Positions 1 to 64,000 of a stretch of 64,000 nucleotides of DNA are shown piece by piece. Source of the stretch: Zoogloea sp. (GTDB lineage: Bacteria > Pseudomonadota > Gammaproteobacteria > Burkholderiales > Rhodocyclaceae); contig JADJBR010000010.1 of the NCBI GenBank assembly GCA_016703645.1, positions 558,001 to 622,000 of the forward strand. Direction: 5' to 3'. The notes under the pieces were generated by a model. It searched no databases. It saw nothing but the letters and a program-made list of their open reading frames with translations, and was not told where the DNA came from. The translations under genes and the position numbers were made by a program. Within the stretch, counting starts at the first letter, position 1, and the number at the start of each line of letters is the position of its first letter.

Positions 1-999
1 CGCAGCGTGATCGTCACCAGCCTGGCGCTCAGCGCCTCGGCCGCCCTGCTGCTGGGCGCCGCCGCCTGGCTGAACCTGGACGTGGCCTGGACCTACGGCG
101 CGCTGCTGCTCTCGGGCTGCGCCCAGATTCTCAACCGGCCCGCCCGGGACGCCCTGATGCCCACCCTGGTCCCGCCGGCACAGCTGGCCCGGGCCATTGC
201 CCTGGCCAGCTCGCTGCATCAGGTCGCCTCGATGGCTGCGCCTGCGCTGGCCGGCCTGGGGCTGGCCCTGTTCCACTCGGCCCTGTCTATCCACGCGGCC
301 AACACGGTGTTCATCCTCGTCGCCCTGGTGGCGACCCTGGCCATCCGCCAGCGCTCCCGCGGCCACGCGCCGGCGCCCGGTGGCCGCGGCCGCCTGCGCG
401 AGATGCTGGCCGGCTTCACCCACATCCGCAGCACCCGGCTGCTCCTCGCGGTGATGTCCATCGACCTGCTGGCGGTGCTCTTTGGCGGCGCAGTGGCACT
501 GCTGCCGGTTTACGCCAAGGACATCCTGCAGGTCGGGCCGGCCGGGCTGGGCATGCTCAGCACCGCCCCGGCCGTGGGGGCCGCCGTGGCCGGGCTGGCC
601 ATGGCCCGCTTCGGCGTGGCCCTGGACGGGCGGCTGTTCCTGGGGGCAGTGGGGGGCTTCGGTCTGATGACCCTTGTCTTCGGCGCCTCCACCCACTTTC
701 CGCTGTCCCTCATCGCCCTGGCCCTGCTGGGCGGGCTGGACAGCATCAGCGTGGTGATCCGCCAGACGGTCATCCAGCAGGCCACCCCCGATGCCCTGCG
801 GGGGCGCGTGGCCGCGGTGAACCGGGTCTTCATCAGCTCATCGAATGAACTCGGCGCCCTCGAATCCGGCCTCCTCGCCGCACTCATCGGACCCGTACCG
901 GCCGTTGTGGGCGGCGGCCTCATCACCCTCCTGGTGGTGGCCGCGAGCCCCCGCCTGTTTCCGGAACTGGGCCGCTGGCGCCGCTCCGCGCCCCCGTGA
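1..999 (+). CDS. MFS transporter, C-terminal part (5' end outside window)
   Basis: The reading frame is open from the first base, so the true start lies upstream; about 330 residues are visible. The protein is an alternation of hydrophobic helices with the MFS_3/EntS-like signature region RDALMPTLVPPAQLARAIAL near the visible N-terminus, where the cytoplasmic loop of this exporter family lies. It is an inner-membrane secondary transporter; relatives include enterobactin and macrolide exporters, but substrate cannot be read from sequence. It ends 86 bp before hoxF on the same strand and is probably unrelated in function. Confidence 0.85.
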   Translation, partial: RSVIVTSLALSASAALLLGAAAWLNLDVAWTYGALLLSGCAQILNRPARDALMPTLVPPAQLARAIALASSLHQVASMAAPALAGLGLALFHSALSIHAANTVFILVALVATLAIRQRSRGHAPAPGGRGRLREMLAGFTHIRSTRLLLAVMSIDLLAVLFGGAVALLPVYAKDILQVGPAGLGMLSTAPAVGAAVAGLAMARFGVALDGRLFLGAVGGFGLMTLVFGASTHFPLSLIALALLGGLDSISVVIRQTVIQQATPDALRGRVAAVNRVFISSSNELGALESGLLAALIGPVPAVVGGGLITLLVVAASPRLFPELGRWRRSAPP

Positions 1000-1085
1000 G
1001 CCACCGCGCACCTCTTCTGATCTAGCGCAAGTACCCAACGCCGGCCCGGCGCATACTCGCGACGTCGTCCCTGCTGGAGAAGTCC

Positions 1086-2897
1086 GTGCACACGCAGCCG
1101 CCCACCCCCTGTTCAGCCCTCGATGGCATCCTGCAGCACCACGGCCATCGCCCGACCGAGTTGCTGCAGATCCTCATCAATGCCCAGCAACTCGAGGGCT
1201 GGCTCCCCGCCCCAACGCTCACTTACCTTGCCCAGGCACTCCGCCTGCCCCGCGCGCGGGTCGAGGGCGTGGCAGGGTTCTACAGCTTCCTGTACACCCG
1301 CCCCGCCGGACGCTTTCGGGTTCTGTTCTCCGACAACATTACCGACCGCATGCTCGGCAACGCCGAGCTGATGGATGCCCTGTGTCGCAAGCTGTGGATC
1401 GAACCCGGCAAGCTTTCCGAAGACGGCCTGGTCAGCATCGACGCCACCTCCTGCACCGGACTGTGCGACCAAGGGCCCGCGATGCTGGTCAATGGTCGCG
1501 CCATCGGTCAGCTAAACCATCGGCGCATCAACGAGATCGCCGAACTGATCCGTCAGCAACGCCCCCTGGCGCAGTGGCCGTCGGAGTATTTCCATATCGA
1601 CGACAACATCCGGCGTCGGGACGCGCTCCTCAACCTGGACATGAAGCCCGGAGCGGCCCTTGCCAGTGCCATCGCCCGTGGCCGGGCCGGCTGGCTGGCC
1701 GAGATGCAGGCGTCCAACCTGCGCGGTCGTGGCGGTGCCGGTTTCGCCACCGCCGTAAAGTGGTCCAGTGCCCGCAACGCCCCCGGCGAGCCCAAGGTGA
1801 TCGTCTGCAACGCCGACGAAGGCGAACCCGGCACCTTCAAGGACCGTGTCCTTCTCAATACCTACGCCGATCTGGTTTTCGAGGGCATGACCCTCGCCGC
1901 CTGGGCAGTGGGTGCCTCAGAAGGCTTTCTCTACCTGCGTGGAGAATACAGCCACCTGCTGCCGCAACTGGAAGCCGTGCTCGCCCGACGCCGGGCCGAG
2001 GGCCTTCTCGGCATGCGCATCCTCCACGAACAGGGCTTCGACTTCGACATCCGCATCCACCTGGGGGCAGGCGCCTATGTGTGCGGCGAGGAATCCGCCC
2101 TCATCGAATCGCTGGAGGGCAAGCGCGGCACACCCCGCATCCGCCCGCCTTTCCCGGTGACCTGCGGTTACCTGGGTCGACCGACGGTGGTGAACAACGT
2201 GGAGACCCTGGCCAAGACCTGTCTCATCGCCCTCCAGGGCGGCGAGGCCTTTGCCGCCACCGGCACCGCCCAGTCAGCCGGCACCAAGCTGCTGTCCATC
2301 TCCGGCGACTGCGCCGCCCCCGGCATCTACGAATACCCCTTCGGCGTCTCCATCGCCCGGGTGCTGGAGGACTGCGGCGCCAGTGACACCCAGGCCGTGC
2401 AGGTGGGCGGCGCCTCCGGCATCTGCCTGGCGGGCTATGAGTTCCAGCGCCGCATCGCCTATGAAGATGTACCCACTGCCGGTGCCTTCATGATCTTTGA
2501 CGGCACCCGCGACCTCTTCGAGGTGGCACGCAGCTTCGTCCATTTCTTCGCCCATGAGAGCTGCGGCTTCTGCACGCCCTGCAGGGTTGGCACCGCGCTG
2601 CTGAAGGGCTTCATGGACAAGCTGGCCGATGGTCATGGCGCCCAGGCCGACCTGGCCGACATCGACTGGCTCGACCGCCTGCTCAAGAACGCCAGCCACT
2701 GCGGCCTGGGCAGCGCCGCGCCCAACCCGGTGATCGACACCCTGCAGAAGTTCCGTCCCGCCTACGAGCGGCGGCTGGTGTCCCTGGATTTCGAGCCGGC
2801 CTTCGACCTGGATGCGGCCCTGGCCGAAGCCCGTCAGCTCACCGCCCGGGATGACCCCGGCGCACACCTGCAGACCCACGAGGAGGGCACACCATGA
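1086..2897 (+). CDS. hoxF: NAD-reducing hydrogenase, diaphorase subunit HoxF (HoxE-like domain fused)
   Basis: The 603-residue protein matches the length of Cupriavidus-type HoxF (about 602). Residues 1-165 form a HoxE/NuoE-like [2Fe-2S] thioredoxin-fold domain (SCTGLCDQGP). Residues 170-560 are NuoF-like, with the FMN loop GRGGAGF, the NADH-binding stretch GAGAYVCGEESALIE and the [4Fe-4S] motif CGFCTPCRVGT plus a later Cys in HCGLGS. It transfers electrons between NAD(H) and the iron-sulfur chain of the soluble hydrogenase. The GTG start is chosen because GGAGA lies 7-8 bases upstream. The stop overlaps the hoxU start by 4 bp (ATGA), so translation is probably coupled. Confidence 0.96.
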   Translation: MHTQPPTPCSALDGILQHHGHRPTELLQILINAQQLEGWLPAPTLTYLAQALRLPRARVEGVAGFYSFLYTRPAGRFRVLFSDNITDRMLGNAELMDALCRKLWIEPGKLSEDGLVSIDATSCTGLCDQGPAMLVNGRAIGQLNHRRINEIAELIRQQRPLAQWPSEYFHIDDNIRRRDALLNLDMKPGAALASAIARGRAGWLAEMQASNLRGRGGAGFATAVKWSSARNAPGEPKVIVCNADEGEPGTFKDRVLLNTYADLVFEGMTLAAWAVGASEGFLYLRGEYSHLLPQLEAVLARRRAEGLLGMRILHEQGFDFDIRIHLGAGAYVCGEESALIESLEGKRGTPRIRPPFPVTCGYLGRPTVVNNVETLAKTCLIALQGGEAFAATGTAQSAGTKLLSISGDCAAPGIYEYPFGVSIARVLEDCGASDTQAVQVGGASGICLAGYEFQRRIAYEDVPTAGAFMIFDGTRDLFEVARSFVHFFAHESCGFCTPCRVGTALLKGFMDKLADGHGAQADLADIDWLDRLLKNASHCGLGSAAPNPVIDTLQKFRPAYERRLVSLDFEPAFDLDAALAEARQLTARDDPGAHLQTHEEGTP

Positions 2898-3601
2898 GCA
2901 AGCAGTTCCTTCTCGATGGTCAGCCCGTGCCCTTCGAGGACGGCCAGAGCATCCTCGAGGCCGCCCGCAAAGCCGGCCACTACATCCCCAGCCTGTGCTG
3001 GCACAAGGACTTTCCGGCCCACGGTAGCTGCAAGCTGTGCATCGTCAAGGCCGCCGGCCGCCATGTGTCGGCCTGCGCCACGCCGGCCAAGGAAGGTTGG
3101 GAGGTGGAGAGCAACACCCCCGAGATGAACGGCGAACGTCGCGGCCTCCTGCAAATGCTCTTCGTGGAGGGCAACCACTTCTGCCCCTCCTGCGAGAAGA
3201 GCGGCAACTGCGAGCTGCAGGCCCTGGGCTACGAGTACGAGATGCTCACCTCGCGCTTTCGCCACTTCTACCCCGACCGCCCGGTGGACGCCTCCCACCC
3301 GGACGTGCTGCTCGACTTCAACCGCTGCATCTTCTGCGAGCTGTGCGTGCGCGCCAGCCGCGACGTGGACGGCAAATCAGTGTTCGCCCTCACGGGCAGA
3401 GGCATCAACAAGCACCTGGTGGTCAATGCGGAATCGGGCCGGCTGGCCGACACGGACTTCAGCAAGGACGATCTGGCCGCCCACATCTGCCCGGTGGGGG
3501 TGATCCTCCACAAGGGCCCCGGCTTTGCCGTACCCATCGGCGAGCGCACCTACGACACGGCCAGCATCCGCAGCCAGAAGCTCAAGGAGGAGGAGTCATG
3601 A
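2894..3601 (+). CDS. hoxU: NAD-reducing hydrogenase, diaphorase subunit HoxU
   Basis: The 235-residue NuoG-N-like iron-sulfur subunit has a plant-type [2Fe-2S] ferredoxin domain (residues about 1-80, Cys in SLCWHK, GSCKLC and SACATP). A His/Cys [4Fe-4S] motif follows (HFCPSCEKSGNC), then FNRCIFCELCVRASRDVDG for a further cluster, with a late Cys in HICPVG. It relays electrons between HoxF and the HoxY/HoxH hydrogenase module in the cytoplasm. A strong RBS (GAGGAGGG) lies just upstream inside the hoxF end. It overlaps hoxF and hoxY by 4 bp each. Confidence 0.96.
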   Translation: MSKQFLLDGQPVPFEDGQSILEAARKAGHYIPSLCWHKDFPAHGSCKLCIVKAAGRHVSACATPAKEGWEVESNTPEMNGERRGLLQMLFVEGNHFCPSCEKSGNCELQALGYEYEMLTSRFRHFYPDRPVDASHPDVLLDFNRCIFCELCVRASRDVDGKSVFALTGRGINKHLVVNAESGRLADTDFSKDDLAAHICPVGVILHKGPGFAVPIGERTYDTASIRSQKLKEEES

Positions 3602-4146
3602 GCGCCCCTGCCCGCAAGCTGCGTGTGGCCACCACGTCCCTGGCCGGCTGCTTCGGCTGCCACATGTCCTTTCTCGACATCGACGAGCACCTCTTCGAAC
3701 TCGTCGAACTGATCGAGTTCGACCGCTCGCCCCTCACCGACATCAAGGAGGTGGGGCCCTGCGACATCGGCCTGATCGAAGGCGGCGTGTGCAATGCCGA
3801 GAACGTGCACGTGCTGCGCGCCTTCCGCCGCAACTGCAAGACCCTGATCGCCCTGGGCGCCTGCGCCGTCAATGGCGGCCTGCCGGCCCAGCGCAACCAC
3901 CTGCCCCTGTCCGAATGCCTGCGCGAGGTGTATCAGTTCCGCCCCGGCATCGCCAACGGCCAGATCCCCAACGACCCGGAGCTGCCCCTGCCCCTGGACA
4001 AGGTGCGGCCCATCCACGAGGTGGTGCGCATCGACTACTTCCTGCCCGGTTGCCCGCCTTCGGGCCCGGCCATCTGGAAGTTCCTCACCGATCTGATCGC
4101 CGGCCGTACCCCGCGGCTGACCGGCGGCCTGCTGCACTACGACTGA
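3598..4146 (+). CDS. hoxY: NAD-reducing [NiFe] hydrogenase small subunit HoxY
   Basis: The 182-residue protein is the short small subunit typical of soluble group 3d hydrogenases, with no Tat signal, so it is cytoplasmic. Cluster-binding cysteines appear as AGCFGCHMSF near residue 18, GVCNAEN, GACAVNGG and PGCPPSG, consistent with the single proximal [4Fe-4S] cluster. The ATG overlaps the hoxU stop (ATGA), with RBS AGGAGGAG immediately before it. A longer in-frame extension back to 3037 is open only because hoxU is GC-rich and is rejected. It pairs with HoxH, which starts 10 bp downstream. Confidence 0.95.
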   Translation: MSAPARKLRVATTSLAGCFGCHMSFLDIDEHLFELVELIEFDRSPLTDIKEVGPCDIGLIEGGVCNAENVHVLRAFRRNCKTLIALGACAVNGGLPAQRNHLPLSECLREVYQFRPGIANGQIPNDPELPLPLDKVRPIHEVVRIDYFLPGCPPSGPAIWKFLTDLIAGRTPRLTGGLLHYD

Positions 4147-4156
4147 GGTTCACACC

Positions 4157-5623
4157 ATGAGCTTCGAACTGGAAACCGCCGTCAACCGCGAAGGCCTGCG
4201 CCGGGTGGCCATCGACCCCGTCTCGCGGGTGGAAGGCCATGGCAAGGTCACCCTGCTGCTGGACGAGGCCGGCCACGTGCGCGAGGCGCGGCTGCACATC
4301 GTCGAGTTTCGCGGCTTCGAGAAATTCATCCAGGGCCGCCCCTACTGGGAAGTGCCGGTGATGGTGCAGCGCCTGTGCGGCATCTGCCCGGTGAGCCACC
4401 ACCTGGCCGCCGCCAAGGCCCTCGACCCGGTGGTCGGCGCCCTCACCCTCACTCCGACGGCCGAAAAGATCCGCCGTCTGATGCACTATGGGCAGATCCT
4501 CCAGTCCCACGCCCTGCACTTCTTCCACCTGTCGTCCCCCGACCTGCTCTTCGGTTTCGAGTCGCCTGTCCAGCAGCGCAACATCGTCGGCGTGGCCGCG
4601 GCCCATCCGGAGGTGGCGAGGCAGGGCGTGCTGCTGCGCAAGTTCGGTCAGGAGGTGATCCGCATCACCGCCGGCAAGCGGGTGCATGGCACGGGGGCGG
4701 TGCCGGGGGGGGTGAACAAGTCGCTCACCGCCGCCGAGCGCGACGAACTGCTCGCCGACGCCGACCAGATGATCGCCTGGAGCCGCGACGCGGTGCACCT
4801 GGCCCGCCGCCTACACGAAAGCGACCGCGCCCTGTATGACGAGTTCGGCCTGTTCCGCAGCCATCTGTTCAGCCTGGTGCGGGCCGATGGAGCCATGGAC
4901 CTCTACGACGGACACCTGCGCCTGCGCGATGCCCGCGGCCAGATCGTCCGGGACGCCATCCCCTGCGCCGACTACGAGCAGCACATCGTCGAGGAGGTGA
5001 AGTCCTGGAGCTACATGAAGTTCCCCTTCATGAAGGATCTCGGCCCGGCCCGCGGCTGGTACAAGGTCGGCCCCCTGGCCCGGGTACAGAACTGTGATTT
5101 CATCCCCAGCCCCCTCGCCGAGATCGAGCGCCAGGCCTTCATCGCCCACGGCGAAGGCGAACCGGTGCACGCTCCGCTGGCCTACCACTGGGCCCGCATG
5201 ATCGAAATGCTCCATGCCGCCGAGGTGATCCGCAGCCTGCTCGACGATCCGGACCTGCTCTCCGACCAGCGCATGAACGAGGGCACCAAGGGGCGCGAAG
5301 GCGTCGGCATCATCGAAGCGCCCCGGGGCACCCTGATTCACCATTACCGGGTGGGCGAAGACGACCTGGTGAGTTACTGCAACCTGATCGTGTCCACCAC
5401 CCATAACAACCAGGCCATGAACGAGGCCGTGCGCCAGGTGGCGCGCCGCTACCTGGACGGGCGCCAGCTCACCGAGGGGCTGCTCAACCACATCGAGGTG
5501 GCCATCCGCGCCTTCGACCCTTGCCTGTCCTGCGCCACCCACGCCCTGGGCAAGATGCCGCTGGTGGTGGAGTTGCTGACTGCCGACGGCAGCCTGGCGG
5601 ACCGGGTTGCCCACGGAGGCTGA
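4157..5623 (+). CDS. hoxH: NAD-reducing [NiFe] hydrogenase large (catalytic) subunit HoxH
   Basis: The 488-residue catalytic subunit carries both Ni-Fe ligating motifs: RLCGICPVSHH near residue 72 and DPCLSCATHA near the C-terminus. After the final motif histidine (DPCxxCxxH) about 24 residues remain. This is the usual C-terminal extension that a dedicated endopeptidase removes after nickel insertion, matching the protease gene 4 bp downstream. The enzyme oxidises H2 with reduction of NAD+ or runs in reverse. All metal ligands expected for the family are present, so it should be functional provided hyp genes exist elsewhere. Confidence 0.96.
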   Translation: MSFELETAVNREGLRRVAIDPVSRVEGHGKVTLLLDEAGHVREARLHIVEFRGFEKFIQGRPYWEVPVMVQRLCGICPVSHHLAAAKALDPVVGALTLTPTAEKIRRLMHYGQILQSHALHFFHLSSPDLLFGFESPVQQRNIVGVAAAHPEVARQGVLLRKFGQEVIRITAGKRVHGTGAVPGGVNKSLTAAERDELLADADQMIAWSRDAVHLARRLHESDRALYDEFGLFRSHLFSLVRADGAMDLYDGHLRLRDARGQIVRDAIPCADYEQHIVEEVKSWSYMKFPFMKDLGPARGWYKVGPLARVQNCDFIPSPLAEIERQAFIAHGEGEPVHAPLAYHWARMIEMLHAAEVIRSLLDDPDLLSDQRMNEGTKGREGVGIIEAPRGTLIHHYRVGEDDLVSYCNLIVSTTHNNQAMNEAVRQVARRYLDGRQLTEGLLNHIEVAIRAFDPCLSCATHALGKMPLVVELLTADGSLADRVAHGG

Positions 5624-5627
5624 AGCC

Positions 5628-6128
5628 ATGTCCCTGGTGATCTTCGCCGTGGGCAACCCCTCCCGGGGCGATGACGCCCTCGGCCCGCTCCTGATGGCCG
5701 AACTCGAAACCCAGAGTCTGCCCGGGGTCACCCTGGTGACCGACTTCCAGCTGCAGATCGAGCATGCCCTGGACCTTGACGGCCATGATCTGGCCCTGTT
5801 CATTGACGCCGGCACGGGCACACCGGCCCCCTTCGACTTCTACGAGGTAAGCGCCTCTGCCGGCATGTCCATCACCACCCATGCCCTGACGCCATCGGCG
5901 GTGCTGCAGGTGCATGCGCAACTCCGGCCGGTCACGCCACCGGCCTTCGTGCTGTGCATCCGCGGCGATCATTTCGAGTTGGGCGAAGGCCCCGGCGAGG
6001 CGGCGCGAACACACCTCCAGGCGGCACGAGCGCATCTGGCGGAATGCCTTGCCCTGCCCGACGCACTGGCCTGGCGACAGTGGCAGACCCATGACGGGGC
6101 CGCCAGACCCGCGCCCGAGCGCGTGTGA
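5628..6128 (+). CDS. hoxW: Hydrogenase maturation endopeptidase (HoxW-like)
   Basis: The 166-residue protein belongs to the HyaD/HycI/HoxW peptidase family. The N-terminal motif AVGNPSRGDDALGP contains the Asp residues thought to bind nickel, and a conserved GTGTPAPFDFYEV stretch follows. It should cleave the C-terminal tail of HoxH. I chose the ATG at 5628, 4 bp after the hoxH stop, with GGAGG upstream; a few extra in-frame codons upstream lie inside hoxH. The C-terminal codons run into a dispersed repeat (6124-6213). No hypABCDEF genes follow, so the pleiotropic maturation set must be elsewhere. Confidence 0.9.
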   Translation: MSLVIFAVGNPSRGDDALGPLLMAELETQSLPGVTLVTDFQLQIEHALDLDGHDLALFIDAGTGTPAPFDFYEVSASAGMSITTHALTPSAVLQVHAQLRPVTPPAFVLCIRGDHFELGEGPGEAARTHLQAARAHLAECLALPDALAWRQWQTHDGAARPAPERV

Positions 6129-6213
6129 GCGCATCGACTGGGCGGCCCGGCTTCACCCCTCCGACGCTCACGGCCCCCTTGTACGGCGGCGCTTTCGTCG
6201 CACGCGCTGAGGC
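6124..6213 (-). repeat. Dispersed short repeat, copy A
   Basis: Read on the minus strand this segment matches the elements at 15519-15645 and 16629-16743. The shared core reads GCCGTACAAGGG, then a GGTGAGC-like string, then GGAGGGGTGAA, ending in CTCACAC. It overlaps the last hoxW codons and stop, and may serve as that gene's 3' structure. Divergence among the three copies is visible, so this is an old family rather than a recent duplication. Confidence 0.6.
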
Positions 6214-6224
6214 AAGTCCAGGGG

Positions 6225-6797
6225 CTAGTTCTGGGCTGCGGCAGCCCGCCGAACGACATATTCCTTGAGCAGAATCGAGATGGCCTGGGCAGCAGGCTCC
6301 CGCAGGCGGGTACCACCACGTAGCTGGGCCACCAGTACCGGGCACGGCTGGGCGCGTTCGGTCGGGCCGCCCCGCACCAGCAATAGCTGATCACAGGGCA
6401 GTTCGTGCCACGCCGGAGAGCGGGCATCGATGCCAATGCTGACGGAATCCTCCCGGGAAGCCAGCCAGATCCGCAGCTCATCACTGAAGGACGCGCACGA
6501 CACCACGCGCTCCGACTCGCCGCAGCGGCCAAAGCCGCTGACCCACACGAGCTCTTCCTTGATCCTCTCGCCGTCCGGACTGAGCAGGCCGATGGCAATC
6601 CGCTCCGCATCCAGGGCACGCAGGAGCTGACGCAGGGCCCTCAGGGTGGCGAAGCGCACATCATCCAGGTGGCGAACCAGGGCAGCCCCGGTGATCGCGG
6701 CTTCAGAAACGGGATCTCCCACGTAGTCATCTCCAAGGGGCTGACCGAATTGCCGCCCCATACGCGACAAGGATTCTTGCTCAAGCTTGCAGAACAT
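6225..6797 (-). CDS. Hypothetical protein, possible GAF-like sensor domain
   Basis: A 190-residue soluble protein if started at the ATG at 6797, which has GAGGG 8 bases upstream; a TTG at 6878 would give 217 residues. The middle section (RQLLRALDAERIAIGLLSPDG, then a strand-rich stretch ending in DQLLLVRG) has the rhythm of a GAF/PAS-type alpha/beta sensor fold, but I recognise no family. There is no signal peptide or membrane helix. Its upstream region is unusually AT-rich for the window, so it probably has its own promoter. The next gene upstream on the same strand, a response regulator, may be functionally linked. Confidence 0.6.
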   Translation of the reverse strand: MFCKLEQESLSRMGRQFGQPLGDDYVGDPVSEAAITGAALVRHLDDVRFATLRALRQLLRALDAERIAIGLLSPDGERIKEELVWVSGFGRCGESERVVSCASFSDELRIWLASREDSVSIGIDARSPAWHELPCDQLLLVRGGPTERAQPCPVLVAQLRGGTRLREPAAQAISILLKEYVVRRAAAAQN

Positions 6798-7239
6798 GAG
6801 GCTGGCCCTCGGGTGCATTCCAGCGCGGATGCAGTGGTAGGGGACACTTGACGGCACGCCGCACAGGCAATGTCTCAAGACATAAATTAACAGTTACGCC
6901 AAATTCTACAACAAAGGTATATTTTGAACGGCATATTGCCAAATCGATATTTTTACTGAATTTAGCGCGAAACCGCGCCGGAGGACTGCGCAAAAATGCC
7001 TGGGGAATTCACGAAATTTTATGAAACAGTGCGAAATCCAACGCTGGGGAGGCGGAGGGCATCACTGGAACGGATAAATTGAATGCGGGCTCCACCTCAT
7101 TTCACAGACTGCACGCCGTGAAACGGGGAGATGGGCACAAGCCCCTGCCGGCCAGGCCGACGGGCAGGGGAGGGAGAATCAGCGGAAGATCAGGTTCAGC
7201 AAGACTTGCCGAACGGCAGGTGAAAAGCGTGATGCGTGT
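6798..7239. other. Intergenic region with AT-rich segment
   Basis: No convincing gene is present. Bases 6880-7025 are strikingly AT-rich against a near 70% G+C background and probably hold the promoter of the minus-strand gene at 6225-6797. Further right, CCCCTGCC at 7142-7149 pairs with GGCAGGGG at 7163-7170, a possible stem-loop below the response regulator gene, without a clear U-tract. Confidence 0.4.
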
Positions 7240-7863
7240 TCAGGTCGACCGGCCGCGTCGCTGGAGGGCCATGATCTTGGCCTGGACGTAACCCTTGAGT
7301 TCACGGAATGGAACAGGTTTGCTGTACAGGATGACATCAGCCGGCAAGCCACCGTTCTCGACGATCTCGTCTTCAGTAAGCCCGCTGACCACCACGATGT
7401 CGAGATCCTGCAGCTGAGGGTCGGCCCGCAGGCGACGGATCATCTCGAACCCGTCAATGCCCGGCATGCGCAGATCGGTGATCAGCAAGTCAGGCGGGAC
7501 ACGGCCGATCTCGAGGAGACCATCAATCCCGCTGGACACCATGCGCACCTGAAGAGGCAAGGCCCAGGTGGAAAACGTGTGCTCATAGAGCTTCTGCAGG
7601 ATACGGTCGTCCTCGGCCACAAGCACCTGGAGGACACCTGCTGCAGCGCGTAGCGCGCTCTGCCCACCACCTGCCATGGAACGGGCGCGGAACTCTTCGA
7701 TCGAGCTCACACGGATGCGCCGATGCCCCCCGGCAGTCTTCCATCCTTCCAGCTGGCCGTTCTCGACCATCTGCTGGACGGTGCCCAAGGAAAGCCCCAA
7801 GCGCTGGGCGGCTTCGGAGGTGCTGCAATATTCCTTTTCAGGAGATTCGGGCGTGGCGGCCAT
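7240..7863 (-). CDS. Response regulator with N-terminal excisionase/MerR-type HTH
   Basis: The 207-residue protein has an excisionase-family DNA-binding domain at residues about 12-60 (STSEAAQRLGLSLGTVQQMV, then GHRRIRVSSIEEF). A CheY-like receiver domain follows at about 78-200 with acidic pocket VAEDD, phospho-acceptor Asp in LLITDLRMPG and the conserved Lys in YSKPVP. The order DNA-binding then receiver is the reverse of most response regulators. No kinase is adjacent, so it is an orphan regulator. It is transcribed toward 6225-6797 and lies downstream of ssb on the same strand. Confidence 0.85.
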   Translation of the reverse strand: MAATPESPEKEYCSTSEAAQRLGLSLGTVQQMVENGQLEGWKTAGGHRRIRVSSIEEFRARSMAGGGQSALRAAAGVLQVLVAEDDRILQKLYEHTFSTWALPLQVRMVSSGIDGLLEIGRVPPDLLITDLRMPGIDGFEMIRRLRADPQLQDLDIVVVSGLTEDEIVENGGLPADVILYSKPVPFRELKGYVQAKIMALQRRGRST

Positions 7864-7922
7864 TTCAATAGGGCATAAAGAACGAGTCAGTGTTGAACGA
7901 TGTTACCAGCTAAGCCGGTGGT

Positions 7923-7947
7923 GTCGGGGCGCTGACTTTGCCCCGGC
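7923..7947 (-). terminator. Possible ssb terminator hairpin
   Basis: GTCGGGGC (7923-7930) and GCCCCGGC (7940-7947) form an 8-bp stem with one mismatch around a 9-base loop, 26 bp past the ssb stop. There is no strong U-run, so it may be a weak or factor-assisted terminator. Confidence 0.35.
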
Positions 7948-7972
7948 ATCTCCTTCAATTGACGACAATATC

Positions 7973-8494
7973 TCAAAATGGGATATCGTCGTCAAAATCA
8001 CCAAAACCGCCCCCTGCCGGCTTCTTGGGGGCCGATGCACCGGCGGGAGCGGGAGCCGGAGCCGGCGCACCGCCGTAGCCGCCATCCCGGCCTCCGCCGC
8101 CCGTGGCAGGCGCAAAGCTGCCTTCGTTGCGTGACGGGGCATCAGCGCCACCCATGCCCTGGCGGCTGCCCAGCATCTTCATCTCGTCAGCACGGATTTC
8201 GGTGGTGTAGCGATCCTGACCGTCCTTGTCCTGCCACTTGCGCGTGCGCAGGGAGCCTTCGACATACACCGCGCTCCCCTTGCGCAGATACTGGCCGGCG
8301 ATCTCGGCAAGCTTGCCGAAAAACACCACCCGGTGCCACTCGGTGGCTTCGCGCTTCTCACCGCTGGCCTTGTCGCGCCAGGTGTCGGTGGTGGCGAGGG
8401 TGATGTTGCAGATCGCGTCGCCACTCGGGGCATAGCGGGTTTCCGGGTCCTTGCCCAGGTTGCCGATAAGAATCACCTTGTTGACCGAAGCCAT
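7973..8494 (-). CDS. ssb: Single-stranded DNA-binding protein
   Basis: The 173-residue protein begins [20 protein letters not shown], the canonical SSB OB-fold opening. The fold runs to about residue 112. A Gly/Pro/Ala-rich linker follows, ending in the acidic C-terminal tip DFDDDIPF that recruits replication and repair partners. The start at 8494 is fixed by AGGAGAGA 6-7 bases upstream and by homology; in-frame codons upstream lie in the end of the MFS gene. The uvrA / MFS / ssb arrangement is common in Betaproteobacteria. Confidence 0.97.
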
Positions 8495-8525
8495 ATGTCT
8501 CTCCTGAAAAATTCTTGGGGCGGAA

Positions 8526-9722
8526 TCAGGCGGCAGCGGGACGCCGGATCGGCGGGGGAACCATGCCCGAGGCAAGGATCAACCAGACCAGGGCAAGACC
8601 GCCCCCCAGCAGGGATACCGCGCCCGCCCCCACGTGCTGGACCAGCCAGCCGCCCAGGGCGCCGCCCAGAAACAGCCCGACGGACTGCAATGTATTGTAG
8701 ATGCCCAGAGCCGTGCCTTTGGCATGGGGAGGCGCGATGCGCGAGATCCATGAAGGCTGGGTCGCCTCAAGCACATTGAAAGCAACGAAGAACAGCGTCA
8801 GCAGGATGGCCAGCGGCCACAGCCCCGCACTTCCCGTCAGGTACAAACCGGCCTGGACGAGAAGGAGCAAACCGATGGCCGAGTTGAACACCTTCTTCAT
8901 GGCCCCCTTCTTCTCGGCCATGATGATGGCGGGCACCATCACCACGAAAGACAGCAGCACCGCGGGCAGATAGACCTTCCAGTGCTCGGCCATCGGCAGC
9001 CCGGCGGCCACCAGGCCGGCCGGCACCAGCACCCACATGGCGGTCTGCATCAGATGCAGGGCGAATACACCGAAGTTGAGCCGCATTAGCTGGCCATTGC
9101 CCAGCACCTCGGAGAAGCGTCCGACGGCCCGGGGCACCGGCGGTGCGGCGGGCACGACGAACAGCACCGTGAACACGGCGCCGACAGCCAGCGCAGCGGT
9201 AAGCCAGAACAGGCCATCCATGCCGATCAGGGCATACAGCAGCGGCGCAGCCACCATCGACAGGGCGAACACCAGGCCGATGGACGAGCCGATCATGGCC
9301 ATCACCTTGGTGCGGTGCTGGTCGCGGGTGAGGTCGGCCGCCAGGGCCGTGACCGCTGCCGAGATGGCACCGGCACCCTGCAGCACCCGGCCGATGATGA
9401 CCGTCTGCACATCCTGGGCGAGGGCGGCCACCACACTGCCGACGATGAACAGGAGCAAACCGAAGACAATCACCGGCTTGCGTCCGAAACGGTCGGAGGC
9501 GGCACCGAAGGGAATCTGCAGGAAAGCCTGAGTCAGCCCGTAGGCGCCGATGGCCATGCCGACCATCGCCACGTTGTCGCCGCCCGGCATGCCGTGGGCA
9601 TGCACCGCAAAGACGGGCAGGATCAGGAACAGGCCGAGCATGCGCAGGGCGAAGATCGCGGCCAGCGAAACGCCGGCGCGACGCTCGGCCGGGCTCATCT
9701 TGTCGGTGTCGGAAGAAGCCAT
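8526..9722 (-). CDS. MFS transporter (YajR-like)
   Basis: The 398-residue protein has about 12 predicted membrane helices. The MFS motif-A region between helices 2 and 3 reads [14 protein letters not shown], and motif [13 protein letters not shown] lies in helix 4. It belongs to the drug/H+ antiporter branch (YajR-like) without the extra C-terminal YAM domain of E. coli YajR. It ends 31 bp before ssb and is probably co-transcribed with it. The divergent uvrA start is only 66 bp away, so both promoters share a short region. Substrate unknown. Confidence 0.88.
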
Positions 9723-9788
9723 CGAAGCTGCTGCGTGGGGAGGGGCAAGAGGCGTATATTAACAGGTTGCCCCCACCCCGAACGCCCC

Positions 9789-12623
9789 ATGGAAGCCATC
9801 CGAATCCGCGGTGCCCGCACCCATAACCTGAAGAACATCGCGCTCGACATACCGCGCAACAAACTTACCGTGATCACCGGGCTTTCCGGCTCCGGCAAGA
9901 GCTCGCTGGCCTTCGACACGCTCTACGCCGAGGGCCAGCGCCGCTATGTGGAGAGCCTGTCGGCCTACGCGCGGCAGTTCCTGCAGTTGATGGAGAAGCC
10001 CGATGTGGACCTGATCGAGGGTTTGTCGCCGGCCATCTCCATCGAGCAGAAGGCCACCAGCCACAACCCGCGCTCCACGGTGGGCACCATCACCGAGATC
10101 CATGACTACCTGCGCCTGCTCTACGCCCGCGCCGGCACGCCGCACTGCCCCGACCACCCGGAGCACGCCCTGGAAGCCCAGAGCATTTCCCAGATGGTGG
10201 ACGCGGTGCTGGCCCTGCCCGAAGAGACCAAGCTGATGATCGTCGCCCCGGTGGTCAGCGGCCGCAAGGGCGAACAGGCCGATCTGTTTGCCGAGCTGCG
10301 TGCCCAGGGCTTCGTGCGGGTGCGGGTGGATGGCATCGTCCATGAGCTCGACAACCTGCCGGCCCTCGAGAAGGGCCGGCGGCACACCATCGAGGTGGTG
10401 GTGGATCGCCTCAAGGTGCGCCAGGACTTGCGCAGCCGCATCGCCGAATCCTTCGAGACCGCCCTCACCCATGCCGAGGGCCGCGCCATCGCCGTCGAGA
10501 TGGACAGCGGCACCGAACATCTGTTCTCGGCCAAGTTCGCCTGCCCGGTGTGCAGCTTCGCCCTGGCCGAGCTCGAACCTCGCCTGTTCTCCTTCAACAA
10601 TCCGATGGGCGCCTGCCCCAAGTGCGACGGGCTGGGCCACGTGGACTTCTTCGACCCGGTCCGGGTGGTCGCCCACCCCGAACTGTCCCTGGCCTCCGGC
10701 GCCATCCGCGGCTGGGACCGGCGCAACCAGTTCTATTTCCAGCTCCTCGCCAGCCTCGCCAGCCACTACGGCTTCGACATCGAGACCCCCTGGGAGAACC
10801 TGCCGGAAGCCATCCGCGAAGTAGTCCTGCACGGCTCCGGCAAGGACAGGATCGCCTTCCGCTACCTGTCCGACGGTGGCAAGGCGGTGATCAAGGAGCA
10901 TGCCTTCGAAGGCATCATCCCCAACCTGGAGCGGCGCTTCAAGGAAACCGACTCCCTGGCCGTGCGCGAGGAGCTCGCCAAGTACCGGGCCAACCAGCCC
11001 TGCCCGGCCTGCCACGGCACCCGCCTGCGCACCGAGGCGCGCTTCGTGCTGATCGGGGGTCGCAACCTCTCCGAGATCAGCCGCCTGCCCCTGGGTCAGT
11101 GCAAGGCCTTCTTTGACAGCCTCAGCCTCACCGGCCAGCGGGGTCAGGTGGCCGACAAGATCGTCTCCGAGATCTCCAGCCGCCTGCAGTTCCTGATCAA
11201 CGTCGGCCTCGACTACCTGTCCCTCGACCGCTCCGCCGACACCCTGTCGGGCGGCGAAGCCCAGCGCATCCGCCTGGCCAGCCAGATCGGCTCCGGCCTC
11301 ACCGGTGTCATGTATGTGCTCGACGAGCCCTCCATCGGCCTGCACCAGCGGGACAACGACCGTCTCCTGGACACCCTCCGCCGCCTGCGCGACATGGGCA
11401 ACACCGTGATCGTCGTCGAGCACGACGAGGACGCCATCCGTATGGCCGACTACGTGGTTGACATGGGCCCCGGTGCCGGCGAACACGGCGGGCAGGTGAT
11501 TGCCGAAGGCAAACCGGAAGACGTGGCCGCCCACCCCGATTCCCTCACCGGCGCCTATCTGTCGGGCACCCGGAGCATTGCCGTACCCGCCACCCGGCAC
11601 CGCCCCGACCCCGAACGCACGCTGCGCATCAAGGGCGCCACCGGCAACAACCTGCGCGACACCTGCGTCGATATCCCGGTGGGGCTATTCACCTGCGTCA
11701 CCGGCGTTTCCGGATCGGGCAAGAGCACCCTCATCAACGACACCCTCTACGCCCACGTGGCCCGCCACGTGAACGGCAGCAGCATCGAAGCGGCCCCCTG
11801 CATCGGCATTGAGGGGCTGGACCACTTCGACAAGGTCATCAACGTGGACCAGAGCCCCATCGGCCGCACCCCACGTTCCAACCCGGCCACCTACACCGGC
11901 CTGCTCACCCCCATCCGCGACCTCTTCTCCGGCGTACCCGAAGCCAAGGCCCGCGGCTACGGCCCCGGGCGCTTCAGCTTCAACGTCAAGGGCGGGCGCT
12001 GCGAAGCCTGCCAGGGCGACGGCCTGATCAAAGTGGAGATGCACTTCCTGCCCGACATGTACGTGCCCTGCGACGTCTGCCACGGCAAGCGCTACAACCG
12101 GGAAACCCTGGAGATCCGCTACAAGGGCAAGACCATCTACGAAGTGCTGGAGATGACCGTCGAGCAGGCCCTGGCCTTCTTCAACGCCGTACCCATCGTG
12201 GCCCGCAAGCTCGAAACCCTGATGCAGGTGGGCCTTGGCTACATCCGCCTCGGCCAGAGCGCCACCACCCTGTCGGGTGGCGAGGCCCAACGCGTCAAGC
12301 TGGCCCTGGAGCTCTCCAAGCGCGATACCGGGCGCACGCTCTACATCCTGGATGAGCCCACCACCGGCCTGCATTTTGCCGACATCGAACTGCTGCTCTC
12401 GGTGCTCCATCGTCTGCGCGACCACGGCAATACCATTGTCGTCATCGAACACAATCTCGACGTCATCAAGACCGCCGACTGGCTCATCGACATGGGCCCC
12501 GAGGGGGGAGACGGGGGCGGCATGGTGGTCGGTGCCGGCTCGCCGGAGGAGCTGGCCTGCAACCCCGCCAGTCATATGGGTCGCTATCTGACCAAACAAC
12601 TGAAGCCCCGCCCCATCCCCTGA
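9789..12623 (+). CDS. uvrA: UvrABC system protein A (excinuclease ATPase)
   Basis: The 944-residue protein has the standard UvrA length and architecture. It shows Walker [21 protein letters not shown] near residue 31 and a second [13 protein letters not shown] near 640, each with an ABC signature LSGGEAQR. Zinc modules are visible (CPVCSF..CPKCDG and [18 protein letters not shown]). It recognises bulky DNA lesions with UvrB in nucleotide excision repair. The ATG at 9789 fits the conserved start [18 protein letters not shown] possible -10 (TATATTA) lies about 30 bp upstream; I see no convincing LexA box. Confidence 0.98.
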
Positions 12624-13002
12624 GCATCCCGGAGAGCCGCGCCCAGTCTGGAAGGAAGCCTGCGACGCGGCGCCCCCACGCGCGGACTATGGAGTATCAT
12701 GAGTGTCACGTAAACGGACACTTCGGCACGGGGCCTCCTCCAGGAATACCGGCCGCAACACATTCCGGAAGATTACATCAGGCGCCCAGCCCCCGCGCCG
12801 ACGATGGCAAACCGCATCGCAGGCAATACATGGGATCTCGTAGCTCGGGGGCACCTCACCAGGCAAGCTCCATTCCGCCCTTGTCCGGGCGCGTCAGCGC
12901 CGCGCGGCACCGTACCGGTGTGCGCCGGCCCCTGCCCATCAGACACCCTGTACGGCCCCTGCTCCATCCGCCTCCCCCCCAGGCCATCGATCGAGCCCCG
13001 TC
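12624..13002. other. Intergenic region without recognisable gene
   Basis: Nothing coding is convincing here. A weak GCCGCG/CGCGGC stem (12636-12641 and 12666-12671) could help end uvrA transcription. The remainder presumably contains the leader and promoter of the REC-ANTAR gene. Confidence 0.35.
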
Positions 13003-13608
13003 ATGAGCGTCGATACCTCCTCCCCCGGCCGCCCCCGCATTCTGCTGATTGCCGATGACGCCACGTTCACCACAGCCCTGGATCTCGGCCTCCAGTCAGA
13101 GGGCTACGACCTGACCTGCGCCACGGACACAGGTCACGCACTCTCCCTGCGCGGGGAATACCACTTCGACCTCGCCATCCTTGATGAACCGCTCCCGTGC
13201 ATCATGCAGCATGAACTCGCCCGCACACTGCGGGAACAGTTCCAGCTACCCTTCATCGTGCTCAGCAGTTGCGCCGACAGTAGCTGCCTCCAGAACGCCA
13301 TCATCGAGGGCGCCCTCGCCTACCTCATGAAACCGGTGGATGTGTGTCAGCTGATACCGATGATCGCCACCGCCATCGCCCGCGGAACGGAATTGAAAGC
13401 CCTGCGCACCACCCGCGACCAGTTGCAGACTGCCCTCAACCAGGAAAGGGACATCAGCATCGCCACCGGCATGGTGATGGTCCGGCTCGACCTGGATCGG
13501 GCGGGGGCCTTTGAATTCCTGCGCCGGCAGGCCCGATCAAGCCGGCGCAAGCTTGGCGAGGTGGCCCATGAGTTGATCGGCAATCGCGGCGCCACCCTAA
13601 AGACATAG
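13003..13608 (+). CDS. Response regulator with ANTAR RNA-binding domain
   Basis: The 201-residue protein has a receiver domain at residues 11-128 (LLIADDATF acidic pocket, phospho-Asp in LAILDEP, Lys in YLMKPVD). A coiled-coil linker and a C-terminal ANTAR domain (about 148-195, RDISIATGMVMVRLDLDRAG) follow. ANTAR regulators (AmiR, NasT, EutV) bind paired hairpins in nascent RNA and prevent termination. No nitrate, amide or ethanolamine operon is nearby, so its targets are elsewhere. The following gene is a c-di-GMP protein 145 bp downstream, which may share input. Confidence 0.88.
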   Translation: MSVDTSSPGRPRILLIADDATFTTALDLGLQSEGYDLTCATDTGHALSLRGEYHFDLAILDEPLPCIMQHELARTLREQFQLPFIVLSSCADSSCLQNAIIEGALAYLMKPVDVCQLIPMIATAIARGTELKALRTTRDQLQTALNQERDISIATGMVMVRLDLDRAGAFEFLRRQARSSRRKLGEVAHELIGNRGATLKT

Positions 13609-13753
13609 GCATTTCCGCCGTAAACCGGCACATTCCATGGTCGCCCCTCACGGCGACGGCACCACGGGCCCGGACCCCGCCCCAGACTGACTGTTGCCAA
13701 GGTCCTCGCAGCCCATACACTGCCAGGACGGCGGCCACTCCAAGCGGGGCAGC

Positions 13754-15514
13754 ATGATCGCCAGTTCCAACGGCCGGCCGAAAACCGGGCTTTCCCAAGG
13801 CAAGACCGCCAGCCCGGTCGCCACCCCCTATCTCAACCGCGACGCCACCCCCGTCGCCCAGATCCTTGCCCGCGCCATTGAGCAGACCGATGACGCAGTC
13901 ATGATCACCCGCTCCGATGGCGTCATCGAGTACGTCAACCCGGGCTTTGAGCGCATCACCGGCTACCGCGCCGGCGACATCATCGGCCGCCGCCCCTCCA
14001 TCCTCGCCTCGGGCATGCATCCGCCCGCCTTCTATAGCGAACTGTGGCGCACCCTTGGCCGCGGTGAATCCTTCCGCAGCGTGTTCACCAACCGGCGCAG
14101 CAGTGGCGAGCTTTATTACGAAGAGAAGACCATCAGCCCGATACGGGGTGCCGACGAAGCCATCAGCCATTTCGTGGCCACCGGCAAGGACGTCACCGAA
14201 CGCATTGCCGCCGAACGCCGCCTCGAATACCTCGCCAACTACGACGCCCTCACCGGCCTGCCCAATCGCAGCCTGCTCCATGACCGCCTCGCCCAGGCCA
14301 TCCAGCGCGCCCATCGCCTGGGCAAGGGCGTTGCCGTGCAGTTCGTGGACCTGGACCGCTTCAAGCTCATCAACGACACCCTCGGCCACAATGCCGGCGA
14401 CCGGGTGCTGATCGAAGCCGCCAGCCGACTGCGCCAATGCCTGCGTGCCACCGATACCGTCGCCCGCCTCGGCGGCGACGAATTCATCCTGATTCAGGAA
14501 GGCGTGGGCAATCCCGATGAAGTCGAGCAAGTCGCACGCAAGGTTCTCGATGCCTTCGCACCCTGCTTTCCCGTGGCGCCCCCCCAAGGCCTCTTCGTCA
14601 GCGTCAGCGTCGGCCTCGCCCTCTACCCGGGAGACGGCCTCACCCCTGACGAACTGCTGATGCGGGCAGATCTGGCCATGTACCGGGCCAAGGAAGGCGG
14701 ACGCAACAGCTTCCGCTTCTTCGAAGCGGCCATGGACGCCAGCGCCATGCGCACCCTGACCCTCGAAGCGGCCATCCGTGGCGCCCTCGACAACCGGGAA
14801 TTCGCCGTCGTCTATCAGCCCATCATCGACACGCGCACCCAGCGCCCGATTGCCGTCGAGGCCCTGATGCGCTGGCACTCACCCGTCCATGGCACCGTTC
14901 CGCCGGATCACTTCATCCCTCTGCTCGAAGAAAACGGCATGATCGTGCCCGTATCCCGCTGGGCCCTGCGCCAGGCCCTGCGCCAGGTTCGCACCCTGCA
15001 ATGCGCCGGACAGCCCGCGCTGCGCCTTGCCTTCAACCTCTCCAGCCGCCAGTTCCGCGACGTGGAATTGCTCCAGGACGTCACCGCGGCCCTCGACGAA
15101 GCGGGTTTCGACCCCACGCTGCTGGAGCTTGAACTCACCGAAAGCGCCCTCATGGACAACCCGGACGCCTCTGCCGCCGTGCTGGAAGCCCTGCGCGCAC
15201 GGGGTATCCGGGTCGCGGTGGACGACTTCGGCACCGGCTACTCATCCCTCGCCTACCTGATGCGCTTCCCCGTGCGCACCCTCAAGATCGACCGCAGCTT
15301 CGTCTATCAGATGGAGCGCAGCAAGGAAGCTGCCACCATCGTCCGCGCCATTGCCTCCCTGGCGCGCAGCCTGGGGCTCGAACTGATCGGCGAAGGGGTG
15401 GAAAATGTGGGGCAGCTTGCGCTGCTGCAGGAAGTCGGCTGCCACCAGGTCCAGGGTTTCCTGTTCAGCCGGCCGGTCACGGGTGCCGAACTGGCTCTTA
15501 GCTTCCCGCACTGA
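13754..15514 (+). CDS. PAS-GGDEF-EAL c-di-GMP turnover protein
   Basis: The 586-residue protein carries a PAS domain (residues about 35-160: DDAVMITRSDGVIEYVNPGF), a GGDEF cyclase domain (165-325, intact RLGGDEFILI) and an EAL phosphodiesterase domain (340-580). EAL motifs look intact: AVEALMRW, NLSSRQF, LELTES, DDFGTGYSSL, KIDRS, GEGVE and QGFLFSRP. It could make or degrade c-di-GMP depending on the PAS signal. There are no membrane helices, so it is cytosolic. I prefer the ATG at 13754; a TTG 60 bp upstream is possible. A dispersed repeat follows the stop. Confidence 0.92.
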   Translation: MIASSNGRPKTGLSQGKTASPVATPYLNRDATPVAQILARAIEQTDDAVMITRSDGVIEYVNPGFERITGYRAGDIIGRRPSILASGMHPPAFYSELWRTLGRGESFRSVFTNRRSSGELYYEEKTISPIRGADEAISHFVATGKDVTERIAAERRLEYLANYDALTGLPNRSLLHDRLAQAIQRAHRLGKGVAVQFVDLDRFKLINDTLGHNAGDRVLIEAASRLRQCLRATDTVARLGGDEFILIQEGVGNPDEVEQVARKVLDAFAPCFPVAPPQGLFVSVSVGLALYPGDGLTPDELLMRADLAMYRAKEGGRNSFRFFEAAMDASAMRTLTLEAAIRGALDNREFAVVYQPIIDTRTQRPIAVEALMRWHSPVHGTVPPDHFIPLLEENGMIVPVSRWALRQALRQVRTLQCAGQPALRLAFNLSSRQFRDVELLQDVTAALDEAGFDPTLLELELTESALMDNPDASAAVLEALRARGIRVAVDDFGTGYSSLAYLMRFPVRTLKIDRSFVYQMERSKEAATIVRAIASLARSLGLELIGEGVENVGQLALLQEVGCHQVQGFLFSRPVTGAELALSFPH

Positions 15515-15518
15515 AAGC

Positions 15519-15645
15519 ACGTAAAGCCATCGCAACACGCGGTTCGGGTTGCCTCCCGGAAGCACCGCCTTACACGGGGTACGGCGGGCGTCCGCAAGGG
15601 CGCAATCGCACCCCACGGCAGACTGACTCGCACGCCTGCACGCCC
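15519..15645 (+). repeat. Dispersed short repeat, copy B
   Basis: This copy lies between the GGDEF-EAL and DUF1186 genes. It aligns along its length with copy C (16629-16743): CGGTTCGGGTTGCC, then GAAGCACCGCC, then GGGGTACGGCGGGCG, then GCAAGGGCGCAATCGCA. It is the most diverged of the three copies and lacks clear terminal inverted repeats. Confidence 0.5.
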
Positions 15646-15716
15646 CGGCCACCACAACCCGCAGCGGTGCACGGCGTTCCAGTACACTGATCTCCACCCC
15701 CACTTCGCCCACGCCC

Positions 15717-16625
<909 letters not shown>

Positions 16626-16628
16626 GAC

Positions 16629-16743
16629 GGTGTGAAGAAATCGTAGCGAGCGGTTCGAGTTCGCCCCGAGAAGCGCAGCCGTACAAGGGTACGGTGAGCA
16701 TCGCAGGGGTGAAATCGGATCGCGCAGCAGATTTATTCACACC
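16629..16743 (+). repeat. Dispersed repeat, copy C, with terminal inverted repeats
   Basis: A 115-bp element whose first 14 bases (GGTGTGAAGAAATC, 16629-16642) pair with the last 14 (GATTTATTCACACC, 16730-16743) with one mismatch. The interior matches copies A and B. The shape is that of a miniature inverted-repeat element. It occupies most of the gap between the DUF1186 and yceH genes. Confidence 0.65.
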
Positions 16744-16839
16744 CTCTGAGCCTCTCCGGCGAGGCCCGAACCGCCTTGCCATCCGGCCGACGCACTGCGT
16801 CGGCTATCATTGCGCCCTCGCAACAACCGGAAGCCTGCC

Positions 16840-17526
16840 ATGACCGACACCGCCCCCGACGTCCCCGCCGCCGCACCTGAAACCCGCTCCGGTTTCGATC
16901 TGGACGACTTCGAGGTGCGTGTCCTCGCGGTTCTCATCGAAAAATCCTTCGTCACCCCCGACACCTATCCCCTGTCGGTCAACGCCCTGCTCACCGGCTG
17001 CAACCAGCTCACCGGGCGCGAGCCGGTGATGAACCTGTCCGAAGCCACCGTGCTGACCACCCTCCACCGCCTGGTCGAGCGCGGCCTCGTGACCCAGCGG
17101 CACCAGGCCGGCGCCCGCGTTGCCAAGTGGGAACACCAGATCCGCCTGCGCCACTCCCTCACCCCCCCCATGCAGGCCGTGCTCACCATCCTGATGCTGC
17201 GTGGCGCCCAGACCGTCGGCGAGATCCGCGCCCGCTGCGAGCGCATGCACACCTTCAACAGCACCGCCGACGTGGAGAACGTGCTCGAACGCCTGGACGA
17301 CAAGGGCATGGCGCTTCAACTGCCCAAGGCACCCGGCACCAAGGAAGCCCGCTACACCCACCTCATGAGCGGCGAAGCCGCCGCCCAGCAAACCTTCGAA
17401 ATCGGCGAGAGCGGCACCCCCCGGGGCAGCCGCGTCGGGGAGCTCGAAGAGGAAGTCCGCCGCCTGCGCCAGCAGCTTGAATGGCTGACCAACGAGTTCG
17501 AGGCATTCCGCAAACAGTTCCAGTGA
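16840..17526 (+). CDS. YceH family protein (UPF0502 / DUF480)
   Basis: The 228-residue protein opens [20 protein letters not shown], the hallmark of DUF480/YceH. It contains two winged-helix-like domains (residues about 20-95 and 105-185) and a C-terminal coiled coil ([17 protein letters not shown]-type heptads, 195-228). The family is widespread in proteobacteria and of unproven function. The ATG at 16840 is chosen by homology. The stop is 8 bp before lgt, suggesting co-transcription. Confidence 0.88.
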
Positions 17527-17534
17527 GTCCAGGC

Positions 17535-18317
17535 ATGTTCGTCCATCCCCAGTTCGACCCCATCGCGATCTCCCTCGGCCCCGTGGCCGTGCGCTGGTAC
17601 GGCCTCATGTACCTGGTCGCCTTCGTCCTCTTCGTGGTCCTCGGCCGCGTTCACGCCCGGCGCAGGCCCGAACTGGGCTGGGATGCCCAGCAGATCGACG
17701 ACCTGCTGTTCTACGGTGTGCTGGGGGTGATCCTGGGCGGACGTCTGGGCTACGTGCTGTTTTACAAGCCCCTCTACTACCTCTCCCACCCGGCCGAGAT
17801 CCTGGCGGTGTGGCAGGGCGGCATGGCCTTCCACGGGGGCTTCCTGGGCGTGCTGGTGGCCATGTGGCTGTTCGGGCGCAAGACGGATCGCCCCTGGCTG
17901 GCCGTCACCGACTTCATCGCCCCCCTGGTGCCCCTGGGGCTGGCCGCCGGGCGCCTGGGCAACTTCATCAACGGCGAACTCGTCGGGCGGGTCACCGACG
18001 TCCCCTGGGCCATGGTCTTCCCCCAGGTGGACGCCCTGCCCCGCCACCCCTCCCAGCTCTACCAGTTCGCCCTCGAAGGGCTCAGCCTGTTCTTCATCCT
18101 GTGGTGGTTCTCGGCCAAGCCCCGGCCCCGCGGCCTGGTGTCGGCGGTCTTCCTGATCGGCTACGGCGCCTTCCGCTTCATCGCCGAATTCGGCCGCGAG
18201 CCCGACGACTTCCTCGGCCTGCTCACCTTCGGCATGTCCATGGGCCAGTGGCTGTCCCTGCCGATGATCGTGGCCGGCGTCGCCATGGCGGCCTGGGCGG
18301 TGAAACGGCAGGACTAA
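17535..18317 (+). CDS. lgt: Prolipoprotein diacylglyceryl transferase
   Basis: The 260-residue integral membrane protein has about seven helices and the Lgt signature [19 protein letters not shown] (residues about 134-152), plus [11 protein letters not shown] and RHPSQLYQ. It transfers diacylglycerol from phosphatidylglycerol to the lipobox cysteine of prolipoproteins at the inner membrane, the first step of lipoprotein maturation. The ATG at 17535 follows the yceH stop; in-frame codons upstream belong to the yceH end. A hairpin follows at 18321-18345. Confidence 0.97.
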
Positions 18318-18320
18318 GAT

Positions 18321-18345
18321 CCTGACCGGGCAGGCCCCGGCCAGG
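18321..18345 (+). terminator. Hairpin after lgt
   Basis: CCTGACCGGG (18321-18330) pairs with CCCGGCCAGG (18336-18345) in 9 of 10 positions with a 5-base loop, beginning 3 bp after the lgt stop. No U-run follows, so intrinsic termination is uncertain. Confidence 0.45.
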
Positions 18346-18372
18346 ACGTGCGGTGGGATCAGATTGATCCGG

Positions 18373-18470
18373 CATTACGCAAGGCGATGTTCGCGTTAAC
18401 GCTGGGAAGCGTTTTCTCCTCGACAGGCAAGGCTTGAGCCCTTATTTGCAGGCGTTCCGTTGCTTGGCGT
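18373..18470. repeat. Outer flank of inverted repeat around the IS pair (left)
   Basis: CATTACGCAAGGCGATGTTC and the following three bases (18373-18395) match the reverse complement of 21957-21979 in 19 of 23 positions. Further weaker matches continue inward (GGCGTTCCGTTGCTTGGCG here against the minus strand near 21860-21890). The similarity lies outside the insertion sequences, so the two IS copies sit in two members of a larger dispersed repeat in opposite orientation. Confidence 0.5.
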
Positions 18471-18543
18471 TACATCGGCCGGGATTTTTCCACGGCCGGG
18501 TTTGCACACCCGGCCGGCTACGGCGGCGCGGAGCATGCTCCGC
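18471..18543 (-). repeat. REP-like palindromic repeat (family P), copy 1
   Basis: Contains GCGGAGCATGCTCCGC (18528-18543), a perfect palindrome, and the nested stem CGGCCGGG..CCCGGCCGG. Read on the minus strand the whole block matches 34065-34138. It is adjacent to a C-T-rich stem (TTCTTTCTTG / CAAGAAAG, 18570-18599) and to the left end of the first IS copy. Confidence 0.65.
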
Positions 18544-18768
18544 GAAACCCCGCCTCCGCCCCCGGCGGGCGACCTTCTTTCTTGCTTCGCCAAGAAAGAG
18601 ATGATAGACGCCTCCGCCCCTCCACCCACGAAATGACCGACCGCCGGTGCTGACACCGTCAAAGCGGTTCGGCAGGAAAGGCCCCTCCTGCGGTGCTGAA
18701 GGGGGAACCTCTCTGACGGCCGGCCAAAGTGGAGTTCCGACAACCACCTGGGACGAGAGGTCCCCAAG

Positions 18769-19694
18769 ATGAATGCTACAACGTACGGCATGGATATCGC
18801 CAAGAACGTTTTCCAGGTTCACTGGGTGATGGCCACGGGAGAGATCTGCCGCAAGGGGCGGCGCGTCGCGGTCGGCGCCGGGGCGCGCACGGGCACGGTC
18901 CGCTGGGCCATCAGATCGAATTGTTGCGCCAGGTCCGCCCCTTCATCAGCGGCAGGAGGGGCCGACGCCGGGATCTGGCTGGCGGCCCAACACGGGACAT
19001 CCGCCGGGGGCGGTCAAAGCAGCGAGCAGCAAGCCATGCTCCACCGGGTCAGCGTCAGCGCCACGGGTGCCCTGCGCGGGCTGCCTCAATTTGGCGTGAC
19101 CCTTCCCAGGTCGGCCAGGGCGACAACTGGCCCAGCAACGGGCGGGATCAACGACGCCGGCCGGCGGCGGTGCGGCTGGGGCGATCAACTGCTCGCCCTT
19201 GCGGACATCGAACAGCACGTCAAGCGATGGAAGAGGAGATCAGCCTGATGCTCAGAGAGGGGGGGGGGGGGGGGGGGGGGGGGGGGCGTGGGCGCCACCC
19301 CTGGCAGGACCCGGGCGATGGCACGGTTGGCGCACGGGCGGAATTGCCTGCTGCCTCGGTCTTGCTCCGGGTCATCGGGGCACGGGCGGCAAAGTGCGCA
19401 TAGGGAGCATCAGCAAGCGGGGAACGCCTACCTGGACCCTGCTGATCAACGGCGCCCGCGCTTTGGCCAGCCGCGAGCACCGGCCCCGTGGATCTGGCGC
19501 TGCTGGGAGGCGCCCCTTCAACGTGGTGGTGGTCGCCATGCGCACAGCTGGCACGCATCGCGTGGGCTTGTGGCGCATGGGCGGGCCTACGAAGCGAGCT
19601 GGAAAGCGACAGCTCCCCGGCAGCGAGTGCGGCGCGGTGTAAGCCCGTGCTCCATGATCAAAGGCGGGTGACGCCCCACAGTGTGCAGGTGAGT
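18769..19694 (+). pseudogene. IS110-family transposase, multiply frameshifted
   Basis: It begins with the intact start region MNATTYGMDIAKNVFQVHWV, identical to copy 2 and containing the first acidic DEDD residue (MDIAK). Reading frame is lost after about 20 codons by repeated 1-10 base deletions. Later conserved pieces appear in different frames (GIWLAAQHG, SSEQQAML, FGVTLP, DQLLALADIE). The stretch encoding the SARRLRDTPGIGVLG region of copy 2 is absent and replaced by the G run at 19259-19286. It cannot make an active protein as written. Confidence 0.85.
19259..19286. repeat. Homopolymer run of 28 G
   Basis: Twenty-eight consecutive G residues occupy the site where copy 2 has about 50 bp of ordinary transposase coding sequence. 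A run of this length is very unusual in a bacterial chromosome and falls exactly in the eroded IS copy. Sequencing or assembly error is the leading explanation. Confidence 0.95.
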
Positions 19695-19918
19695 ATGACG
19701 TGATGGCAAAGCGGTCAGACCGTGGGTTGGCAAGGCAGATTGCCTCCTGGGCGGCCCCGTGCAAAGCCCCAAAGAAAGTGAGCCCCAACCTCGCGAATGA
19801 CCATCAGGGCCCGCAGGGACAAGCGTCCGGACTGCACCAACAGGCCGGATATAAGACCGCAATGAATCCGCCGAGCCAAAACTCAAAAACTTGCTTGTCA
19901 CACGGGAGGCGTCCATAT

Positions 19919-20306
19919 AAGAAGGCAAAGAAGGCGACCCGCCACCCCCGGTCGGCCTTCGGCCGACTACCCTGCGCTGCTCCCAGCAGGCGGCCGGCGC
20001 GGAACTCGCCCTTCGGGCTCAGACAGCCGCGCCGGAAGGCCCCGCCTGCTGGTGCGCTGCTCGGCGGGGTCGGAACGGGCTTTTCGGATGCACCGAGCCC
20101 CTGCGGAAATGGGGTCAAGCACTGGTCGTTGATCACCTGCATTTCCTCTCCCCTCTGGCACGCCGACTGGAGGGTTCGGCAGGCGGAAAAAGGGCTGCGC
20201 ATGTTTGAGCCCGCAGGGCGAGTTTGCGCAGACCCCGCCTGACGGGCCCGGAAGGAGGGAACCCCCGAAGGGGGCGCGACAGCGGGGTACGTTTCTTTGC
20301 CTTCTT
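19919..20306. other. Spacer between inverted IS copies
   Basis: No gene is supported. Near 19995-20017 the string AACTCGCCCTTCGGGCTCA is the reverse complement of the end of the repeat at 20129-20224, so this spacer itself contains inverted pieces of a REP-like family. GC-rich arms such as CGGTCGGCCTTCGGCCGAC (about 19949-19968) form hairpins. It looks like the chromosomal repeat into which the elements inserted. Confidence 0.5.
20129..20224 (+). repeat. Dispersed repeat (family Q), copy 1
   Basis: Runs from TTGATCACC through GCCGACTGGAGGGTTCGGCA to GAGCCCGCAGGGCGAGT and matches 33972-34064 over about 95 bp with few differences. It contains the short stem GCCCG..CGGGC typical of REP/BIME sequences. 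It lies immediately outside the right-hand IS copy. Confidence 0.7.
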
Positions 20307-20321
20307 ATATGGACGCCTCCC

Positions 20322-20541
20322 GTGTGACAAGCAAGTTTTTGAGTTTTGGCTCGGCGGATTCATTGCGGTCTTATATCCGGCCTGTTGGTGCAGTCCGGAC
20401 GCTTGTCCGCTGCGGGCCCTGATGGTCATTCGCGAGGTTGGGGCTCATCTTTCTTTGGGGCTTTGCACGGGCTCGCCCAAGGAGGCAATCTGCCTTGCCA
20501 ACCCACGGTCTGACCGCTTTGCCATCACGTCATCAACTCAC
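20322..20541 (-). ncRNA. Candidate bridge/seekRNA region of the IS1111-type element
   Basis: This is the non-coding stretch between the transposase stop and the downstream inverted repeat. It is conserved in copy 1 (19695-19903) although no protein is encoded, and it shows pairable strings on the minus strand such as GGCAA/TTGCC and TCCGG/CCGGA around CTGCACCAACAG. From established knowledge, IS110-family recombinases use an RNA encoded in a non-coding end to pair donor and target DNA, and in the IS1111 group that end is downstream of the transposase. RNA boundaries and guide loops are not determined here. Confidence 0.4.
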
Positions 20542-21624
20542 CTATGCACACTGTGGGGCGTCACCACGCCTTTGATCATGGAGCACGGGCTTACACCGCG
20601 CCTGCACTCGCTGCCGGGGGATCTGTCGCTTTCCAGCTCGCTCGTAGGCCCGCCCATGCGCCACCAAAGCCCACGCGATGCGTGCCAGCTTGTGCGCAAT
20701 GGCGACCACCACCACGTTGAAGGGGCGCCTCCCCAGCAGCGCCACGATCCACGGGGCCGGGTGCTCGCGGCTGGCCAAAGCGCGGGCGCCGTTGATCAGC
20801 AGGGTTCGCAGGTAGGCGTTCCCACGCTTGCTGATGCTCCTATGCGCACTTTGCCGCCCGTGCCCCGATGACCCGGAGCAAGACCGAGGGCAGGCAAATT
20901 CACGCCCGTTGCGCAAACTCGTGCCATCGCCCAGGGTCGCTGCCAGGGCGGTGGCGCCGAGAACGCCGATCCCCGGGGTGTCACGCAGACGACGGGCGCT
21001 TTCCTGGCTCTTGAGCATCAGGCTGATCTCCTCTTCCATCGCTTGGACGTGCCGTTCGATGTCCGCAAGGGCGAGCAGTTGATCGTCCACCAGCCGCACC
21101 ATGACCGCCGGCACGGCGTCGTTGATCTCGGCCCGCTGCTGGGCCAGTTGTCGCAGGCCTGAGTGCCGACCTCGGGGAAGGGTCACGCCAAATTCGTAGA
21201 GCAGCCCGCGCAGGGCATTCACCGTCGCTGTCCGGACGCTGACCCAGTGGGTGCGCATGCGGTGCAGGCTGAGCATGGCTTGCTGCTCGCTGCTCTTGAC
21301 CGCCACCCGGCGGATGTCTCCGTGTTGGGCCGCCAGCCAGATCCCCGGGCGTCCCGCGTCATCCTTGTTGCCGCTGATGAAGGGGCGGACCTGGTGCGTG
21401 GGCAACAATTCGATCTGATGGCCCAGCGGACCGAGGGTGCGCCCCCAGTGGTGGGCGCCGCCGCACGCTTCCATGGCGATCCGACCGGCCGGACGCACGG
21501 CGAAGAATTCGGTCACTTTGCCGCGCGGGAGCTTCTTGCGGCAGATCTCTCCCGTGTTGCCATCAACCCAGTGAACCTGGAAAACGTTCTTGGCGATATC
21601 CATGCCGTACGTTGTAGCATTCAT
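20542..21624 (-). CDS. IS110-family transposase (DEDD recombinase), internally frame-slipped
   Basis: The 360-residue protein has the N-terminal RuvC-like DEDD domain (MDIAKNVFQVHW; later acidic positions through residue 150), a coiled coil (residues about 165-200) and a C-terminal Transposase_20 region (RLRDTPGIGVLGATALAATL, SISKRGNAYLRTLLINGARA). Between GREFA and SISKRGN about 20 residues are out of frame. The neighbouring frame supplies the expected LGLAPGHRGTGGKVRIG, the region around the family's catalytic serine. Two compensating small indels are inferred, so activity is doubtful. ATG at 21624 has GAGGT upstream. Confidence 0.8.
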   Translation of the reverse strand: MNATTYGMDIAKNVFQVHWVDGNTGEICRKKLPRGKVTEFFAVRPAGRIAMEACGGAHHWGRTLGPLGHQIELLPTHQVRPFISGNKDDAGRPGIWLAAQHGDIRRVAVKSSEQQAMLSLHRMRTHWVSVRTATVNALRGLLYEFGVTLPRGRHSGLRQLAQQRAEINDAVPAVMVRLVDDQLLALADIERHVQAMEEEISLMLKSQESARRLRDTPGIGVLGATALAATLGDGTSLRNGREFACPRSCSGSSGHGRQSAHRSISKRGNAYLRTLLINGARALASREHPAPWIVALLGRRPFNVVVVAIAHKLARIAWALVAHGRAYERAGKRQIPRQRVQARCKPVLHDQRRGDAPQCA

Positions 21625-21802
21625 CTCGGGGACCTCTCGTCGCAGGTGGTTGTTCGAACTCCACTTTGGCACTTGATGCCGTCAGACGCGAGGTTCCCCT
21701 TCAGCACCGCAAGGGGCCTTTCCCCTTGCCGAACCGCTTTGACGGTGTCAGCACCGGCAGTCGGTCATTTCGTGGGTGGAGGTGGGCGGGAGGCGTCCAT
21801 AT

Positions 21803-21979
21803 CATCTTTCTTGTCGTACAACAAGAAAGAAGGTCGCCCGCCGGGGCGAGACCCGGCCAACGATACGCTAAACACCGGAAAGCCGTCCCGCAAGGCCTCA
21901 CCGATAAGCTTCTCCAAGCACGAAGGACCACCCAGGGAGAGTGATTACCTACCTGGCGCGAACACAGCCTTACGCAATG
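21803..21979. repeat. Outer flank of inverted repeat around the IS pair (right)
   Basis: Begins with a stem (TTTCTTG / CAAGAAAG around TCGTACAA) followed by GTCGCCCGCCGGGGCGAGACC and ends with CGCGAACACAGCCTTACGCA at 21957. It is the inverted, diverged counterpart of 18373-18600. The 21625-21787 segment before it is the IS 5' non-coding end. Confidence 0.5.
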
Positions 21980-22012
21980 AGTGTCTGTCGCTCAGCATCT
22001 CCCGCATCCACC

Positions 22013-22339
22013 CTAAGCGGGGAGCAAGTGCCCGAGCCCCCACAACACCCCCATGCCAGTAATGAAGGGCAGCCAGGGATTGCGGAACAGCAGGGCGGCC
22101 AGCACCGCGGCCACGGCGGCCGCCAGCCGGGGGCTGAACAGGGTGAGCTCACCGCCCGACACGAAGATGTCCGGCGCCACGATGGCCGCCAGCGCCGCGG
22201 CCGGAGCGTAGCGCAGAGCCTTCTGCAGGGACTCGGGCAGGGCCGCCCGCTCACCCAGCACGATGAAGCTGGCCCGTGGCAGGGTCGTCGCCAGGCCAAG
22301 GAGGATGAACAGCCCCCACAGGGTCCAGTCGTAGTTCAT
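22013..22339 (-). CDS. azlD: AzlD family branched-chain amino acid exporter small subunit
   Basis: The 108-residue protein has four predicted membrane helices and the AzlD motif TTLPRASFIVLGERAALPESLQKALRYAPAA (about residues 18-48). AzlC-AzlD pairs export branched-chain amino acids and analogues across the inner membrane. The ATG overlaps the azlC stop by 4 bp (ATGA), the normal coupled arrangement. Confidence 0.92.
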   Translation of the reverse strand: MNYDWTLWGLFILLGLATTLPRASFIVLGERAALPESLQKALRYAPAAALAAIVAPDIFVSGGELTLFSPRLAAAVAAVLAALLFRNPWLPFITGMGVLWGLGHLLPA

Positions 22340-23037
22340 GGCAGGTCCTTTCCGCGCCAGCGCTCGGCGGCAAAGCCCGCCGCGATGCCGGCAACGATCG
22401 CCACGATCACCCCCAGGCGCAGGGGCATGCCACGCAGGGCCACCGCCAGGCCGCCGCCCACCAGGGCCGCCACCAGCATCGGCCGCACCCGGGCCATGGG
22501 CACCAGCAGCACGATCAGGGCGATGGTGGCCATGAACTCCAGGGACCAGCCCCGCGGGATGGAACCCGCCGCCATCACCCCGCAGAAGGCAAAGACCTGC
22601 CACAGCAACCAGGACCACAGGGACGGACCCAGGTAATACCCCAGGCGCCACTGCGGGTCGGGATGGGACAACATCTTCTCCAGGCAGGTGGCGAAGGCCC
22701 CGTCGGTGAGCAGGTGGCCCGACAGCCAGCGCGCCCCCAGGGGGACACCACGGAAGCCCCGGGCGAGGGCGGCACTGAAGATGATGAAGCGCAGATTGAG
22801 TACGAAGGCGGTGATCACGATCAGCCATACCGGCGTGCCCGCAGCAATCAGCGGCAGGGTGCCGAGCTGGGCGGTACCAGCAAACACGATCACATTCATG
22901 CCCATCGCCTGCAGCGGCGTGAAGCCGACCCCGGACATGGTCAGACCGGTGACCAGCGCCCACGGGATGAGACCGACGGACAGGGGCAGGAAGGCGCGGA
23001 ACCCCTCCCGCAAGCCGTCCCGGAAACTCGGGGGCAT
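22336..23037 (-). CDS. azlC: AzlC family branched-chain amino acid exporter large subunit
   Basis: The 233-residue membrane protein has about seven helices and conserved AzlC stretches (FVFAGTAQLGTLPLIAAG-like segment near residue 55, FVLNLRFIIFSAALA, LSGHLLTDGAFA). It forms the main channel of the AzlCD exporter with the overlapping azlD product. I prefer the ATG at 23037, which has AAAGGAG at ideal distance, over a GTG 6 bp upstream that lies inside that RBS. Confidence 0.92.
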   Translation of the reverse strand: MPPSFRDGLREGFRAFLPLSVGLIPWALVTGLTMSGVGFTPLQAMGMNVIVFAGTAQLGTLPLIAAGTPVWLIVITAFVLNLRFIIFSAALARGFRGVPLGARWLSGHLLTDGAFATCLEKMLSHPDPQWRLGYYLGPSLWSWLLWQVFAFCGVMAAGSIPRGWSLEFMATIALIVLLVPMARVRPMLVAALVGGGLAVALRGMPLRLGVIVAIVAGIAAGFAAERWRGKDLP

Positions 23038-23112
23038 GCCCACTCCTTTCAGAATCGAGCGGGCGACCTTAGCACGCGAGGAGGCATGGGGCTGTCCGGG
23101 TTAACGTGAAGG

Positions 23113-23535
23113 TCACCCCGCCGCCACTACGCCTTGAAAGGTCAGCCCCCACAGCGCCAGCAACACGAAGTTGCTCAGGGCAAAGGCCGCCAGCCGATGA
23201 TAGACGTCGTTGTAGCTCAAGTGGATCAGGCTGTGCACCACCCGCAGCCCCACATAAGCCCACGCCAGCCCCAGTTGCAGGGCCGAATGCTGGCCGGTCA
23301 CGAAAGCGATCAGGCCGACCACGTAGAACAGCACCGGCAACTCCAGGAGGTTCATGTAGTTGCGGTTGGGCAGGCACACCTCCGGCGGCACGGCGGCCGA
23401 TTCGCCGAAGCGGAAATCGGCTGGCTTCACCCGCCCGGCCAGGCCGGCGCCAATGCGCCGGTAGGCAATCAGCACCAGAATCAGAAGGGTCCACCCGGAC
23501 AAGGCGAACAAGGGATACAGAATGGACGCCTTCAT
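23113..23535 (-). CDS. MAPEG family membrane protein
   Basis: The 140-residue protein has four predicted helices and the MAPEG core: RNYMNLLELPVLFYVVGLIA near residue 58 and YVGLRVVHSLIHLSYNDVYHR near residue 94. MAPEG proteins include microsomal glutathione transferases and leukotriene synthases; bacterial members are mostly uncharacterised inner-membrane proteins. It sits 3 bp downstream of the GNAT gene on the same strand, so the two are probably co-transcribed. Confidence 0.88.
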   Translation of the reverse strand: MKASILYPLFALSGWTLLILVLIAYRRIGAGLAGRVKPADFRFGESAAVPPEVCLPNRNYMNLLELPVLFYVVGLIAFVTGQHSALQLGLAWAYVGLRVVHSLIHLSYNDVYHRLAAFALSNFVLLALWGLTFQGVVAAG

Positions 23536-23538
23536 GGC

Positions 23539-23979
23539 TCAGTCCTGCCCGTCGGCAGGGGGCAAGGACTCGAAGAAGTGGAAGGCCGACTTGTGCATAC
23601 CCTCGCGCTCGTAGAAACGGTGGGCGTCGGTGCGCTGCAGGCCGGAATCCAGGTGCAGCCGGGCGCAGCCCCTGTCCCGGGCAAACCGGCGCAGCCATGC
23701 CAGCATGGCCGCCCCATAACCACGCGAACGCAGCTCGGGTGCCGTGACGAGATCATCGACGTAAAGAAAAGGCCCCCGCGCCAGGCTGTCGCCGAGGCGA
23801 AAACCCGCCACCACCGCCACGCGCTCACCCTCAAGCCCGTAGGCCAGCCCATAGCCGGTCAGGGCCAGGCTGCGGACCCGGGCAACGAAACCCGCCTCCT
23901 GCAGATCCGGACGCAGGACCTGCATCACCGCAAAACAGGCGGCGATCTCTGCGTCCGTAGACGCCACACGCACTTCCAT
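23539..23979 (-). CDS. GNAT family N-acetyltransferase
   Basis: The 146-residue protein has a GNAT fold. The acetyl-CoA pyrophosphate loop reads PELRSRGYGAAMLAWLRRFA (residues about 80-99). Strand beta-4 is YVDDLVTAPE, and the C-terminal motif B contains AHRFYEREGMHKSAFHF. The acceptor substrate is not predictable. The start ATG has a strong purine-rich RBS (GAAGGGGAAGAGG). It immediately precedes the MAPEG gene. Confidence 0.88.
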   Translation of the reverse strand: MEVRVASTDAEIAACFAVMQVLRPDLQEAGFVARVRSLALTGYGLAYGLEGERVAVVAGFRLGDSLARGPFLYVDDLVTAPELRSRGYGAAMLAWLRRFARDRGCARLHLDSGLQRTDAHRFYEREGMHKSAFHFFESLPPADGQD

Positions 23980-24069
23980 CCCTCTTCCCCTTCAGACGCC
24001 GGGCGCCCCGGCCAGCGCGACACGGTAAAGGTATCGCTCTGGCATGGCAACAGGGGGGTGCGCCACTGA

Positions 24070-24486
24070 TCAGCGTGGCTTGAAGGGCTCGAAGCGGGCG
24101 GTTTCGGTCTTGCCGTCGGCAAAGCGCAGGCTGACCAGAGCCTTGGTGGCCGGGTCGGCGGTGTAGAGGGCCATCGCTTCCAGCCGGTCACCGGCCGGGG
24201 CCAGCGTCACCGTGACCTTGCCGGCAGGGGCCAGCAGCACCACGCTGCCGCTGACCCCGGCGGGGGCGATCTTGCCGCCGCCGTGGTCGGAGAGATAGAC
24301 CTTCACCGGCGCCGGCTTGCCACCCCTGGCGTCCCGGGCCAGCACCAGTTCGATGTGATAGGCCCCGGCCATGCGCAACTGGCCGCCGTGGGGGGCCTGC
24401 ATGGCATCCAGGGTGGCGTCGTCGTGGGCCAGGGCCGGGGTGGCCGCGGCCAGGGCGGCGGCAAGGGTAAGGACAAGACGTTTCAT
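24070..24486 (-). CDS. Periplasmic protein of metal RND operon
   Basis: The 138-residue protein has a cleavable signal peptide (MKRLVLTLAAALAAATPALA) and a mature beta-rich domain starting HDDATLDAMQAPHGGQLRMA. His/Met residues near the mature N-terminus could contact metal. It is the last gene of the efflux operon and its ATG overlaps the RND permease stop (ATGA). I do not recognise a named family. By position it may be a periplasmic metal chaperone or accessory protein. Confidence 0.75.
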   Translation of the reverse strand: MKRLVLTLAAALAAATPALAHDDATLDAMQAPHGGQLRMAGAYHIELVLARDARGGKPAPVKVYLSDHGGGKIAPAGVSGSVVLLAPAGKVTVTLAPAGDRLEAMALYTADPATKALVSLRFADGKTETARFEPFKPR

Positions 24487-27400
24487 GGAACGACTCCTTT
24501 GACGGTGTTCGAGGAAGGGACGGCGTGGGCCGCCACGGGGTTTTCAATCAGGGCCGGCGCGCCATGGCGGCGGAACAGCAGGGGTGTCAGCAGGGTATCG
24601 AGCAGGGTCGAGCTGACCAGGCCACCGAAGATCACCACCGCCACCGGGTGCAGAATCTCCTTGCCCGGTGCATCGGCGGCCAGCAACAGGGGCACCAGGG
24701 CCAGGGCCGCGGTAAGGGCAGTCATCAGCACCGGGGTCAGGCGCTCCCGCGCGCCACGCAGGATCAGGGCATCGCCGAAGGGCTCGCCCTCTTCATGGTG
24801 CAGGTGCAGGTAGTGGCTGATCTTGAGGATGCCGTTGCGGGTGGCGATGCCGGTGAGGGTGACGAAGCCCACCAGCGCCGCCACCGACAGGGGCTGACCG
24901 GACAGCCATAGGGCCAGCACCGCCCCCACCAGGGCGGCGGGGATGCCGACCATCACCATGGCCACCAGGCGCACCGAGCGGTAGCGCCCGTACAGCACCA
25001 GGAAGACCAGTGCCAGGGACAGGGCCGCCAGCCAGGCGATGCGCGCCTGGGCATCTTCCTGGGCCTGGAACTGCCCTTCGATGCGCACCGACACCCACTG
25101 GGGCAGCGGCATGTCGGCCACCATTCCGCGCATCTGCGCCACCGCCTCGGAGAGGCTGCCAGCCACGTTGGCCGACACCACGATGCGGCGCCGGCCGTTG
25201 TCGCGGGCGATCTGGTTGGGCCCGTCGCCCTCCTCGATGCGGGCCAGCTGGCCGAGGGGCACGCTGCCGCCCCCGGGCACCGCCACGGGCATCGTCGCCA
25301 GGCGTCCGGGGTCGCGCTGGCCATCGGGCAGGCGGATCACCAGGTCGAAGCGCCGCGCCCCATCCACCACCTCGCCCACCCGCTCGCCGCCCACCAGGCG
25401 CTGCACCACGCCGAGCACCTCGGCCGGCGCCACGCCATGGGCCGCCAGGGCCGGGTAGTCCAGCACCACCCGCAGCTGGGGGATGCGCACCTGCTTCTCG
25501 ATCTGCAGGTCGGCAATGCCCGGAATGGCGGCAAAGCGCCCACGCAGGTCTTCGGCCAGGCCGCGGATCTGGTCCAGATCGTCGCCCTGTACCTTCACCG
25601 CAATCTGCGCCCGCACCCCCGACAGAAGGTGATCGAGGCGGTGCGCAATCGGCTGCCCCACCGACACGCTGGCCGGCAGACGCGCCAGCCGCGCCCGGAT
25701 GTCGGCGATGACCTCGGCCCGCGGCCGGCCGTCGGCGCGCAGATCCACCTCCAGCTCGGTGCTGTGCACACCTTCGGCATGCTCGTCCAGCTCGGCCCGG
25801 CCGGTGCGCCGGCCCACCTGCAGCACCTCGGGCACCCCGCGCACCAGGGTTTCGGCCAGCTGCCCGATGCGGGTGGACTCGGCCAGGGACACGCCGGGCT
25901 GGAGCAGCACGTTAATGGTCAGGGTGCCCTCGTTGAAGGGCGGCAGGAAGGTGCGCGGAAAGAAGGGCACGCTGGCCCCCACCGCCACCACCAGGGTTAC
26001 GGCCGCCACCAGTACCCGCCCGCTGCGCGGCAGCGCCCAGCCCAGCAGGCGCGCCTGGGCGTCCTTGAGGCGGGTCACCAGCGCCCCGTCCCCATGCCCG
26101 AGCTGGGGCATTCCCGGCAGCAGGAAGAAGCACAGCACCGGCGTCACCGTGACCGCCACCGCCAGGCTGGCCAGGATCGCCACGATGTAGGCCAGCCCCA
26201 GCGGCACGAACAGCCGCCCCTCCATGCCCGGCAGCGCAAACAGCGGCACGAACACCAGCACCACCGTCAGCGTCGCCAGCACCACCCCGGAGCGCACCTC
26301 GCTGCAGGCCCGGGCGATCACCGTCAGCACCGGCAGCGGCGCGGGGCGCTGGCGGTTCTCCTTGAGCCGGCGCAGCACGTTCTCCACGTCCACTACCGCG
26401 TCGTCCACCAGTTCGCCGATGGCAATCGCCAGCCCCCCCAGGGTCATGGTGTTAATGGACAGGCCCATGGCCCGGAACACCAGCACCGACGCCAGCAGCG
26501 ACAGGGGAATCGCCACCAGGGAGATCAGCGTGCTGCGGGTGTTCATCAGGAAGGCGAAAAGCACGATGGCCACCAGGATGGCGCCGTCGCGCAGGGCCTC
26601 CTCCACATTGCCCAGGGCCGCCTCGATGAAATCCGCCTGACGGAACAGGAAGCGCGGCTTGGCAATGCCCGGCGGCAGGTTGGCGGCCACCTCGTCGAGG
26701 GCGGCCTCCACCGCCCGGGTCAGGGCGATGCTGTCGGTGCCGGGCTGCTTCTGCACCGACACGATCACCGCCGGCCGGCCGTCGAAGCCCGCGCTGCCCC
26801 GGGCCACCGCCGGGGCAAAGCCCACCTCGGCCACCTGGGAGAGGCGGATCGCCACCCCCCGCGGGCTGCCCACCGGCAGGTTGGCCAGGTCATCGATGCG
26901 CCGGCTGCGCCCCACTCCGCGCACCAGCCACTCCTGCCCCTGACGCTCCAGAAAGCCCCCCGCGCTGTTGGCGGCAAAGCCCGCCACGGCCGTCTCCAGC
27001 TGGTCGAGGCTGATACCCAGGGCACGCATCCGCGCCGGGTCGGGCATCACCCGCCACTGCTTCACCCCGCCGCCGATGGGGATCACCTGGGCTACCCCGG
27101 GCACCGATAGCAGCCGCGGGCGCAGCACCCAATCGGCGTACTCGCGTACCGCCATCGGGCTGGTGCTGGCCGGGTCGATGGGCAGGGCGATCAGCAGCAC
27201 CTCGCCCATGATGGAGGCGATGGGCCCCATCTGCGGCGCCACGCCGGCGGGCAGGCGCTCGCGCACCGCGGCCAGGCGTTCGGCCACGCTCTGGCGGTTG
27301 CGCCAGAGGTTGCTGCCCCAGTCGAACTCCACGTAAACGATGGACAGGCCGATACCCGACACCGAGCGCACCCGGGTCACCCCGGGCATGCCGTTCATGG

Positions 27401-27632
27401 CCGTCTCCAGCGGAAAGCTGACCAGCTGCTCGACCTCTTCCGGGGCCATGCCGCCGGCTTCGGTCATCAGGGTCACGGTGGGCTTGTCCAGATCGGGGAA
27501 GACATCCACCGGCAGGCTGCGCAGGCCCAGCACACCGGCCACCACCAGGGCCAGCGCCCCGGCCAGCACCAGCACCCGGTTGGCCAGGCTCCAGCCCACC
27601 AGGCGGTCGAAGAGATTGGTCGGGGCGCTCAC
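24483..27632 (-). CDS. Heavy-metal efflux RND permease (CzcA/CusA family)
   Basis: The 1049-residue inner-membrane proton antiporter has 12 predicted helices in the 1+5+1+5 RND pattern with two large periplasmic loops. HME-type features include GIGLSIVYVEFDWGSN, MGEVLLIALP and the proton-relay helix LAIAIGELVDDAVVDVENVL with its acidic residues. The start is the GTG at 27632, which overlaps the upstream adaptor's stop (GTGA); in-frame codons further upstream lie inside that gene. Metal specificity (Zn/Co/Cd versus Cu/Ag) cannot be fixed by eye. Confidence 0.93.
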   Translation of the reverse strand: MSAPTNLFDRLVGWSLANRVLVLAGALALVVAGVLGLRSLPVDVFPDLDKPTVTLMTEAGGMAPEEVEQLVSFPLETAMNGMPGVTRVRSVSGIGLSIVYVEFDWGSNLWRNRQSVAERLAAVRERLPAGVAPQMGPIASIMGEVLLIALPIDPASTSPMAVREYADWVLRPRLLSVPGVAQVIPIGGGVKQWRVMPDPARMRALGISLDQLETAVAGFAANSAGGFLERQGQEWLVRGVGRSRRIDDLANLPVGSPRGVAIRLSQVAEVGFAPAVARGSAGFDGRPAVIVSVQKQPGTDSIALTRAVEAALDEVAANLPPGIAKPRFLFRQADFIEAALGNVEEALRDGAILVAIVLFAFLMNTRSTLISLVAIPLSLLASVLVFRAMGLSINTMTLGGLAIAIGELVDDAVVDVENVLRRLKENRQRPAPLPVLTVIARACSEVRSGVVLATLTVVLVFVPLFALPGMEGRLFVPLGLAYIVAILASLAVAVTVTPVLCFFLLPGMPQLGHGDGALVTRLKDAQARLLGWALPRSGRVLVAAVTLVVAVGASVPFFPRTFLPPFNEGTLTINVLLQPGVSLAESTRIGQLAETLVRGVPEVLQVGRRTGRAELDEHAEGVHSTELEVDLRADGRPRAEVIADIRARLARLPASVSVGQPIAHRLDHLLSGVRAQIAVKVQGDDLDQIRGLAEDLRGRFAAIPGIADLQIEKQVRIPQLRVVLDYPALAAHGVAPAEVLGVVQRLVGGERVGEVVDGARRFDLVIRLPDGQRDPGRLATMPVAVPGGGSVPLGQLARIEEGDGPNQIARDNGRRRIVVSANVAGSLSEAVAQMRGMVADMPLPQWVSVRIEGQFQAQEDAQARIAWLAALSLALVFLVLYGRYRSVRLVAMVMVGIPAALVGAVLALWLSGQPLSVAALVGFVTLTGIATRNGILKISHYLHLHHEEGEPFGDALILRGARERLTPVLMTALTAALALVPLLLAADAPGKEILHPVAVVIFGGLVSSTLLDTLLTPLLFRRHGAPALIENPVAAHAVPSSNTVKGVVP

Positions 27633-28726
27633 CGCACGCCCCCCAGCAGGTGGGCGCCCTGTACCACCACCCGCTCGCCTGCGGCCAGCCCGCTCACCAC
27701 CCGTACCCGGCCGGTGTCCAGCGCGGCCACCCGCAGGCGCCGCGGGGCGAAGCGCTCCGGCGCCTCGTGCACCCACACGCTCACGTCCTCGCCGCTGCCG
27801 CCAAGGGCCTCGCGGGGCAGTACCAGGGCCTTGCCGGTCGGCCCCTTGAGGCTCGCAAACACCTTCACCGGCTGGCCCACCGCCAGGGGCGGCGCGCCTG
27901 CCACGCGGAACAACAGGGGCAAGGTGCCTTCCCGCAGGCTGCGCCCGCCCCCCGCAAAACGCAGTTCGAGGACAGTGCCGCCCACCTCGCCGCGGGCCGT
28001 ATCCAGCCCGGCCACCAGGGCCGGGTCATAGGCCAGGGCCTCAACCATCAGGCGGTCGGGGCGCAGCACCTCGAACAGCTCGGCCCCGGCCTCGACCCGC
28101 TGCCCGGTGGTGGCCCGGGCCACGGCGACAATACCTGCCACCGGGGCGCGCAGGGCCTCGCGCCCGTCCAGGGCCGTACCCAGGGCGGCGAACTGGCGCG
28201 CCAACCCGTCGGCCTCGGCCCGCGCCGCGTCGATATCCTTCTGCGCCACGCTACCCTCCAGCCGGGCCAGCCGCGCCGCCCGCTGACGGGCGATACCGAG
28301 GCGCGCCTCCACCTCGGCCCGCGCCGCCAGGCGTGCCGACCGTTCCAGGGGCGGCAGGCTGGGGCGCAGCCAGGCCAGCACCTCGCCGGCCTTCACCGCC
28401 TGCCCGGGCAGGGGCAGGCCCCGGGGGCCGGCCTCGACGACGCCATCAAAGGGCGCCTGCACGCGCCCGCCGGCGGAGGGGTCGGCCACCACCCGGCCGG
28501 CCAGCTCCACGCTCGCCGAGACTTCACTCTCCCGGGCCACCTGGGTGCGTAGCTGCCACAGGTGCTGGGAGGCCTTGGCCACCTGCAGCCGGCCATCGGC
28601 CAGGCGGCGCGGGGCATCCACCGGCGGGGCCGCCGCCGGGGCCGTGTCGGCAGCGTGTTGATGGCCTTCATGGGGCAGACCGCTCAGGGGCCACAGCAGG
28701 GCCAGGATCAGGACGGCGCGCTTCAT
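27629..28726 (-). CDS. RND efflux periplasmic adaptor (CusB/CzcB-like)
   Basis: The 365-residue membrane-fusion protein has a signal peptide (MKRAVLILALLWPLSGLP), a His-rich mature start (HEGHQHAAD), and lipoyl/hairpin and beta-barrel domains (GRVVADPSAGGRVQAPFDG; ARAEVEARLGIARQRAARLA coiled coil; REALGGSGEDVSVWV). It bridges the RND permease and the outer-membrane channel. The ATG at 28726 overlaps the preceding gene by 4 bp. The 3' end overlaps the permease start. Confidence 0.92.
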   Translation of the reverse strand: MKRAVLILALLWPLSGLPHEGHQHAADTAPAAAPPVDAPRRLADGRLQVAKASQHLWQLRTQVARESEVSASVELAGRVVADPSAGGRVQAPFDGVVEAGPRGLPLPGQAVKAGEVLAWLRPSLPPLERSARLAARAEVEARLGIARQRAARLARLEGSVAQKDIDAARAEADGLARQFAALGTALDGREALRAPVAGIVAVARATTGQRVEAGAELFEVLRPDRLMVEALAYDPALVAGLDTARGEVGGTVLELRFAGGGRSLREGTLPLLFRVAGAPPLAVGQPVKVFASLKGPTGKALVLPREALGGSGEDVSVWVHEAPERFAPRRLRVAALDTGRVRVVSGLAAGERVVVQGAHLLGGVR

Positions 28727-29238
28727 GCTGCGGCCCTCCGGCGACGCCACCACAGGCCCAGGGCGGCCACGGCGGCAATGCCACCGGCCACCACCGGCAG
28801 CACTGCGCGGGGCTCGCCATGATCGGTGCTGCCGGCTTCGGCAGGCAGCACCAGGGTGGCCGGCAGCAGATCCAGCGCCGAGCCGGCCTGCACGGTGAAA
28901 ACGAGTTGATGGCTTCCCGGCTGGGTCAGGCCCGCGGCATCCACCCGGTAGCTGCCGTCGCCGGCGGGTCGGGCCACGCCCTTCCAGGCGCCGGCCTCCA
29001 CTTCGATCTGCGCATCGGTGACCGGGGCGTTGTCGCTGCCCCGGTCCAGCCACAGCAGCATCTGCCCACCATCCATGGCAGCGACCAGATCGAAATCCTC
29101 GCTGCGCGCCGTGGCGCGGGGTGACCAGCCGGCCTCGGTGGCGGCCGGGGCTGCGCCGTGGTCGTGGCCTTCATGGGCCGAGGCAGGCAGGGTGATGAAT
29201 GACATCGCCAGGGCAGCGATCAGGTTACGGGGGCTCAT
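28723..29238 (-). CDS. Membrane-anchored His-rich periplasmic protein of RND operon
   Basis: The 171-residue protein has a signal peptide (residues 1-21), a His-rich start (HEGHDHG), a beta-sandwich-like middle (about 45-130) and a C-terminal membrane helix (VLPVVAGGIAAVAALGLWW) with a positively charged tail. The layout suggests a periplasmic domain tethered to the inner membrane, plausibly binding or delivering metal. It overlaps both neighbours by 4 bp (ATGA). No named family is recognised. Confidence 0.78.
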   Translation of the reverse strand: MSPRNLIAALAMSFITLPASAHEGHDHGAAPAATEAGWSPRATARSEDFDLVAAMDGGQMLLWLDRGSDNAPVTDAQIEVEAGAWKGVARPAGDGSYRVDAAGLTQPGSHQLVFTVQAGSALDLLPATLVLPAEAGSTDHGEPRAVLPVVAGGIAAVAALGLWWRRRRAAA

Positions 29239-30431
29239 TCGGCACTTCCCTTCAGGTAGTCGCGCCAGGCCTCGGCCTGTTCGCGGGTGTGGCGGGCGCG
29301 GAGGGCCGCGGTGTCGGCGTCGAAGGCGGCGGCGCGGGCCCGCAACAGGGCCTCCAGGGGGCGCTCGCCGAGGCGCCAGGCGGTGTCGGCCAGGCCCAGG
29401 TTGTCGGCGGCCAGGCGCTGGCGGGCCCGGGCGGCGTCTTCCAGGCGGGCCGCAGTGGCCAGCTGGTCGGCGGCCTGGGCCCGGTCCTGCTCGAGCTGGT
29501 GGCGTAGCTGCTCGGCGGCCACGGCGCGCTCGGTCACGGCGGCAATGGCCGCTGCCTCCCGGGCTGCCGTGCGCGAGGCCGAGGTCAGGGGGATGACCAC
29601 GCGCAGGCTGATCGAATCGCCATACTCGGCGCCGCTGGCATCCCGCTCCCGGCGCAGGCGCAGGCCCACCTCCGGGTTGTCGCGCAGGCTCTGGCGGGTG
29701 GTGGCGAGGCGCGCCTGGGCAAGGGCCGTAGCCTCCCGGGCTGCCACCAGCCCGGGGTGGAGGGTCACTGCAGTCTCGGCGGACGAGACTTCCAGCTTGG
29801 GGGGCGGCGGGCTGCCGGCCAGCACCTGGAAGCGGCGGGCCAGCTCCCTCGCCGCCAGGTCCTGCTCGGCCACGGCAGCTTCGGCGGCCAGGCGTTCGGA
29901 TTGCGCCAGGTTGAGGTCGAAGCGGGGCGCCTCCCCGGCGGTGACACGCCGGGCCAGATCGTCGGCGAGCTGGCGGGCCACCGTCAGGCGGCGCTCGGCC
30001 AGGCCCGCCTGGCCCCGGGCCAGCAGCCAGGCCAGGCGGGTGTCCACCAGGCGGCGCGCCAGCTCAAGGCGCAGGGCCGCGCGCTCGGCATCGAGGGCGC
30101 GCAGGGCGGTGCCGGCCTCATCTCTACGGGCAGCGGCCTGGCCGGGCAGCCACACGGGCTGGGCATATTCCAGCTCCCACTCCTGGCGGCCGCGGTTGTC
30201 GAAGGGGCGATCATTGCGGTTGGCGATGCCCACCGCTCCGGGGCCGGGGGTCCATCCGGCGGCCACCTCGGCCAGGGCGGAGAGTTCGTCCCGGCGGGCG
30301 TCCAGGGCCCGGGCGCGGGGGTCGCGCTGCCACGCGGCATCGACCAGCTCGGTCAGGCCGGCCGCGGCGGGCCGGGCCGTCACCGCCAGGGCGCAGCACA
30401 GCAGTACAAATAGGGCGAACAGGCGTCGCAT
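29235..30431 (-). CDS. Outer-membrane efflux protein (TolC/CusC family)
   Basis: The 398-residue protein has a signal peptide (MRRLFALFVLLCCALAVTA) and two long Ala/Arg/Glu-rich alpha-hairpin regions (residues about 100-215 and 290-385) typical of TolC-like trimers. It forms the outer-membrane exit duct of the RND pump. The ATG at 30431 is the only start giving a signal peptide at the N-terminus. It appears to be the first structural gene of the five-gene metal-efflux operon. Confidence 0.88.
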   Translation of the reverse strand: MRRLFALFVLLCCALAVTARPAAAGLTELVDAAWQRDPRARALDARRDELSALAEVAAGWTPGPGAVGIANRNDRPFDNRGRQEWELEYAQPVWLPGQAAARRDEAGTALRALDAERAALRLELARRLVDTRLAWLLARGQAGLAERRLTVARQLADDLARRVTAGEAPRFDLNLAQSERLAAEAAVAEQDLAARELARRFQVLAGSPPPPKLEVSSAETAVTLHPGLVAAREATALAQARLATTRQSLRDNPEVGLRLRRERDASGAEYGDSISLRVVIPLTSASRTAAREAAAIAAVTERAVAAEQLRHQLEQDRAQAADQLATAARLEDAARARQRLAADNLGLADTAWRLGERPLEALLRARAAAFDADTAALRARHTREQAEAWRDYLKGSAE

Positions 30432-30534
30432 GAAATCCTCGCAGACAAACGATGGAGAACATGCGGACGGCAGGTGGCGCGGCCCGGGGGCCACGCATTA
30501 CACAGGGGAAAAGCGCGAAAGACTGCCGTCCGCG

Positions 30535-30912
30535 TCAGGCGGCGGCAGCTCTGGGAGGGCGATCGGGCTGGGGCGGAACGCGGCTGGCGCTCGTGGGCAG
30601 ATCCCGCGCCACCCGCACCGGGCTGAAGGCCACGGCGCCGGGAGCAAGGGGCAGGGAAAACAGGGAGAAAGCCACGTGGTGGCACACGCTGCAGTCGTCG
30701 CAGCAGGCATCGGCCGCCGCCGGGGCGTCGGGTGACGGATCAGCCGCCGCCGCAGCCATGGCTTCGAGGCAGTGCACATGCTCACCCATGTCGGCCTGCA
30801 CCGCGGCCGCCTGCGTGTCGGCCATGTGCCGGCACAGGGGCGCGAAGCTCCCTGCCATCGCCTGGAGGGGCAGCAGGAGCATCAGCAGCAGGATGAGGAC
30901 ACGACGCAGCAA
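30535..30912 (-). CDS. Small Cys/His-rich exported protein (DUF2946-like)
   Basis: About 125 residues if started at the TTG at 30912, which puts a hydrophobic signal ([16 protein letters not shown]) at the N-terminus. The mature part contains [13 protein letters not shown] and [10 protein letters not shown], spacing reminiscent of DUF2946 proteins found beside copper and metal genes. No clear RBS supports any start, so the N-terminus is uncertain. It lies 103 bp upstream of the efflux operon on the same strand and is a likely co-regulated metal-binding protein. Confidence 0.55.
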
Positions 30913-31014
30913 GGGGGCAGCTCGCAAAATGCACGGGAGGATTGTAGCCGGGCTCTTGGCAGAGCGTGCAAACAGGATCAAAGTTCCCGCCGCCCGCCCA
31001 CGAATCTTCTCCCC

Positions 31015-31230
31015 ATGACCGACCAACCCAACAATCCGCTCCACGGCATCACCCTCGAAAGCATGCTCACCGAACTGGTGGAGCGCTACGGCTGGGACAG
31101 CCTAGGCAACCAGGTGAACATCCGCTGTTTCCAGTTCGAGCCGAGTATCAAGTCCAGCCTCAAATTTCTGCGCCGCACCCCCTGGGCCCGCGCCGAAGTC
31201 GAGGCCCTGTACCTGAGACAACGGCGCTAG
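31015..31230 (+). CDS. VF530 family DNA-binding protein (DUF2132)
   Basis: The 71-residue protein is almost entirely the VF530/DUF2132 domain: [20 protein letters not shown] near the start, then [19 protein letters not shown]. The family adopts a small helical fold and is annotated as DNA-binding. The ATG at 31015 is chosen over longer in-frame options because conservation begins within a few residues of it. It is read away from the efflux operon and lies 21 bp before the TRIC-channel gene. Confidence 0.88.
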
Positions 31231-31251
31231 GCCCGCGCGGAGCCGACGCCC

Positions 31252-31890
31252 ATGGCCGCCGAGTTTCACGTCCCGGTCTATTTCGATTACCTGGCCACCT
31301 TCAGCTGGGCCCTGTCCGGCGCCATCGTGGCCCTGCGCAAGCGCTGCGACATCGTCGGCCTGTTCGTGCTGGCCCTGCTCACCTCGGTGGGCGGCAGCAT
31401 CCTGCGCGACGGGCTGTTCCTGCAGCGCACCCCGCCGGTACTCACCGATCCGGTCTACCTGCCGCTGATCACCCTCGCCACCCTGCTCATCGCCCTGCTC
31501 CATCGGCGCATTGCCGATCTGCCGATGGTGGACAAGCTGGTCAGCACCATCGACGCCATCGGCACCCCGGCCTTCGCCGTGGTGGGCATGCAGCTCGCCC
31601 TGGGGGCAGGCATCCCCTTGCCCGGGGTGGTGCTGGTGGGGGCGGTGAGCGGGGTGGGCGGCGGCGTGCTGCGCGACGTGATCGTCCGCGACGTTCCCTT
31701 CATCCTCCAGCCCGGCCAGTTCTTCGCCGTGGTGCTGCTGATGGCCAACTTGGCCTTCCTGGCCCTGACCCTGGCCCTCGGGGTGGATACCGTGCCCGCC
31801 GCCTGGGCCACCATCGCCCTGTTCTTCGTGGTGCGCATGCTCACCCTGCGCTACAACTGGCAGACACGCCCCCTGCTGCGGAACGAATAG
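31252..31890 (+). CDS. TRIC-type cation channel (UPF0126) membrane protein
   Basis: The 212-residue protein has seven predicted helices arranged as an internal repeat, each half with a glycine-rich kink: [13 protein letters not shown] near residue 45 and [17 protein letters not shown] near residue 128. These match prokaryotic TRIC/YicG proteins, which form homotrimeric monovalent cation channels. It is preceded by the VF530 gene and followed by the broken pirin gene. Confidence 0.9.
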
Positions 31891-31934
31891 CCCGATCGCC
31901 CCCTCCATACCGGACTGCCCGAAGGAGACACCCC

Positions 31935-32813
31935 ATGCCGCCGATCGAACGCATCACCCCGCGCAGCGCAGACCTGGGCGAAGGCCTGCACGTGCGCCGC
32001 GCCCTGCCCACCCGCGCGCGCCGCATGATCGGCGCCTGGTGCTTCCTCGACCACGCCGGCCCGGTGGACTTCGCCCCCGGCGGCGGCACGCATGTGGGCG
32101 CCCACCCCCACACGGCCCTGCAGACCTTCACCTGGCTGATCGACGGCGAAGTCCTGCACCGGGACAGCCTGGGCAACGAACAGGTGATCCGCCCCGGGCA
32201 GGTGAACCTGATGACCGCCGGCCACGGCATCGTGCACACCGAAGACTCCCTGCCCGACGCCCGCCGCCTGCACGCCGCCTAGCTGTGGATCGCCCTGCCA
32301 CCGGAACACGCCGACTGCCCGCCGGCCTTTGAACATCACCCGGTCCTGCCCCAGTGGGCGCAGGACGGCTGCACCCTGACCCTGCTGGCCGGGCGCCACG
32401 GCGAGCAGCAGTCACCGGCACGCCTCCACTCGCCCCTGATCGGGCTGGACATCTGCAGCAGCGGCGACGCCCGGCTGACACTGCCCCTCGACCCCGGCTT
32501 CGAATACGGCATCCTGCCCCTGGAGGGCAGCCTGCGCATCGGCGACGAGACCTTCGACAGCGATGCCTTTGCCTGCTTCGCGCCGGGTGCCGACAGCATC
32601 CACCTGGAACTCGCCGCCCGCACCCGTCTGCTCGTCATCGGCGGCGTGCCCTTCGCCCAGCCGGTGCTCATGGCCTGGAACTTCGTCGGTCACAGCCGGG
32701 AGGCCATCGCCGCCGCCCAGCGCGACTGGGAAGCCGGCAACCCGCGCTTCGGCGCCGTCGACGGCAGCACCCGCCGCCTGGTCGCGCCGCCCCTGCCGTG
32801 GATCGGCCACTGA
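31935..32813 (+). pseudogene. Pirin family protein interrupted by one in-frame amber stop
   Basis: A continuous 293-codon frame reads as a complete pirin (bicupin), starting [20 protein letters not shown] with RBS GAAGGAGA. The N-terminal metal-binding histidines are visible ([17 protein letters not shown]). A TAG at 32280-32282 interrupts it between LHAA and LWIALPPEH; CAG (Gln) would restore the frame. The rest (CTLTLLAGRHGE, SAF-like cupin 2, end at 32813) is undamaged. It is either a recent nonsense mutation or a base-call error. Confidence 0.85.
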
Positions 32814-32873
32814 CACCCCACCCCAACACCCGCCCCCTGCCACCGCCCCTTTCACTCCGGAGATCCCCTGCCC

Positions 32874-33941
32874 ATGTCCGCTCTGTTCCAGCCCCTCCAG
32901 GTCGGCGCCCTGACGCTGCCCAACCGCATCCTGATGGCCCCCCTGACCCGCTGCCGCGCCGAGGACGACCACGTGCCCGGTGACCTGATGGCCACCCACT
33001 ACGCCCAGCGCGCCAGTGCCGGCCTGCTCATCGCCGAGGCCACCATGGCCATGGAGGGCAACTCCGCCTTCTGGCACGAGCCGGGCATCCACTCGGCCGC
33101 CCAGGTGGGCGGCTGGAAGCACGTGACCGACGCGGTGCACAAAGCCGGCGGACGCATCTTCCTGCAGGTCTGGCACGGCGGCCGGGCCTGCCACCCGCTG
33201 CTCAACGACGGCGCCCAGCCCGTTGCCCCCAGCGCCCTGCCCATCCGCAACGACGAGGTACACACCCCCGAGGGAAAGAAGCCCTACGTCACCCCCCGCG
33301 CCCTCGCCGATGACGAACTGCCGGGCATCGTCGCCGGCTTCCGCCACGCGGCGGAGAACGCCCTGGCCGCCGGCTTCGACGGCATCGAGGTGCATGGCGC
33401 CAACGGCTACCTGCTCGACGAGTTTCTGCGCGACGGCAGCAACACCCGCAGCGGCCCCTACGGCGGCCCCATCGAGAACCGCGCGCGCCTGATGCTGGAA
33501 GTCCTCGACGCCTGCGTGGGCGTGTGGGGCGCCGGCCGTGTCGGCCTGCGTCTGTCGCCCCTCAACAGCTACAACGACATGCGCGACAGCGACCCGGTGG
33601 GGCTGATCACCTGGATGGCCCAGCGCCTCAACGATTACCCGCTGGCCTACCTGCACGTGATGCGCGGCGACTTCTTCGGCCAGCAGAAGGGCGACGTGGT
33701 GACCCCGGCCCGGGCCCACTACAAGGGCGTCCTGATCGGCAACATGGGCTACACCCCGCAAGAGGCCGCCAGCGCCATCGAAAGCGGCCAGCTCGACGCC
33801 GTGGCCTTCGGCACCGCCTTCCTCGCCAACCCCGACCTCCCCGCCCGCATCAAGGCCGGCGCCAGCCTCAACAAACCCCACCCCGCCACCTTCTACTCCC
33901 CCGGCCCCGAGGGCTACACCGACTATCCCTTCATGCAGTGA
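32874..33941 (+). CDS. Old Yellow Enzyme family alkene reductase (NemA-like)
   Basis: The 355-residue FMN-dependent TIM-barrel protein has family landmarks ILMAPLTRCRAED, the FMN-contacting VWHGGRACHP, active-site HGANGYLLDEFLRDGSN near residue 175 and SGPYGGPIENRARL. OYE homologues reduce activated C=C bonds and nitro compounds with NAD(P)H. The ATG at 32874 follows an RBS-like GGAGA. It lies 60 bp after the pirin frame; both belong to electrophile or redox-stress gene sets in many bacteria. Confidence 0.92.
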   Translation: MSALFQPLQVGALTLPNRILMAPLTRCRAEDDHVPGDLMATHYAQRASAGLLIAEATMAMEGNSAFWHEPGIHSAAQVGGWKHVTDAVHKAGGRIFLQVWHGGRACHPLLNDGAQPVAPSALPIRNDEVHTPEGKKPYVTPRALADDELPGIVAGFRHAAENALAAGFDGIEVHGANGYLLDEFLRDGSNTRSGPYGGPIENRARLMLEVLDACVGVWGAGRVGLRLSPLNSYNDMRDSDPVGLITWMAQRLNDYPLAYLHVMRGDFFGQQKGDVVTPARAHYKGVLIGNMGYTPQEAASAIESGQLDAVAFGTAFLANPDLPARIKAGASLNKPHPATFYSPGPEGYTDYPFMQ

Positions 33942-33971
33942 GGCTCCCCAGGAGAGCAGCCTCACCGGCCC

Positions 33972-34064
33972 TTGATCACCGGCATTCCCCTCCCCTCCGG
34001 CGCGCCGACTGGAGGGTTCGGCAGGCGGGAAATGGGTTCTGATGTTTGAGCCCGAAGGGCGAGT
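33972..34064 (+). repeat. Dispersed repeat (family Q), copy 2
   Basis: Matches 20129-20224 from TTGATCACC to GGGCGAGT, with the central GCCGACTGGAGGGTTCGGCA identical. It is immediately followed by the family P repeat, so this locus is a fusion of the two repeats that flank the IS pair. Confidence 0.7.
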
Positions 34065-34138
34065 GCGGAGCATTGCTCCGCGCCGCCGCAGCCGGCCGGG
34101 TGTGCAAACCCGGCCGTGGAAAGACCCGGCCGATGTCA
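34065..34138 (+). repeat. REP-like palindromic repeat (family P), copy 2
   Basis: GCGGAG-CATTG-CTCCGC (34065-34081) and CCGGCCGGGTGTGCAAACCC with GGCCG form nested stems. The block matches the minus strand of 18471-18543. It sits just upstream of the hsp20 promoter and could insulate it from read-through. Confidence 0.7.
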
Positions 34139-34172
34139 CCTTGCACAACGGCCAGCCCCACCACCCCAGGCT

Positions 34173-34201
34173 CTTGAAACCCGCCGCAACGACTCCCATA
34201 T
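34173..34201 (+). promoter_or_regulatory. Sigma-32 (RpoH) heat-shock promoter
   Basis: A perfect -35 CTTGAAA (34173-34179), a 15-base spacer and -10 CCCATAT (34195-34201) match the sigma-32 consensus (CTTGAAA ... CCCCATNT). It lies 56 bp before the first hsp20 start. This directly predicts heat-shock induction of both hsp20 genes. Confidence 0.88.
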
Positions 34202-34256
34202 CCGAGACAGGGGGCGGCAATGGTGTGCCGTCCGCGTCCGATGAGGAGGAATCCAC

Positions 34257-34700
34257 ATGTTCTACCGATCCCTGTTTCCCCGTGACGTGTTTGCCGAACT
34301 GGACCGCATCCAGCGTGGCCTGCAGCAAGGGGGCGGCGACCTGTCGCCGAACATCCGCGGTACCGCCCGGGGCGGCTACCCGGCCATGAACGTGGGCAGC
34401 ACGCCCCGCTCCGTGGAGATCTACGCCTTCGCCCCCGGCATCGACCCGGCGAGCCTGGACGTGCAACTGGAAAAGGGCGTCCTGACCGTCGCCGGCGAAC
34501 GCACCAGCGTGCTCCCGCCCAAGGACGCGCCGGCCACCGTGCATATCGACGAGCGCTTCTCGGGCCGCTTCCGCCGGGTCGTGACCCTGCCCGACGACGT
34601 GGACCCGAACGCCGTCGACGCCCGCTACACCGACGGCGTCCTGCACATCAGCGTGCAGCGCAAAGCCGCGGCCCAGCCGCGCCGTATCCACATCCAGTAA
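34257..34700 (+). CDS. Small heat-shock protein Hsp20 (first)
   Basis: The 147-residue alpha-crystallin-domain chaperone has its domain at residues about 45-140 (VEIYAFAPGIDPASLDVQLE, KGVLTVAGER, RFSGRFRRVVTLPDDVD). Conserved GVLHISVQRK is at the end. It holds unfolding proteins for refolding by ATP-dependent chaperones. A strong RBS (GAGGAGGAA) precedes the ATG, and a sigma-32 promoter lies upstream. The second hsp20 gene starts 12 bp after its stop, so the pair is bicistronic. Confidence 0.94.
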   Translation: MFYRSLFPRDVFAELDRIQRGLQQGGGDLSPNIRGTARGGYPAMNVGSTPRSVEIYAFAPGIDPASLDVQLEKGVLTVAGERTSVLPPKDAPATVHIDERFSGRFRRVVTLPDDVDPNAVDARYTDGVLHISVQRKAAAQPRRIHIQ

Positions 34701-34712
34701 GGAGAGCCGACC

Positions 34713-35102
34713 ATGAACGACAATCCCGCCCTGCGCCAATCGCCCCAGGCCGACACGGCCCCGCGCACCGCCGAGACGCTGCTCCCCCCGGTGGATGTGA
34801 TCGAGGACGGCGCCGGCATCACCCTCTACGCCGACCTGCCCGGCGTACCGAAAGACAAACTGCACCTGCACGTGGAAGCCGACACGCTGACCATTGAAGG
34901 CGAGATCGCCCTGCCCGCCCCGGAAGGGCTGGAGTCCATCCACTCGGAAGTCGGGCTGCCCCTGTACCGGCGTGTCTTTACCCTGTCCAAGGAGCTCGAC
35001 GCCGACCGGGTGGCCGCCGAGTTTGCCCACGGGGTGCTCACCCTGCGCATTCCCAAGGTGGAGCACGCCCAACCCCGGCGCATCCCCATCCAGGTGGGCT
35101 GA
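34713..35102 (+). CDS. Small heat-shock protein Hsp20 (second)
   Basis: The 129-residue alpha-crystallin-domain protein is clearly different from its neighbour (VIEDGAGITLYADLPGVPKD, VEADTLTIEGEI, PLYRRVFTLSKELDADRVAA, HGVLTLRIPK). The C-terminal RIPIQVG carries the I-x-I motif used for oligomer assembly. Paired divergent Hsp20s often co-assemble. It shares the upstream sigma-32 promoter. A strong hairpin follows at 35114-35139. Confidence 0.94.
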   Translation: MNDNPALRQSPQADTAPRTAETLLPPVDVIEDGAGITLYADLPGVPKDKLHLHVEADTLTIEGEIALPAPEGLESIHSEVGLPLYRRVFTLSKELDADRVAAEFAHGVLTLRIPKVEHAQPRRIPIQVG

Positions 35103-35113
35103 CGGCACGCACG

Positions 35114-35139
35114 GCAGCCTGTCGGGCCGGGCAGGCTGC
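35114..35139. terminator. Bidirectional terminator hairpin between hsp20 and sensor kinase genes
   Basis: GCAGCCTG (35114-35121) pairs perfectly with CAGGCTGC (35132-35139) around a 10-base loop. It lies between two convergent genes and can serve both. U-tracts are weak on either side. Confidence 0.5.
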
Positions 35140-37901
35140 TACACCCCGCTTGCGCGCCGCTCCAGCCACTTGAGCACCACCCGCAGGAGCAGGCCCGGCT
35201 CGACGGGTTTGGGGATGAAATCGTTCATGCCCACCTCGAAGCAGCGTGCTCTATCCTCGGCAAAGGCATTGGCGGTCATGGCCACGATGGGCGTGTCCGC
35301 CTGGCCGGGCAGCGCGCGGATCTGCAGGGTGGCCTGCAGGCCGTCCATGCGTGGCATCTGCATGTCCATGAGGATCAGGGCGTAGTCGGCCTCGCGTACC
35401 CGCTCCACCGCCACCTGACCATCCTCCGCGGTATCGATGAGAAGGCCGGTTTCGGCGAGCATCTCGACGGCGATCTCCCGGTTGATCTCGTCGTCCTCCA
35501 CCACCAGCACACGCAGCCCGGCAAAGCGCTCGCCGATGATGCTCTCGGCCGCGTCGGGATCGGGCAGCAGGCCGGTGATGGGCATGTAGTCACCCTTGGC
35601 CAGGCGGGCAGTGAACCAGAAGGTACTCCCCACCCCAGGCTCACTCGACACCCCCGCCGAGCCGCCCATCAGTTGCGCCAGCTTGCGGGTGATCGCCAGC
35701 CCGAGGCCGGTACCACCGTACTCCCGGGTGGTCGAGCTGTCGGCCTGCTCGAAGGCGCTGAAGATCTGGCCGAGTTTGTCCGCCGGAATGCCGATCCCCG
35801 TGTCCTCCACCTCGAAGCGCACCAGCTGATCGGTGGGGGTGTCCTCCATCACCCGGGTGCGGAAGCACACGCGCCCCCCTTGCCCGGTGAACTTGACCGC
35901 ATTGCTGCCAAAATTGAGCAGGGCCTGCTGCAGGCGGGTCGGGTCACCCAGCAGCGGGGCAAGGCCTTGCTGCACCTCCTCCGAGATCACCAGTGCCTTG
36001 GCCACGGCCCGATCATGGAGCATGGACACCACGTTGTGCACCACTCCATTCACCGCCACCCGGGTGCGCTCCAGGCTCAACTTGCCCGCCTCGATCTTGG
36101 AAAGATCCAGCACCGCATTGAGAATTTCAAGCAGGTGTTGCCCGGCGGTCTCGATCTTGTCCAGGCGCTGCGCCTGATCGTCACTCACACCGGAGCGCAG
36201 CAGCAGGTGGGTCATGCCGATGATGGCATTGAGGGGTGTGCGGATCTCGTGGCTGGTATTGGCCAGAAAGGCACTCTTGGCCAGGTTGGCCGTCTCGGCC
36301 GCCTCCTTGGCCTGGGCCAGTTCGGCGGTCCGCAGGGCGACCTGCTCCTCCAGGTGGCTGCGGTGGGCGGCAAGCTCCTGCTCCATGGCCCGGCGGGCGG
36401 TCACGTCCTGGCCGATGCACAGGAGTCCGGCCACACTCCCGTCAAGCCGGCGGATCGCCTGATTGGACCAGCGCACGAACACCCGCCGGCCGTCACGGGT
36501 CATGTTCTCGTTCTCGTTGTGCTCACCGCTGCCAGGGTCGTCGAGGATGGTCCGGATCATCTCGCCCAGATCGCGGCCCGAACCGCTCTCAATGGCGGGC
36601 ACGATGGTTCCGATCACGCTGCGACCGATGATTTCCCGCGCGGAAAAGCCGAAGAGGCGTTCCGCACATTCGTTGAAGTAGGTCACCGTGCCCTCCGGCG
36701 ACAGCCGCAGGATCACGGCATTGGCGTTCTCCACCAGCTCCCGGTACTGGGTCTCGCGGGTCTGCAGGGCCTCTTCCGCCAGGGTACGGTCGCGGATCTC
36801 GACCGTCAGCGCCCGATTGAGCCCGCGCACCTTGGCCACCACCAGCAGGGCCACCAGCAGCCCCAGCACCGACACCACCAGGGCGGCCACCAGCCAAGGT
36901 GGCACCCGGGTAGAAGGCTGCGGGTCGAACAGAAAATCACCCAGCTCGAAATCTGCCAGCAACTTGCCCTGGCGCACATAGACATCAACCACATGCCGCC
37001 AGCGGCCCGGGCTCATGTAGCCCGCCTCCACAATGTCGGGGCGGGTCAACTCACGGAGCTGCGCCGCCTCGAAAAGCAGATGCGCCCGCGACTTGCCCTG
37101 GGTGTTGTAACGATCCAGGATCAGGTCGGTCACCGCCTGCGGATTGGCCAGGGCATGCACAAGGCCGCGCAGGGTGGCCTCGCGGAAGGCCACCACCACG
37201 TCGGGGCGGGCAGCCAGGGCCGCCCGGGACGAGAACAGCATGTTGCCGAACAGATCGATGCCCGCCGATTGGGGCGTCAGCAGAAGGAACTGATGTTCGC
37301 GCCCCCGGATCAGGAAGGGCTCGTTCGACAAATAAACCGCCTTCGCCGCCACCTCGCCCGACTCCAGGGCGGTCAGCGTCCAGTCGGCCTGTTCCACAAA
37401 CTGGATCTGTGGCGGTCGTAGACCGGAGGCCAGCAGAAAGGCTTCGATCTCGTCACGGGTATGGGGGTCCACCGACACCGGCCGCCCGGCCAGGTCGTGC
37501 ACGCTCTGCACCCCCTGCGCCCTGGACGCCAGCAAGGCCACCGGCGAGTGTTGCAGAAGCGTGGCCACCGCCACCACGGGCAGGCCCCGCGCCCGATCCA
37601 CCACCAGGCTGGATGTGCCCACACCGAAATCGGCGCGGCCTTCCACCACCTCCTTGACCACGTTGATGCCCGGCCCACCCTCGACGATCCGCACATCCAG
37701 CCCGGCATCCTTGTAGTAGCCCTGGCTCTCGGCGGCATAGAAGGCCGCGAACTCGAACTGATGCTTCCAGTTGAGCTGCACCACCACCTGTTCGGCCGCG
37801 TGTGCAGGCCCCCATGCCATGGGCACCAGAACGCACAGCCACACCCGCAAACGCCCAAGAAACGCACGCAAGCAACATTCCCCCAACCCGTGCGGCAGCA
37901 C
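35139..37901 (-). CDS. Hybrid sensor histidine kinase with NMT1/THI5-like substrate-binding sensor
   Basis: The 920-residue protein has, in order: signal peptide (to about residue 35), an ABC-type substrate-binding domain of the NMT1/THI5 family (36-290, [20 protein letters not shown]), a membrane helix (about 335-360), a PAS domain (380-500), a HisKA domain with phospho-His in [11 protein letters not shown], a HATPase domain ([16 protein letters not shown]) and a C-terminal receiver ([11 protein letters not shown], Asp in LILMDMQMP, Lys in FIPKPVEP). The periplasmic fold suggests sensing of a pyrimidine- or taurine-like small molecule. Its output partner is not adjacent. Confidence 0.92.
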
Positions 37902-37987
37902 AAGCCTTGATGGTTCCGATCAGGACATGGACGCGATCTTAGCGCCAGCCTCGGGGCGTGGCGAGTGCCACAAGCAATGCCTTTGGT

Positions 37988-38896
37988 CTATATCCGGCTC
38001 TCCGCATGTCCCGGATGGGCCATGATGGTATCGATCAACGCCCGGGTGAAGCTGGGCAGGGAGTCGCCACGCCGGGTCAGCACGTAGCGCTCACGCACCG
38101 CCCAGGTCTCATCCAGGGGCTTGGCCACGATCTTCATGGTGCGGCTGTGCCGAAGGGCCGCCGACTCGGGCACGATGCCGATGCCCACCCCGGCCTCGAC
38201 CATGCGGCACACCGACTCGAAGTTGCTCACCTGGACGCGGATGTGCAAGCGGTGGCGGACGTTCCGCATCAAGCCATTGACGAAAGTCTGCAGCGTGCTG
38301 CCCTCGTGGAGGCCGATGTAGTCGTAATCCATCATGTCGGCAAAGCACACCGACGCCCGCGCCGCCAGGGGATGCCCCGGCGCCACCGCGAGGATCAGGC
38401 GGTCGGTGCTGAAGTGATGCTTCTCCAGCCCATCCGCGTCCACGGCCCCGGAGACGATGCCCAGGTCGGTGGTGCCATCCAGCACGCCGCGCACGATCTC
38501 GGCGGTCAGGCGCTCCTGCAGGTCCACGTCCACCTGCGGGTGGCCGGCCAGAAAGGTGGCCAGCACCTCGGGCATGAACTCGGTCACCGCCGTGGTGTTG
38601 GCAAACACCCGGATGTGCCCCTGCACGCCCTCGCCGAAGCGCTGCAGATCGCTCTTCATGTGCTCGATCTGGCCCAGGATGATGCGTGCGTGCTGCAGCA
38701 GGCTCTGCCCTGCCGGCGTCAGGGCCACGCCCCGCGGCGCCCGGTACAGCAGGCGCACCCCGGCCTGGCTCTCCAGCTCCTTCACCCGCGCACTCACCGC
38801 CGGCAAGGACAGGTGGCTGCGCTCCGCCCCGCGGGTCAGGCTCTTGCTCTCGGCAATGTGGATGAACAGGCGCAGGTCGCGCAGGTCGATGTGCAT
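37988..38896 (-). CDS. LysR family transcriptional regulator
   Basis: The 302-residue protein begins with the LTTR winged helix MHIDLRDLRLFIHIAESKSL (HTH at about residues 20-40, SLPAVSARVKELESQAGVRLL). An effector-binding domain of periplasmic-binding-protein fold follows (about 90-295). The ATG at 38896 starts the conserved domain; in-frame codons upstream are not supported. It is divergent from the AAA+ ATPase gene at 39126, with a perfect palindrome between them. The inducer is unknown. Confidence 0.9.
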   Translation of the reverse strand: MHIDLRDLRLFIHIAESKSLTRGAERSHLSLPAVSARVKELESQAGVRLLYRAPRGVALTPAGQSLLQHARIILGQIEHMKSDLQRFGEGVQGHIRVFANTTAVTEFMPEVLATFLAGHPQVDVDLQERLTAEIVRGVLDGTTDLGIVSGAVDADGLEKHHFSTDRLILAVAPGHPLAARASVCFADMMDYDYIGLHEGSTLQTFVNGLMRNVRHRLHIRVQVSNFESVCRMVEAGVGIGIVPESAALRHSRTMKIVAKPLDETWAVRERYVLTRRGDSLPSFTRALIDTIMAHPGHAESRI

Positions 38897-38986
38897 GAAG
38901 ATCGGTCCCCGATGGATCAAGCCCCATAGCGTCGCATGGCGCCAGGGAAAATGCAGGGCCGAATGAACTCGCCCCCACGGGGCGTC

Positions 38987-39000
38987 TGCGACACGTCGCA
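38987..39000. promoter_or_regulatory. Candidate LysR operator palindrome
   Basis: TGCGAC-AC-GTCGCA is a perfect 6+6 dyad in the 229-bp region between divergent lysR and AAA+ genes. Its size and placement resemble LTTR recognition sites, although the exact T-N11-A spacing is not met. Confidence 0.4.
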
Positions 39001-39125
39001 TTCCCGACACACCCCGCCACCCCGCCCCGCAAGCAAAACCCCTTGCATAACAAGGCCCTGCCATCCGCCCACCAATCAGCATGGATCTTGCATCGCAACA
39101 TCACCCCCCGCTGGAGTCCATACCG

Positions 39126-40823
39126 ATGAAGCTGCAGATCGAGCAACCGATTGTCGACGCGCTGGTGGGCGCTCATCCCCGCCTGGCCTGGTTGCAGGAG
39201 CAGATGCGCTTCGGCAACCGGGCCGAAGTGGACTTTGCCCAGCTCGAACATGACGAGCTGCACTACCTGGAAGGCCTGTTTGCCGATGCCGGCCCGCATA
39301 TGCGCGCCCGCGCCGCCCAGATCGCCACCCTGCGCCAGGCCCTGGGCGCCGACGCCCCACGCTTCACCGCCGACGAGCTGGACATTCTGGTGCCGGCCAT
39401 CGCCCACTATCTGGCCGACGGCGCCGAGCGCGGCTGGCTGTTCTCCATCGCCACCCCCGACCGCCCCACCGCCTGGGTCGTCACCCGGCTGGACTTCACC
39501 CCCTCGTCCAACGACGAGGTGGGCAAGGTCTTCATCGAGATGAAGGCCAACACCCGCGGCAAGGTCGCCACCCACACCGTGCGTATCGTGGCCGGCGACA
39601 TTGCCGGGCGCAGCGTGGGCGAAATCCTGGCCGCCAAGGGCCTGGTCAGGGAGACCGCCGCCCTCATCGCCACCTATGACGACATGGAGGCCCGCTATTT
39701 CGACTGGCGCGCCCGCTACGGCGAGCAGTTTTCCGGCCGAGGCACCGGCCTCTACGCCGAGAACCCCACCGCCAGCCACCGGGACACCGACTGGTCGCGC
39801 AAGGACGTGGTGATCCTCTCATCCAGCGGCGGCGACGCCCGCCTGGTGAACGACGAAGGCATCCTGGCCGAGCGGGTGCTGACCCTCGACGCCCCCGGCG
39901 AGATCCTCGGCACCTACCTGCGCAAGGCCGCCAAAGGCTCCCGCTACATCGACGAGGACGCCGCCGAGGATGCCCGCAAGGCCCTGCCCAAGGGCTTGTT
40001 CACCCGGCTGCCGGTGCACTTCCACATCCTCATGTTCCACCTGGACCTGCACCACTACCTGTGGGTGCACGTGGCCGACATCCACCCCTACGAATACAAG
40101 CCCGCCCTGCGCCACAAGCTGGTGCTGCCCGAAGAGCAGACCGACCTCATCGACATCCTCACCGCCGAGATGGATCTGCTGATGGACGACATCGTCGAGG
40201 GCAAGTCCGGCGGCACCACCGTGCTCTGCGCCGGCCCCCCGGGCGTGGGCAAGACCCTCACCGCCGAGGTGTACTCCGAGATCATCCGCCGCCCCCTGTA
40301 CCGGGTGCACTCGGGCCAGCTCGGCCTCAGCGTGTCCAACATGGAGACCATCCTCAAGGACGTGCTCACCCGCGCCCAGCGCTGGGGTGCCGTCATGCTC
40401 ATCGACGAGGCCGACGTCTACATCAAGCGCCGCGACGACGACATCACCATGAACGCGGTGGTGGGCGTCTTCCTGCGGGTGCTGGAATACTTCAACGGCC
40501 TGCTCTTCCTCACCACCAACCGCATCGACGACATCGACGAAGCCATCGTGTCCCGTTGCATCGCCCTCATCAAGTATTCGCCACCGGACGACGCCGGGCG
40601 CCGACGCATCTGGCAGGTGATGGCCGAACAGTTCGGGCTGGTGCTGGAGGCGGACATCACCGACCAGCTCGTGGCCCTCTTTCCCGCCGCCACCGGGCGC
40701 GACATCAAGGGCCTGGCCAAGCTGGTGGCCAAGTACTGCAAGCAGAAGCAATGCCCCGCCGATCTGGCCGCCTTCACCCGCTGCGCCACCTTCCGCGGGC
40801 TGGAGGTGAGCCACCGGGGCTAA
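39126..40823 (+). CDS. AAA+ ATPase (ATP-binding protein)
   Basis: The 565-residue soluble protein has an N-terminal helical/beta region of unknown family (residues 1-330) and a C-terminal AAA+ module: Walker A CAGPPGVGKTLTAEV near 365, Walker B VMLIDEADVYI near 420, sensor-1 LFLTTNRIDDID and arginine-finger region SRCIALIKY. The ATPase module resembles proteasomal and FtsH/spastin-type remodellers more than DNA-loader types. The ATG at 39126 has GGAG 12 bases upstream; an ATG 45 bp earlier is possible. Its divergent neighbour LysR may control it. Confidence 0.85.
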   Translation: MKLQIEQPIVDALVGAHPRLAWLQEQMRFGNRAEVDFAQLEHDELHYLEGLFADAGPHMRARAAQIATLRQALGADAPRFTADELDILVPAIAHYLADGAERGWLFSIATPDRPTAWVVTRLDFTPSSNDEVGKVFIEMKANTRGKVATHTVRIVAGDIAGRSVGEILAAKGLVRETAALIATYDDMEARYFDWRARYGEQFSGRGTGLYAENPTASHRDTDWSRKDVVILSSSGGDARLVNDEGILAERVLTLDAPGEILGTYLRKAAKGSRYIDEDAAEDARKALPKGLFTRLPVHFHILMFHLDLHHYLWVHVADIHPYEYKPALRHKLVLPEEQTDLIDILTAEMDLLMDDIVEGKSGGTTVLCAGPPGVGKTLTAEVYSEIIRRPLYRVHSGQLGLSVSNMETILKDVLTRAQRWGAVMLIDEADVYIKRRDDDITMNAVVGVFLRVLEYFNGLLFLTTNRIDDIDEAIVSRCIALIKYSPPDDAGRRRIWQVMAEQFGLVLEADITDQLVALFPAATGRDIKGLAKLVAKYCKQKQCPADLAAFTRCATFRGLEVSHRG

Positions 40824-40917
40824 AGCCACAGCACCGGCAGGAGAGAGCAGAGCAAATCTGTAACATTTTGTCTGCCTGACGGTATCCTGCGCCCATGCGC
40901 CAAATAATTCACAGGCA

Positions 40918-42924
40918 ATGAACGCGCGGATCCCTTCGCAAAAACTCGACAAACTGTACGCGCTGTTTTCCGCCAACCAGCTTGAAGCACTCGAACGGGC
41001 GGCCCGCGACTGTACGCGCCGCCATCCGGCCGCCGCCGCGGGCTGGCAGATGCTCGGCGCGTCCTTCCTCGCCCGCCAGCGCGAACAGGACGCCCTGCCC
41101 CACCTGCAGCACGCCGCGCGGCTTGCCCCGGACGACGCCGCCATCCAGGACAACCTGGGCCTGGCCCTCTTGCGCCTGGGTCAACCGGCCGCCGCCGAGC
41201 CCCACTTCGAACAGGCCACCCGCCACGATCCGCGGCGCGTGTCGGCGTGGGTGAACTGGTCGCAGGCCGCACGCCAGGCGGGCCACCCGGCCCGTGCCGA
41301 ACACTGCGCCCGCCAGGCCCTGGCCCTCGCCCCCCACTCACCGGAAGCCCACCTCAACCTGGGCAACGCCCTGGCCGACCAGCACCACTGGGACGACGCC
41401 GAAAGGCAGTACCAGACCGCCACCCTCTGCGCCCCCCCCGGCTGGATCGAGCCGGCCCTGAACCTGGGCAACCTGTTCGACCGCCAGAGCCGCTTTGCCG
41501 AGGCCGCCGCCTGCCTCGACACCCTGAGCCACAAGCCCGCCGCCGACTGGCGCGTATTCAGCGCCCTTGGCCGTGCCCGCTCCATGCTGGGCGACACCGC
41601 CGCCGCCCGCGACGCCTATGCCCGCGCCCTGGCCCTCAACCCCCGCGCCGCCGCAGCCTACAGCGGCTACCTGTATCACCTGATGCACGACCCCGGCGCC
41701 TCCGCCGAGACCATCTTTGCGGAGCACTGCCGCTTCGGTCAGGCCCTCGACGCCAGCCTGCGCGTGCCGGCACCGCGCCACACCCACGACCGCAACCCCG
41801 AGCGCCCCCTGCGCATCGGTTTTGTGTCCGGCGACCTGCGTCAGCACGCGGTGGCCCACTTCATGGAGCCCATGTTTGAAGCCCTCGGCCAGCGCGGGCT
41901 GAGCCTGGTGGCCTACAGCAACCTGGCCCGGGAGGACGGGACAAGCGCCCGCCTGCGCGGCCTCATCCCCACCTGGCACCGGGTCGCCGCCCTGAGCGAT
42001 ACCGAGCTGGCCGCCCAGATCCGCGCCGACCGCATCGACATCCTGGTGGACCTCTCCGGCCACACCGCCGACAACCGCCTGCCGGTGTTCGCCCTGCGGC
42101 CGGCGCCGGTGCAGGTCACCTGGCTGGGCTACTCCGGCACCACCGGCCTGCGCAGCATCGACTACCGTTTCGTCTACACCCTCACCGCCCCGCCCGGCCG
42201 GCTCGACGACCAGTTCACCGAGAAGCTGGTGCACCTGCCCTACGCCATGAGCTTCAAGACCGACCCGGACGCCCCGGACGTCGGCCCCCTGCCGGCCCTG
42301 GCCCGTGGCCACCTCACCTTCGGCAGCCTCAACCGGCCCAACAAGATCAGCGCCGACTGCATCGCCCTGTGGGCGCGGGTGCTCAAGGCCGTGCCCGACG
42401 CCCGGCTGCTGGTGGGTGCCGTCTCCGAGGCCGCCACCGCCGAGCGCCTGCTGGCGCAGTTTGCCGCCGCCGGCATCGGCCCCGAGCGCCTGGACCTGCG
42501 CCCGCGCCTGCCCACCCGCGACTACCTGGCCCTGCACAACGAGATCGACCTGCTCCTCGACACCTTTCCCTACGCCGGCGGCACCACCTCCAACCACGCC
42601 CTGTGGATGGGCGTGCCCACCCTCACCCTGGTCGGCCGCACCCTGGCCCAGCGCCTGGGCGCGGGCATCATGGGCAAGGTGGGGCTCTCCGACTGGGTGG
42701 CGGAGAGCGAAGACGCGTTCGTGGCCATCGCCGAGCGGGCCGCCGCGCACCCGGACGAACTCGCCGCCCTGCGCCAGCGCCTGCGCGAGCGCCTGATGCA
42801 CTCCCCCAACCTGAGCACCGCCCGGGTCGCCGACAGCGTGGCCCTGGCCTTCCGCCTGATGTGGCGGGGCTGGTGTGCCGGCCGGGCACCGGCGCCCATC
42901 ATCCTGCCGCGCTTCGACGAATGA
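40918..42924 (+). CDS. TPR-containing O-GlcNAc-transferase-like protein (GT41/SPINDLY type)
   Basis: The 668-residue protein has TPR repeats over residues about 10-270 (AAAGWQMLG, PHLQHAARLAPDDA, HLNLGNALADQHHWDDAERQYQ). A GT41 catalytic region follows (290-650: HAVAHFMEPMFEALG, QVTWLGYSGTTGLRSIDYR, LTFGSLNRPNKIS, DTFPYAGGTTSNHALWMGVP). Such enzymes glycosylate Ser/Thr of proteins in the cytoplasm. It starts a run of four genes, overlapping the aminotransferase gene by 4 bp, which suggests sugar synthesis coupled to protein modification. Its protein target is unknown. Confidence 0.9.
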   Translation: MNARIPSQKLDKLYALFSANQLEALERAARDCTRRHPAAAAGWQMLGASFLARQREQDALPHLQHAARLAPDDAAIQDNLGLALLRLGQPAAAEPHFEQATRHDPRRVSAWVNWSQAARQAGHPARAEHCARQALALAPHSPEAHLNLGNALADQHHWDDAERQYQTATLCAPPGWIEPALNLGNLFDRQSRFAEAAACLDTLSHKPAADWRVFSALGRARSMLGDTAAARDAYARALALNPRAAAAYSGYLYHLMHDPGASAETIFAEHCRFGQALDASLRVPAPRHTHDRNPERPLRIGFVSGDLRQHAVAHFMEPMFEALGQRGLSLVAYSNLAREDGTSARLRGLIPTWHRVAALSDTELAAQIRADRIDILVDLSGHTADNRLPVFALRPAPVQVTWLGYSGTTGLRSIDYRFVYTLTAPPGRLDDQFTEKLVHLPYAMSFKTDPDAPDVGPLPALARGHLTFGSLNRPNKISADCIALWARVLKAVPDARLLVGAVSEAATAERLLAQFAAAGIGPERLDLRPRLPTRDYLALHNEIDLLLDTFPYAGGTTSNHALWMGVPTLTLVGRTLAQRLGAGIMGKVGLSDWVAESEDAFVAIAERAAAHPDELAALRQRLRERLMHSPNLSTARVADSVALAFRLMWRGWCAGRAPAPIILPRFDE

Positions 42925-44036
42925 GCGACAAACCCCTCTACGTCACCGAGCCCGCGCTGCCGCCCTTCGAGCAGTTCGAACCCCTGCTGCGCGAGATCTG
43001 GGCCAGCCGCCGGCTGACCAATGGCGGCGCCTTCGCCACCCGGCTCGAGACCGAACTCGCCGGCTACCTGGAGGCCCCCCAGGTGAGTGTGCTGGCCAAC
43101 GGCACCCTGGCGCTGATGCTGGCCCTCAAGGCCCTGGAGGTAGAAGGCGAGGTCATCACCACGCCCTACTCCTTCGTCGCCACCACCCATGCCCTCGTGT
43201 GGAGCGGCTGCACCCCCGTGTTTGCCGACATCGACCCGGTCAGCCTCAACCTCGACCCCGCCGCCGTGGAGGCCGCCATCACCCCGCGCACCCGGGCCAT
43301 CCTGGCCGTGCACGTGTATGGCCGCCCCTGTGACACCGCCGGCCTGCAGGCCGTGGCCGATCGCCATGGCCTACGCCTGATCTACGACGCCGCCCACGCC
43401 TTTGGCGTGCGCCTGGACAGCGGCAGCCTGATGGCCGCCGGCGACGCCGCCATCCTCAGCTTCCACGCCACCAAGGTCTTCCACACCTTCGAGGGCGGCG
43501 CCATCGTGTGCCGGGACGAAGCCCTCAAGGCGCGCATTGACCTGCTGCGCAACTTCGGCTTCAAGGGCGAAACCCGGGTGCTGGCCACCGGCATCAACGC
43601 CAAGATGAACGAGCTTCAGGCCGCCTTCGGCTGCCTAACCCTGGGCAGCATCGACGCCGAGATCGCCGCCCGCGCCGCCATCGCCGCGCGCTACCGGGCG
43701 GCCTTCGCCCCCCTGACCGGCCTGCGCCTGCTGTCCGGGCTGCCCGGCGTGGCGCGCCACAACCACGGCTACTACCCGGTGTTCATCGAAGCGGGCTTCC
43801 CCCTCGACCGCGACACCCTGTACACCCGCCTGCGCGAGCAGGGCATCATCGCCCGGCGCTACTTTTACCCGCTGATCAGCGACTTCGACATGTACCGCGA
43901 CGCCCCCGGCGCCGACCACCTGCCGGTGGCCCGGCGCATGGCCGACACGGTGCTGTGCCTGCCCCTCTTCGGCGCCATGGACGACGCCGACGTGGCGCGG
44001 GTGATCGACGCCGTGAACGCCGCCGCCCGCACCTGA
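42921..44036 (+). CDS. DegT/DnrJ/EryC1/StrS aminotransferase
   Basis: The 371-residue PLP enzyme of the sugar-aminotransferase family has landmarks LANGTLALMLALKALEV, PYSFVATTHALVWSG, DAAHAFG and the PLP-lysine motif FHATKVFHTFEGGA (Lys near residue 182), with FGFKGE after it. It should aminate a keto-sugar nucleotide, or a related keto substrate, using glutamate. ATG overlaps the GT41 gene stop. The pairing with a protein glycosyltransferase and an ATP-grasp ligase suggests a modified amino sugar product. Confidence 0.92.
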   Translation: MSDKPLYVTEPALPPFEQFEPLLREIWASRRLTNGGAFATRLETELAGYLEAPQVSVLANGTLALMLALKALEVEGEVITTPYSFVATTHALVWSGCTPVFADIDPVSLNLDPAAVEAAITPRTRAILAVHVYGRPCDTAGLQAVADRHGLRLIYDAAHAFGVRLDSGSLMAAGDAAILSFHATKVFHTFEGGAIVCRDEALKARIDLLRNFGFKGETRVLATGINAKMNELQAAFGCLTLGSIDAEIAARAAIAARYRAAFAPLTGLRLLSGLPGVARHNHGYYPVFIEAGFPLDRDTLYTRLREQGIIARRYFYPLISDFDMYRDAPGADHLPVARRMADTVLCLPLFGAMDDADVARVIDAVNAAART

Positions 44037-44056
44037 CATCTGCCTGGAGACACCCC

Positions 44057-45457
44057 ATGGACAACACCAGCCGCCGCATCGCCGACTACGCCGTGGCCAT
44101 GCAGACCGCCCCCCTGCCCGGGGGCTCGGCCGACGCCGTGACCCGCCACCTGATCGACTCGGTTGCCTGTGCCTTTGGCGCCCTGGGCGCCCGCCCGGCG
44201 CGGGTGGCCCGCACCATCGCCGGCACCGCTAGCAGCAGCGCCGGCGCCTCGGTGTTCGGCCTGGCCCAACCCACCACCCCCGAATACGCCACCTTCGCCA
44301 ACACCGTGATGGTGCGCTACCTGGACTACAACGACACCGGCAACGGCGGCCACCCCAGCGACATGATGTCCGGCGTGCTGGCCCTGGGCGAAGCCCGCGG
44401 GGCCAGCGGCGCCGAAGTCATCCTCGCCATCCATGCCGCCTACGAAACCTATGCCGCCATCCGCCGCGGCGGCCTGTATGGCAACCTGCTGCGCAACAAG
44501 CACGTGGACCAGATCTACGCCACCCTGGGCGCCGTGGTGGGCGCCGGCGTGATCCTGGGCCTGGACCACGAACGCATGGGCCACGCCATCGCCCTGGCCC
44601 TCACCCCCAACATCCCCATGCGCGTCACCCGCACCGGCCTCATTTCCGACTGGAAGGGCTGCGCCACCGCCCACGGCACCATGAACGCCGTGTTTGCCGC
44701 GCGCCTGGCCGAGCAAGGCCTCACCGGCCCCGACCGGCCGTTTGAAGGCCTCGCCGCCTTCTACCAGATGCTGGGCATCCCGCCCCTCGACCTGTCCACC
44801 CTCGGCGAAACGCGCAAGGGCCTGTCGGCCCTGCAGAGCACCGGCCTCAAGTACTACCCCGCCGATTACAACGGCCAGGGGCCCATCGCCCTGGCCCAGG
44901 CCCTGCGCAGCGAAGCCGCCCTGGACGACATCGACCAGATCACCGTGGCCGTGCACTGGGGCGGCCTGCACGCCATCGGCGGCGGCGCCGGCGACCACGA
45001 CGAAAAGTGGGACCCGCAAACCCGCGAAGTGGCCGACCACAGCATGGCCTACCTGGTGGCCGTGGCCCTGGTGGATGGCGACGTGACCGTGGACAGCTTC
45101 AGCGAAGCCCGCATCAGCGACCCTGCCCTGCGCCCGCTGATGCAGAAGATCGTCGTCATCGACGACCCCGAACTCACCGCCGAACACGCCGGCGAGCTGC
45201 CCCGCTGGCCCTCCCGGGTCGAGCTGGTACTCAAGGACGGCCGCCGCCTGGGCCGCGCCTCCGGGCCGCCCAAGGGCCACCCCCTCAACCCCATGGACGA
45301 TCACGAACTGGAAGCCAAGTTCTGGCGCATGGCCGACCGCGCCCTGCCCCGCGAACAAGGCCGGATCTGGCTCGAAACCCTGTGGTCCTTCGCCGGCCTG
45401 GACGACATCCGCCCCCTCATGAGCCTGTACCGCAGCCTCGCCGTCCCTGCCGCCTGA
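44057..45457 (+). CDS. MmgE/PrpD family protein
   Basis: The 466-residue protein has the MmgE/PrpD all-helical domain (LIDSVACAFGALGARPARVA; YLDYNDTGNGGHPSDMMSG; HAAYETYAAI) and the smaller C-terminal lid domain (after about residue 280, STGLKYYPADYNGQGPI). PrpD is 2-methylcitrate dehydratase, but most homologues have other, untested dehydratase or isomerase roles. No prpB/prpC genes are nearby, so a propionate role is unlikely. RBS CTGGAGA precedes the ATG. It lies 20 bp after the aminotransferase. Confidence 0.9.
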   Translation: MDNTSRRIADYAVAMQTAPLPGGSADAVTRHLIDSVACAFGALGARPARVARTIAGTASSSAGASVFGLAQPTTPEYATFANTVMVRYLDYNDTGNGGHPSDMMSGVLALGEARGASGAEVILAIHAAYETYAAIRRGGLYGNLLRNKHVDQIYATLGAVVGAGVILGLDHERMGHAIALALTPNIPMRVTRTGLISDWKGCATAHGTMNAVFAARLAEQGLTGPDRPFEGLAAFYQMLGIPPLDLSTLGETRKGLSALQSTGLKYYPADYNGQGPIALAQALRSEAALDDIDQITVAVHWGGLHAIGGGAGDHDEKWDPQTREVADHSMAYLVAVALVDGDVTVDSFSEARISDPALRPLMQKIVVIDDPELTAEHAGELPRWPSRVELVLKDGRRLGRASGPPKGHPLNPMDDHELEAKFWRMADRALPREQGRIWLETLWSFAGLDDIRPLMSLYRSLAVPAA

Positions 45458-45465
45458 AGTCCGTC

Positions 45466-46584
45466 ATGCCCACCATGCCCGCTCCCTGCATCCTGTTTCT
45501 CTCCGGCGCCAGCCTGGTCGGCCAGAACATCCTCTCGGCCCTGGCCGGCCGCCGCACCGGGCTGCACCTGGCCGCCATCAACAGCGTCGCCAACGAACCC
45601 GCCCTGTTCGACTTTGACGAAGCCTTCCTGGCCGGCAACCTGAAAGACGACCCCGACGCCTTCGGCCAACGCTTCGACCAGATCATCGAAGGCCTCCAGC
45701 CCAGCCTCGTCATCCCCTGCCGCGACGACGACGTGGCCTGGCTGGCCGCCCGCGCCCAGGCCCGCCCCAACCCGGCCCTCCCCTTTCTGTGCGGCGCCCC
45801 CGGCCCGGCCCTGGCCATGCTCGACAAGGCCGCCAGCGCCGACCTGTCGGCGCGCCACGGCCTGCCCTACGCCGCCACCCTGGCCACCGACACCGACGCC
45901 GCCCGGCTCATGGACTTTGCCGCCCGCCACGGCTACCCCCTGATCGCCAAACCCCGCCAGGGCTTCGCCTCCCGCGGCGTCTTCCTGGTGCAGAACGACA
46001 CCCAGCTCGCCCGCCTGGCCGGCCGCCCCGACACCATCCTGCAGCGTTACCTGGGCGACCGCGCCGAGGTGCAGGCCTACCTGGACGGCATCGCCCGCGA
46101 CGGCATCCCCCTCTTCCACAGCTTCGAAGCCGACAAGCACGCCCTTCAAGCCTTCATCGCCCCCGACGGCAGCCTCAAGGGCCTGCTGGCCACCCGCCAC
46201 GCCATGCGCCAGGGCCGCAGCGAACGCGTCGCCCGCAACGACGACCCCACCCTGCTCCAGCTCGGCCAGCGCTGCGCCCAGGCCTTTGCCACCGAAGGCT
46301 GGCGCGGCCCCCTCAACATCCAGTGCCAGCGCACCCCCGAGGGCGACTACGGCATCTACGAATACAACGGCCGCTACACCGGCGCCACCGGCGCCCGCTG
46401 GCTACTGGGCTATGACGAAGTGGGCATGGGGCTGGAACACTTCGGCGGCATCCGGCTGCCGGAGAGCCCGGCACCGCACGCCTGGCCGGATGCGGTGCAA
46501 CGTTTGCCGGTGAGCCGGGCGGTGGAGGCGGGGTGGGTGGAAATGCTGGAACGGACGGGGCATTGGCTGGGTCGGCGGAGGTGA
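45466..46584 (+). CDS. ATP-grasp domain protein
   Basis: The 372-residue protein has an N-terminal Rossmann-like pre-ATP-grasp region (ILFLSGASLVGQNILSALAG). The ATP-grasp fold follows at about 115-330 (GYPLIAKPRQGFASRGVFLV, ILQRYLGDRAEVQAYLDG, GPLNIQCQRTPEG, IYEYNGRYTGATG with acidic/Asn Mg ligands). It resembles carbamoyl-phosphate-synthase-like ligases and probably forms an amide or peptide bond on a pathway intermediate. It starts 8 bp after the MmgE/PrpD gene and ends the operon, 94 bp before the convergent lower-GC island. Confidence 0.88.
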   Translation: MPTMPAPCILFLSGASLVGQNILSALAGRRTGLHLAAINSVANEPALFDFDEAFLAGNLKDDPDAFGQRFDQIIEGLQPSLVIPCRDDDVAWLAARAQARPNPALPFLCGAPGPALAMLDKAASADLSARHGLPYAATLATDTDAARLMDFAARHGYPLIAKPRQGFASRGVFLVQNDTQLARLAGRPDTILQRYLGDRAEVQAYLDGIARDGIPLFHSFEADKHALQAFIAPDGSLKGLLATRHAMRQGRSERVARNDDPTLLQLGQRCAQAFATEGWRGPLNIQCQRTPEGDYGIYEYNGRYTGATGARWLLGYDEVGMGLEHFGGIRLPESPAPHAWPDAVQRLPVSRAVEAGWVEMLERTGHWLGRRR

Positions 46585-46678
46585 GGGAAATCGACGACTT
46601 CCCCCATTGAACGCTGTTCCTACACGCGAGAGGCACCACCGTACCCACGGATGTCTGAAGCAACGACTCAAAAAACGC

Positions 46679-47947
46679 TTAGTCCTCTGCAAGCAACGGT
46701 TTAGCTGCCAGGATGATCAACAACAGTTCGGAGTCGTCAACCAGGCGGTACACCGGGCGAAGACCAGATAGCCGCTCACTCTGATCCAGGATGATCTGAA
46801 CACCCTCACCACGCTTGTCCATCATCGCGCTGCGGCCCGAGAAGGCTTTGTCAGCCTCGGGCACCTGGCACTTGGCCAGCAGGCTGGTGACGGCCTCGTT
46901 CCGCGCAGCTTGCCGGTATGGAAGGCTATCCACGGTCATCGTGTTGGGGATGGCGCCAGGAGAATACAGCTCCAACCGATCAGCGAACATTCGCAGGCGG
47001 ATCTTGGCGCCGTGAATGGAATAGTCTCGATGGGCAACGGCATTTACCAGTGCTTCGAAGACAGCAGTCATGTCGTACTGGGGCAGGTCATGCCGACCCT
47101 CATCTTTCGATGCGGAGATCCGCATGTTTTTGCGGACAAAGTGACAGGCTGCCAGCACCTGGGCATCAAGAGGCCCTGTGATGTCTTGGGCATCGAGCTG
47201 GTAGGCGGCGTCGCCTTGAGGCAAGACCTCGGTCCCCCGATAGGCCACAGCCTGGATGAAAGCATTCGGCAGCCAACGGCGAGGGTCCGCACTGGCCATC
47301 AACACACCTGAAATGGTCGGACGAAGTGTCCCGTCGGCATCGGGGCGAGCCATGGCGAGCTTGTCCAGAAGCACCTCACGGGTGTCCTGCACGCGGGGGC
47401 TCGCGAAGCGCTGCCAGAGGACATCTGAAAGGTCGTCGAGCGAAGCGCCGGGCACGGCCTGCTCGTCGAATCGAATGATGCGCACTTGGCTGCGCTGTTG
47501 AAAAAGACGCGCCAAATAGTCGGGCGCCATCTCGCGCTTGGCGCTTCCCACACGATGGTAATAGCCGCCCGGGCTTCGATGCACGAAGATGCTGCCCGAG
47601 ACATCAAGCTTCAACACCGGTAGCGGTTCGCCCGCGGTGCCGGGCAGGGTCAGGCGCTCAATCATCGGCGTCAGCGGCGGGGTGATGCTGTCCAGGCAAA
47701 TCTGCCGGACGAAATCCTCCACCAAGTCCAGACGCTCCAGCGGAATACCGAGCACTTCACGGGTGTCGTCCACGCCCAGCACACACACACCGCCACGGCT
47801 ATTGGCGAAGGCGGCCAGCTCGTCGGCCAGGGCGTCTCTGTGGGGTGCGGATACCTTTTGGCCGGCAAAACGGACTTCCTTCAACTCCAGATAGGAGTCC
47901 TCCCCCAGGCGAATCTTGTCGATCAAGTCGGCAATGTTGTCGAACAT
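46679..47947 (-). CDS. AlbA_2/Schlafen-type ATP-binding protein (divergent AAA_4)
   Basis: The 422-residue protein has an N-terminal AlbA_2 domain (residues about 5-125: EDSYLELKEVRFAG, DELAAFANSRGGVCVLGVDD) and a C-terminal HATPase_c_4-type region (VFEALVNAVAHRDYSIHGAK, DRLELYSPGAIP). Related proteins occur as regulators and in predicted phage-defence loci; Schlafen-type AlbA domains can act on RNA. The ATG at 47947 begins 1 bp after the stop of the upstream gene with GAGAGG as RBS, so the two are translationally coupled. Its base composition is clearly less GC-rich than its flanks. Confidence 0.82.
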   Translation of the reverse strand: MFDNIADLIDKIRLGEDSYLELKEVRFAGQKVSAPHRDALADELAAFANSRGGVCVLGVDDTREVLGIPLERLDLVEDFVRQICLDSITPPLTPMIERLTLPGTAGEPLPVLKLDVSGSIFVHRSPGGYYHRVGSAKREMAPDYLARLFQQRSQVRIIRFDEQAVPGASLDDLSDVLWQRFASPRVQDTREVLLDKLAMARPDADGTLRPTISGVLMASADPRRWLPNAFIQAVAYRGTEVLPQGDAAYQLDAQDITGPLDAQVLAACHFVRKNMRISASKDEGRHDLPQYDMTAVFEALVNAVAHRDYSIHGAKIRLRMFADRLELYSPGAIPNTMTVDSLPYRQAARNEAVTSLLAKCQVPEADKAFSGRSAMMDKRGEGVQIILDQSERLSGLRPVYRLVDDSELLLIILAAKPLLAED

Positions 47948-47948
47948 G

Positions 47949-50795
47949 TCAAACCTCTCTTCCCAGGCGTTGGTAGCGCCGTTCAAACGCTTCTTCTCCG
48001 CCTTCCATCACCTGGCAGACTTCGCTCCGCATGGCCTTGTCCTGCAAGGAGCCGGTCTGCTTCACATGGCACTGGTGGTTGAAATCCAGCACGTGAATCA
48101 GCTCCGCATCGCCATTCACCACGATGTTGGGGTTGTGGGTCACGATGATGAGCTGACGGCGCAACTTGTTACTGCGAATCTGCTGGACCACCAGCCCATA
48201 GATCAGGTGGTTGTCCAGATCGTCTTCGGGCTGGTCGAGCACCAGCGGCTCGTTCCCGTGGGCCAGCAGAAAGGCCAGCATGGCGGCCGCGCGCTGCCCG
48301 GCAGAAGCCTGACCGATGGACTGAAAATCCTGGCCATCACCTTTACGGCTGTATTCCACCTGCAAGCCGTCTTCCGGGAACCAGCACAGGATGTGATCGA
48401 TGAACTCCGGGCGTTTGTCGGCTTCCGCTTTCAAGAATTTATTGAACCAGCCGCCAAACTCCGCCTGCCCACGACAGGCATGCAACAGGCGCATTTTCTG
48501 CGTCCCCAGCGCCTGCTCGAAGGCGGCTGTATCCGAGGTGCTCGGTTGTTCGCCAAGATTAAACGTTTCCAGCAAGTCGGCCACAAGGCCCCTGGGAAGC
48601 ACCCCCTCTTGCTCCTGATACAGGTCATCCACGTACTTGCCGTCCGCTGCCCCAAGCAGCTCCCGCAATGAGCGCTCGATGCCCTGCGCATCCCGGCTGT
48701 AAGGGATCAGTTCAATCCGCACAAAGGGATTGCCTTGCAGTGTTGTACGCAGAAAAGTGCCGCGCTGTACGCCAATGGCACGGCGGGCAGACTGCACCTG
48801 CTCCAGCAACGCGTTGGCTTTCTCGCGCAGATCCGCATGCTGCTTTTGCAAGGTCTCCAGCCGCTTCAGCTCGGCTTCCAGCCGCTGATTTTCCTGAACC
48901 AGACGGCCGTACTCGCTGGGGTCGCTAACGCCCTGTTGCTGCAAATCGGCCTTGAGCTGATCGTAAGCCGCTTTGGCCGCATCGATCCGCACAAACCAGG
49001 GCGATGCTTCCATCTCTCCCCGCAGGACTTGCCTGCGCGCCAATAGCCCGGCAGCCGTGCTCTCGACTTCCTGCCGCGCTTTGTCGATGGCAGCGTGCAG
49101 CGCCTGGACGAGACTCAGCGCCGGACCGTCCTCGTCGGGATCAAACAGACCTGCCGGCAAGTCCTCCGCCAACAGATCGGCCGCAAGCCCCGTCAAGCGG
49201 GCTGCCAGCTCGGCGGAAGCTTCAAACTGGCGTTCCAGCTCGCGGCTTTGCCGGCTGGTGCGTTGATAGTTCTTCAGCACCGCCGCATGGTCGGCACCCT
49301 CGAAGCGGGCCAGCTTGCGCCGAATATCTTGCAGGGCAAGCGTCAGCGACTCGCGTCCTTGCAGCTTGCCTTCCAACTCGCGCATCTGCGCCCGAGCGGC
49401 CAGAAAGGCGCGTTTGGCCTCTTCAAAGGCAGCCTGCTGCGATTGCGTGCCCGCCGCATTGTCGATCACCTTCAGCAAGGCCTGCTGGCTGTCGCCGGCC
49501 AGCGCCGCGATCTGCCCCTGGCTGAACAGGCGCAGCGGGAATCGTTGTTCAGTGACGGCCTGGCTGGCCGAGGGCTTGAAGCTGCCCGTGGCGGCGTCCC
49601 ATTCCTCCACCACGTGGCCTTGGCCATCCTGTCGCCAGACCAGACGATAGGACGTACCATCGCGATGGACTTGGACCTGGATGGCAGTATCCGCCCGCAG
49701 CCCGCCTTCGTCACTGCGGGTCTTGGCGACCTTGTTGAAGCGGTTGAAGGTCTGTCCGGCTTCCGAGTTGGGCGACAGCTCCTTCTCGCGCCGATAGGCC
49801 AGGCGCAGGGCATGCACGATGGTCGATTTGCCGGTGCCACGCCCACCGATCAGGGCGTTGAAGTAGGGGTTGAGCAGCAAGCTGGCGGGCAGCCTGCCAC
49901 GCCCCATGTAGCGCGCGTCGCGGATTTCAATCGACTCGATGAAATGCTCGGGCGCGTTGAACGGCGCAAAGCCGCTGCTTTCATCGCTGCGTCGAACGGA
50001 GACCTCTTGCCCATCCAGCAACGCAAGTCGCAAGCCTTCCGCGCTGGGCTTAGCCATCTTGATCCAGGTGTAGCGCGAACCCGGCACAGCCGACCCCTGG
50101 AAGCTGTGACAATCGCTGCCCACCACGCTGGCAAAGTGCAGCTTCCGTTCATCCAGCACCATGGGTACGGGGCTGGAGGCAGCAGCCCACTCCAGCGCCA
50201 GGATGCCGGGCTCCTGCAAAACCTGCTTGACCGTCGTGGTATCCATAAGGCATTTTCGCGTACCAGGCTCGACCTGCAGCAGGCCCTTGTCGCCATCGAC
50301 GTGTGCCGGAATGGCAAGGCCACCCGCCGCCAGAATGCGCTCGACCACCTGGGCGGCACCGATTCGGGTGACGCCATCGCTGTCGCCGCGCGTGCCATCG
50401 TAGTCCACCCGCGCCAGCAGGTCGCTGATGGCCTGACTGGTGGCGGACGGGTCGAAGATCGCCAGCAGGTGAAAGCCACCCTGTACCGAAATCTCCACAC
50501 CGGGGAAGAGGTGCAGTTCACGGAAACCGGCGGGCGGCGCGCCCGCGTCGGCCTCGCGCTTCATCTCCGCATAGGCCGCCTTGAGCGTGTCGATCCACTC
50601 GCCTGTGTTGTGGTCGGTGACGGCCACGCAGTCGATCCCGGCGGCCATGTACTTGAGCAGCCAGGTATGTGGCGTCAGCGCATTCGGCGTACCAATGGCC
50701 GCCTGCCAGGCTCCCGTGTCCCTGGAGGCCGGGGTGTGGGTATGGAAATCGAACTTCCACCAGCGTGCGCCGGGGTAAGGCCAGGGTTGGCTCAT
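47949..50795 (-). CDS. PHP phosphoesterase fused to SMC-like ABC ATPase (TrlF-type)
   Basis: The 948-residue protein has an N-terminal PHP metal-dependent phosphoesterase/nuclease domain (FDFHTHTPASRD, TDHNTGEW, IPAHVDGD, VGSDCHSFQ), with metal ligands present. An SMC/RecF-like ATPase follows: Walker A IGGRGTGKSTIVHAL near residue 318, a long coiled coil (about 460-700), signature QASAGQRAA, Walker B PLVLDQPEDDLDN and H-loop IIVTHNP. ATPase plus nuclease-like domain suggests DNA- or RNA-end surveillance. RBS AGGAGAAGG precedes ATG. It lies upstream of and coupled to the AlbA_2 gene. Confidence 0.88.
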   Translation of the reverse strand: MSQPWPYPGARWWKFDFHTHTPASRDTGAWQAAIGTPNALTPHTWLLKYMAAGIDCVAVTDHNTGEWIDTLKAAYAEMKREADAGAPPAGFRELHLFPGVEISVQGGFHLLAIFDPSATSQAISDLLARVDYDGTRGDSDGVTRIGAAQVVERILAAGGLAIPAHVDGDKGLLQVEPGTRKCLMDTTTVKQVLQEPGILALEWAAASSPVPMVLDERKLHFASVVGSDCHSFQGSAVPGSRYTWIKMAKPSAEGLRLALLDGQEVSVRRSDESSGFAPFNAPEHFIESIEIRDARYMGRGRLPASLLLNPYFNALIGGRGTGKSTIVHALRLAYRREKELSPNSEAGQTFNRFNKVAKTRSDEGGLRADTAIQVQVHRDGTSYRLVWRQDGQGHVVEEWDAATGSFKPSASQAVTEQRFPLRLFSQGQIAALAGDSQQALLKVIDNAAGTQSQQAAFEEAKRAFLAARAQMRELEGKLQGRESLTLALQDIRRKLARFEGADHAAVLKNYQRTSRQSRELERQFEASAELAARLTGLAADLLAEDLPAGLFDPDEDGPALSLVQALHAAIDKARQEVESTAAGLLARRQVLRGEMEASPWFVRIDAAKAAYDQLKADLQQQGVSDPSEYGRLVQENQRLEAELKRLETLQKQHADLREKANALLEQVQSARRAIGVQRGTFLRTTLQGNPFVRIELIPYSRDAQGIERSLRELLGAADGKYVDDLYQEQEGVLPRGLVADLLETFNLGEQPSTSDTAAFEQALGTQKMRLLHACRGQAEFGGWFNKFLKAEADKRPEFIDHILCWFPEDGLQVEYSRKGDGQDFQSIGQASAGQRAAAMLAFLLAHGNEPLVLDQPEDDLDNHLIYGLVVQQIRSNKLRRQLIIVTHNPNIVVNGDAELIHVLDFNHQCHVKQTGSLQDKAMRSEVCQVMEGGEEAFERRYQRLGREV

Positions 50796-50817
50796 GTCCT
50801 TCTCCTGATGGCGGCCA

Positions 50818-50928
50818 TTATTCTTCCGCCCTTAGTTTGAGCACCTGCATCAGCGCCTTAAGCTCATCCTCGGACGGGCTATCGCCGAACTCGCCCGGAT
50901 CGCAGGCGAGACACGCCTCGATGCCCAT
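50818..50928 (-). CDS. Possible 36-residue micro-protein
   Basis: An ATG-initiated frame of 36 codons (MGIEACLACDPGEFGDSPSE then DELKALMQVLKLRAEE) ends with TAA 22 bp before the PHP-ATPase start. The product is acidic with a C-terminal amphipathic helix. Upstream AGAAG is a weak RBS. It lies between the small predicted DNA-binding protein and the PHP gene on the same strand and would be co-transcribed. No family is recognised and it could be chance. Confidence 0.35.
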   Translation of the reverse strand: MGIEACLACDPGEFGDSPSEDELKALMQVLKLRAEE

Positions 50929-50952
50929 GCGCTGCTTCTTTTGATGCCCCCA

Positions 50953-51144
50953 TCAAGAGCCTATCTCTTGTCTCTCGATGGCATCATTTTCCAGTTTCAG
51001 CCCATGCTCCTGCGCATACTTCAGGATCAGCACTTCCATCATCGACGCGACTGAACGGTGCTCCCTCTCTGCTGCCATGCGCAGCAACTGCTTGATATCT
51101 GCCGAGGTCCGGATGGACAAAGTTTCGTCCTTGGGGCGCTTCAT
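50953..51144 (-). CDS. Small ribbon-helix-helix-like protein
   Basis: The 63-residue protein has the form strand-helix-helix: ETLSIRTSADIKQLLRMAAE then REHRSVASMMEVLILKYAQE. This fits CopG/Arc-type DNA-binding or antitoxin-like proteins. The ATG has AAGGAG at ideal spacing. As first gene upstream of the PHP-ATPase and AlbA_2 genes it is a plausible autoregulator of that cassette. No partner toxin of usual type is adjacent. Confidence 0.65.
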   Translation of the reverse strand: MKRPKDETLSIRTSADIKQLLRMAAEREHRSVASMMEVLILKYAQEHGLKLENDAIERQEIGS

Positions 51145-51237
51145 GGCGCACTCCTTCTATGAATGTCCAGCAAATGTACTGCATTTCGCAGCAGTCGAAC
51201 CAACTGAGAACGTCCTTCATCCGGCCAAGAGGATCCC

Positions 51238-51339
51238 CTGACCGCCCGCGCACAGGCCTTCGCCGCGCCCGACGCCACCTACCACCCCCTGACCGCCGCC
51301 AAGGTGATTGCCCGCAACCAGGACAAGCCCGTCGGATGA
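51238..51339 (+). pseudogene. Possible gene remnant (C-terminal 33 codons)
   Basis: The frame from 51238 to the TGA at 51337-51339 encodes LTARAQAFAAPDATYHPLTA then AKVIARNQDKPVG. Its GC3-rich codon use looks like real core-genome coding sequence, unlike its lower-GC left neighbour. No start or upstream portion exists. It may be the tail of a gene truncated when the island was acquired. The rest of 51145-51449 shows nothing else I can support. Confidence 0.3.
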
Positions 51340-51449
51340 CCCGGGTGCGCGCTCGACAGCAGGCCTCGCTACGCATCGCGTCGGGCTCAAGCCCTTTGCG
51401 GGGGCGCTGCCCCCGCTCCCCCGCCCGGCGCCGCATCGGCACCGGCGTT

Positions 51450-52652
51450 CTATTTGCTGGGCCTTTGTTCAGGAGGTAAAGGGGTAAAGGATGAAGAAGT
51501 AAGGGTCCGGGCAAGCCGAAAACCAGTGTCGAAGTCGCGGTCGTCCGGGGAGTTCCTGTCGCGGAAGGCCGAGCGGGCAATGTCTGGAAGGTCGTCCCAG
51601 CCGCCGCCGCGCAGCACCCGGCGATCATCACTACAGTTCGCCTCCCAGGGCTTGCTCCCGTCCTCCGGCGCACCCTGGTAGCTGTCGTGCCAGCAGTCCT
51701 GCACCCATTCCCTCGCATTGCCGTGCAGGTCGTAAAGACCGAAGGCATTCGGCTGGTAGGTCTTCACCGACGCAGTGTGAACGTGGCCGTCGTCGCAGTC
51801 GGCAATCTCGTACTTCCAGTCCGGAATGGCTTTCTTGAAGCTCCGGTCGCCCACGTTGGCATGGCGGCACAGTTCATCCCCTTTGTCGCCAAAGGAATAC
51901 CGGCTCGTGCTCCCCACCCTCGCCGCGTATTCCCATTCCGCTTCCGTCAGCAGGCGATATGTCTGGCCCGTGCGCTTGCTCAACCACGCCGCAAACGCAC
52001 GGGCATCACTCCAGTCCACGCACACCACAGGGTGATCCGGCTCTTGAGCAAAACCAGGGTAGCGCCAGCTACCTTTAGCGTCCCACTTCGAGTCCTTGCC
52101 TGACCACACAACGCCTGACCACACAAAACAACCTTCACCCGTCTTGTAACCGGTCTCATCAACAAACCGCGCAAAGGCTTCCCGGGTCACTTCCGCCTCC
52201 ATCACCGCAAACGGCTCGCTGATCCTCACACGGTGCTGCGGACTTTCATCCGACTGGTGGCCTTCCTCGCCCTCCGCCGAACCCATCATGAACTCCCTCG
52301 CCGGCACCACCACCAGCCACGGGCACCCCTCATCGCGGCAATCGCGCAGGCGGGTGCCGGGTGGGTAGGCGTTCTCCTTCATCTCCGCGCTCGGGGCCGT
52401 GGATGCCACGAACGGCATCCATTGCGGCGCCAGGGTGGGCAGTACGACGCCCGCCAACAGCACCAGGGCCAGCCCCAGCCAGAAGGCCGCCCGCAGGCTC
52501 CGGCGGACGGCCGCCGAGGCGCGCCCGGGCGGTGGCCGCAGGATGGGACGCAGGACGTCCTTCAGCGGCGGCAGGCCGGGGCCGGGCTGCGCCATTGGCG
52601 GGACGGGCGCTTGAGGGGGCGAATTATCGGGGCGGAAAGGGGCTTGGCTCAT
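51450..52652 (-). CDS. Membrane-anchored FGE/SUMF1-fold protein
   Basis: The 400-residue protein has a Pro-rich cytoplasmic start, one membrane helix (residues about 54-76, FWLGLALVLLAGVVLP) and a formylglycine-generating-enzyme-like domain (110-385: FMMGSAEGEEGHQSDESPQH, YRLLTEAEWEYAARVG, NAFGLYDLHGNAREWVQDCW, RRVLRGGGWDD, TGFRLART). True FGE enzymes have two active-site cysteines before the final arginine-rich strand; here that segment reads DLPDIARSAFRDRN with none. It is therefore probably a ligand-binding or scaffold domain. It overlaps the TIR/vWA gene by 4 bp and ends the operon. Confidence 0.85.
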   Translation of the reverse strand: MSQAPFRPDNSPPQAPVPPMAQPGPGLPPLKDVLRPILRPPPGRASAAVRRSLRAAFWLGLALVLLAGVVLPTLAPQWMPFVASTAPSAEMKENAYPPGTRLRDCRDEGCPWLVVVPAREFMMGSAEGEEGHQSDESPQHRVRISEPFAVMEAEVTREAFARFVDETGYKTGEGCFVWSGVVWSGKDSKWDAKGSWRYPGFAQEPDHPVVCVDWSDARAFAAWLSKRTGQTYRLLTEAEWEYAARVGSTSRYSFGDKGDELCRHANVGDRSFKKAIPDWKYEIADCDDGHVHTASVKTYQPNAFGLYDLHGNAREWVQDCWHDSYQGAPEDGSKPWEANCSDDRRVLRGGGWDDLPDIARSAFRDRNSPDDRDFDTGFRLARTLTSSSFTPLPPEQRPSK

Positions 52653-55204
52653 TGGTACACCTCTCCCCTGGGGGCAAGCCGAGGCGCCAGAGCGTCCAGC
52701 AGGGCGTGCACCCGATGGTCCTGCGCCCCGCTCCAGTCCTCCACATCAAGCGTGTGCAGCCTGTCGAAGGGGGCCGGTATGGCAACCGCTTCGATGCGCA
52801 CGGGTATCAGCACCTCCCTGTTCCAGCCCCTCATGGCGGCATCCAGCACGAATTGACTCGTCACCGAATGGGACGACCACAGCACCACCACCAAGCGGGC
52901 TGCCTCCAGGGCCTGGGCGTTGTCCTCGATCCAGTTCCGGCCCCCCATCAACTGCACATCGGTGAACAGCCGCCAGCCCCGCGCCCGGCAGTGGCGGGCC
53001 AGGCGCTCGGCGATGGGGGCATCGGGCTGGGCGTAGAGCAGGTAGATGTCGGGGCCGGGCGCGTCGTCAGGGGGTGGCACGCTTTCCGTCGGCACGGCGG
53101 CGGGCGGCCCGGGCCGCTGGAGCCGGGCCGCAACGCGGCGCGCCGGGTGGGCCACCACCATGGCCCCCGCCCACAGCCAGCGCAAGGGGTTGAGGGTGAG
53201 CGGGGCGAGGTCGCTGTCGTCCAGGGTATCGCCCACCTCCAGGGTCAGCTCCCGGTCGTAGTCGCCCCGCAGCACGCCCAGGTAGATCACGTCGCGCAGG
53301 GGGCTGTCGGCGGGTTCGCCTTCCACCACCCCGGCAAGGCCGATGCGGTCGCGCAGGCGCCGCAACCAGTTGGAGCGGTCGTCCCGGGCGACGTTGCCGA
53401 GGGCGATACCGCCCGGCAGGGCCTCATTGCCGGCGGTCTTGAAGAGGCCCTGGACGATGGACTTGATGAAAATGCGGGAACCCACCGGCTGGCTGAGCAG
53501 CAGGGCCCGGCGCAACCAGTCGGGCATCCAGCCCTGGCGGCACCAGGGGAGCTGGGCAATGGCCATCAGGCGGGCTTCGAAGAGGCGCGGGTCGGGGCGC
53601 TCCGGTTGAAGGCCCGGTTGCTCGGCCAGACGGTGGGCCAGGTAGGCGGTGAGATCGGCGGAGAGCTGGGGGTAGGCGGCGGAGGCCACCAGCCAGGTGT
53701 AGGCCGTGGGGCCCAGGTAGTCGCGCAGGGCGTCCACCAGTGCCATCACTTCAGCGGCCGGCGGCGCCTCGCGGCTCAGCCAGCGGCCCGGCGCCTGCAC
53801 CAGCAGCGCGGGCAGGATGGCCGGCGCGCCGGGGAGCGGCGCCACCTCGGGCACGGCGGGGGCGGTGAGCCACCGGGCGGCCGCCGCCAGGGCGTCGATG
53901 CGGGCGGGCACCAGCAGGAAGGACGGGGCGTCGGCGGGCAGGTCGGCACCGGCCAGCACATCTTCGGTGGGGCCCCAGCTGGCCATGGGCAGGGGGGTCA
54001 TCAGCACCCGCCGGGGCCATGGGGCAAAGGCCGCCTGCACCCACGCGGCCAGGCCGCCACGGTGCAGGTCGATCAGGGCATGGCCATCGCCGATGAGCAC
54101 AAGCCCCTGGCCCCGGTGGCGGCTGACCAGATCCCGCAGGGGCCGGGAACGCCGGGTGGCTGGCGTGACGGCGCTGCGCTGAAGGCGCAGGGGGGCCACC
54201 CAGCGGGGGTCGCGGTCGTATTCGTAGAGGCTCAGGGACACGCCCTCGGCGTGGAGATCCCGCGCCAGCTCGGCGGCCCAGTGGGCCTGCTGGTCGCCGT
54301 GGCTGGCCCGGTCCACCAGCACCAGGTATTCGGGCATGGCCTGGCGGGGGCGCCAGACGGGGGAGAACAGCCCGGCGCGGGCGGCGGTGGCCGCCGTGCT
54401 GGCCAGGAGATCGAGGGTGCGCCCTTCGGCGGGCCGCAGGCGGCGCAGCAGGCGGGTGGACTGGCGCAGGGCGTGGCGCCGCTCGCCCGCCACCGGCAGG
54501 AGCTGGCGGGCAAACACGTGCTGCTCGCGCAGCTTCTCCCGGGTGCTGATGCGCGCGAGTTGCTGGCGGCGGGTTCGCCGCACGGCCAGCCCCACGGAGC
54601 CCATGAGCAGCACGGCCAGACCGTAGACGAGGGGGTGGATGCCGAAGAGCCGGGGCGGCCCGGGGAGCAGCACTTCCCGGTCGCCGACAAAGCGGACCTC
54701 GCCCAGCGGCTGGGATGCGACGGGCGCCGTTGCGGGAGCAGGTGCGGGTGCGGGCTGAATCTCTGTCGGCTTGACTGGCACCTCAGGCTTGCTGGCATCA
54801 AATACTCCAGCCAGCCACGCACCCCCAACCCCAAGGGCGATCAACGCGATCAAGCCCAACAGCCAAACCCTCCAGCGCCAGACCTGACGTTTTCGGGCCT
54901 TGCCCGCCCCGCCCTTTCCCCCCAATTTCTGGCCTGGGGCAGACGCCCCGGGCACCGCCACGTCCCCGGATAACCACGCCTTAAACACCTCATCAAACAG
55001 CGCCTGCTCCCGGGCCGACTTGCACACAATCGCCCGCACCGGGATGCGCGCCGAGCCCGCCCCGCCCCCCAACAGCCCCCGGGCCTCCGCCGCGGCGAGC
55101 CAGGCCTCCAGGTTCAGGCGGATGCGCGCATCGATGGCCATGCCCCGGGCCTGCAAGGCCGGCAGCAGGGTGTCGCGAAGGTCGTCCAGCCAGTCGGGGG
55201 TCAC
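52649..55204 (-). CDS. Membrane protein with vWA-like region and C-terminal TIR domain
   Basis: The 851-residue protein has an N-terminal helical domain (1-90, IVCKSAREQALFDEVFKAWL), two membrane helices (about 112-132 and 189-206) and a vWA-like Rossmann region (about 285-420: YLVLVDRASHGDQQ, LVLIGDGHALIDLH) whose MIDAS DxSxS is degenerate. A helical middle follows, then a TIR domain (about 705-850: DIYLLYAQPDAPIAERLARH, DVQLMGGRNW, VLWSSHSVTSQFVLDAAM). The usual catalytic Glu after the SxxW motif is not evident. GTG start at 55204, 9 bp after the MoxR gene. Likely the MoxR client and membrane platform. Confidence 0.78.
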   Translation of the reverse strand: MTPDWLDDLRDTLLPALQARGMAIDARIRLNLEAWLAAAEARGLLGGGAGSARIPVRAIVCKSAREQALFDEVFKAWLSGDVAVPGASAPGQKLGGKGGAGKARKRQVWRWRVWLLGLIALIALGVGGAWLAGVFDASKPEVPVKPTEIQPAPAPAPATAPVASQPLGEVRFVGDREVLLPGPPRLFGIHPLVYGLAVLLMGSVGLAVRRTRRQQLARISTREKLREQHVFARQLLPVAGERRHALRQSTRLLRRLRPAEGRTLDLLASTAATAARAGLFSPVWRPRQAMPEYLVLVDRASHGDQQAHWAAELARDLHAEGVSLSLYEYDRDPRWVAPLRLQRSAVTPATRRSRPLRDLVSRHRGQGLVLIGDGHALIDLHRGGLAAWVQAAFAPWPRRVLMTPLPMASWGPTEDVLAGADLPADAPSFLLVPARIDALAAAARWLTAPAVPEVAPLPGAPAILPALLVQAPGRWLSREAPPAAEVMALVDALRDYLGPTAYTWLVASAAYPQLSADLTAYLAHRLAEQPGLQPERPDPRLFEARLMAIAQLPWCRQGWMPDWLRRALLLSQPVGSRIFIKSIVQGLFKTAGNEALPGGIALGNVARDDRSNWLRRLRDRIGLAGVVEGEPADSPLRDVIYLGVLRGDYDRELTLEVGDTLDDSDLAPLTLNPLRWLWAGAMVVAHPARRVAARLQRPGPPAAVPTESVPPPDDAPGPDIYLLYAQPDAPIAERLARHCRARGWRLFTDVQLMGGRNWIEDNAQALEAARLVVVLWSSHSVTSQFVLDAAMRGWNREVLIPVRIEAVAIPAPFDRLHTLDVEDWSGAQDHRVHALLDALAPRLAPRGEVYQ

Positions 55205-55213
55205 GGGGAAGCG

Positions 55214-56206
55214 TCAGGCGAGGCGCGGGTGACGGCGGGCGGCCTCCTGATCTTCGGGGGCTTTGACCAGGGTGGACAGGTGGCGCTGCGCCAGCCCGAC
55301 CGGCAGGGCTTGATCGAAGGCCGCGCCATCGCTGGCCAGGGCCGCCACGAAGCCCAGGAATTCGGACGTGGAGGGCCGCTTGCGCAGGTCGTAGGCGGAG
55401 GAACGCAGGTCGGCAAACAGCGCCAGGGCCTCGTCGAGCAGGCGCCCGGGGCGCACCTGCAAGCCGGCCAGGCGGCGCACCACGATGCGGCGCAGGCGCT
55501 CGGCCTCGATGGGTTGCAGGTGAAAGAACACGCAGCGGCGCAGGAAGGCGTCGGGCAACTGCTTTTCGGAGTTGCTGGTGATGACGATGATGGGGCGCAG
55601 GGCCTCGGCCGCGCTCACCACCCGGCCACCGCCCACCTCGCGGATGCGAAAGTAATGGCGCTCCACTTCGTTGAGGGCGTCGTTGGGAAAGTCGCTGGGC
55701 GCCTTGTCGATCTCATCGATGAGCACAATGGCCCGGCGCGGGCCGCCGTACCAGTCGGGCAGCCGGCCCGCCGGAAAGAGCGTGGCTGCCTCGGCCGTGG
55801 GCAGACTCTCCACGATGGCCCGGCCAAGGGCGCCGAATTCGATGAAGTTCAGGGGGTCGAGGGCCGCCTTGTTGGTGTCGGACTGGGCGGTCTGGAAGCG
55901 CGCCACGTGGTCGAAGTGGTAGAACAGATCCTGGGCCACGCTGGTGGAGCGGGTTTCGAACTTGCACAGGGGCAGGCCCAGCTCCAGGGCCATCTTCTCG
56001 GCGAGCTGGGTCTTGCCGGTGCCGGGCTCGCCGCTCACGAGCAGGGGCTGGGCCAAGAGCAGGGCGGAGTTCACCGCGTCGGCCAGGCCGGGCTCGGCGT
56101 CGTAGGCGTCGGGGCCGAAGAAGCGCGCCCGGTCGATGGAGTCGATCTTCGCCGGCCGGGTGGCCGGGGGAATGTCGGGCGTGCCTTTGAACCAGTCGGA
56201 TGCCAC
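55214..56206 (-). CDS. MoxR-family AAA+ ATPase
   Basis: The 330-residue protein has Walker A VSGEPGTGKTQLAEKMALEL near residue 57, Walker B AIVLIDEIDKAPSDFPND near 159, sensor-1 PIIVITSNSEKQLPDAFLRR and arginine-finger RRCVFFHL, as in MoxR ATPases. MoxR proteins remodel partner complexes, normally with vWA proteins encoded next door; here the partner would be the vWA/TIR membrane protein 9 bp downstream. The GTG start has GAGAGGA 6-7 bases upstream. The gene is 23 bp after the TIR gene in the same operon. Confidence 0.92.
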   Translation of the reverse strand: MASDWFKGTPDIPPATRPAKIDSIDRARFFGPDAYDAEPGLADAVNSALLLAQPLLVSGEPGTGKTQLAEKMALELGLPLCKFETRSTSVAQDLFYHFDHVARFQTAQSDTNKAALDPLNFIEFGALGRAIVESLPTAEAATLFPAGRLPDWYGGPRRAIVLIDEIDKAPSDFPNDALNEVERHYFRIREVGGGRVVSAAEALRPIIVITSNSEKQLPDAFLRRCVFFHLQPIEAERLRRIVVRRLAGLQVRPGRLLDEALALFADLRSSAYDLRKRPSTSEFLGFVAALASDGAAFDQALPVGLAQRHLSTLVKAPEDQEAARRHPRLA

Positions 56207-56229
56207 GGTAAGTCCTCTCGATGAATGGG

Positions 56230-57678
56230 TCAGCGCGGCGCAAACCAGCCGCTATCGGGTTTCTTGACGGTCTCGGCGAAGTCCTTCATGGGCCAGCTGT
56301 CCTTTTCCTGGGGCAGGCTGCGGCCGATCAGGCTGTCCACGTCGTCCACGAGACGCGGGGTGATGTCGTGATCGATGACCCACTTGCGGACGTGGGAGTC
56401 GTTCAGTTCGGGCAGTGACTCCAGGTGGGCGCCGGCGAGCCCCCCGCCAGCGATGGCCGCGGCCAGCACCGGCAGGATGGCCTCCCGCAGGCGGGAGGGC
56501 GCGCCGGCCTCCGCGTCGGGGGCGCGCACCAGGTGGAGCGCCAGCACCAGCATGTTGTTGCGCCCCAGGGCGGGAAAGGCGGCCAGCGCGGCCAGCATGC
56601 CCTTGACCGCCAGGGCCACCTTGTCGGGCGCCTCCTTGTCCTGGCATTCGGCAACCAGGAAGATGGCGCGGGCGCCCCCCGCATGGCAGGCCGCGACTTC
56701 GGCCTCAGTGGCTGCCGGGCGGGGCCCCAGGGCACCGGCCAGCGCCCGCACGGCACGGCGGCGGGCCTCGTCCTCGCCGGCCAGCAGGGCCAACGCGCCG
56801 GGCCAGTTGAGGGCCTTGATGTGGCCAAAGGAGAGTTCTTCTTCCGGCAGACCCAGGGCGGCGCGGACCTCCCGGCGCTGAAGACGTTCGGCCCATTGGT
56901 ACAGGCAATCCTTGGTGCGCCCCTCGGTGACGAGGACCAGGGGGCAGACGAAGCCGATCCTGGCCCAGGCATCCAGCGGATCGACCAGAGCGTCGGTCTG
57001 CTCGCCCCGGTCGCACAGGTAGGGCAGCCAGTCGACGCTGAGATCCGTCCGCGCGACGGGGGCCGGCGCGACGGGCGGCGGCACGGCGTCCCCCGCCGGC
57101 ACCACCGGCACCACCGGCACCGCGTTGGGGCTGGTCAGCGCGTTCTCGATCTGCTGCTTGACCAGCTCCCAGGCATCCGCCTGCCGGTCATTGGGCCAAT
57201 CGGAGAGGGGACGAAGCCCGGAACGGGTCTCCACCGCCGTTTTGAATTCATCCTGGGGCAGACATTGCACGCCGCTCACCGCAACACGTTCCCCTTCGAT
57301 GTCCACGAAGAAATCGTCCAGATCGACCGAATGCAGGGCCACCCCGATCACCCGGATGTGGGGCGCCTGCCGCCGGCGTTCGAACATGCGGCGCAGCTCG
57401 GTCTCGCGGCAGAAGGACGACGCGTTGTAGGCATGGCTGAGAAGAACGATGAACACGTCGGTCTCCTCCAGCGCAGTGCGGATCTGCGCTTCCCACAGGT
57501 TGCCGGCCTTCAGCGCCTCGTAGTCGAAAAAGATCTCCATGTCGCCCAGCCGCTCGCACATGGGCGTCAGCGCCCGGTGCAGGCGCAGGGCATGCGGGTA
57601 GTCGGCATGACAATACGAGATAAAGATCCGCCGACCGACGGACGTCTTCTGAACTGCTTTCGGCATCCCCTCCCCCAT
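56230..57678 (-). CDS. TIR domain protein (putative NADase effector)
   Basis: The 482-residue protein has an N-terminal TIR domain (15-150: RRIFISYCHADYPHALRLHR, EIFFDYEALKAGNLWEAQIR, VFIVLLSHAYNASSFCRETE). The Glu in the FCRETE segment sits where TIR NADases keep their catalytic residue. A Pro/Val linker (about 195-225) leads to a C-terminal STAND-like or inactive-NTPase-like domain (235-480, no Walker A seen), which may be the sensor. The ATG at 57678 is used; an ATG at 57666 is possible. First gene of the four-gene operon. Confidence 0.85.
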   Translation of the reverse strand: MGEGMPKAVQKTSVGRRIFISYCHADYPHALRLHRALTPMCERLGDMEIFFDYEALKAGNLWEAQIRTALEETDVFIVLLSHAYNASSFCRETELRRMFERRRQAPHIRVIGVALHSVDLDDFFVDIEGERVAVSGVQCLPQDEFKTAVETRSGLRPLSDWPNDRQADAWELVKQQIENALTSPNAVPVVPVVPAGDAVPPPVAPAPVARTDLSVDWLPYLCDRGEQTDALVDPLDAWARIGFVCPLVLVTEGRTKDCLYQWAERLQRREVRAALGLPEEELSFGHIKALNWPGALALLAGEDEARRRAVRALAGALGPRPAATEAEVAACHAGGARAIFLVAECQDKEAPDKVALAVKGMLAALAAFPALGRNNMLVLALHLVRAPDAEAGAPSRLREAILPVLAAAIAGGGLAGAHLESLPELNDSHVRKWVIDHDITPRLVDDVDSLIGRSLPQEKDSWPMKDFAETVKKPDSGWFAPR

Positions 57679-57989
57679 GCTCCGACAGGCTTCAGGGATT
57701 CTAGCCGAATCAACTAGGCACTTGTCCTGAGGATGGAGATGGACACTTGGGCAGCGGCAGAGGTGAGCCGCCGTCTTTACATCGGCATCAATAGCCCCGC
57801 GCCGGTCGATGGGGAGGCCACCTCACTCTATTTGGAGTGGCCTGCATGGACTGTGCGATGGGAGCGCCCGACGACGTACATCCTTCGTACTAACATTGAC
57901 TGCGCCTGGCCCTGGCTCCACCCCTGCCTCGGAACACTCGCCAATGGCTGCCAACCCCTTGCCCTCTGTCTCCCGCTCCACCCGGCTTG

Positions 57990-58305
57990 GCCTACGTGCC
58001 ATGCCCTCCAGGCTCCGGGGAAGGGCTTCGGCCAGAACCGTCGTGACCTGCCACGAGGAGCAAGTCGTGGGCGATTTCAGCCTTGCGGTCGGCCAGATCG
58101 ACACGCTCGCTGCGCCGGATCGCATCCGACAGGGGATGGCCAGGGCCTGGGTGCAGGGCTGTTGAAGGATGCGATCCGGCGCAGCCTTTTGGTCGCTGAG
58201 CAGGCCGGTATTCGCGCGCTGCTCACCCACCCCATCGACGCACCGGTCGCGGGCTTCCAGGGACGATTCGGCTTTGAAGCCTCGCCCCTGCGGGAGCAGC
58301 AATGA
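57990..58305 (+). pseudogene. GNAT toxin remnant (TacT-like), frameshifted
   Basis: Two GNAT pieces lie in different frames. ARTVVTCHEEQVVGDFSLAV and GQIDTLAAPDRIRQGMA (about 58035-58142) match the beta-strand half of TacT/DUF1778-partner acetyltransferase toxins. GQGLGAGLLKDAIRRSLLVA and RFGFEASPLREQQ (about 58140-58302) match the acetyl-CoA-binding half. The connecting strand expected between GMA and GQGLG is missing, a deletion that also shifts frame. No antitoxin gene remains. The rest of 57679-57989 shows no supported feature beyond the presumed promoter of the TIR operon. Confidence 0.65.
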
Positions 58306-58405
58306 CTTCCGGTGCTCGCGGATGCCCGGCGCGCCGCGGCATGGACGGCGCGGTCTGGCGCGTGTTCCATCCCGGGGTGGGGCGCTACGCCCACCCCGGC
58401 CGCCC

Positions 58406-60172
58406 TCAGAACCGGGCGCCCACTGCCACCGCCAGAAAATCCCTGTCCCGGGCGTTGTTGTAGGTGCCGCCAAAGGTGTGGGTCCAGCCGAGTTCGGCGA
58501 GGTAGCGCTTGCCGATGTCGGCCTTCAGGGCCATGACGGCGAAGCGGCGCCCTTCGTTGAAGAGGCCGTCGGCCGACCATCCCTTGACGTCGTGGGCCCA
58601 GCTCAGCACGGGGCTCAGGTTGACGCCCTCCAGCACGGCGGGGTAGCGCCAGCCGGCGCGCAGGCGATAGCCCCAGGCGCTGCGGGTCACGTAGCCAGCG
58701 TTGGCGCAGCTGGTGGGGGTGCTCGTGCAGGTGCCGGCCACGGTGCCCACGCCGTAGAGGTCGGAGCGCCCGTAGCGGCGCAGGTGCGGGTCGGGCAGGT
58801 CGTGGACGAACTTGATGCCCGCTTCGCCGGCAAGGCCCAGTGTGTCGCCGCCGAGGAAGCGGTCCACCGCGTAGGTGGCGGCGGCCTGTAGCTGGGATAC
58901 GCTGAGGCGGTCGTAGCCATGGAGCACGCCGCCGTAGGGGGTGGCGTTCATGTCGGCCCGCAGGAGGCTGGGGGCGGTGTTGGAGGCGACGGCGTTGAGC
59001 AGGTCCACCGAGTTGAGTTGCACCGGCAGATTGGGGCGGTGGGAGAGTTCGGCCAGGAGGGTGAGGCGCGTCAGCTTGGCGGCCCAGGTCAGGCCGTAGA
59101 CGCGGATGTCCTCGGGGTATTCGGTGAGGTAGCCGGCGTTGAGGCCATCGGCATCGCCGGGCAGGAAGGGGGCGCCCCCCACCCGCGCCGAGCGGATCGG
59201 GCTGGCGATGGGGGTGCGGCTATGGTACTGGGCGGCGTAAACCCCGAGCTCGCTGGACAGGGAGGGCAGCTTGAAGAAACCGGCAAGGCCGAACTGACCG
59301 GTGTTGGCGACGTCGGGGGTGGCGCTGCGCTTGAGGAAGCGGCCACCGGTGACGGAGGCGGGGTCGCTCACCGTGTCCCCGACCATGACCCGGTTGCAGC
59401 CGGGGGCCACGTAGTCGGCGGTGGCGAAGTAGGTGCCGCAGCCGTCGAGTTCGGTGGGTCGCCACAGGAGCTGGTAGAAGGCCTCCAGGCGGGTGCTGTC
59501 GCTGGCATCCAGCCTGGCGCTGAGGGCCGTCACGGGCACCCGGGTTTCGTCCGGGGTGGCGCCGGGGCGGCGCATGGCGGGGAGGTCCACCGGCTGCAGG
59601 GCCGACAGGCCGCCGCCGATGCTCATGCGCCCGCCCCAGTCGAGGTACTGGTTGCCCACCCGCACCTGCAGGGGTAGCCCGGCAGGGGTGAAGGTGCCGG
59701 CCACCCAGGCTTCCATGAGGGCCACGCCCGAGAAGCTGCCGCGCCGGGAGAAGCCATGATCCGACAGGGCGCGGCCGGCGTCGTAGCCGGCGGGGCCGTT
59801 GCCCCAGTCGCGCCCGTCGTGGAGCAGGGCGTCGTCGTACCAGGCCTTGGCGCCCAGGGCAGCGGAGAGCGTGTCGTGCCGGTATGCCAGGTGCAGGAAG
59901 CCCTTGACCACCCGGGAGAGGGTGTCGCCCTTATCGAAGTTGAGGTTTCCGTCGTCCTGATTGCGGCCATGGGGTGCGTTTGCCGGGATGCCGGCAGCGC
60001 TGCCGTTGGTGCGCTGGATCAGGTTGGCGTCGCGCTCGGCGGTGCGCCAGGCCGACCCGGCGGATATCGACCCGCGCACGGCAAACGCGCTGTCGCCGTC
60101 GGCGGCTTGGGCAAGCAGGGGGCTCAGGGCGAGCAGGGCCGTCACGGCCGCGGGGGCGTGAAATGGGTGCAT
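58406..60172 (-). CDS. DUF1302 family outer-membrane protein
   Basis: The 588-residue protein has a signal peptide (cleaved after about residue 23, LLAQAADGD). A long beta-rich body with aromatic-alternating strands ends in VAVGARF, the terminal Phe expected of outer-membrane barrels. Family features include WGGRMSIGGGLSALQPVDLP. DUF1302 proteins are porin-like and usually lie with DUF1329, acyl-CoA and steroid/fatty-acid catabolism genes, suggesting uptake of hydrophobic compounds. RBS GAGGAGA precedes ATG. The promoter element 60211-60262 lies about 40 bp upstream. Confidence 0.85.
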   Translation of the reverse strand: MHPFHAPAAVTALLALSPLLAQAADGDSAFAVRGSISAGSAWRTAERDANLIQRTNGSAAGIPANAPHGRNQDDGNLNFDKGDTLSRVVKGFLHLAYRHDTLSAALGAKAWYDDALLHDGRDWGNGPAGYDAGRALSDHGFSRRGSFSGVALMEAWVAGTFTPAGLPLQVRVGNQYLDWGGRMSIGGGLSALQPVDLPAMRRPGATPDETRVPVTALSARLDASDSTRLEAFYQLLWRPTELDGCGTYFATADYVAPGCNRVMVGDTVSDPASVTGGRFLKRSATPDVANTGQFGLAGFFKLPSLSSELGVYAAQYHSRTPIASPIRSARVGGAPFLPGDADGLNAGYLTEYPEDIRVYGLTWAAKLTRLTLLAELSHRPNLPVQLNSVDLLNAVASNTAPSLLRADMNATPYGGVLHGYDRLSVSQLQAAATYAVDRFLGGDTLGLAGEAGIKFVHDLPDPHLRRYGRSDLYGVGTVAGTCTSTPTSCANAGYVTRSAWGYRLRAGWRYPAVLEGVNLSPVLSWAHDVKGWSADGLFNEGRRFAVMALKADIGKRYLAELGWTHTFGGTYNNARDRDFLAVAVGARF

Positions 60173-60210
60173 CTTGTCTCCTCGGTTTCTTGTTTTAGGG
60201 TTGGATCCCG

Positions 60211-60262
60211 CGTAAAGCCTATGCCGCCCTCCTCGGGGAATCAGCCCCCCAAAGAGGGGGGC
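60211..60262 (-). promoter_or_regulatory. Conserved operator/promoter element upstream of DUF1302 gene
   Basis: On the minus strand: C6, loop TCTTT, G6 (a perfect 7-bp stem including the next base), exactly 20 bp, then GCATAGGCT. The same layout with the same 20-bp gap occurs at 63091-63142 before the acyl-CoA dehydrogenase gene. The GC palindrome is a probable binding site for the LuxR-type regulator encoded between the two copies, and the CATA-R-GCT portion is a probable -10 region. Confidence 0.6.
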
Positions 60263-60375
60263 CGCCCCGGGCAGGATTGCCCAACCGCGACGGAAGCACT
60301 ACGCTCCGCGCCACGGGCAACCGACGGGCATCCCATACCCGCCCCATAAAGAAAAGACATCCAAGGAGACCCCCC

Positions 60376-63078
60376 GTGTCCGGAAGCGAGTTGATCCGGA
60401 CCAAGCTGGCCCCGCCCCTGGTGGGCGGCAGCCTGGTCGACCGTACGACGCTGCTCGGCCAGTTGAGCCAGGGCCTGTCGCGCCGGCTCACCGTGCTGGT
60501 GGCGCCGGCCGGCTTTGGCAAGACCACCCTGCTGGCGGCCTGGCATGCGGCCCTGTGGCAGCAGGGTACGGCCTGCGCCTGGGTCACCCTGGAGCGGGAC
60601 GACGATCTCTACCTGTTCGGCGCCTATCTGCTCGAAGCGCTGGCGGTGGACTGCGGGGTGGGGCGGCGCGCCCAGGCGCTGATCCGCAACGACCCCCTGG
60701 TGCCGGCCAAGAACGTGGTGTCGGTGCTGATCAACGAGATTGCCGAGGCCGGGCGCCCCATCGTGCTGATCCTCGACGACCTGGACCAGCTCGAGTCGGC
60801 GCCGGCCCACGAGGCCTTGTTCCGCCTGCTGCGCCACGGCCCCGACAACTTCCATGTGGAGGTGTCGGGCCGCAGCGCGCCGCCCCTGCCCCTGAGCCAT
60901 TTCCAGAGCCGCAACCAGTTGCTGTGCCCCGACGCCGACAAGCTGCGTTTCGACCGCTCCGACACCGGGCGCTTTCTCCACGAGGTGGCCGGGCTGAAGC
61001 TGGATGCGGCCCGCGTGCAGGCCCTGTGGCAGGCCACCGAGGGCTGGATCGCGGGCCTGCAACTGGCCTCCATTGCCCTGCGCAACGGGGCCGATGCGGC
61101 CGGCATCGGGGCCGGCCCGGGCGCCGCCACCCGGGAGATCGCCCAGTACCTTACCGAAAACGTGCTCGCCCCCCTGCCCGGACGCCTGGTGGATTTCCTG
61201 CTGCGCCTGTCCGTCCTTGATCGCGTCTCCCCTGCCCTGGGCGCGGCGGTCTCCGGATTTGATGACGCGGCGGCGCTGCTGGACGAGCTGGAGCGGCGCA
61301 ACCTCTTCCTGGCGCCCCTCGACGCGGCGCGTAGCTGGTACCGCTTTCACGCGCTCTTTGCCGACTACCTGCGCGAGCGCGCCCTGCGCCAGATCCCCGC
61401 CGAGATCCCGGCCCTGCACCGGCGTGCCAGCGCGTGGCTGGCCCAACAGCGCCTGTGGCCGGAGGCGGTCAAGCACGCCCTCGCGGCGGGCGACGAGGAT
61501 GCCGCCGCGACGTGGGTGGAGCACTCCGCCATGGCCCTCATCGAGCGCAGCGACATGCGCACCCTGCGCACCTGGCTCGGACGCCTGCCGCCCCACGTCA
61601 TCCACGGCCGCCTGCGCCTGCGCCTGGCCGAGGCCTGGTGCCAGGCCCTGAGCCTGCGCCCGCGGGAGGCCGTGGCCACACTCCATGACATCCAGGAAGA
61701 CCTGACCCGGGGCATCCTCGATACCCACGACGACGCGGCCCTGCGCTGCGAGCTACTGGCCATGCGCGCCCTGATCGCCGGCCTCACCGACGACAGCCCG
61801 GCCTCCCTGCGCCTGGCCGGCGAAGTGCTGGCGATGACCCCCGCCGAAGGCTCGTGGGTCCAGCGCATTGCCCAGACGGCCCAGACTTTCGGGCAGTGCT
61901 ACGCCGATGCGGAGGGGCGGCGCGCCCTGGACTGCGGCGACGAGCCCGCGCGCCGACCGGCCGGCGCCGGCGAGCCCGCCTATGCCACCGTCTACCGGGA
62001 GAGCATGCGCGGCCTGGGGGCTCTGGTGGAAGGGCGGATCTTCGAGGCCGAGCACCGCTTCGACCACGCCCTGCGCATCGCCGAGGAACAGGCGGGCAGC
62101 AGTTCGTCCGCCGCCGCGCTGCCCGCCGGCTACCTGGGGGCGATCCATTACGAGTGGAACGAGATTGCCCGTGCCAGTGAGATCCTGGGCGACCGTTTCG
62201 GCACCGCCATCGAAACCTCCCCCATCGGCTCCCTGACCCGCTTCTGTCTCACCGCCTCGCGCCTGGCCGCCCTGGGCGGCGAGCGCGACGAGGCCTATCG
62301 CATCCTGGAGCAGGCCGGCGCGGTGGCCCGGGACCGGGACTGGCTGCGCATGCTGACCGCCTGCGAGGGCGAAATGGTGCGCCTGCTGGTGGAAGACGCC
62401 GCCCTCGCCCGGGCCAGCCGGATCGTGCAGGCCCTGGCCGGGCGCATGCCCGCCACCCCACCCTCGCCGCCGGGCTCCTTCACCGAGACCCACTGCCACT
62501 TCGAGCTGGCCCGCAGCCGCCTGCTCATGGCCCGGGGCGCCCACCACGAGGCGGCGGTGCACCTGGAGGCCCTCGGCCGCCACCTGGCCGGGCGGGGCAT
62601 GGCCTACTTCGCCGCCCGCGCCCACCTCCTCCATGCCCTCGCCCTCGACGGCGGCGGCGCCCGCCAGGCTGCGCTGGCGGCCCTTGCGCCAGCCCTCGCC
62701 TACGGCCAGCAGAACGGTCCGGTGCGCAGCTTCATCGACGAGGGTGGCGGCCTGCTCACCCTCGTCGAAACGCTCCCCGCCGGCCTGCCCGGCGTGGACG
62801 CCTGGTATCTGGCCGACCTGCTCGGCGCCGGCGGGCGTGCCCGGGGGCGGGTGGCCGCGGGCCAGACCCCGCTCAGCGCACGGGAGCGGGACATCCTGGC
62901 CGGGCTGGCGCAGGGCCTCTCCAACAAGGAAATCGCCCGGACCCTGCAGCTCGCCCCCGAGACGGTCAAGTGGCACCTCAAGAACGTCTTCCTCAAGCTC
63001 CACGTCACGTCCCGCCTGCAGGCCGTGCACTGGGCGCGCACCCACACCCCCGGCCTGACACCGTCCGCCCCCCGCTGA
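60376..63078 (+). CDS. MalT-type LuxR family transcriptional activator (LAL)
   Basis: The 900-residue STAND ATPase regulator has an N-terminal NTPase (Walker A VLVAPAGFGKTTLLAAWHAA near residue 37, Walker B PIVLILDDLDQLES near 130), a long helical superhelix sensor region (about 330-820) and a C-terminal LuxR HTH (SARERDILAGLAQGLSNKEI and VKWHLKNVFLKLHVTSR). It should activate genes upon binding ATP and an inducer. The GTG at 60376 is chosen for the RBS AAGGAGA 7 bases upstream. Divergent from DUF1302 and followed by an acyl-CoA dehydrogenase, it is the presumed regulator of both. Confidence 0.9.
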   Translation: MSGSELIRTKLAPPLVGGSLVDRTTLLGQLSQGLSRRLTVLVAPAGFGKTTLLAAWHAALWQQGTACAWVTLERDDDLYLFGAYLLEALAVDCGVGRRAQALIRNDPLVPAKNVVSVLINEIAEAGRPIVLILDDLDQLESAPAHEALFRLLRHGPDNFHVEVSGRSAPPLPLSHFQSRNQLLCPDADKLRFDRSDTGRFLHEVAGLKLDAARVQALWQATEGWIAGLQLASIALRNGADAAGIGAGPGAATREIAQYLTENVLAPLPGRLVDFLLRLSVLDRVSPALGAAVSGFDDAAALLDELERRNLFLAPLDAARSWYRFHALFADYLRERALRQIPAEIPALHRRASAWLAQQRLWPEAVKHALAAGDEDAAATWVEHSAMALIERSDMRTLRTWLGRLPPHVIHGRLRLRLAEAWCQALSLRPREAVATLHDIQEDLTRGILDTHDDAALRCELLAMRALIAGLTDDSPASLRLAGEVLAMTPAEGSWVQRIAQTAQTFGQCYADAEGRRALDCGDEPARRPAGAGEPAYATVYRESMRGLGALVEGRIFEAEHRFDHALRIAEEQAGSSSSAAALPAGYLGAIHYEWNEIARASEILGDRFGTAIETSPIGSLTRFCLTASRLAALGGERDEAYRILEQAGAVARDRDWLRMLTACEGEMVRLLVEDAALARASRIVQALAGRMPATPPSPPGSFTETHCHFELARSRLLMARGAHHEAAVHLEALGRHLAGRGMAYFAARAHLLHALALDGGGARQAALAALAPALAYGQQNGPVRSFIDEGGGLLTLVETLPAGLPGVDAWYLADLLGAGGRARGRVAAGQTPLSARERDILAGLAQGLSNKEIARTLQLAPETVKWHLKNVFLKLHVTSRLQAVHWARTHTPGLTPSAPR

Positions 63079-63090
63079 GGCCCCCCGCCC

Positions 63091-63142
63091 CCCCCCTTTT
63101 GGGGGGCTGGATCGGGGAGGGGACTCGCATAAGCTGCAGCGC
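63091..63142 (+). promoter_or_regulatory. Conserved operator/promoter element upstream of acyl-CoA dehydrogenase gene
   Basis: C6-TTTT-G6 (63091-63106), a 20-bp gap, then GCATAAGCT (63127-63135), matching the element at 60211-60262 in parts and spacing. The palindrome could also act as a terminator for the LuxR-type gene ending at 63078. The remaining leader to 63479 shows no gene. Confidence 0.55.
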
Positions 63143-63479
63143 ACGAGAAACGCGAACCAGGGCCCCCAGCCCCCGGATTCGTGACAGGCACCGGAGGAAG
63201 ACAGTGGAATTGCCGTATCGCGATGGCGACGCAGGACGCCGGGCCGCCCAGGCCCTAGCCCGCCCCTCGTCCGCAGCGCAGCGCAGCATTGCGCCCTCTC
63301 CCTCCGTCAGCACGGTCTGGCCGGTATCCCTCGAACCGCCTCCCTCCCGTTGTATTTCAAAGCGGTTCGCAACGCCGGACAGTCCCGGGAAGCGGGCCGG
63401 TGCCCTCCCTCCCCGGCACCGGCCCGCCTGACCCCTCCCCCGCTTCCTTCACTGTTTTGCCCTTAGCCCAGGAGCCGCC

Positions 63480-64000
63480 ATGAGCGCTTACACCGCCCCC
63501 CTTCAGGACATGCACTTCGTCCTCAATGAACTCGCCGGCCTGGAGCAGATCTCCGCGCTACCCGGCTGCGAGGAAGCCACCGCCGAAACCGTGACGGCCG
63601 TCCTCCATGAGGCCGGCAAGTTCAGCAGCGGCGTGCTCGCCCCCCTCAACCGGCCCGGTGATGTGGCCGGGTGCCGCTGGGAAGACGGCGATGTGAAAAC
63701 CCCTGCAGGCTTCGTCGAGGCCTACCAGCAGTTCGTGGAAGGGGGCTGGAACGGCCTCAACTTTCCCTGCGAGTTCGGCGGCCAGGGCCTGCCCAAGCTG
63801 GTGGCCAGCCCGGTGCTGGAGATGGTGATGAGCGCCAATCTGGGCTTCTCCCTGTGCCCCCTGCTCACCGGCGGCGCCATCGAAGCCCTGCTCCTGCGCG
63901 GCACCCCGGAACAGAAGGCAACCTACCTGCACCGCATGGTGGAAGGTAGCTGGACGGGCACCATGAACCTCACCGAACCCCAGGCCGGCTCCGACCTGGG
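63480..64000 (+). CDS. Acyl-CoA dehydrogenase, N-terminal part (runs off window)
   Basis: The frame is open from ATG 63480 (RBS AGGAG 7 bases upstream) to the window edge, 173 codons. It shows the N-terminal helical domain (HFVLNELAGLEQISALPGCE, WNGLNFPCEFGGQGLPKLVA) and the FAD/substrate motif MNLTEPQAGSDLG. The opening resembles the long, roughly 590-residue acyl-CoA dehydrogenases (DmdC/FadE-like) rather than the 380-residue class. It would catalyse the first step of beta-oxidation of an acyl-CoA. The upstream element suggests co-regulation with the DUF1302 porin-like gene. Confidence 0.9.
   Translation, partial: MSAYTAPLQDMHFVLNELAGLEQISALPGCEEATAETVTAVLHEAGKFSSGVLAPLNRPGDVAGCRWEDGDVKTPAGFVEAYQQFVEGGWNGLNFPCEFGGQGLPKLVASPVLEMVMSANLGFSLCPLLTGGAIEALLLRGTPEQKATYLHRMVEGSWTGTMNLTEPQAGSDL

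Follow-up and report, generated by a model that had tools for sequence, protein, structure and literature searches.

A four-gene operon of a Zoogloea sp. chromosome is best explained as a MoxR-vWA-iSTAND ternary conflict system, the sensor of which is diversified by a DGR encoded at a distant site of the same chromosome, and we consider this reading probable. The operon is located in the window (the whole stretch of 64,000 nucleotides analysed), and genes 1 to 4 are separated by 23 bp, then 9 bp, and then a 4-bp overlap. These four ORFs and their spacing match the preliminary description exactly. The genes and the domains of their products are listed below.

56230..57678, minus strand: gene 1, ORF of 482 aa
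Gene 1, aa 18-117: TIR domain (Pfam TIR_2, 52 bits vs a cut-off of 28)
Gene 1, about aa 215-475: iSTAND domain (profile-profile comparison, hhalign)
55214..56206, minus strand: gene 2, ORF of 330 aa
52649..55204, minus strand: gene 3, ORF of 851 aa
Gene 3, about aa 10-90: CoxE-like helical N-domain (hhalign 81.9% over 64 columns, moderate)
Gene 3, aa 113-131: TM1 (hydropathy)
Gene 3, aa 186-204: TM2 (hydropathy)
Gene 3, about aa 255-450: vWA (hhalign, alignment of 10 sequences)
Gene 3, aa 552-565: helical linker LPWxRxGxMPDWLR (alignment of 10 sequences)
Gene 3, aa 720-831 (52712..53047, minus strand): C-terminal TIR (Pfam TIR_2, 63 bits)
51450..52652, minus strand: gene 4, ORF of 400 aa
Gene 4, aa 56-74: TM anchor, positive side N-terminal
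Gene 4, aa 111-382: FGS/FGE domain of C-type-lectin fold (Pfam FGE-sulfatase, 207 bits)

Domain composition of the four proteins

The TIR of gene 1 and the MoxR AAA+ ATPase of gene 2, both proposed earlier from the reading frames, were recovered by Pfam (TIR_2 and AAA/AAA_5). Glu94, the catalytic Glu of the gene 1 TIR, is invariant across five aligned TIRs of these systems. The C-terminal half of gene 1 was matched to iSTAND proteins by hhalign at 94.9% alone and at 97.4-98.7% with two relatives added, the reference being six proteins, one of which (L073) is itself under the Pfam cut-off; the controls (reversed and 20 column-shuffled) gave ≤0.2%. The assignment rests on profile-profile comparison, since the Pfam iSTAND model PF19995 does not reach gene 1. 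Run over 399 genomes of the order, this model matched 7, with only the L036 locus of the same genome over the cut-off. Two Ala-rich stretches of gene 1 (354-372 and 401-419) were also flagged by hydropathy and are read as buried helices. The 330-aa product of gene 2 has intact Walker motifs (Walker A GEPGTGKT, Walker B IVLIDE) and is 46.5% identical to its MoxR counterpart in the iSTAND locus of Nostoc edaphicum. In the MoxR tree, the gene 2 row was in none of the starred sets; a 14-row group had a support of 94/94.

The outline of gene 3 as a two-helix membrane protein with a vWA-like region and a C-terminal TIR was borne out by hydropathy (two TM) and Pfam TIR_2. The vWA region has no Pfam match, but its family was aligned by profile-profile comparison with CoxE-type vWA proteins (hhalign 96.8% over 179 columns) and with the stand-alone vWA of L036 (95.2%). 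The acidic residues (D/E) ending vWA core strands 1 and 4 were both present in 10/10 aligned rows; the DxSxS motif is not kept. The predicted periplasmic loop between the TMs comprises about 55 aa. In the C-terminal TIR, Ala789 replaces the catalytic Glu, which was found in 19/19 homologous TIRs compared (18 via family search and one more from the same genome). L001, an 86% identical ortholog of gene 3, likewise has Ala at this position. The gene 3 TIR is predicted to be catalytically dead and, since Glu94 is kept in gene 1, gene 1 is the only predicted NADase of the operon.

Gene 4, outlined before as a membrane-anchored FGE-fold protein, has one TM by hydropathy and the expected FGE-sulfatase match, and its FGS domain is predicted to be periplasmic. 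The best PDB sequence match was PvdO (5hha, E 6e-56), and the T. denticola variable protein 2y3c was matched at E 2e-11. FGE catalysis by gene 4 is unlikely because its last Cys is residue 340, with none from RGGGW (348) onward, and the solved FGEs aligned with it do have cysteines in this region near the C-terminus, which are the active-site cysteines of such enzymes. The iSTAND domain of gene 1, the lost catalytic Glu in the gene 3 TIR, and the DGR had all been missed in the preliminary description.

The remote DGR and its predicted targets

The following features belong to the DGR or lie beside its target in gene 4.

51508..51623, minus strand: variable region, 3' end of gene 4, with GGTTTTCGGCTTGCCCG as its terminal constant tail
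51398..51416, minus strand: inverted repeat GCGGGGGC-AGC-GCCCCCGC, 91 nt after the gene 4 variable region
G000:C10:531128-531243: template repeat, ~78 kb from gene 4

In the one variable-region sequence of the one genome from which the diversification of gene 4 was judged, 13/27 adenines and 1/89 other bases are changed relative to the template repeat (Fisher 4.5e-9). Outside the 30-nt search pattern, the counts are 10/20 adenines vs 1/66 others (5e-7). The template repeat directly follows the RT stop, beside the RT (RVT_1, 62 bits), an accessory gene (bAvd, 56 bits) and a sister system, which includes a 1,629-aa vWA-FGE protein with the putative sensor fused to the switch. No publication on Zoogloea and DGRs was found in the literature search.

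Only three exact copies of the inverted repeat occur in 23 genus genomes, and all of them sit 91-99 nt after the constant tails of the three variable regions. The repeat at 51398..51416 is a possible DGR target element, though not a canonical one. It has an 8-bp stem and a 3-nt loop, and its folding was unremarkable (z -0.8, -1.8, -0.4). According to the available text of PMC3240598, the phage-DGR hairpin has a GC stem of 7-10 bp and a 4-nt GRNA loop and is located 4-34 bp after the VR; the 3-nt loop and the 91-nt distance do not agree with this hairpin. Under the adenine filter, no template repeats were found in L138 or L141. The best plain-identity template matches were 74/110 in L138, with 24/82 non-A changed, and 80/110 in L141, with 16/26 A and 14/84 non-A changed.

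The foremost alternative, although unlikely, is a relic sensor: the variable region of gene 4 would have been copied from the sister locus when the FGE gene there was duplicated, diversification would have ended, and the operon would be an iSTAND system of fixed specificity. The variable region of gene 4 and the cis variable region of the sister locus differ at 14/27 template adenines and 3/89 other sites, which argues against this explanation, as do the retained constant tail and inverted repeat and the open and adjacent RT, accessory gene, and template. Nevertheless, the two FGE genes are closely alike over the ~130 nt that precede the variable region, and part of the gene 4 variation may be inherited from the duplicated FGE gene, since 6/7 of the adenines changed in both regions carry the same base. 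A relic would also agree with the congener G205, in which the variable region is present but no RT match was obtained at E ≤ 1e-20.

Proposed mechanism and remaining alternatives

Under the preferred reading of a ternary conflict system with a DGR-diversified sensor, the periplasmic FGS domain of gene 4 would bind something foreign (a phage particle or a non-kin cell). Binding would be passed to gene 3 via the membrane or the periplasmic loop, a sensor-to-switch path that we infer. The TIR-iSTAND protein (gene 1) would be held by the vWA domain of gene 3, and ATP hydrolysis by the MoxR ring would remodel the gene 1/gene 3 complex. The gene 1 TIRs would then assemble, with the dead TIR of gene 3 as a scaffold or cap, and cleave NAD+, and the cell would be killed or arrested before spread. 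Of the preliminary switch reading, the conflict-type operon, the possible gating of the TIR at the membrane by MoxR/vWA, and the FGE-fold protein as a possible sensor are retained. Its claim of an undescribed system, with no named counterpart having these parts, is abandoned, as the MoxR-vWA-iSTAND ternary class was already described by Kaur et al. 2020 (PMC7159879).

More tentatively, and with somewhat less than even confidence, a single DGR may serve both ternary immune switches of this chromosome, which are sisters, by hypermutating the fused sensor of the 1,629-aa vWA-FGE protein and, in trans over 78 kb, the separate periplasmic sensor. The dead TIR on the switch protein would restrain the live TIR-iSTAND NADase, and an anticipatory, membrane-facing receptor repertoire would be coupled to NAD+ depletion.

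A kin- or self-recognition device comes next among the alternatives and is likewise improbable. In this case, the diversified periplasmic lectin would read neighbours and lead to the death or exclusion of non-kin, which suits both the floc-forming habit of Zoogloea and the predicted periplasmic position of the gene 4 FGS domain. Known TIR NADases, however, act mostly against phage, and a gene of the TrlF family, which is related to the antiphage protein Ppl, is located ~650 bp downstream of the operon, a place kept in L001. Kin recognition was raised as an alternative for DGR-linked conflict systems by Dore et al. 2024 (PMC10907252). In a housekeeping role, the operon would encode a MoxR-vWA chaperone of the CoxD/CoxE or RavA/ViaA type for the maturation of an envelope protein, and gene 4 would be an enzyme of the formylglycine or PvdO kind. 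The CoxE-type vWA similarity and the PvdO match would agree with such a role, but it is highly improbable in view of the TIR and iSTAND domains, the DGR signature, the patchy distribution (pieces in 1/22 other congeneric genomes searched), and the missing cysteines of gene 4.

As to the role of DGRs in ordinary bacteria, the proposal of antigen sensors 'remains to be experimentally tested' (PMC10907252). The locus, read as a conflict system with a diversified sensor, offers a compact test case in Zoogloea, a genus that is probably non-pathogenic. NAD+ loss is the predicted measurable output of the four-gene switch, the sensor has a gene of its own that can be deleted while the switch stays as it is, and the DGR, apparently intact, has one target in cis and another in trans.

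Distribution and relation to known systems

The exact four-gene layout was found in this genome only. Among the 22 other congeneric genomes, searched with genes 1, 3, and 4, pieces of the operon were present in G205 alone, where gene 1 runs to the end of one contig and a second contig carries the end of gene 3 together with gene 4. The third-component/MoxR/vWA core is no chance grouping of genes: it recurs elsewhere in the same genome and in further genomes from the family and the order, and plasmids from Azospirillum, cyanobacteria, and a Bacteroidota species carry it as well. The possibility, raised in the preliminary description, of co-occurrence only in close relatives does not hold for this core. 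TIR-MoxR-vWA-FGE operons with a DGR of their own occur in two relatives of the same order. In the Cylindrospermopsis, Nostoc, and Azospirillum plasmid records holding relatives of the gene 3 vWA region, a PF19995 iSTAND is directly upstream of MoxR (3/3); in Acaryochloris, iSTAND comes first, MoxR and VWA_CoxE are next, and two FGE genes, separate from each other, follow. The NAD-cleaving slot is occupied by a TIR in gene 1, L029, and L030, and by DUF4062 instead in the L036 system of the same genome. The DUF4062 match of L031 was under the cut-off (19.4 vs 24.7 bits), as were the iSTAND matches of L031 (16.3) and L138 (20.1) for a cut-off of 24. The iSTAND comparison was not confirmed for the TIR proteins of L140 (9.3%) and L137 on its own (1.8%). 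Phage carriage of the operon was dropped: no gene 3 relatives were found in 50,697 phage records at E ≤ 1e-5, and none was confirmed when viral contigs were scanned by pattern, once with gene 2 and once with alignment A3.

Several known systems were rejected. No VMAP family was present among the Pfam matches of genes 1-4 at E ≤ 1. The beta-propeller ternary class came into question through the WD40 arrays of L032 and L033; bpMoxR scored gene 2 at 11.8 vs 27 bits, gene 3 had no propeller match, and L029 had propeller-like matches below the cut-off only. The similarity to Thoeris is limited to the TIR (PADLOC ThsB, 40 bits over the TIR alone; NCBIfam ThcB4, 22 vs a cut-off of 220), with no ThsA match in genes 1-4. 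The BREX gene set also differs. Inactive STAND modules, known from BREX and MoxR-vWA systems, share the MoxR-vWA context with gene 1, and were proposed as sensors or regulators in MoxR-vWA systems (PMC12839542). The DUF4062 family (Swarozyc), reported as TIR-like antiphage NADases (PMC13174449, preprint), fills the slot of the gene 1 TIR in the L036 system; however, the preprint describes a DUF4062 protein with an auxiliary domain, and MoxR is not mentioned in its available text.

Putative antigen sensors diversified by DGRs were described by Dore et al. 2024 (PMC10907252) for Thiohalocapsa PB-PSB1 and for clade 5 of the DGR RTs. They resemble the operon in that C-type-lectin (FGS) targets have genes for MoxR, TIR, and peptidases as neighbours and that some targets are diversified in trans. 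As far as described there for clade 5A, MoxR precedes the target, and one short CLec-only target often accompanies one long target, the N-terminal extension of which has no predicted domains. In contrast, a CoxE-type vWA can be recognised here in the N-terminal part of the vWA-FGE relatives, and the third component can be identified as iSTAND, a term absent from PMC10907252.

By its sequence features, the operon fits the known MoxR-vWA-iSTAND ternary conflict class (Kaur et al. 2020, eLife, PMC7159879) as a variant. It shares with this class the MoxR, the vWA protein with a CoxE-like N-domain, an N-terminal TM, and a C-terminal effector, and the third protein with TIR and iSTAND. According to the same source, TIR is among the domains at the iSTAND N-terminus, some vWA proteins have N-terminal TMs, and FGS is the commonest effector (about 22%), with TIR also listed. 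Unlike the described class, the FGS is here a separate membrane-anchored protein, TIRs are present on both components, with the vWA-borne one predicted to be dead, and the sensor has a remote DGR, whereas the available text of PMC7159879 ties DGRs to VMAP rather than iSTAND systems.

Operon Layout and System Class

The four minus-strand ORFs were recovered with exact coordinates, gaps of 23 bp and 9 bp, and an overlap of 4 bp. The domain assignments of the preliminary description agreed with the Pfam matches, namely TIR_2 in gene 1, AAA/AAA_5 (MoxR) in gene 2, a C-terminal TIR_2 in gene 3, and FGE-sulfatase in gene 4; no Pfam family covered the central part of gene 3, or gene 1 beyond its N-terminal third. 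The proposal of an undescribed system was not sustained. By domain features, the operon fits the inactive STAND (iSTAND) class of ternary conflict systems, described by Kaur et al. 2020 (PMC7159879) as comprising TIR-iSTAND, MoxR, a CoxE-type vWA protein with an N-terminal TM, and FGS. Judging from its sequence, the operon is a member of this known class with a new and informative layout. At an Acaryochloris locus (L076), two separate FGE genes accompany iSTAND, MoxR, and VWA_CoxE; thus, a detached FGS gene is not peculiar to the window.

In a Zoogloea sp. MAG, an 8,047-bp contig (L001) carries gene 4 together with the terminal part of gene 3 (88% identical). The congener G205 showed the same match and, in addition, a gene 1 fragment of 256 N-terminal aa (92%) that runs to the edge of its 4,936-base contig. 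Of the 22 further genomes of the genus that were searched, one thus carries operon-compatible pieces. The following genes and reading frame were observed downstream of the operon, the first two in the same order in L001:

Window 46679-47986 (-), Schlafen/AlbA_2 gene
Window 47949-50795 (-), TrlF family ATPase (NCBIfam, 643 bits, cut-off 350; PADLOC Ppl, 459 bits; NCBIfam Ppl, 518 bits, under its cut-off of 1000)
Window 50953-51144 (-), 63-aa ORF between gene 4 and the TrlF gene, ribbon-helix-helix-like as judged by eye

Two further loci of the ternary type were found in the genome of the window:

L029, C10 535-540 kb, TIR protein, MoxR, and 1,629-aa vWA-FGE protein, with propeller-like matches under the cut-off
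L036, C9 1,137-1,144 kb (G000:C9:1135001-1153000, 2254-8895 (-)), DUF4062-iSTAND, MoxR, stand-alone CoxE-type vWA whose DTSPS motif looks intact, and 1,054-aa TIR-CHAT protein

At two variant loci, MoxR and a vWA protein bearing a long WD40 array are preceded by a small TIR gene (181-194 aa) that stands alone:

L032, 12070-14368 (-)
L033, 7216-14843 (+), with an extra 188-aa gene between the parts (no Pfam match)

Identity of the Unassigned Regions and the Two TIR Domains

The relatives of gene 3 included three plasmid records, Cylindrospermopsis (L070), Nostoc edaphicum (L071), and Azospirillum (L072), in which the gene upstream of MoxR matched PF19995 (iSTAND) with 65, 85, and 33 bits, respectively (cut-off 24). 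Against an iSTAND identity for gene 1, the PF19995 model itself did not match it; the reference iSTAND proteins of L031 and L073 also fell under the cut-off, and the seven matches of the model in a scan of 399 genomes from the order exceeded the cut-off at L036 only. The C-terminal half of gene 1 was aligned with those of the TIR proteins of equivalent position in the sister loci L029 and L030. Profile-profile comparison of this alignment with a four-protein iSTAND profile gave 98.2% (239 columns); the value was 98.7% when a fifth protein was added and 97.4% for a six-protein profile, and gene 1 alone gave 94.9%. Reversed and 20 column-shuffled controls gave 0.0-0.2%, and the vWA, N-domain, and CoxE profiles 2.2, 13.9, and 0.7%, respectively. 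The segment LPYLCDRGEQ of gene 1 corresponds to LPYLCDRSEQ in the Nostoc iSTAND protein. Used as a query, gene 1 matched 27 of 199 family genomes, nearly all via TIR alone.

The middle of gene 3, alignable with nine relatives, retained the vWA acidic residue pair (D or E) in all 10 rows, and DxSxS was not retained. The vWA-like character attributed to it was upheld by profile-profile comparison of the family core with CoxE-type vWA proteins of similar loci (96.8%) and with the stand-alone vWA of L036 (95.2%), the latter scoring 99.9% against the CoxE-type set; the family N-domain scored 81.9% against CoxE-type proteins. The 10-row profile matched 59 of 399 genomes (E <= 1e-10; three candidates scored per genome), over most of the model in six (G000, G177, G230, G231, G433, and G462) and over a vWA-sized stretch in the others. 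In the family sample, gene 3 matched 15 of 199 genomes (four candidates scored per genome), five via the vWA region (G000, G085, G110, G177, and G186) and the others via TIR alone.

The catalytic position was Glu in 19/19 compared TIRs homologous to that of gene 3, and Ala in gene 3 and its L001 ortholog; Glu94 was retained in gene 1. Hence, the gene 1 TIR is predicted to be live and that of gene 3 dead. According to Kaur et al. 2020 (PMC7159879), such systems typically take up their modules in inactive form. In L036, the place of the gene 1 TIR is taken by DUF4062 (52 bits), which a 2026 study (PMC13174449) reported to be an antiphage NADase resembling TIR. The position therefore has the look of a slot for NAD-cleaving domains in these loci; the plasmid relatives can carry a trypsin-like or CHAT domain there instead.

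The Variable Region of Gene 4 and DGRs

Between RVLRGGGW and GFRLARTL, gene 4, its L001 ortholog, and the L029 FGE end differ mainly at NNC codons. A pattern search across 23 genomes of the genus returned four sites, of which three lie in the genome of the window and one in G205. One of the three is a template repeat right after the stop codon of a reverse transcriptase (RT) gene (RVT_1, 62 bits), in the order L029 FGE gene, accessory gene (bAvd, 56 bits), RT, and template repeat, ~78 kb from the gene 4 variable region. A DGR template may be located elsewhere in the genome according to published data, and trans diversification was described by Dore et al. 2024 (PMC10907252). For L137 and L140 (listed below), the template search used a filter of at most four non-adenine changes; a filter-free plain-identity search returned the same places and counts.

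Changes relative to the template repeats

Gene 4 (116 bases): 13/27 adenines, 1/89 other bases (p 4.5e-9)
L029 gene (116 bases): 14/27 adenines, 2/89 other bases
L001 (116 bases): 11/27 adenines, 5/89 other bases
L137, TIR protein, MoxR, vWA-FGE, Avd, and RT: 16/31 adenines, 0/79 others
L140, TIR protein, MoxR, vWA-FGE, Avd, RT, and separate FGE: 10/31 and 14/31 adenines, 0/79 others each

Because the pattern had pre-fixed 22 bases of a 30-nt stretch, changes in gene 4 were recounted outside it (10/20 adenines, 1/66 others; p 5e-7). Amino acids varied at 16 of 33 codons across the template and three variable regions. By its sequence, the gene 4 region is a DGR target, one that may still be diversified. 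Gene 4 and the cis (L029) gene differ at 14/27 template adenines and 3/89 other sites; they share the base at 6/7 adenines altered in both, so some changes may be inherited. No RT match was found in G205 at E <= 1e-20.

An inverted repeat lies 91-99 nt after the variable regions of the window, L029, and L001, with no further exact copies in the 23 genomes. It does not obey the hairpin rule as published for phage DGRs (PMC3240598), and 43, 9, and 58 of 200 shuffles folded at least as well.

L137 and L140 belong to other families of the order and carry their own DGR. Their third components alone scored 1.8% and 9.3% against iSTAND, leaving this identity unconfirmed; that of L137 resembles the L029 TIR protein (E 2e-36). 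The adenine-filtered search found no template in L138 (two FGE genes) or L141. Other DGR-like RTs in the genome of the window were as follows:

G000:C7:1521k (apparently in two split pieces), 1885k, and 1332k, 37-48% identical to the C10 RT
L141 (G000:C7:638001-656000), 8845-15736 (-), second DGR-type RT (60% identical); its neighbours are an AAA_35-LRR-FGE protein and a TIR/AAA_35 protein, the latter showing a hydrolase-like match under the cut-off

No clear template was found in L141, which by its domains is apparently a STAND-FGS conflict system.

Topology and Comparison with Known Systems

From hydropathy and charge, the lectin-fold domain of gene 4 is predicted to lie on the outer side of the inner membrane, and the N-domain, vWA, and TIR of gene 3 on its inner side; gene 3 would also form a periplasmic loop of ~55 aa. 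The L029 and L140 fusions have three TMs, so their FGE domains would also sit outside; L137 has one and L138 four, indicating that the rule is not uniform. In the proposed model, an outside sensor would signal through a MoxR/vWA relay to a TIR-iSTAND output inside.

Published accounts tie DGRs to VMAP systems, to FGS-bearing ternary systems in general, and to STAND-FGS systems. The term iSTAND is absent from Dore et al. 2024 (PMC10907252); it occurs together with 'diversity-generating retroelement' in two of the papers searched. No priority is claimed for a DGR-linked iSTAND system. The proposed model agrees with the event order suggested for DGR targets by Dore et al. 2024 (PMC10907252). It differs from that of Kaur et al. 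2020 (PMC7159879), where the third component is described as the sensor; either arrangement may apply here.
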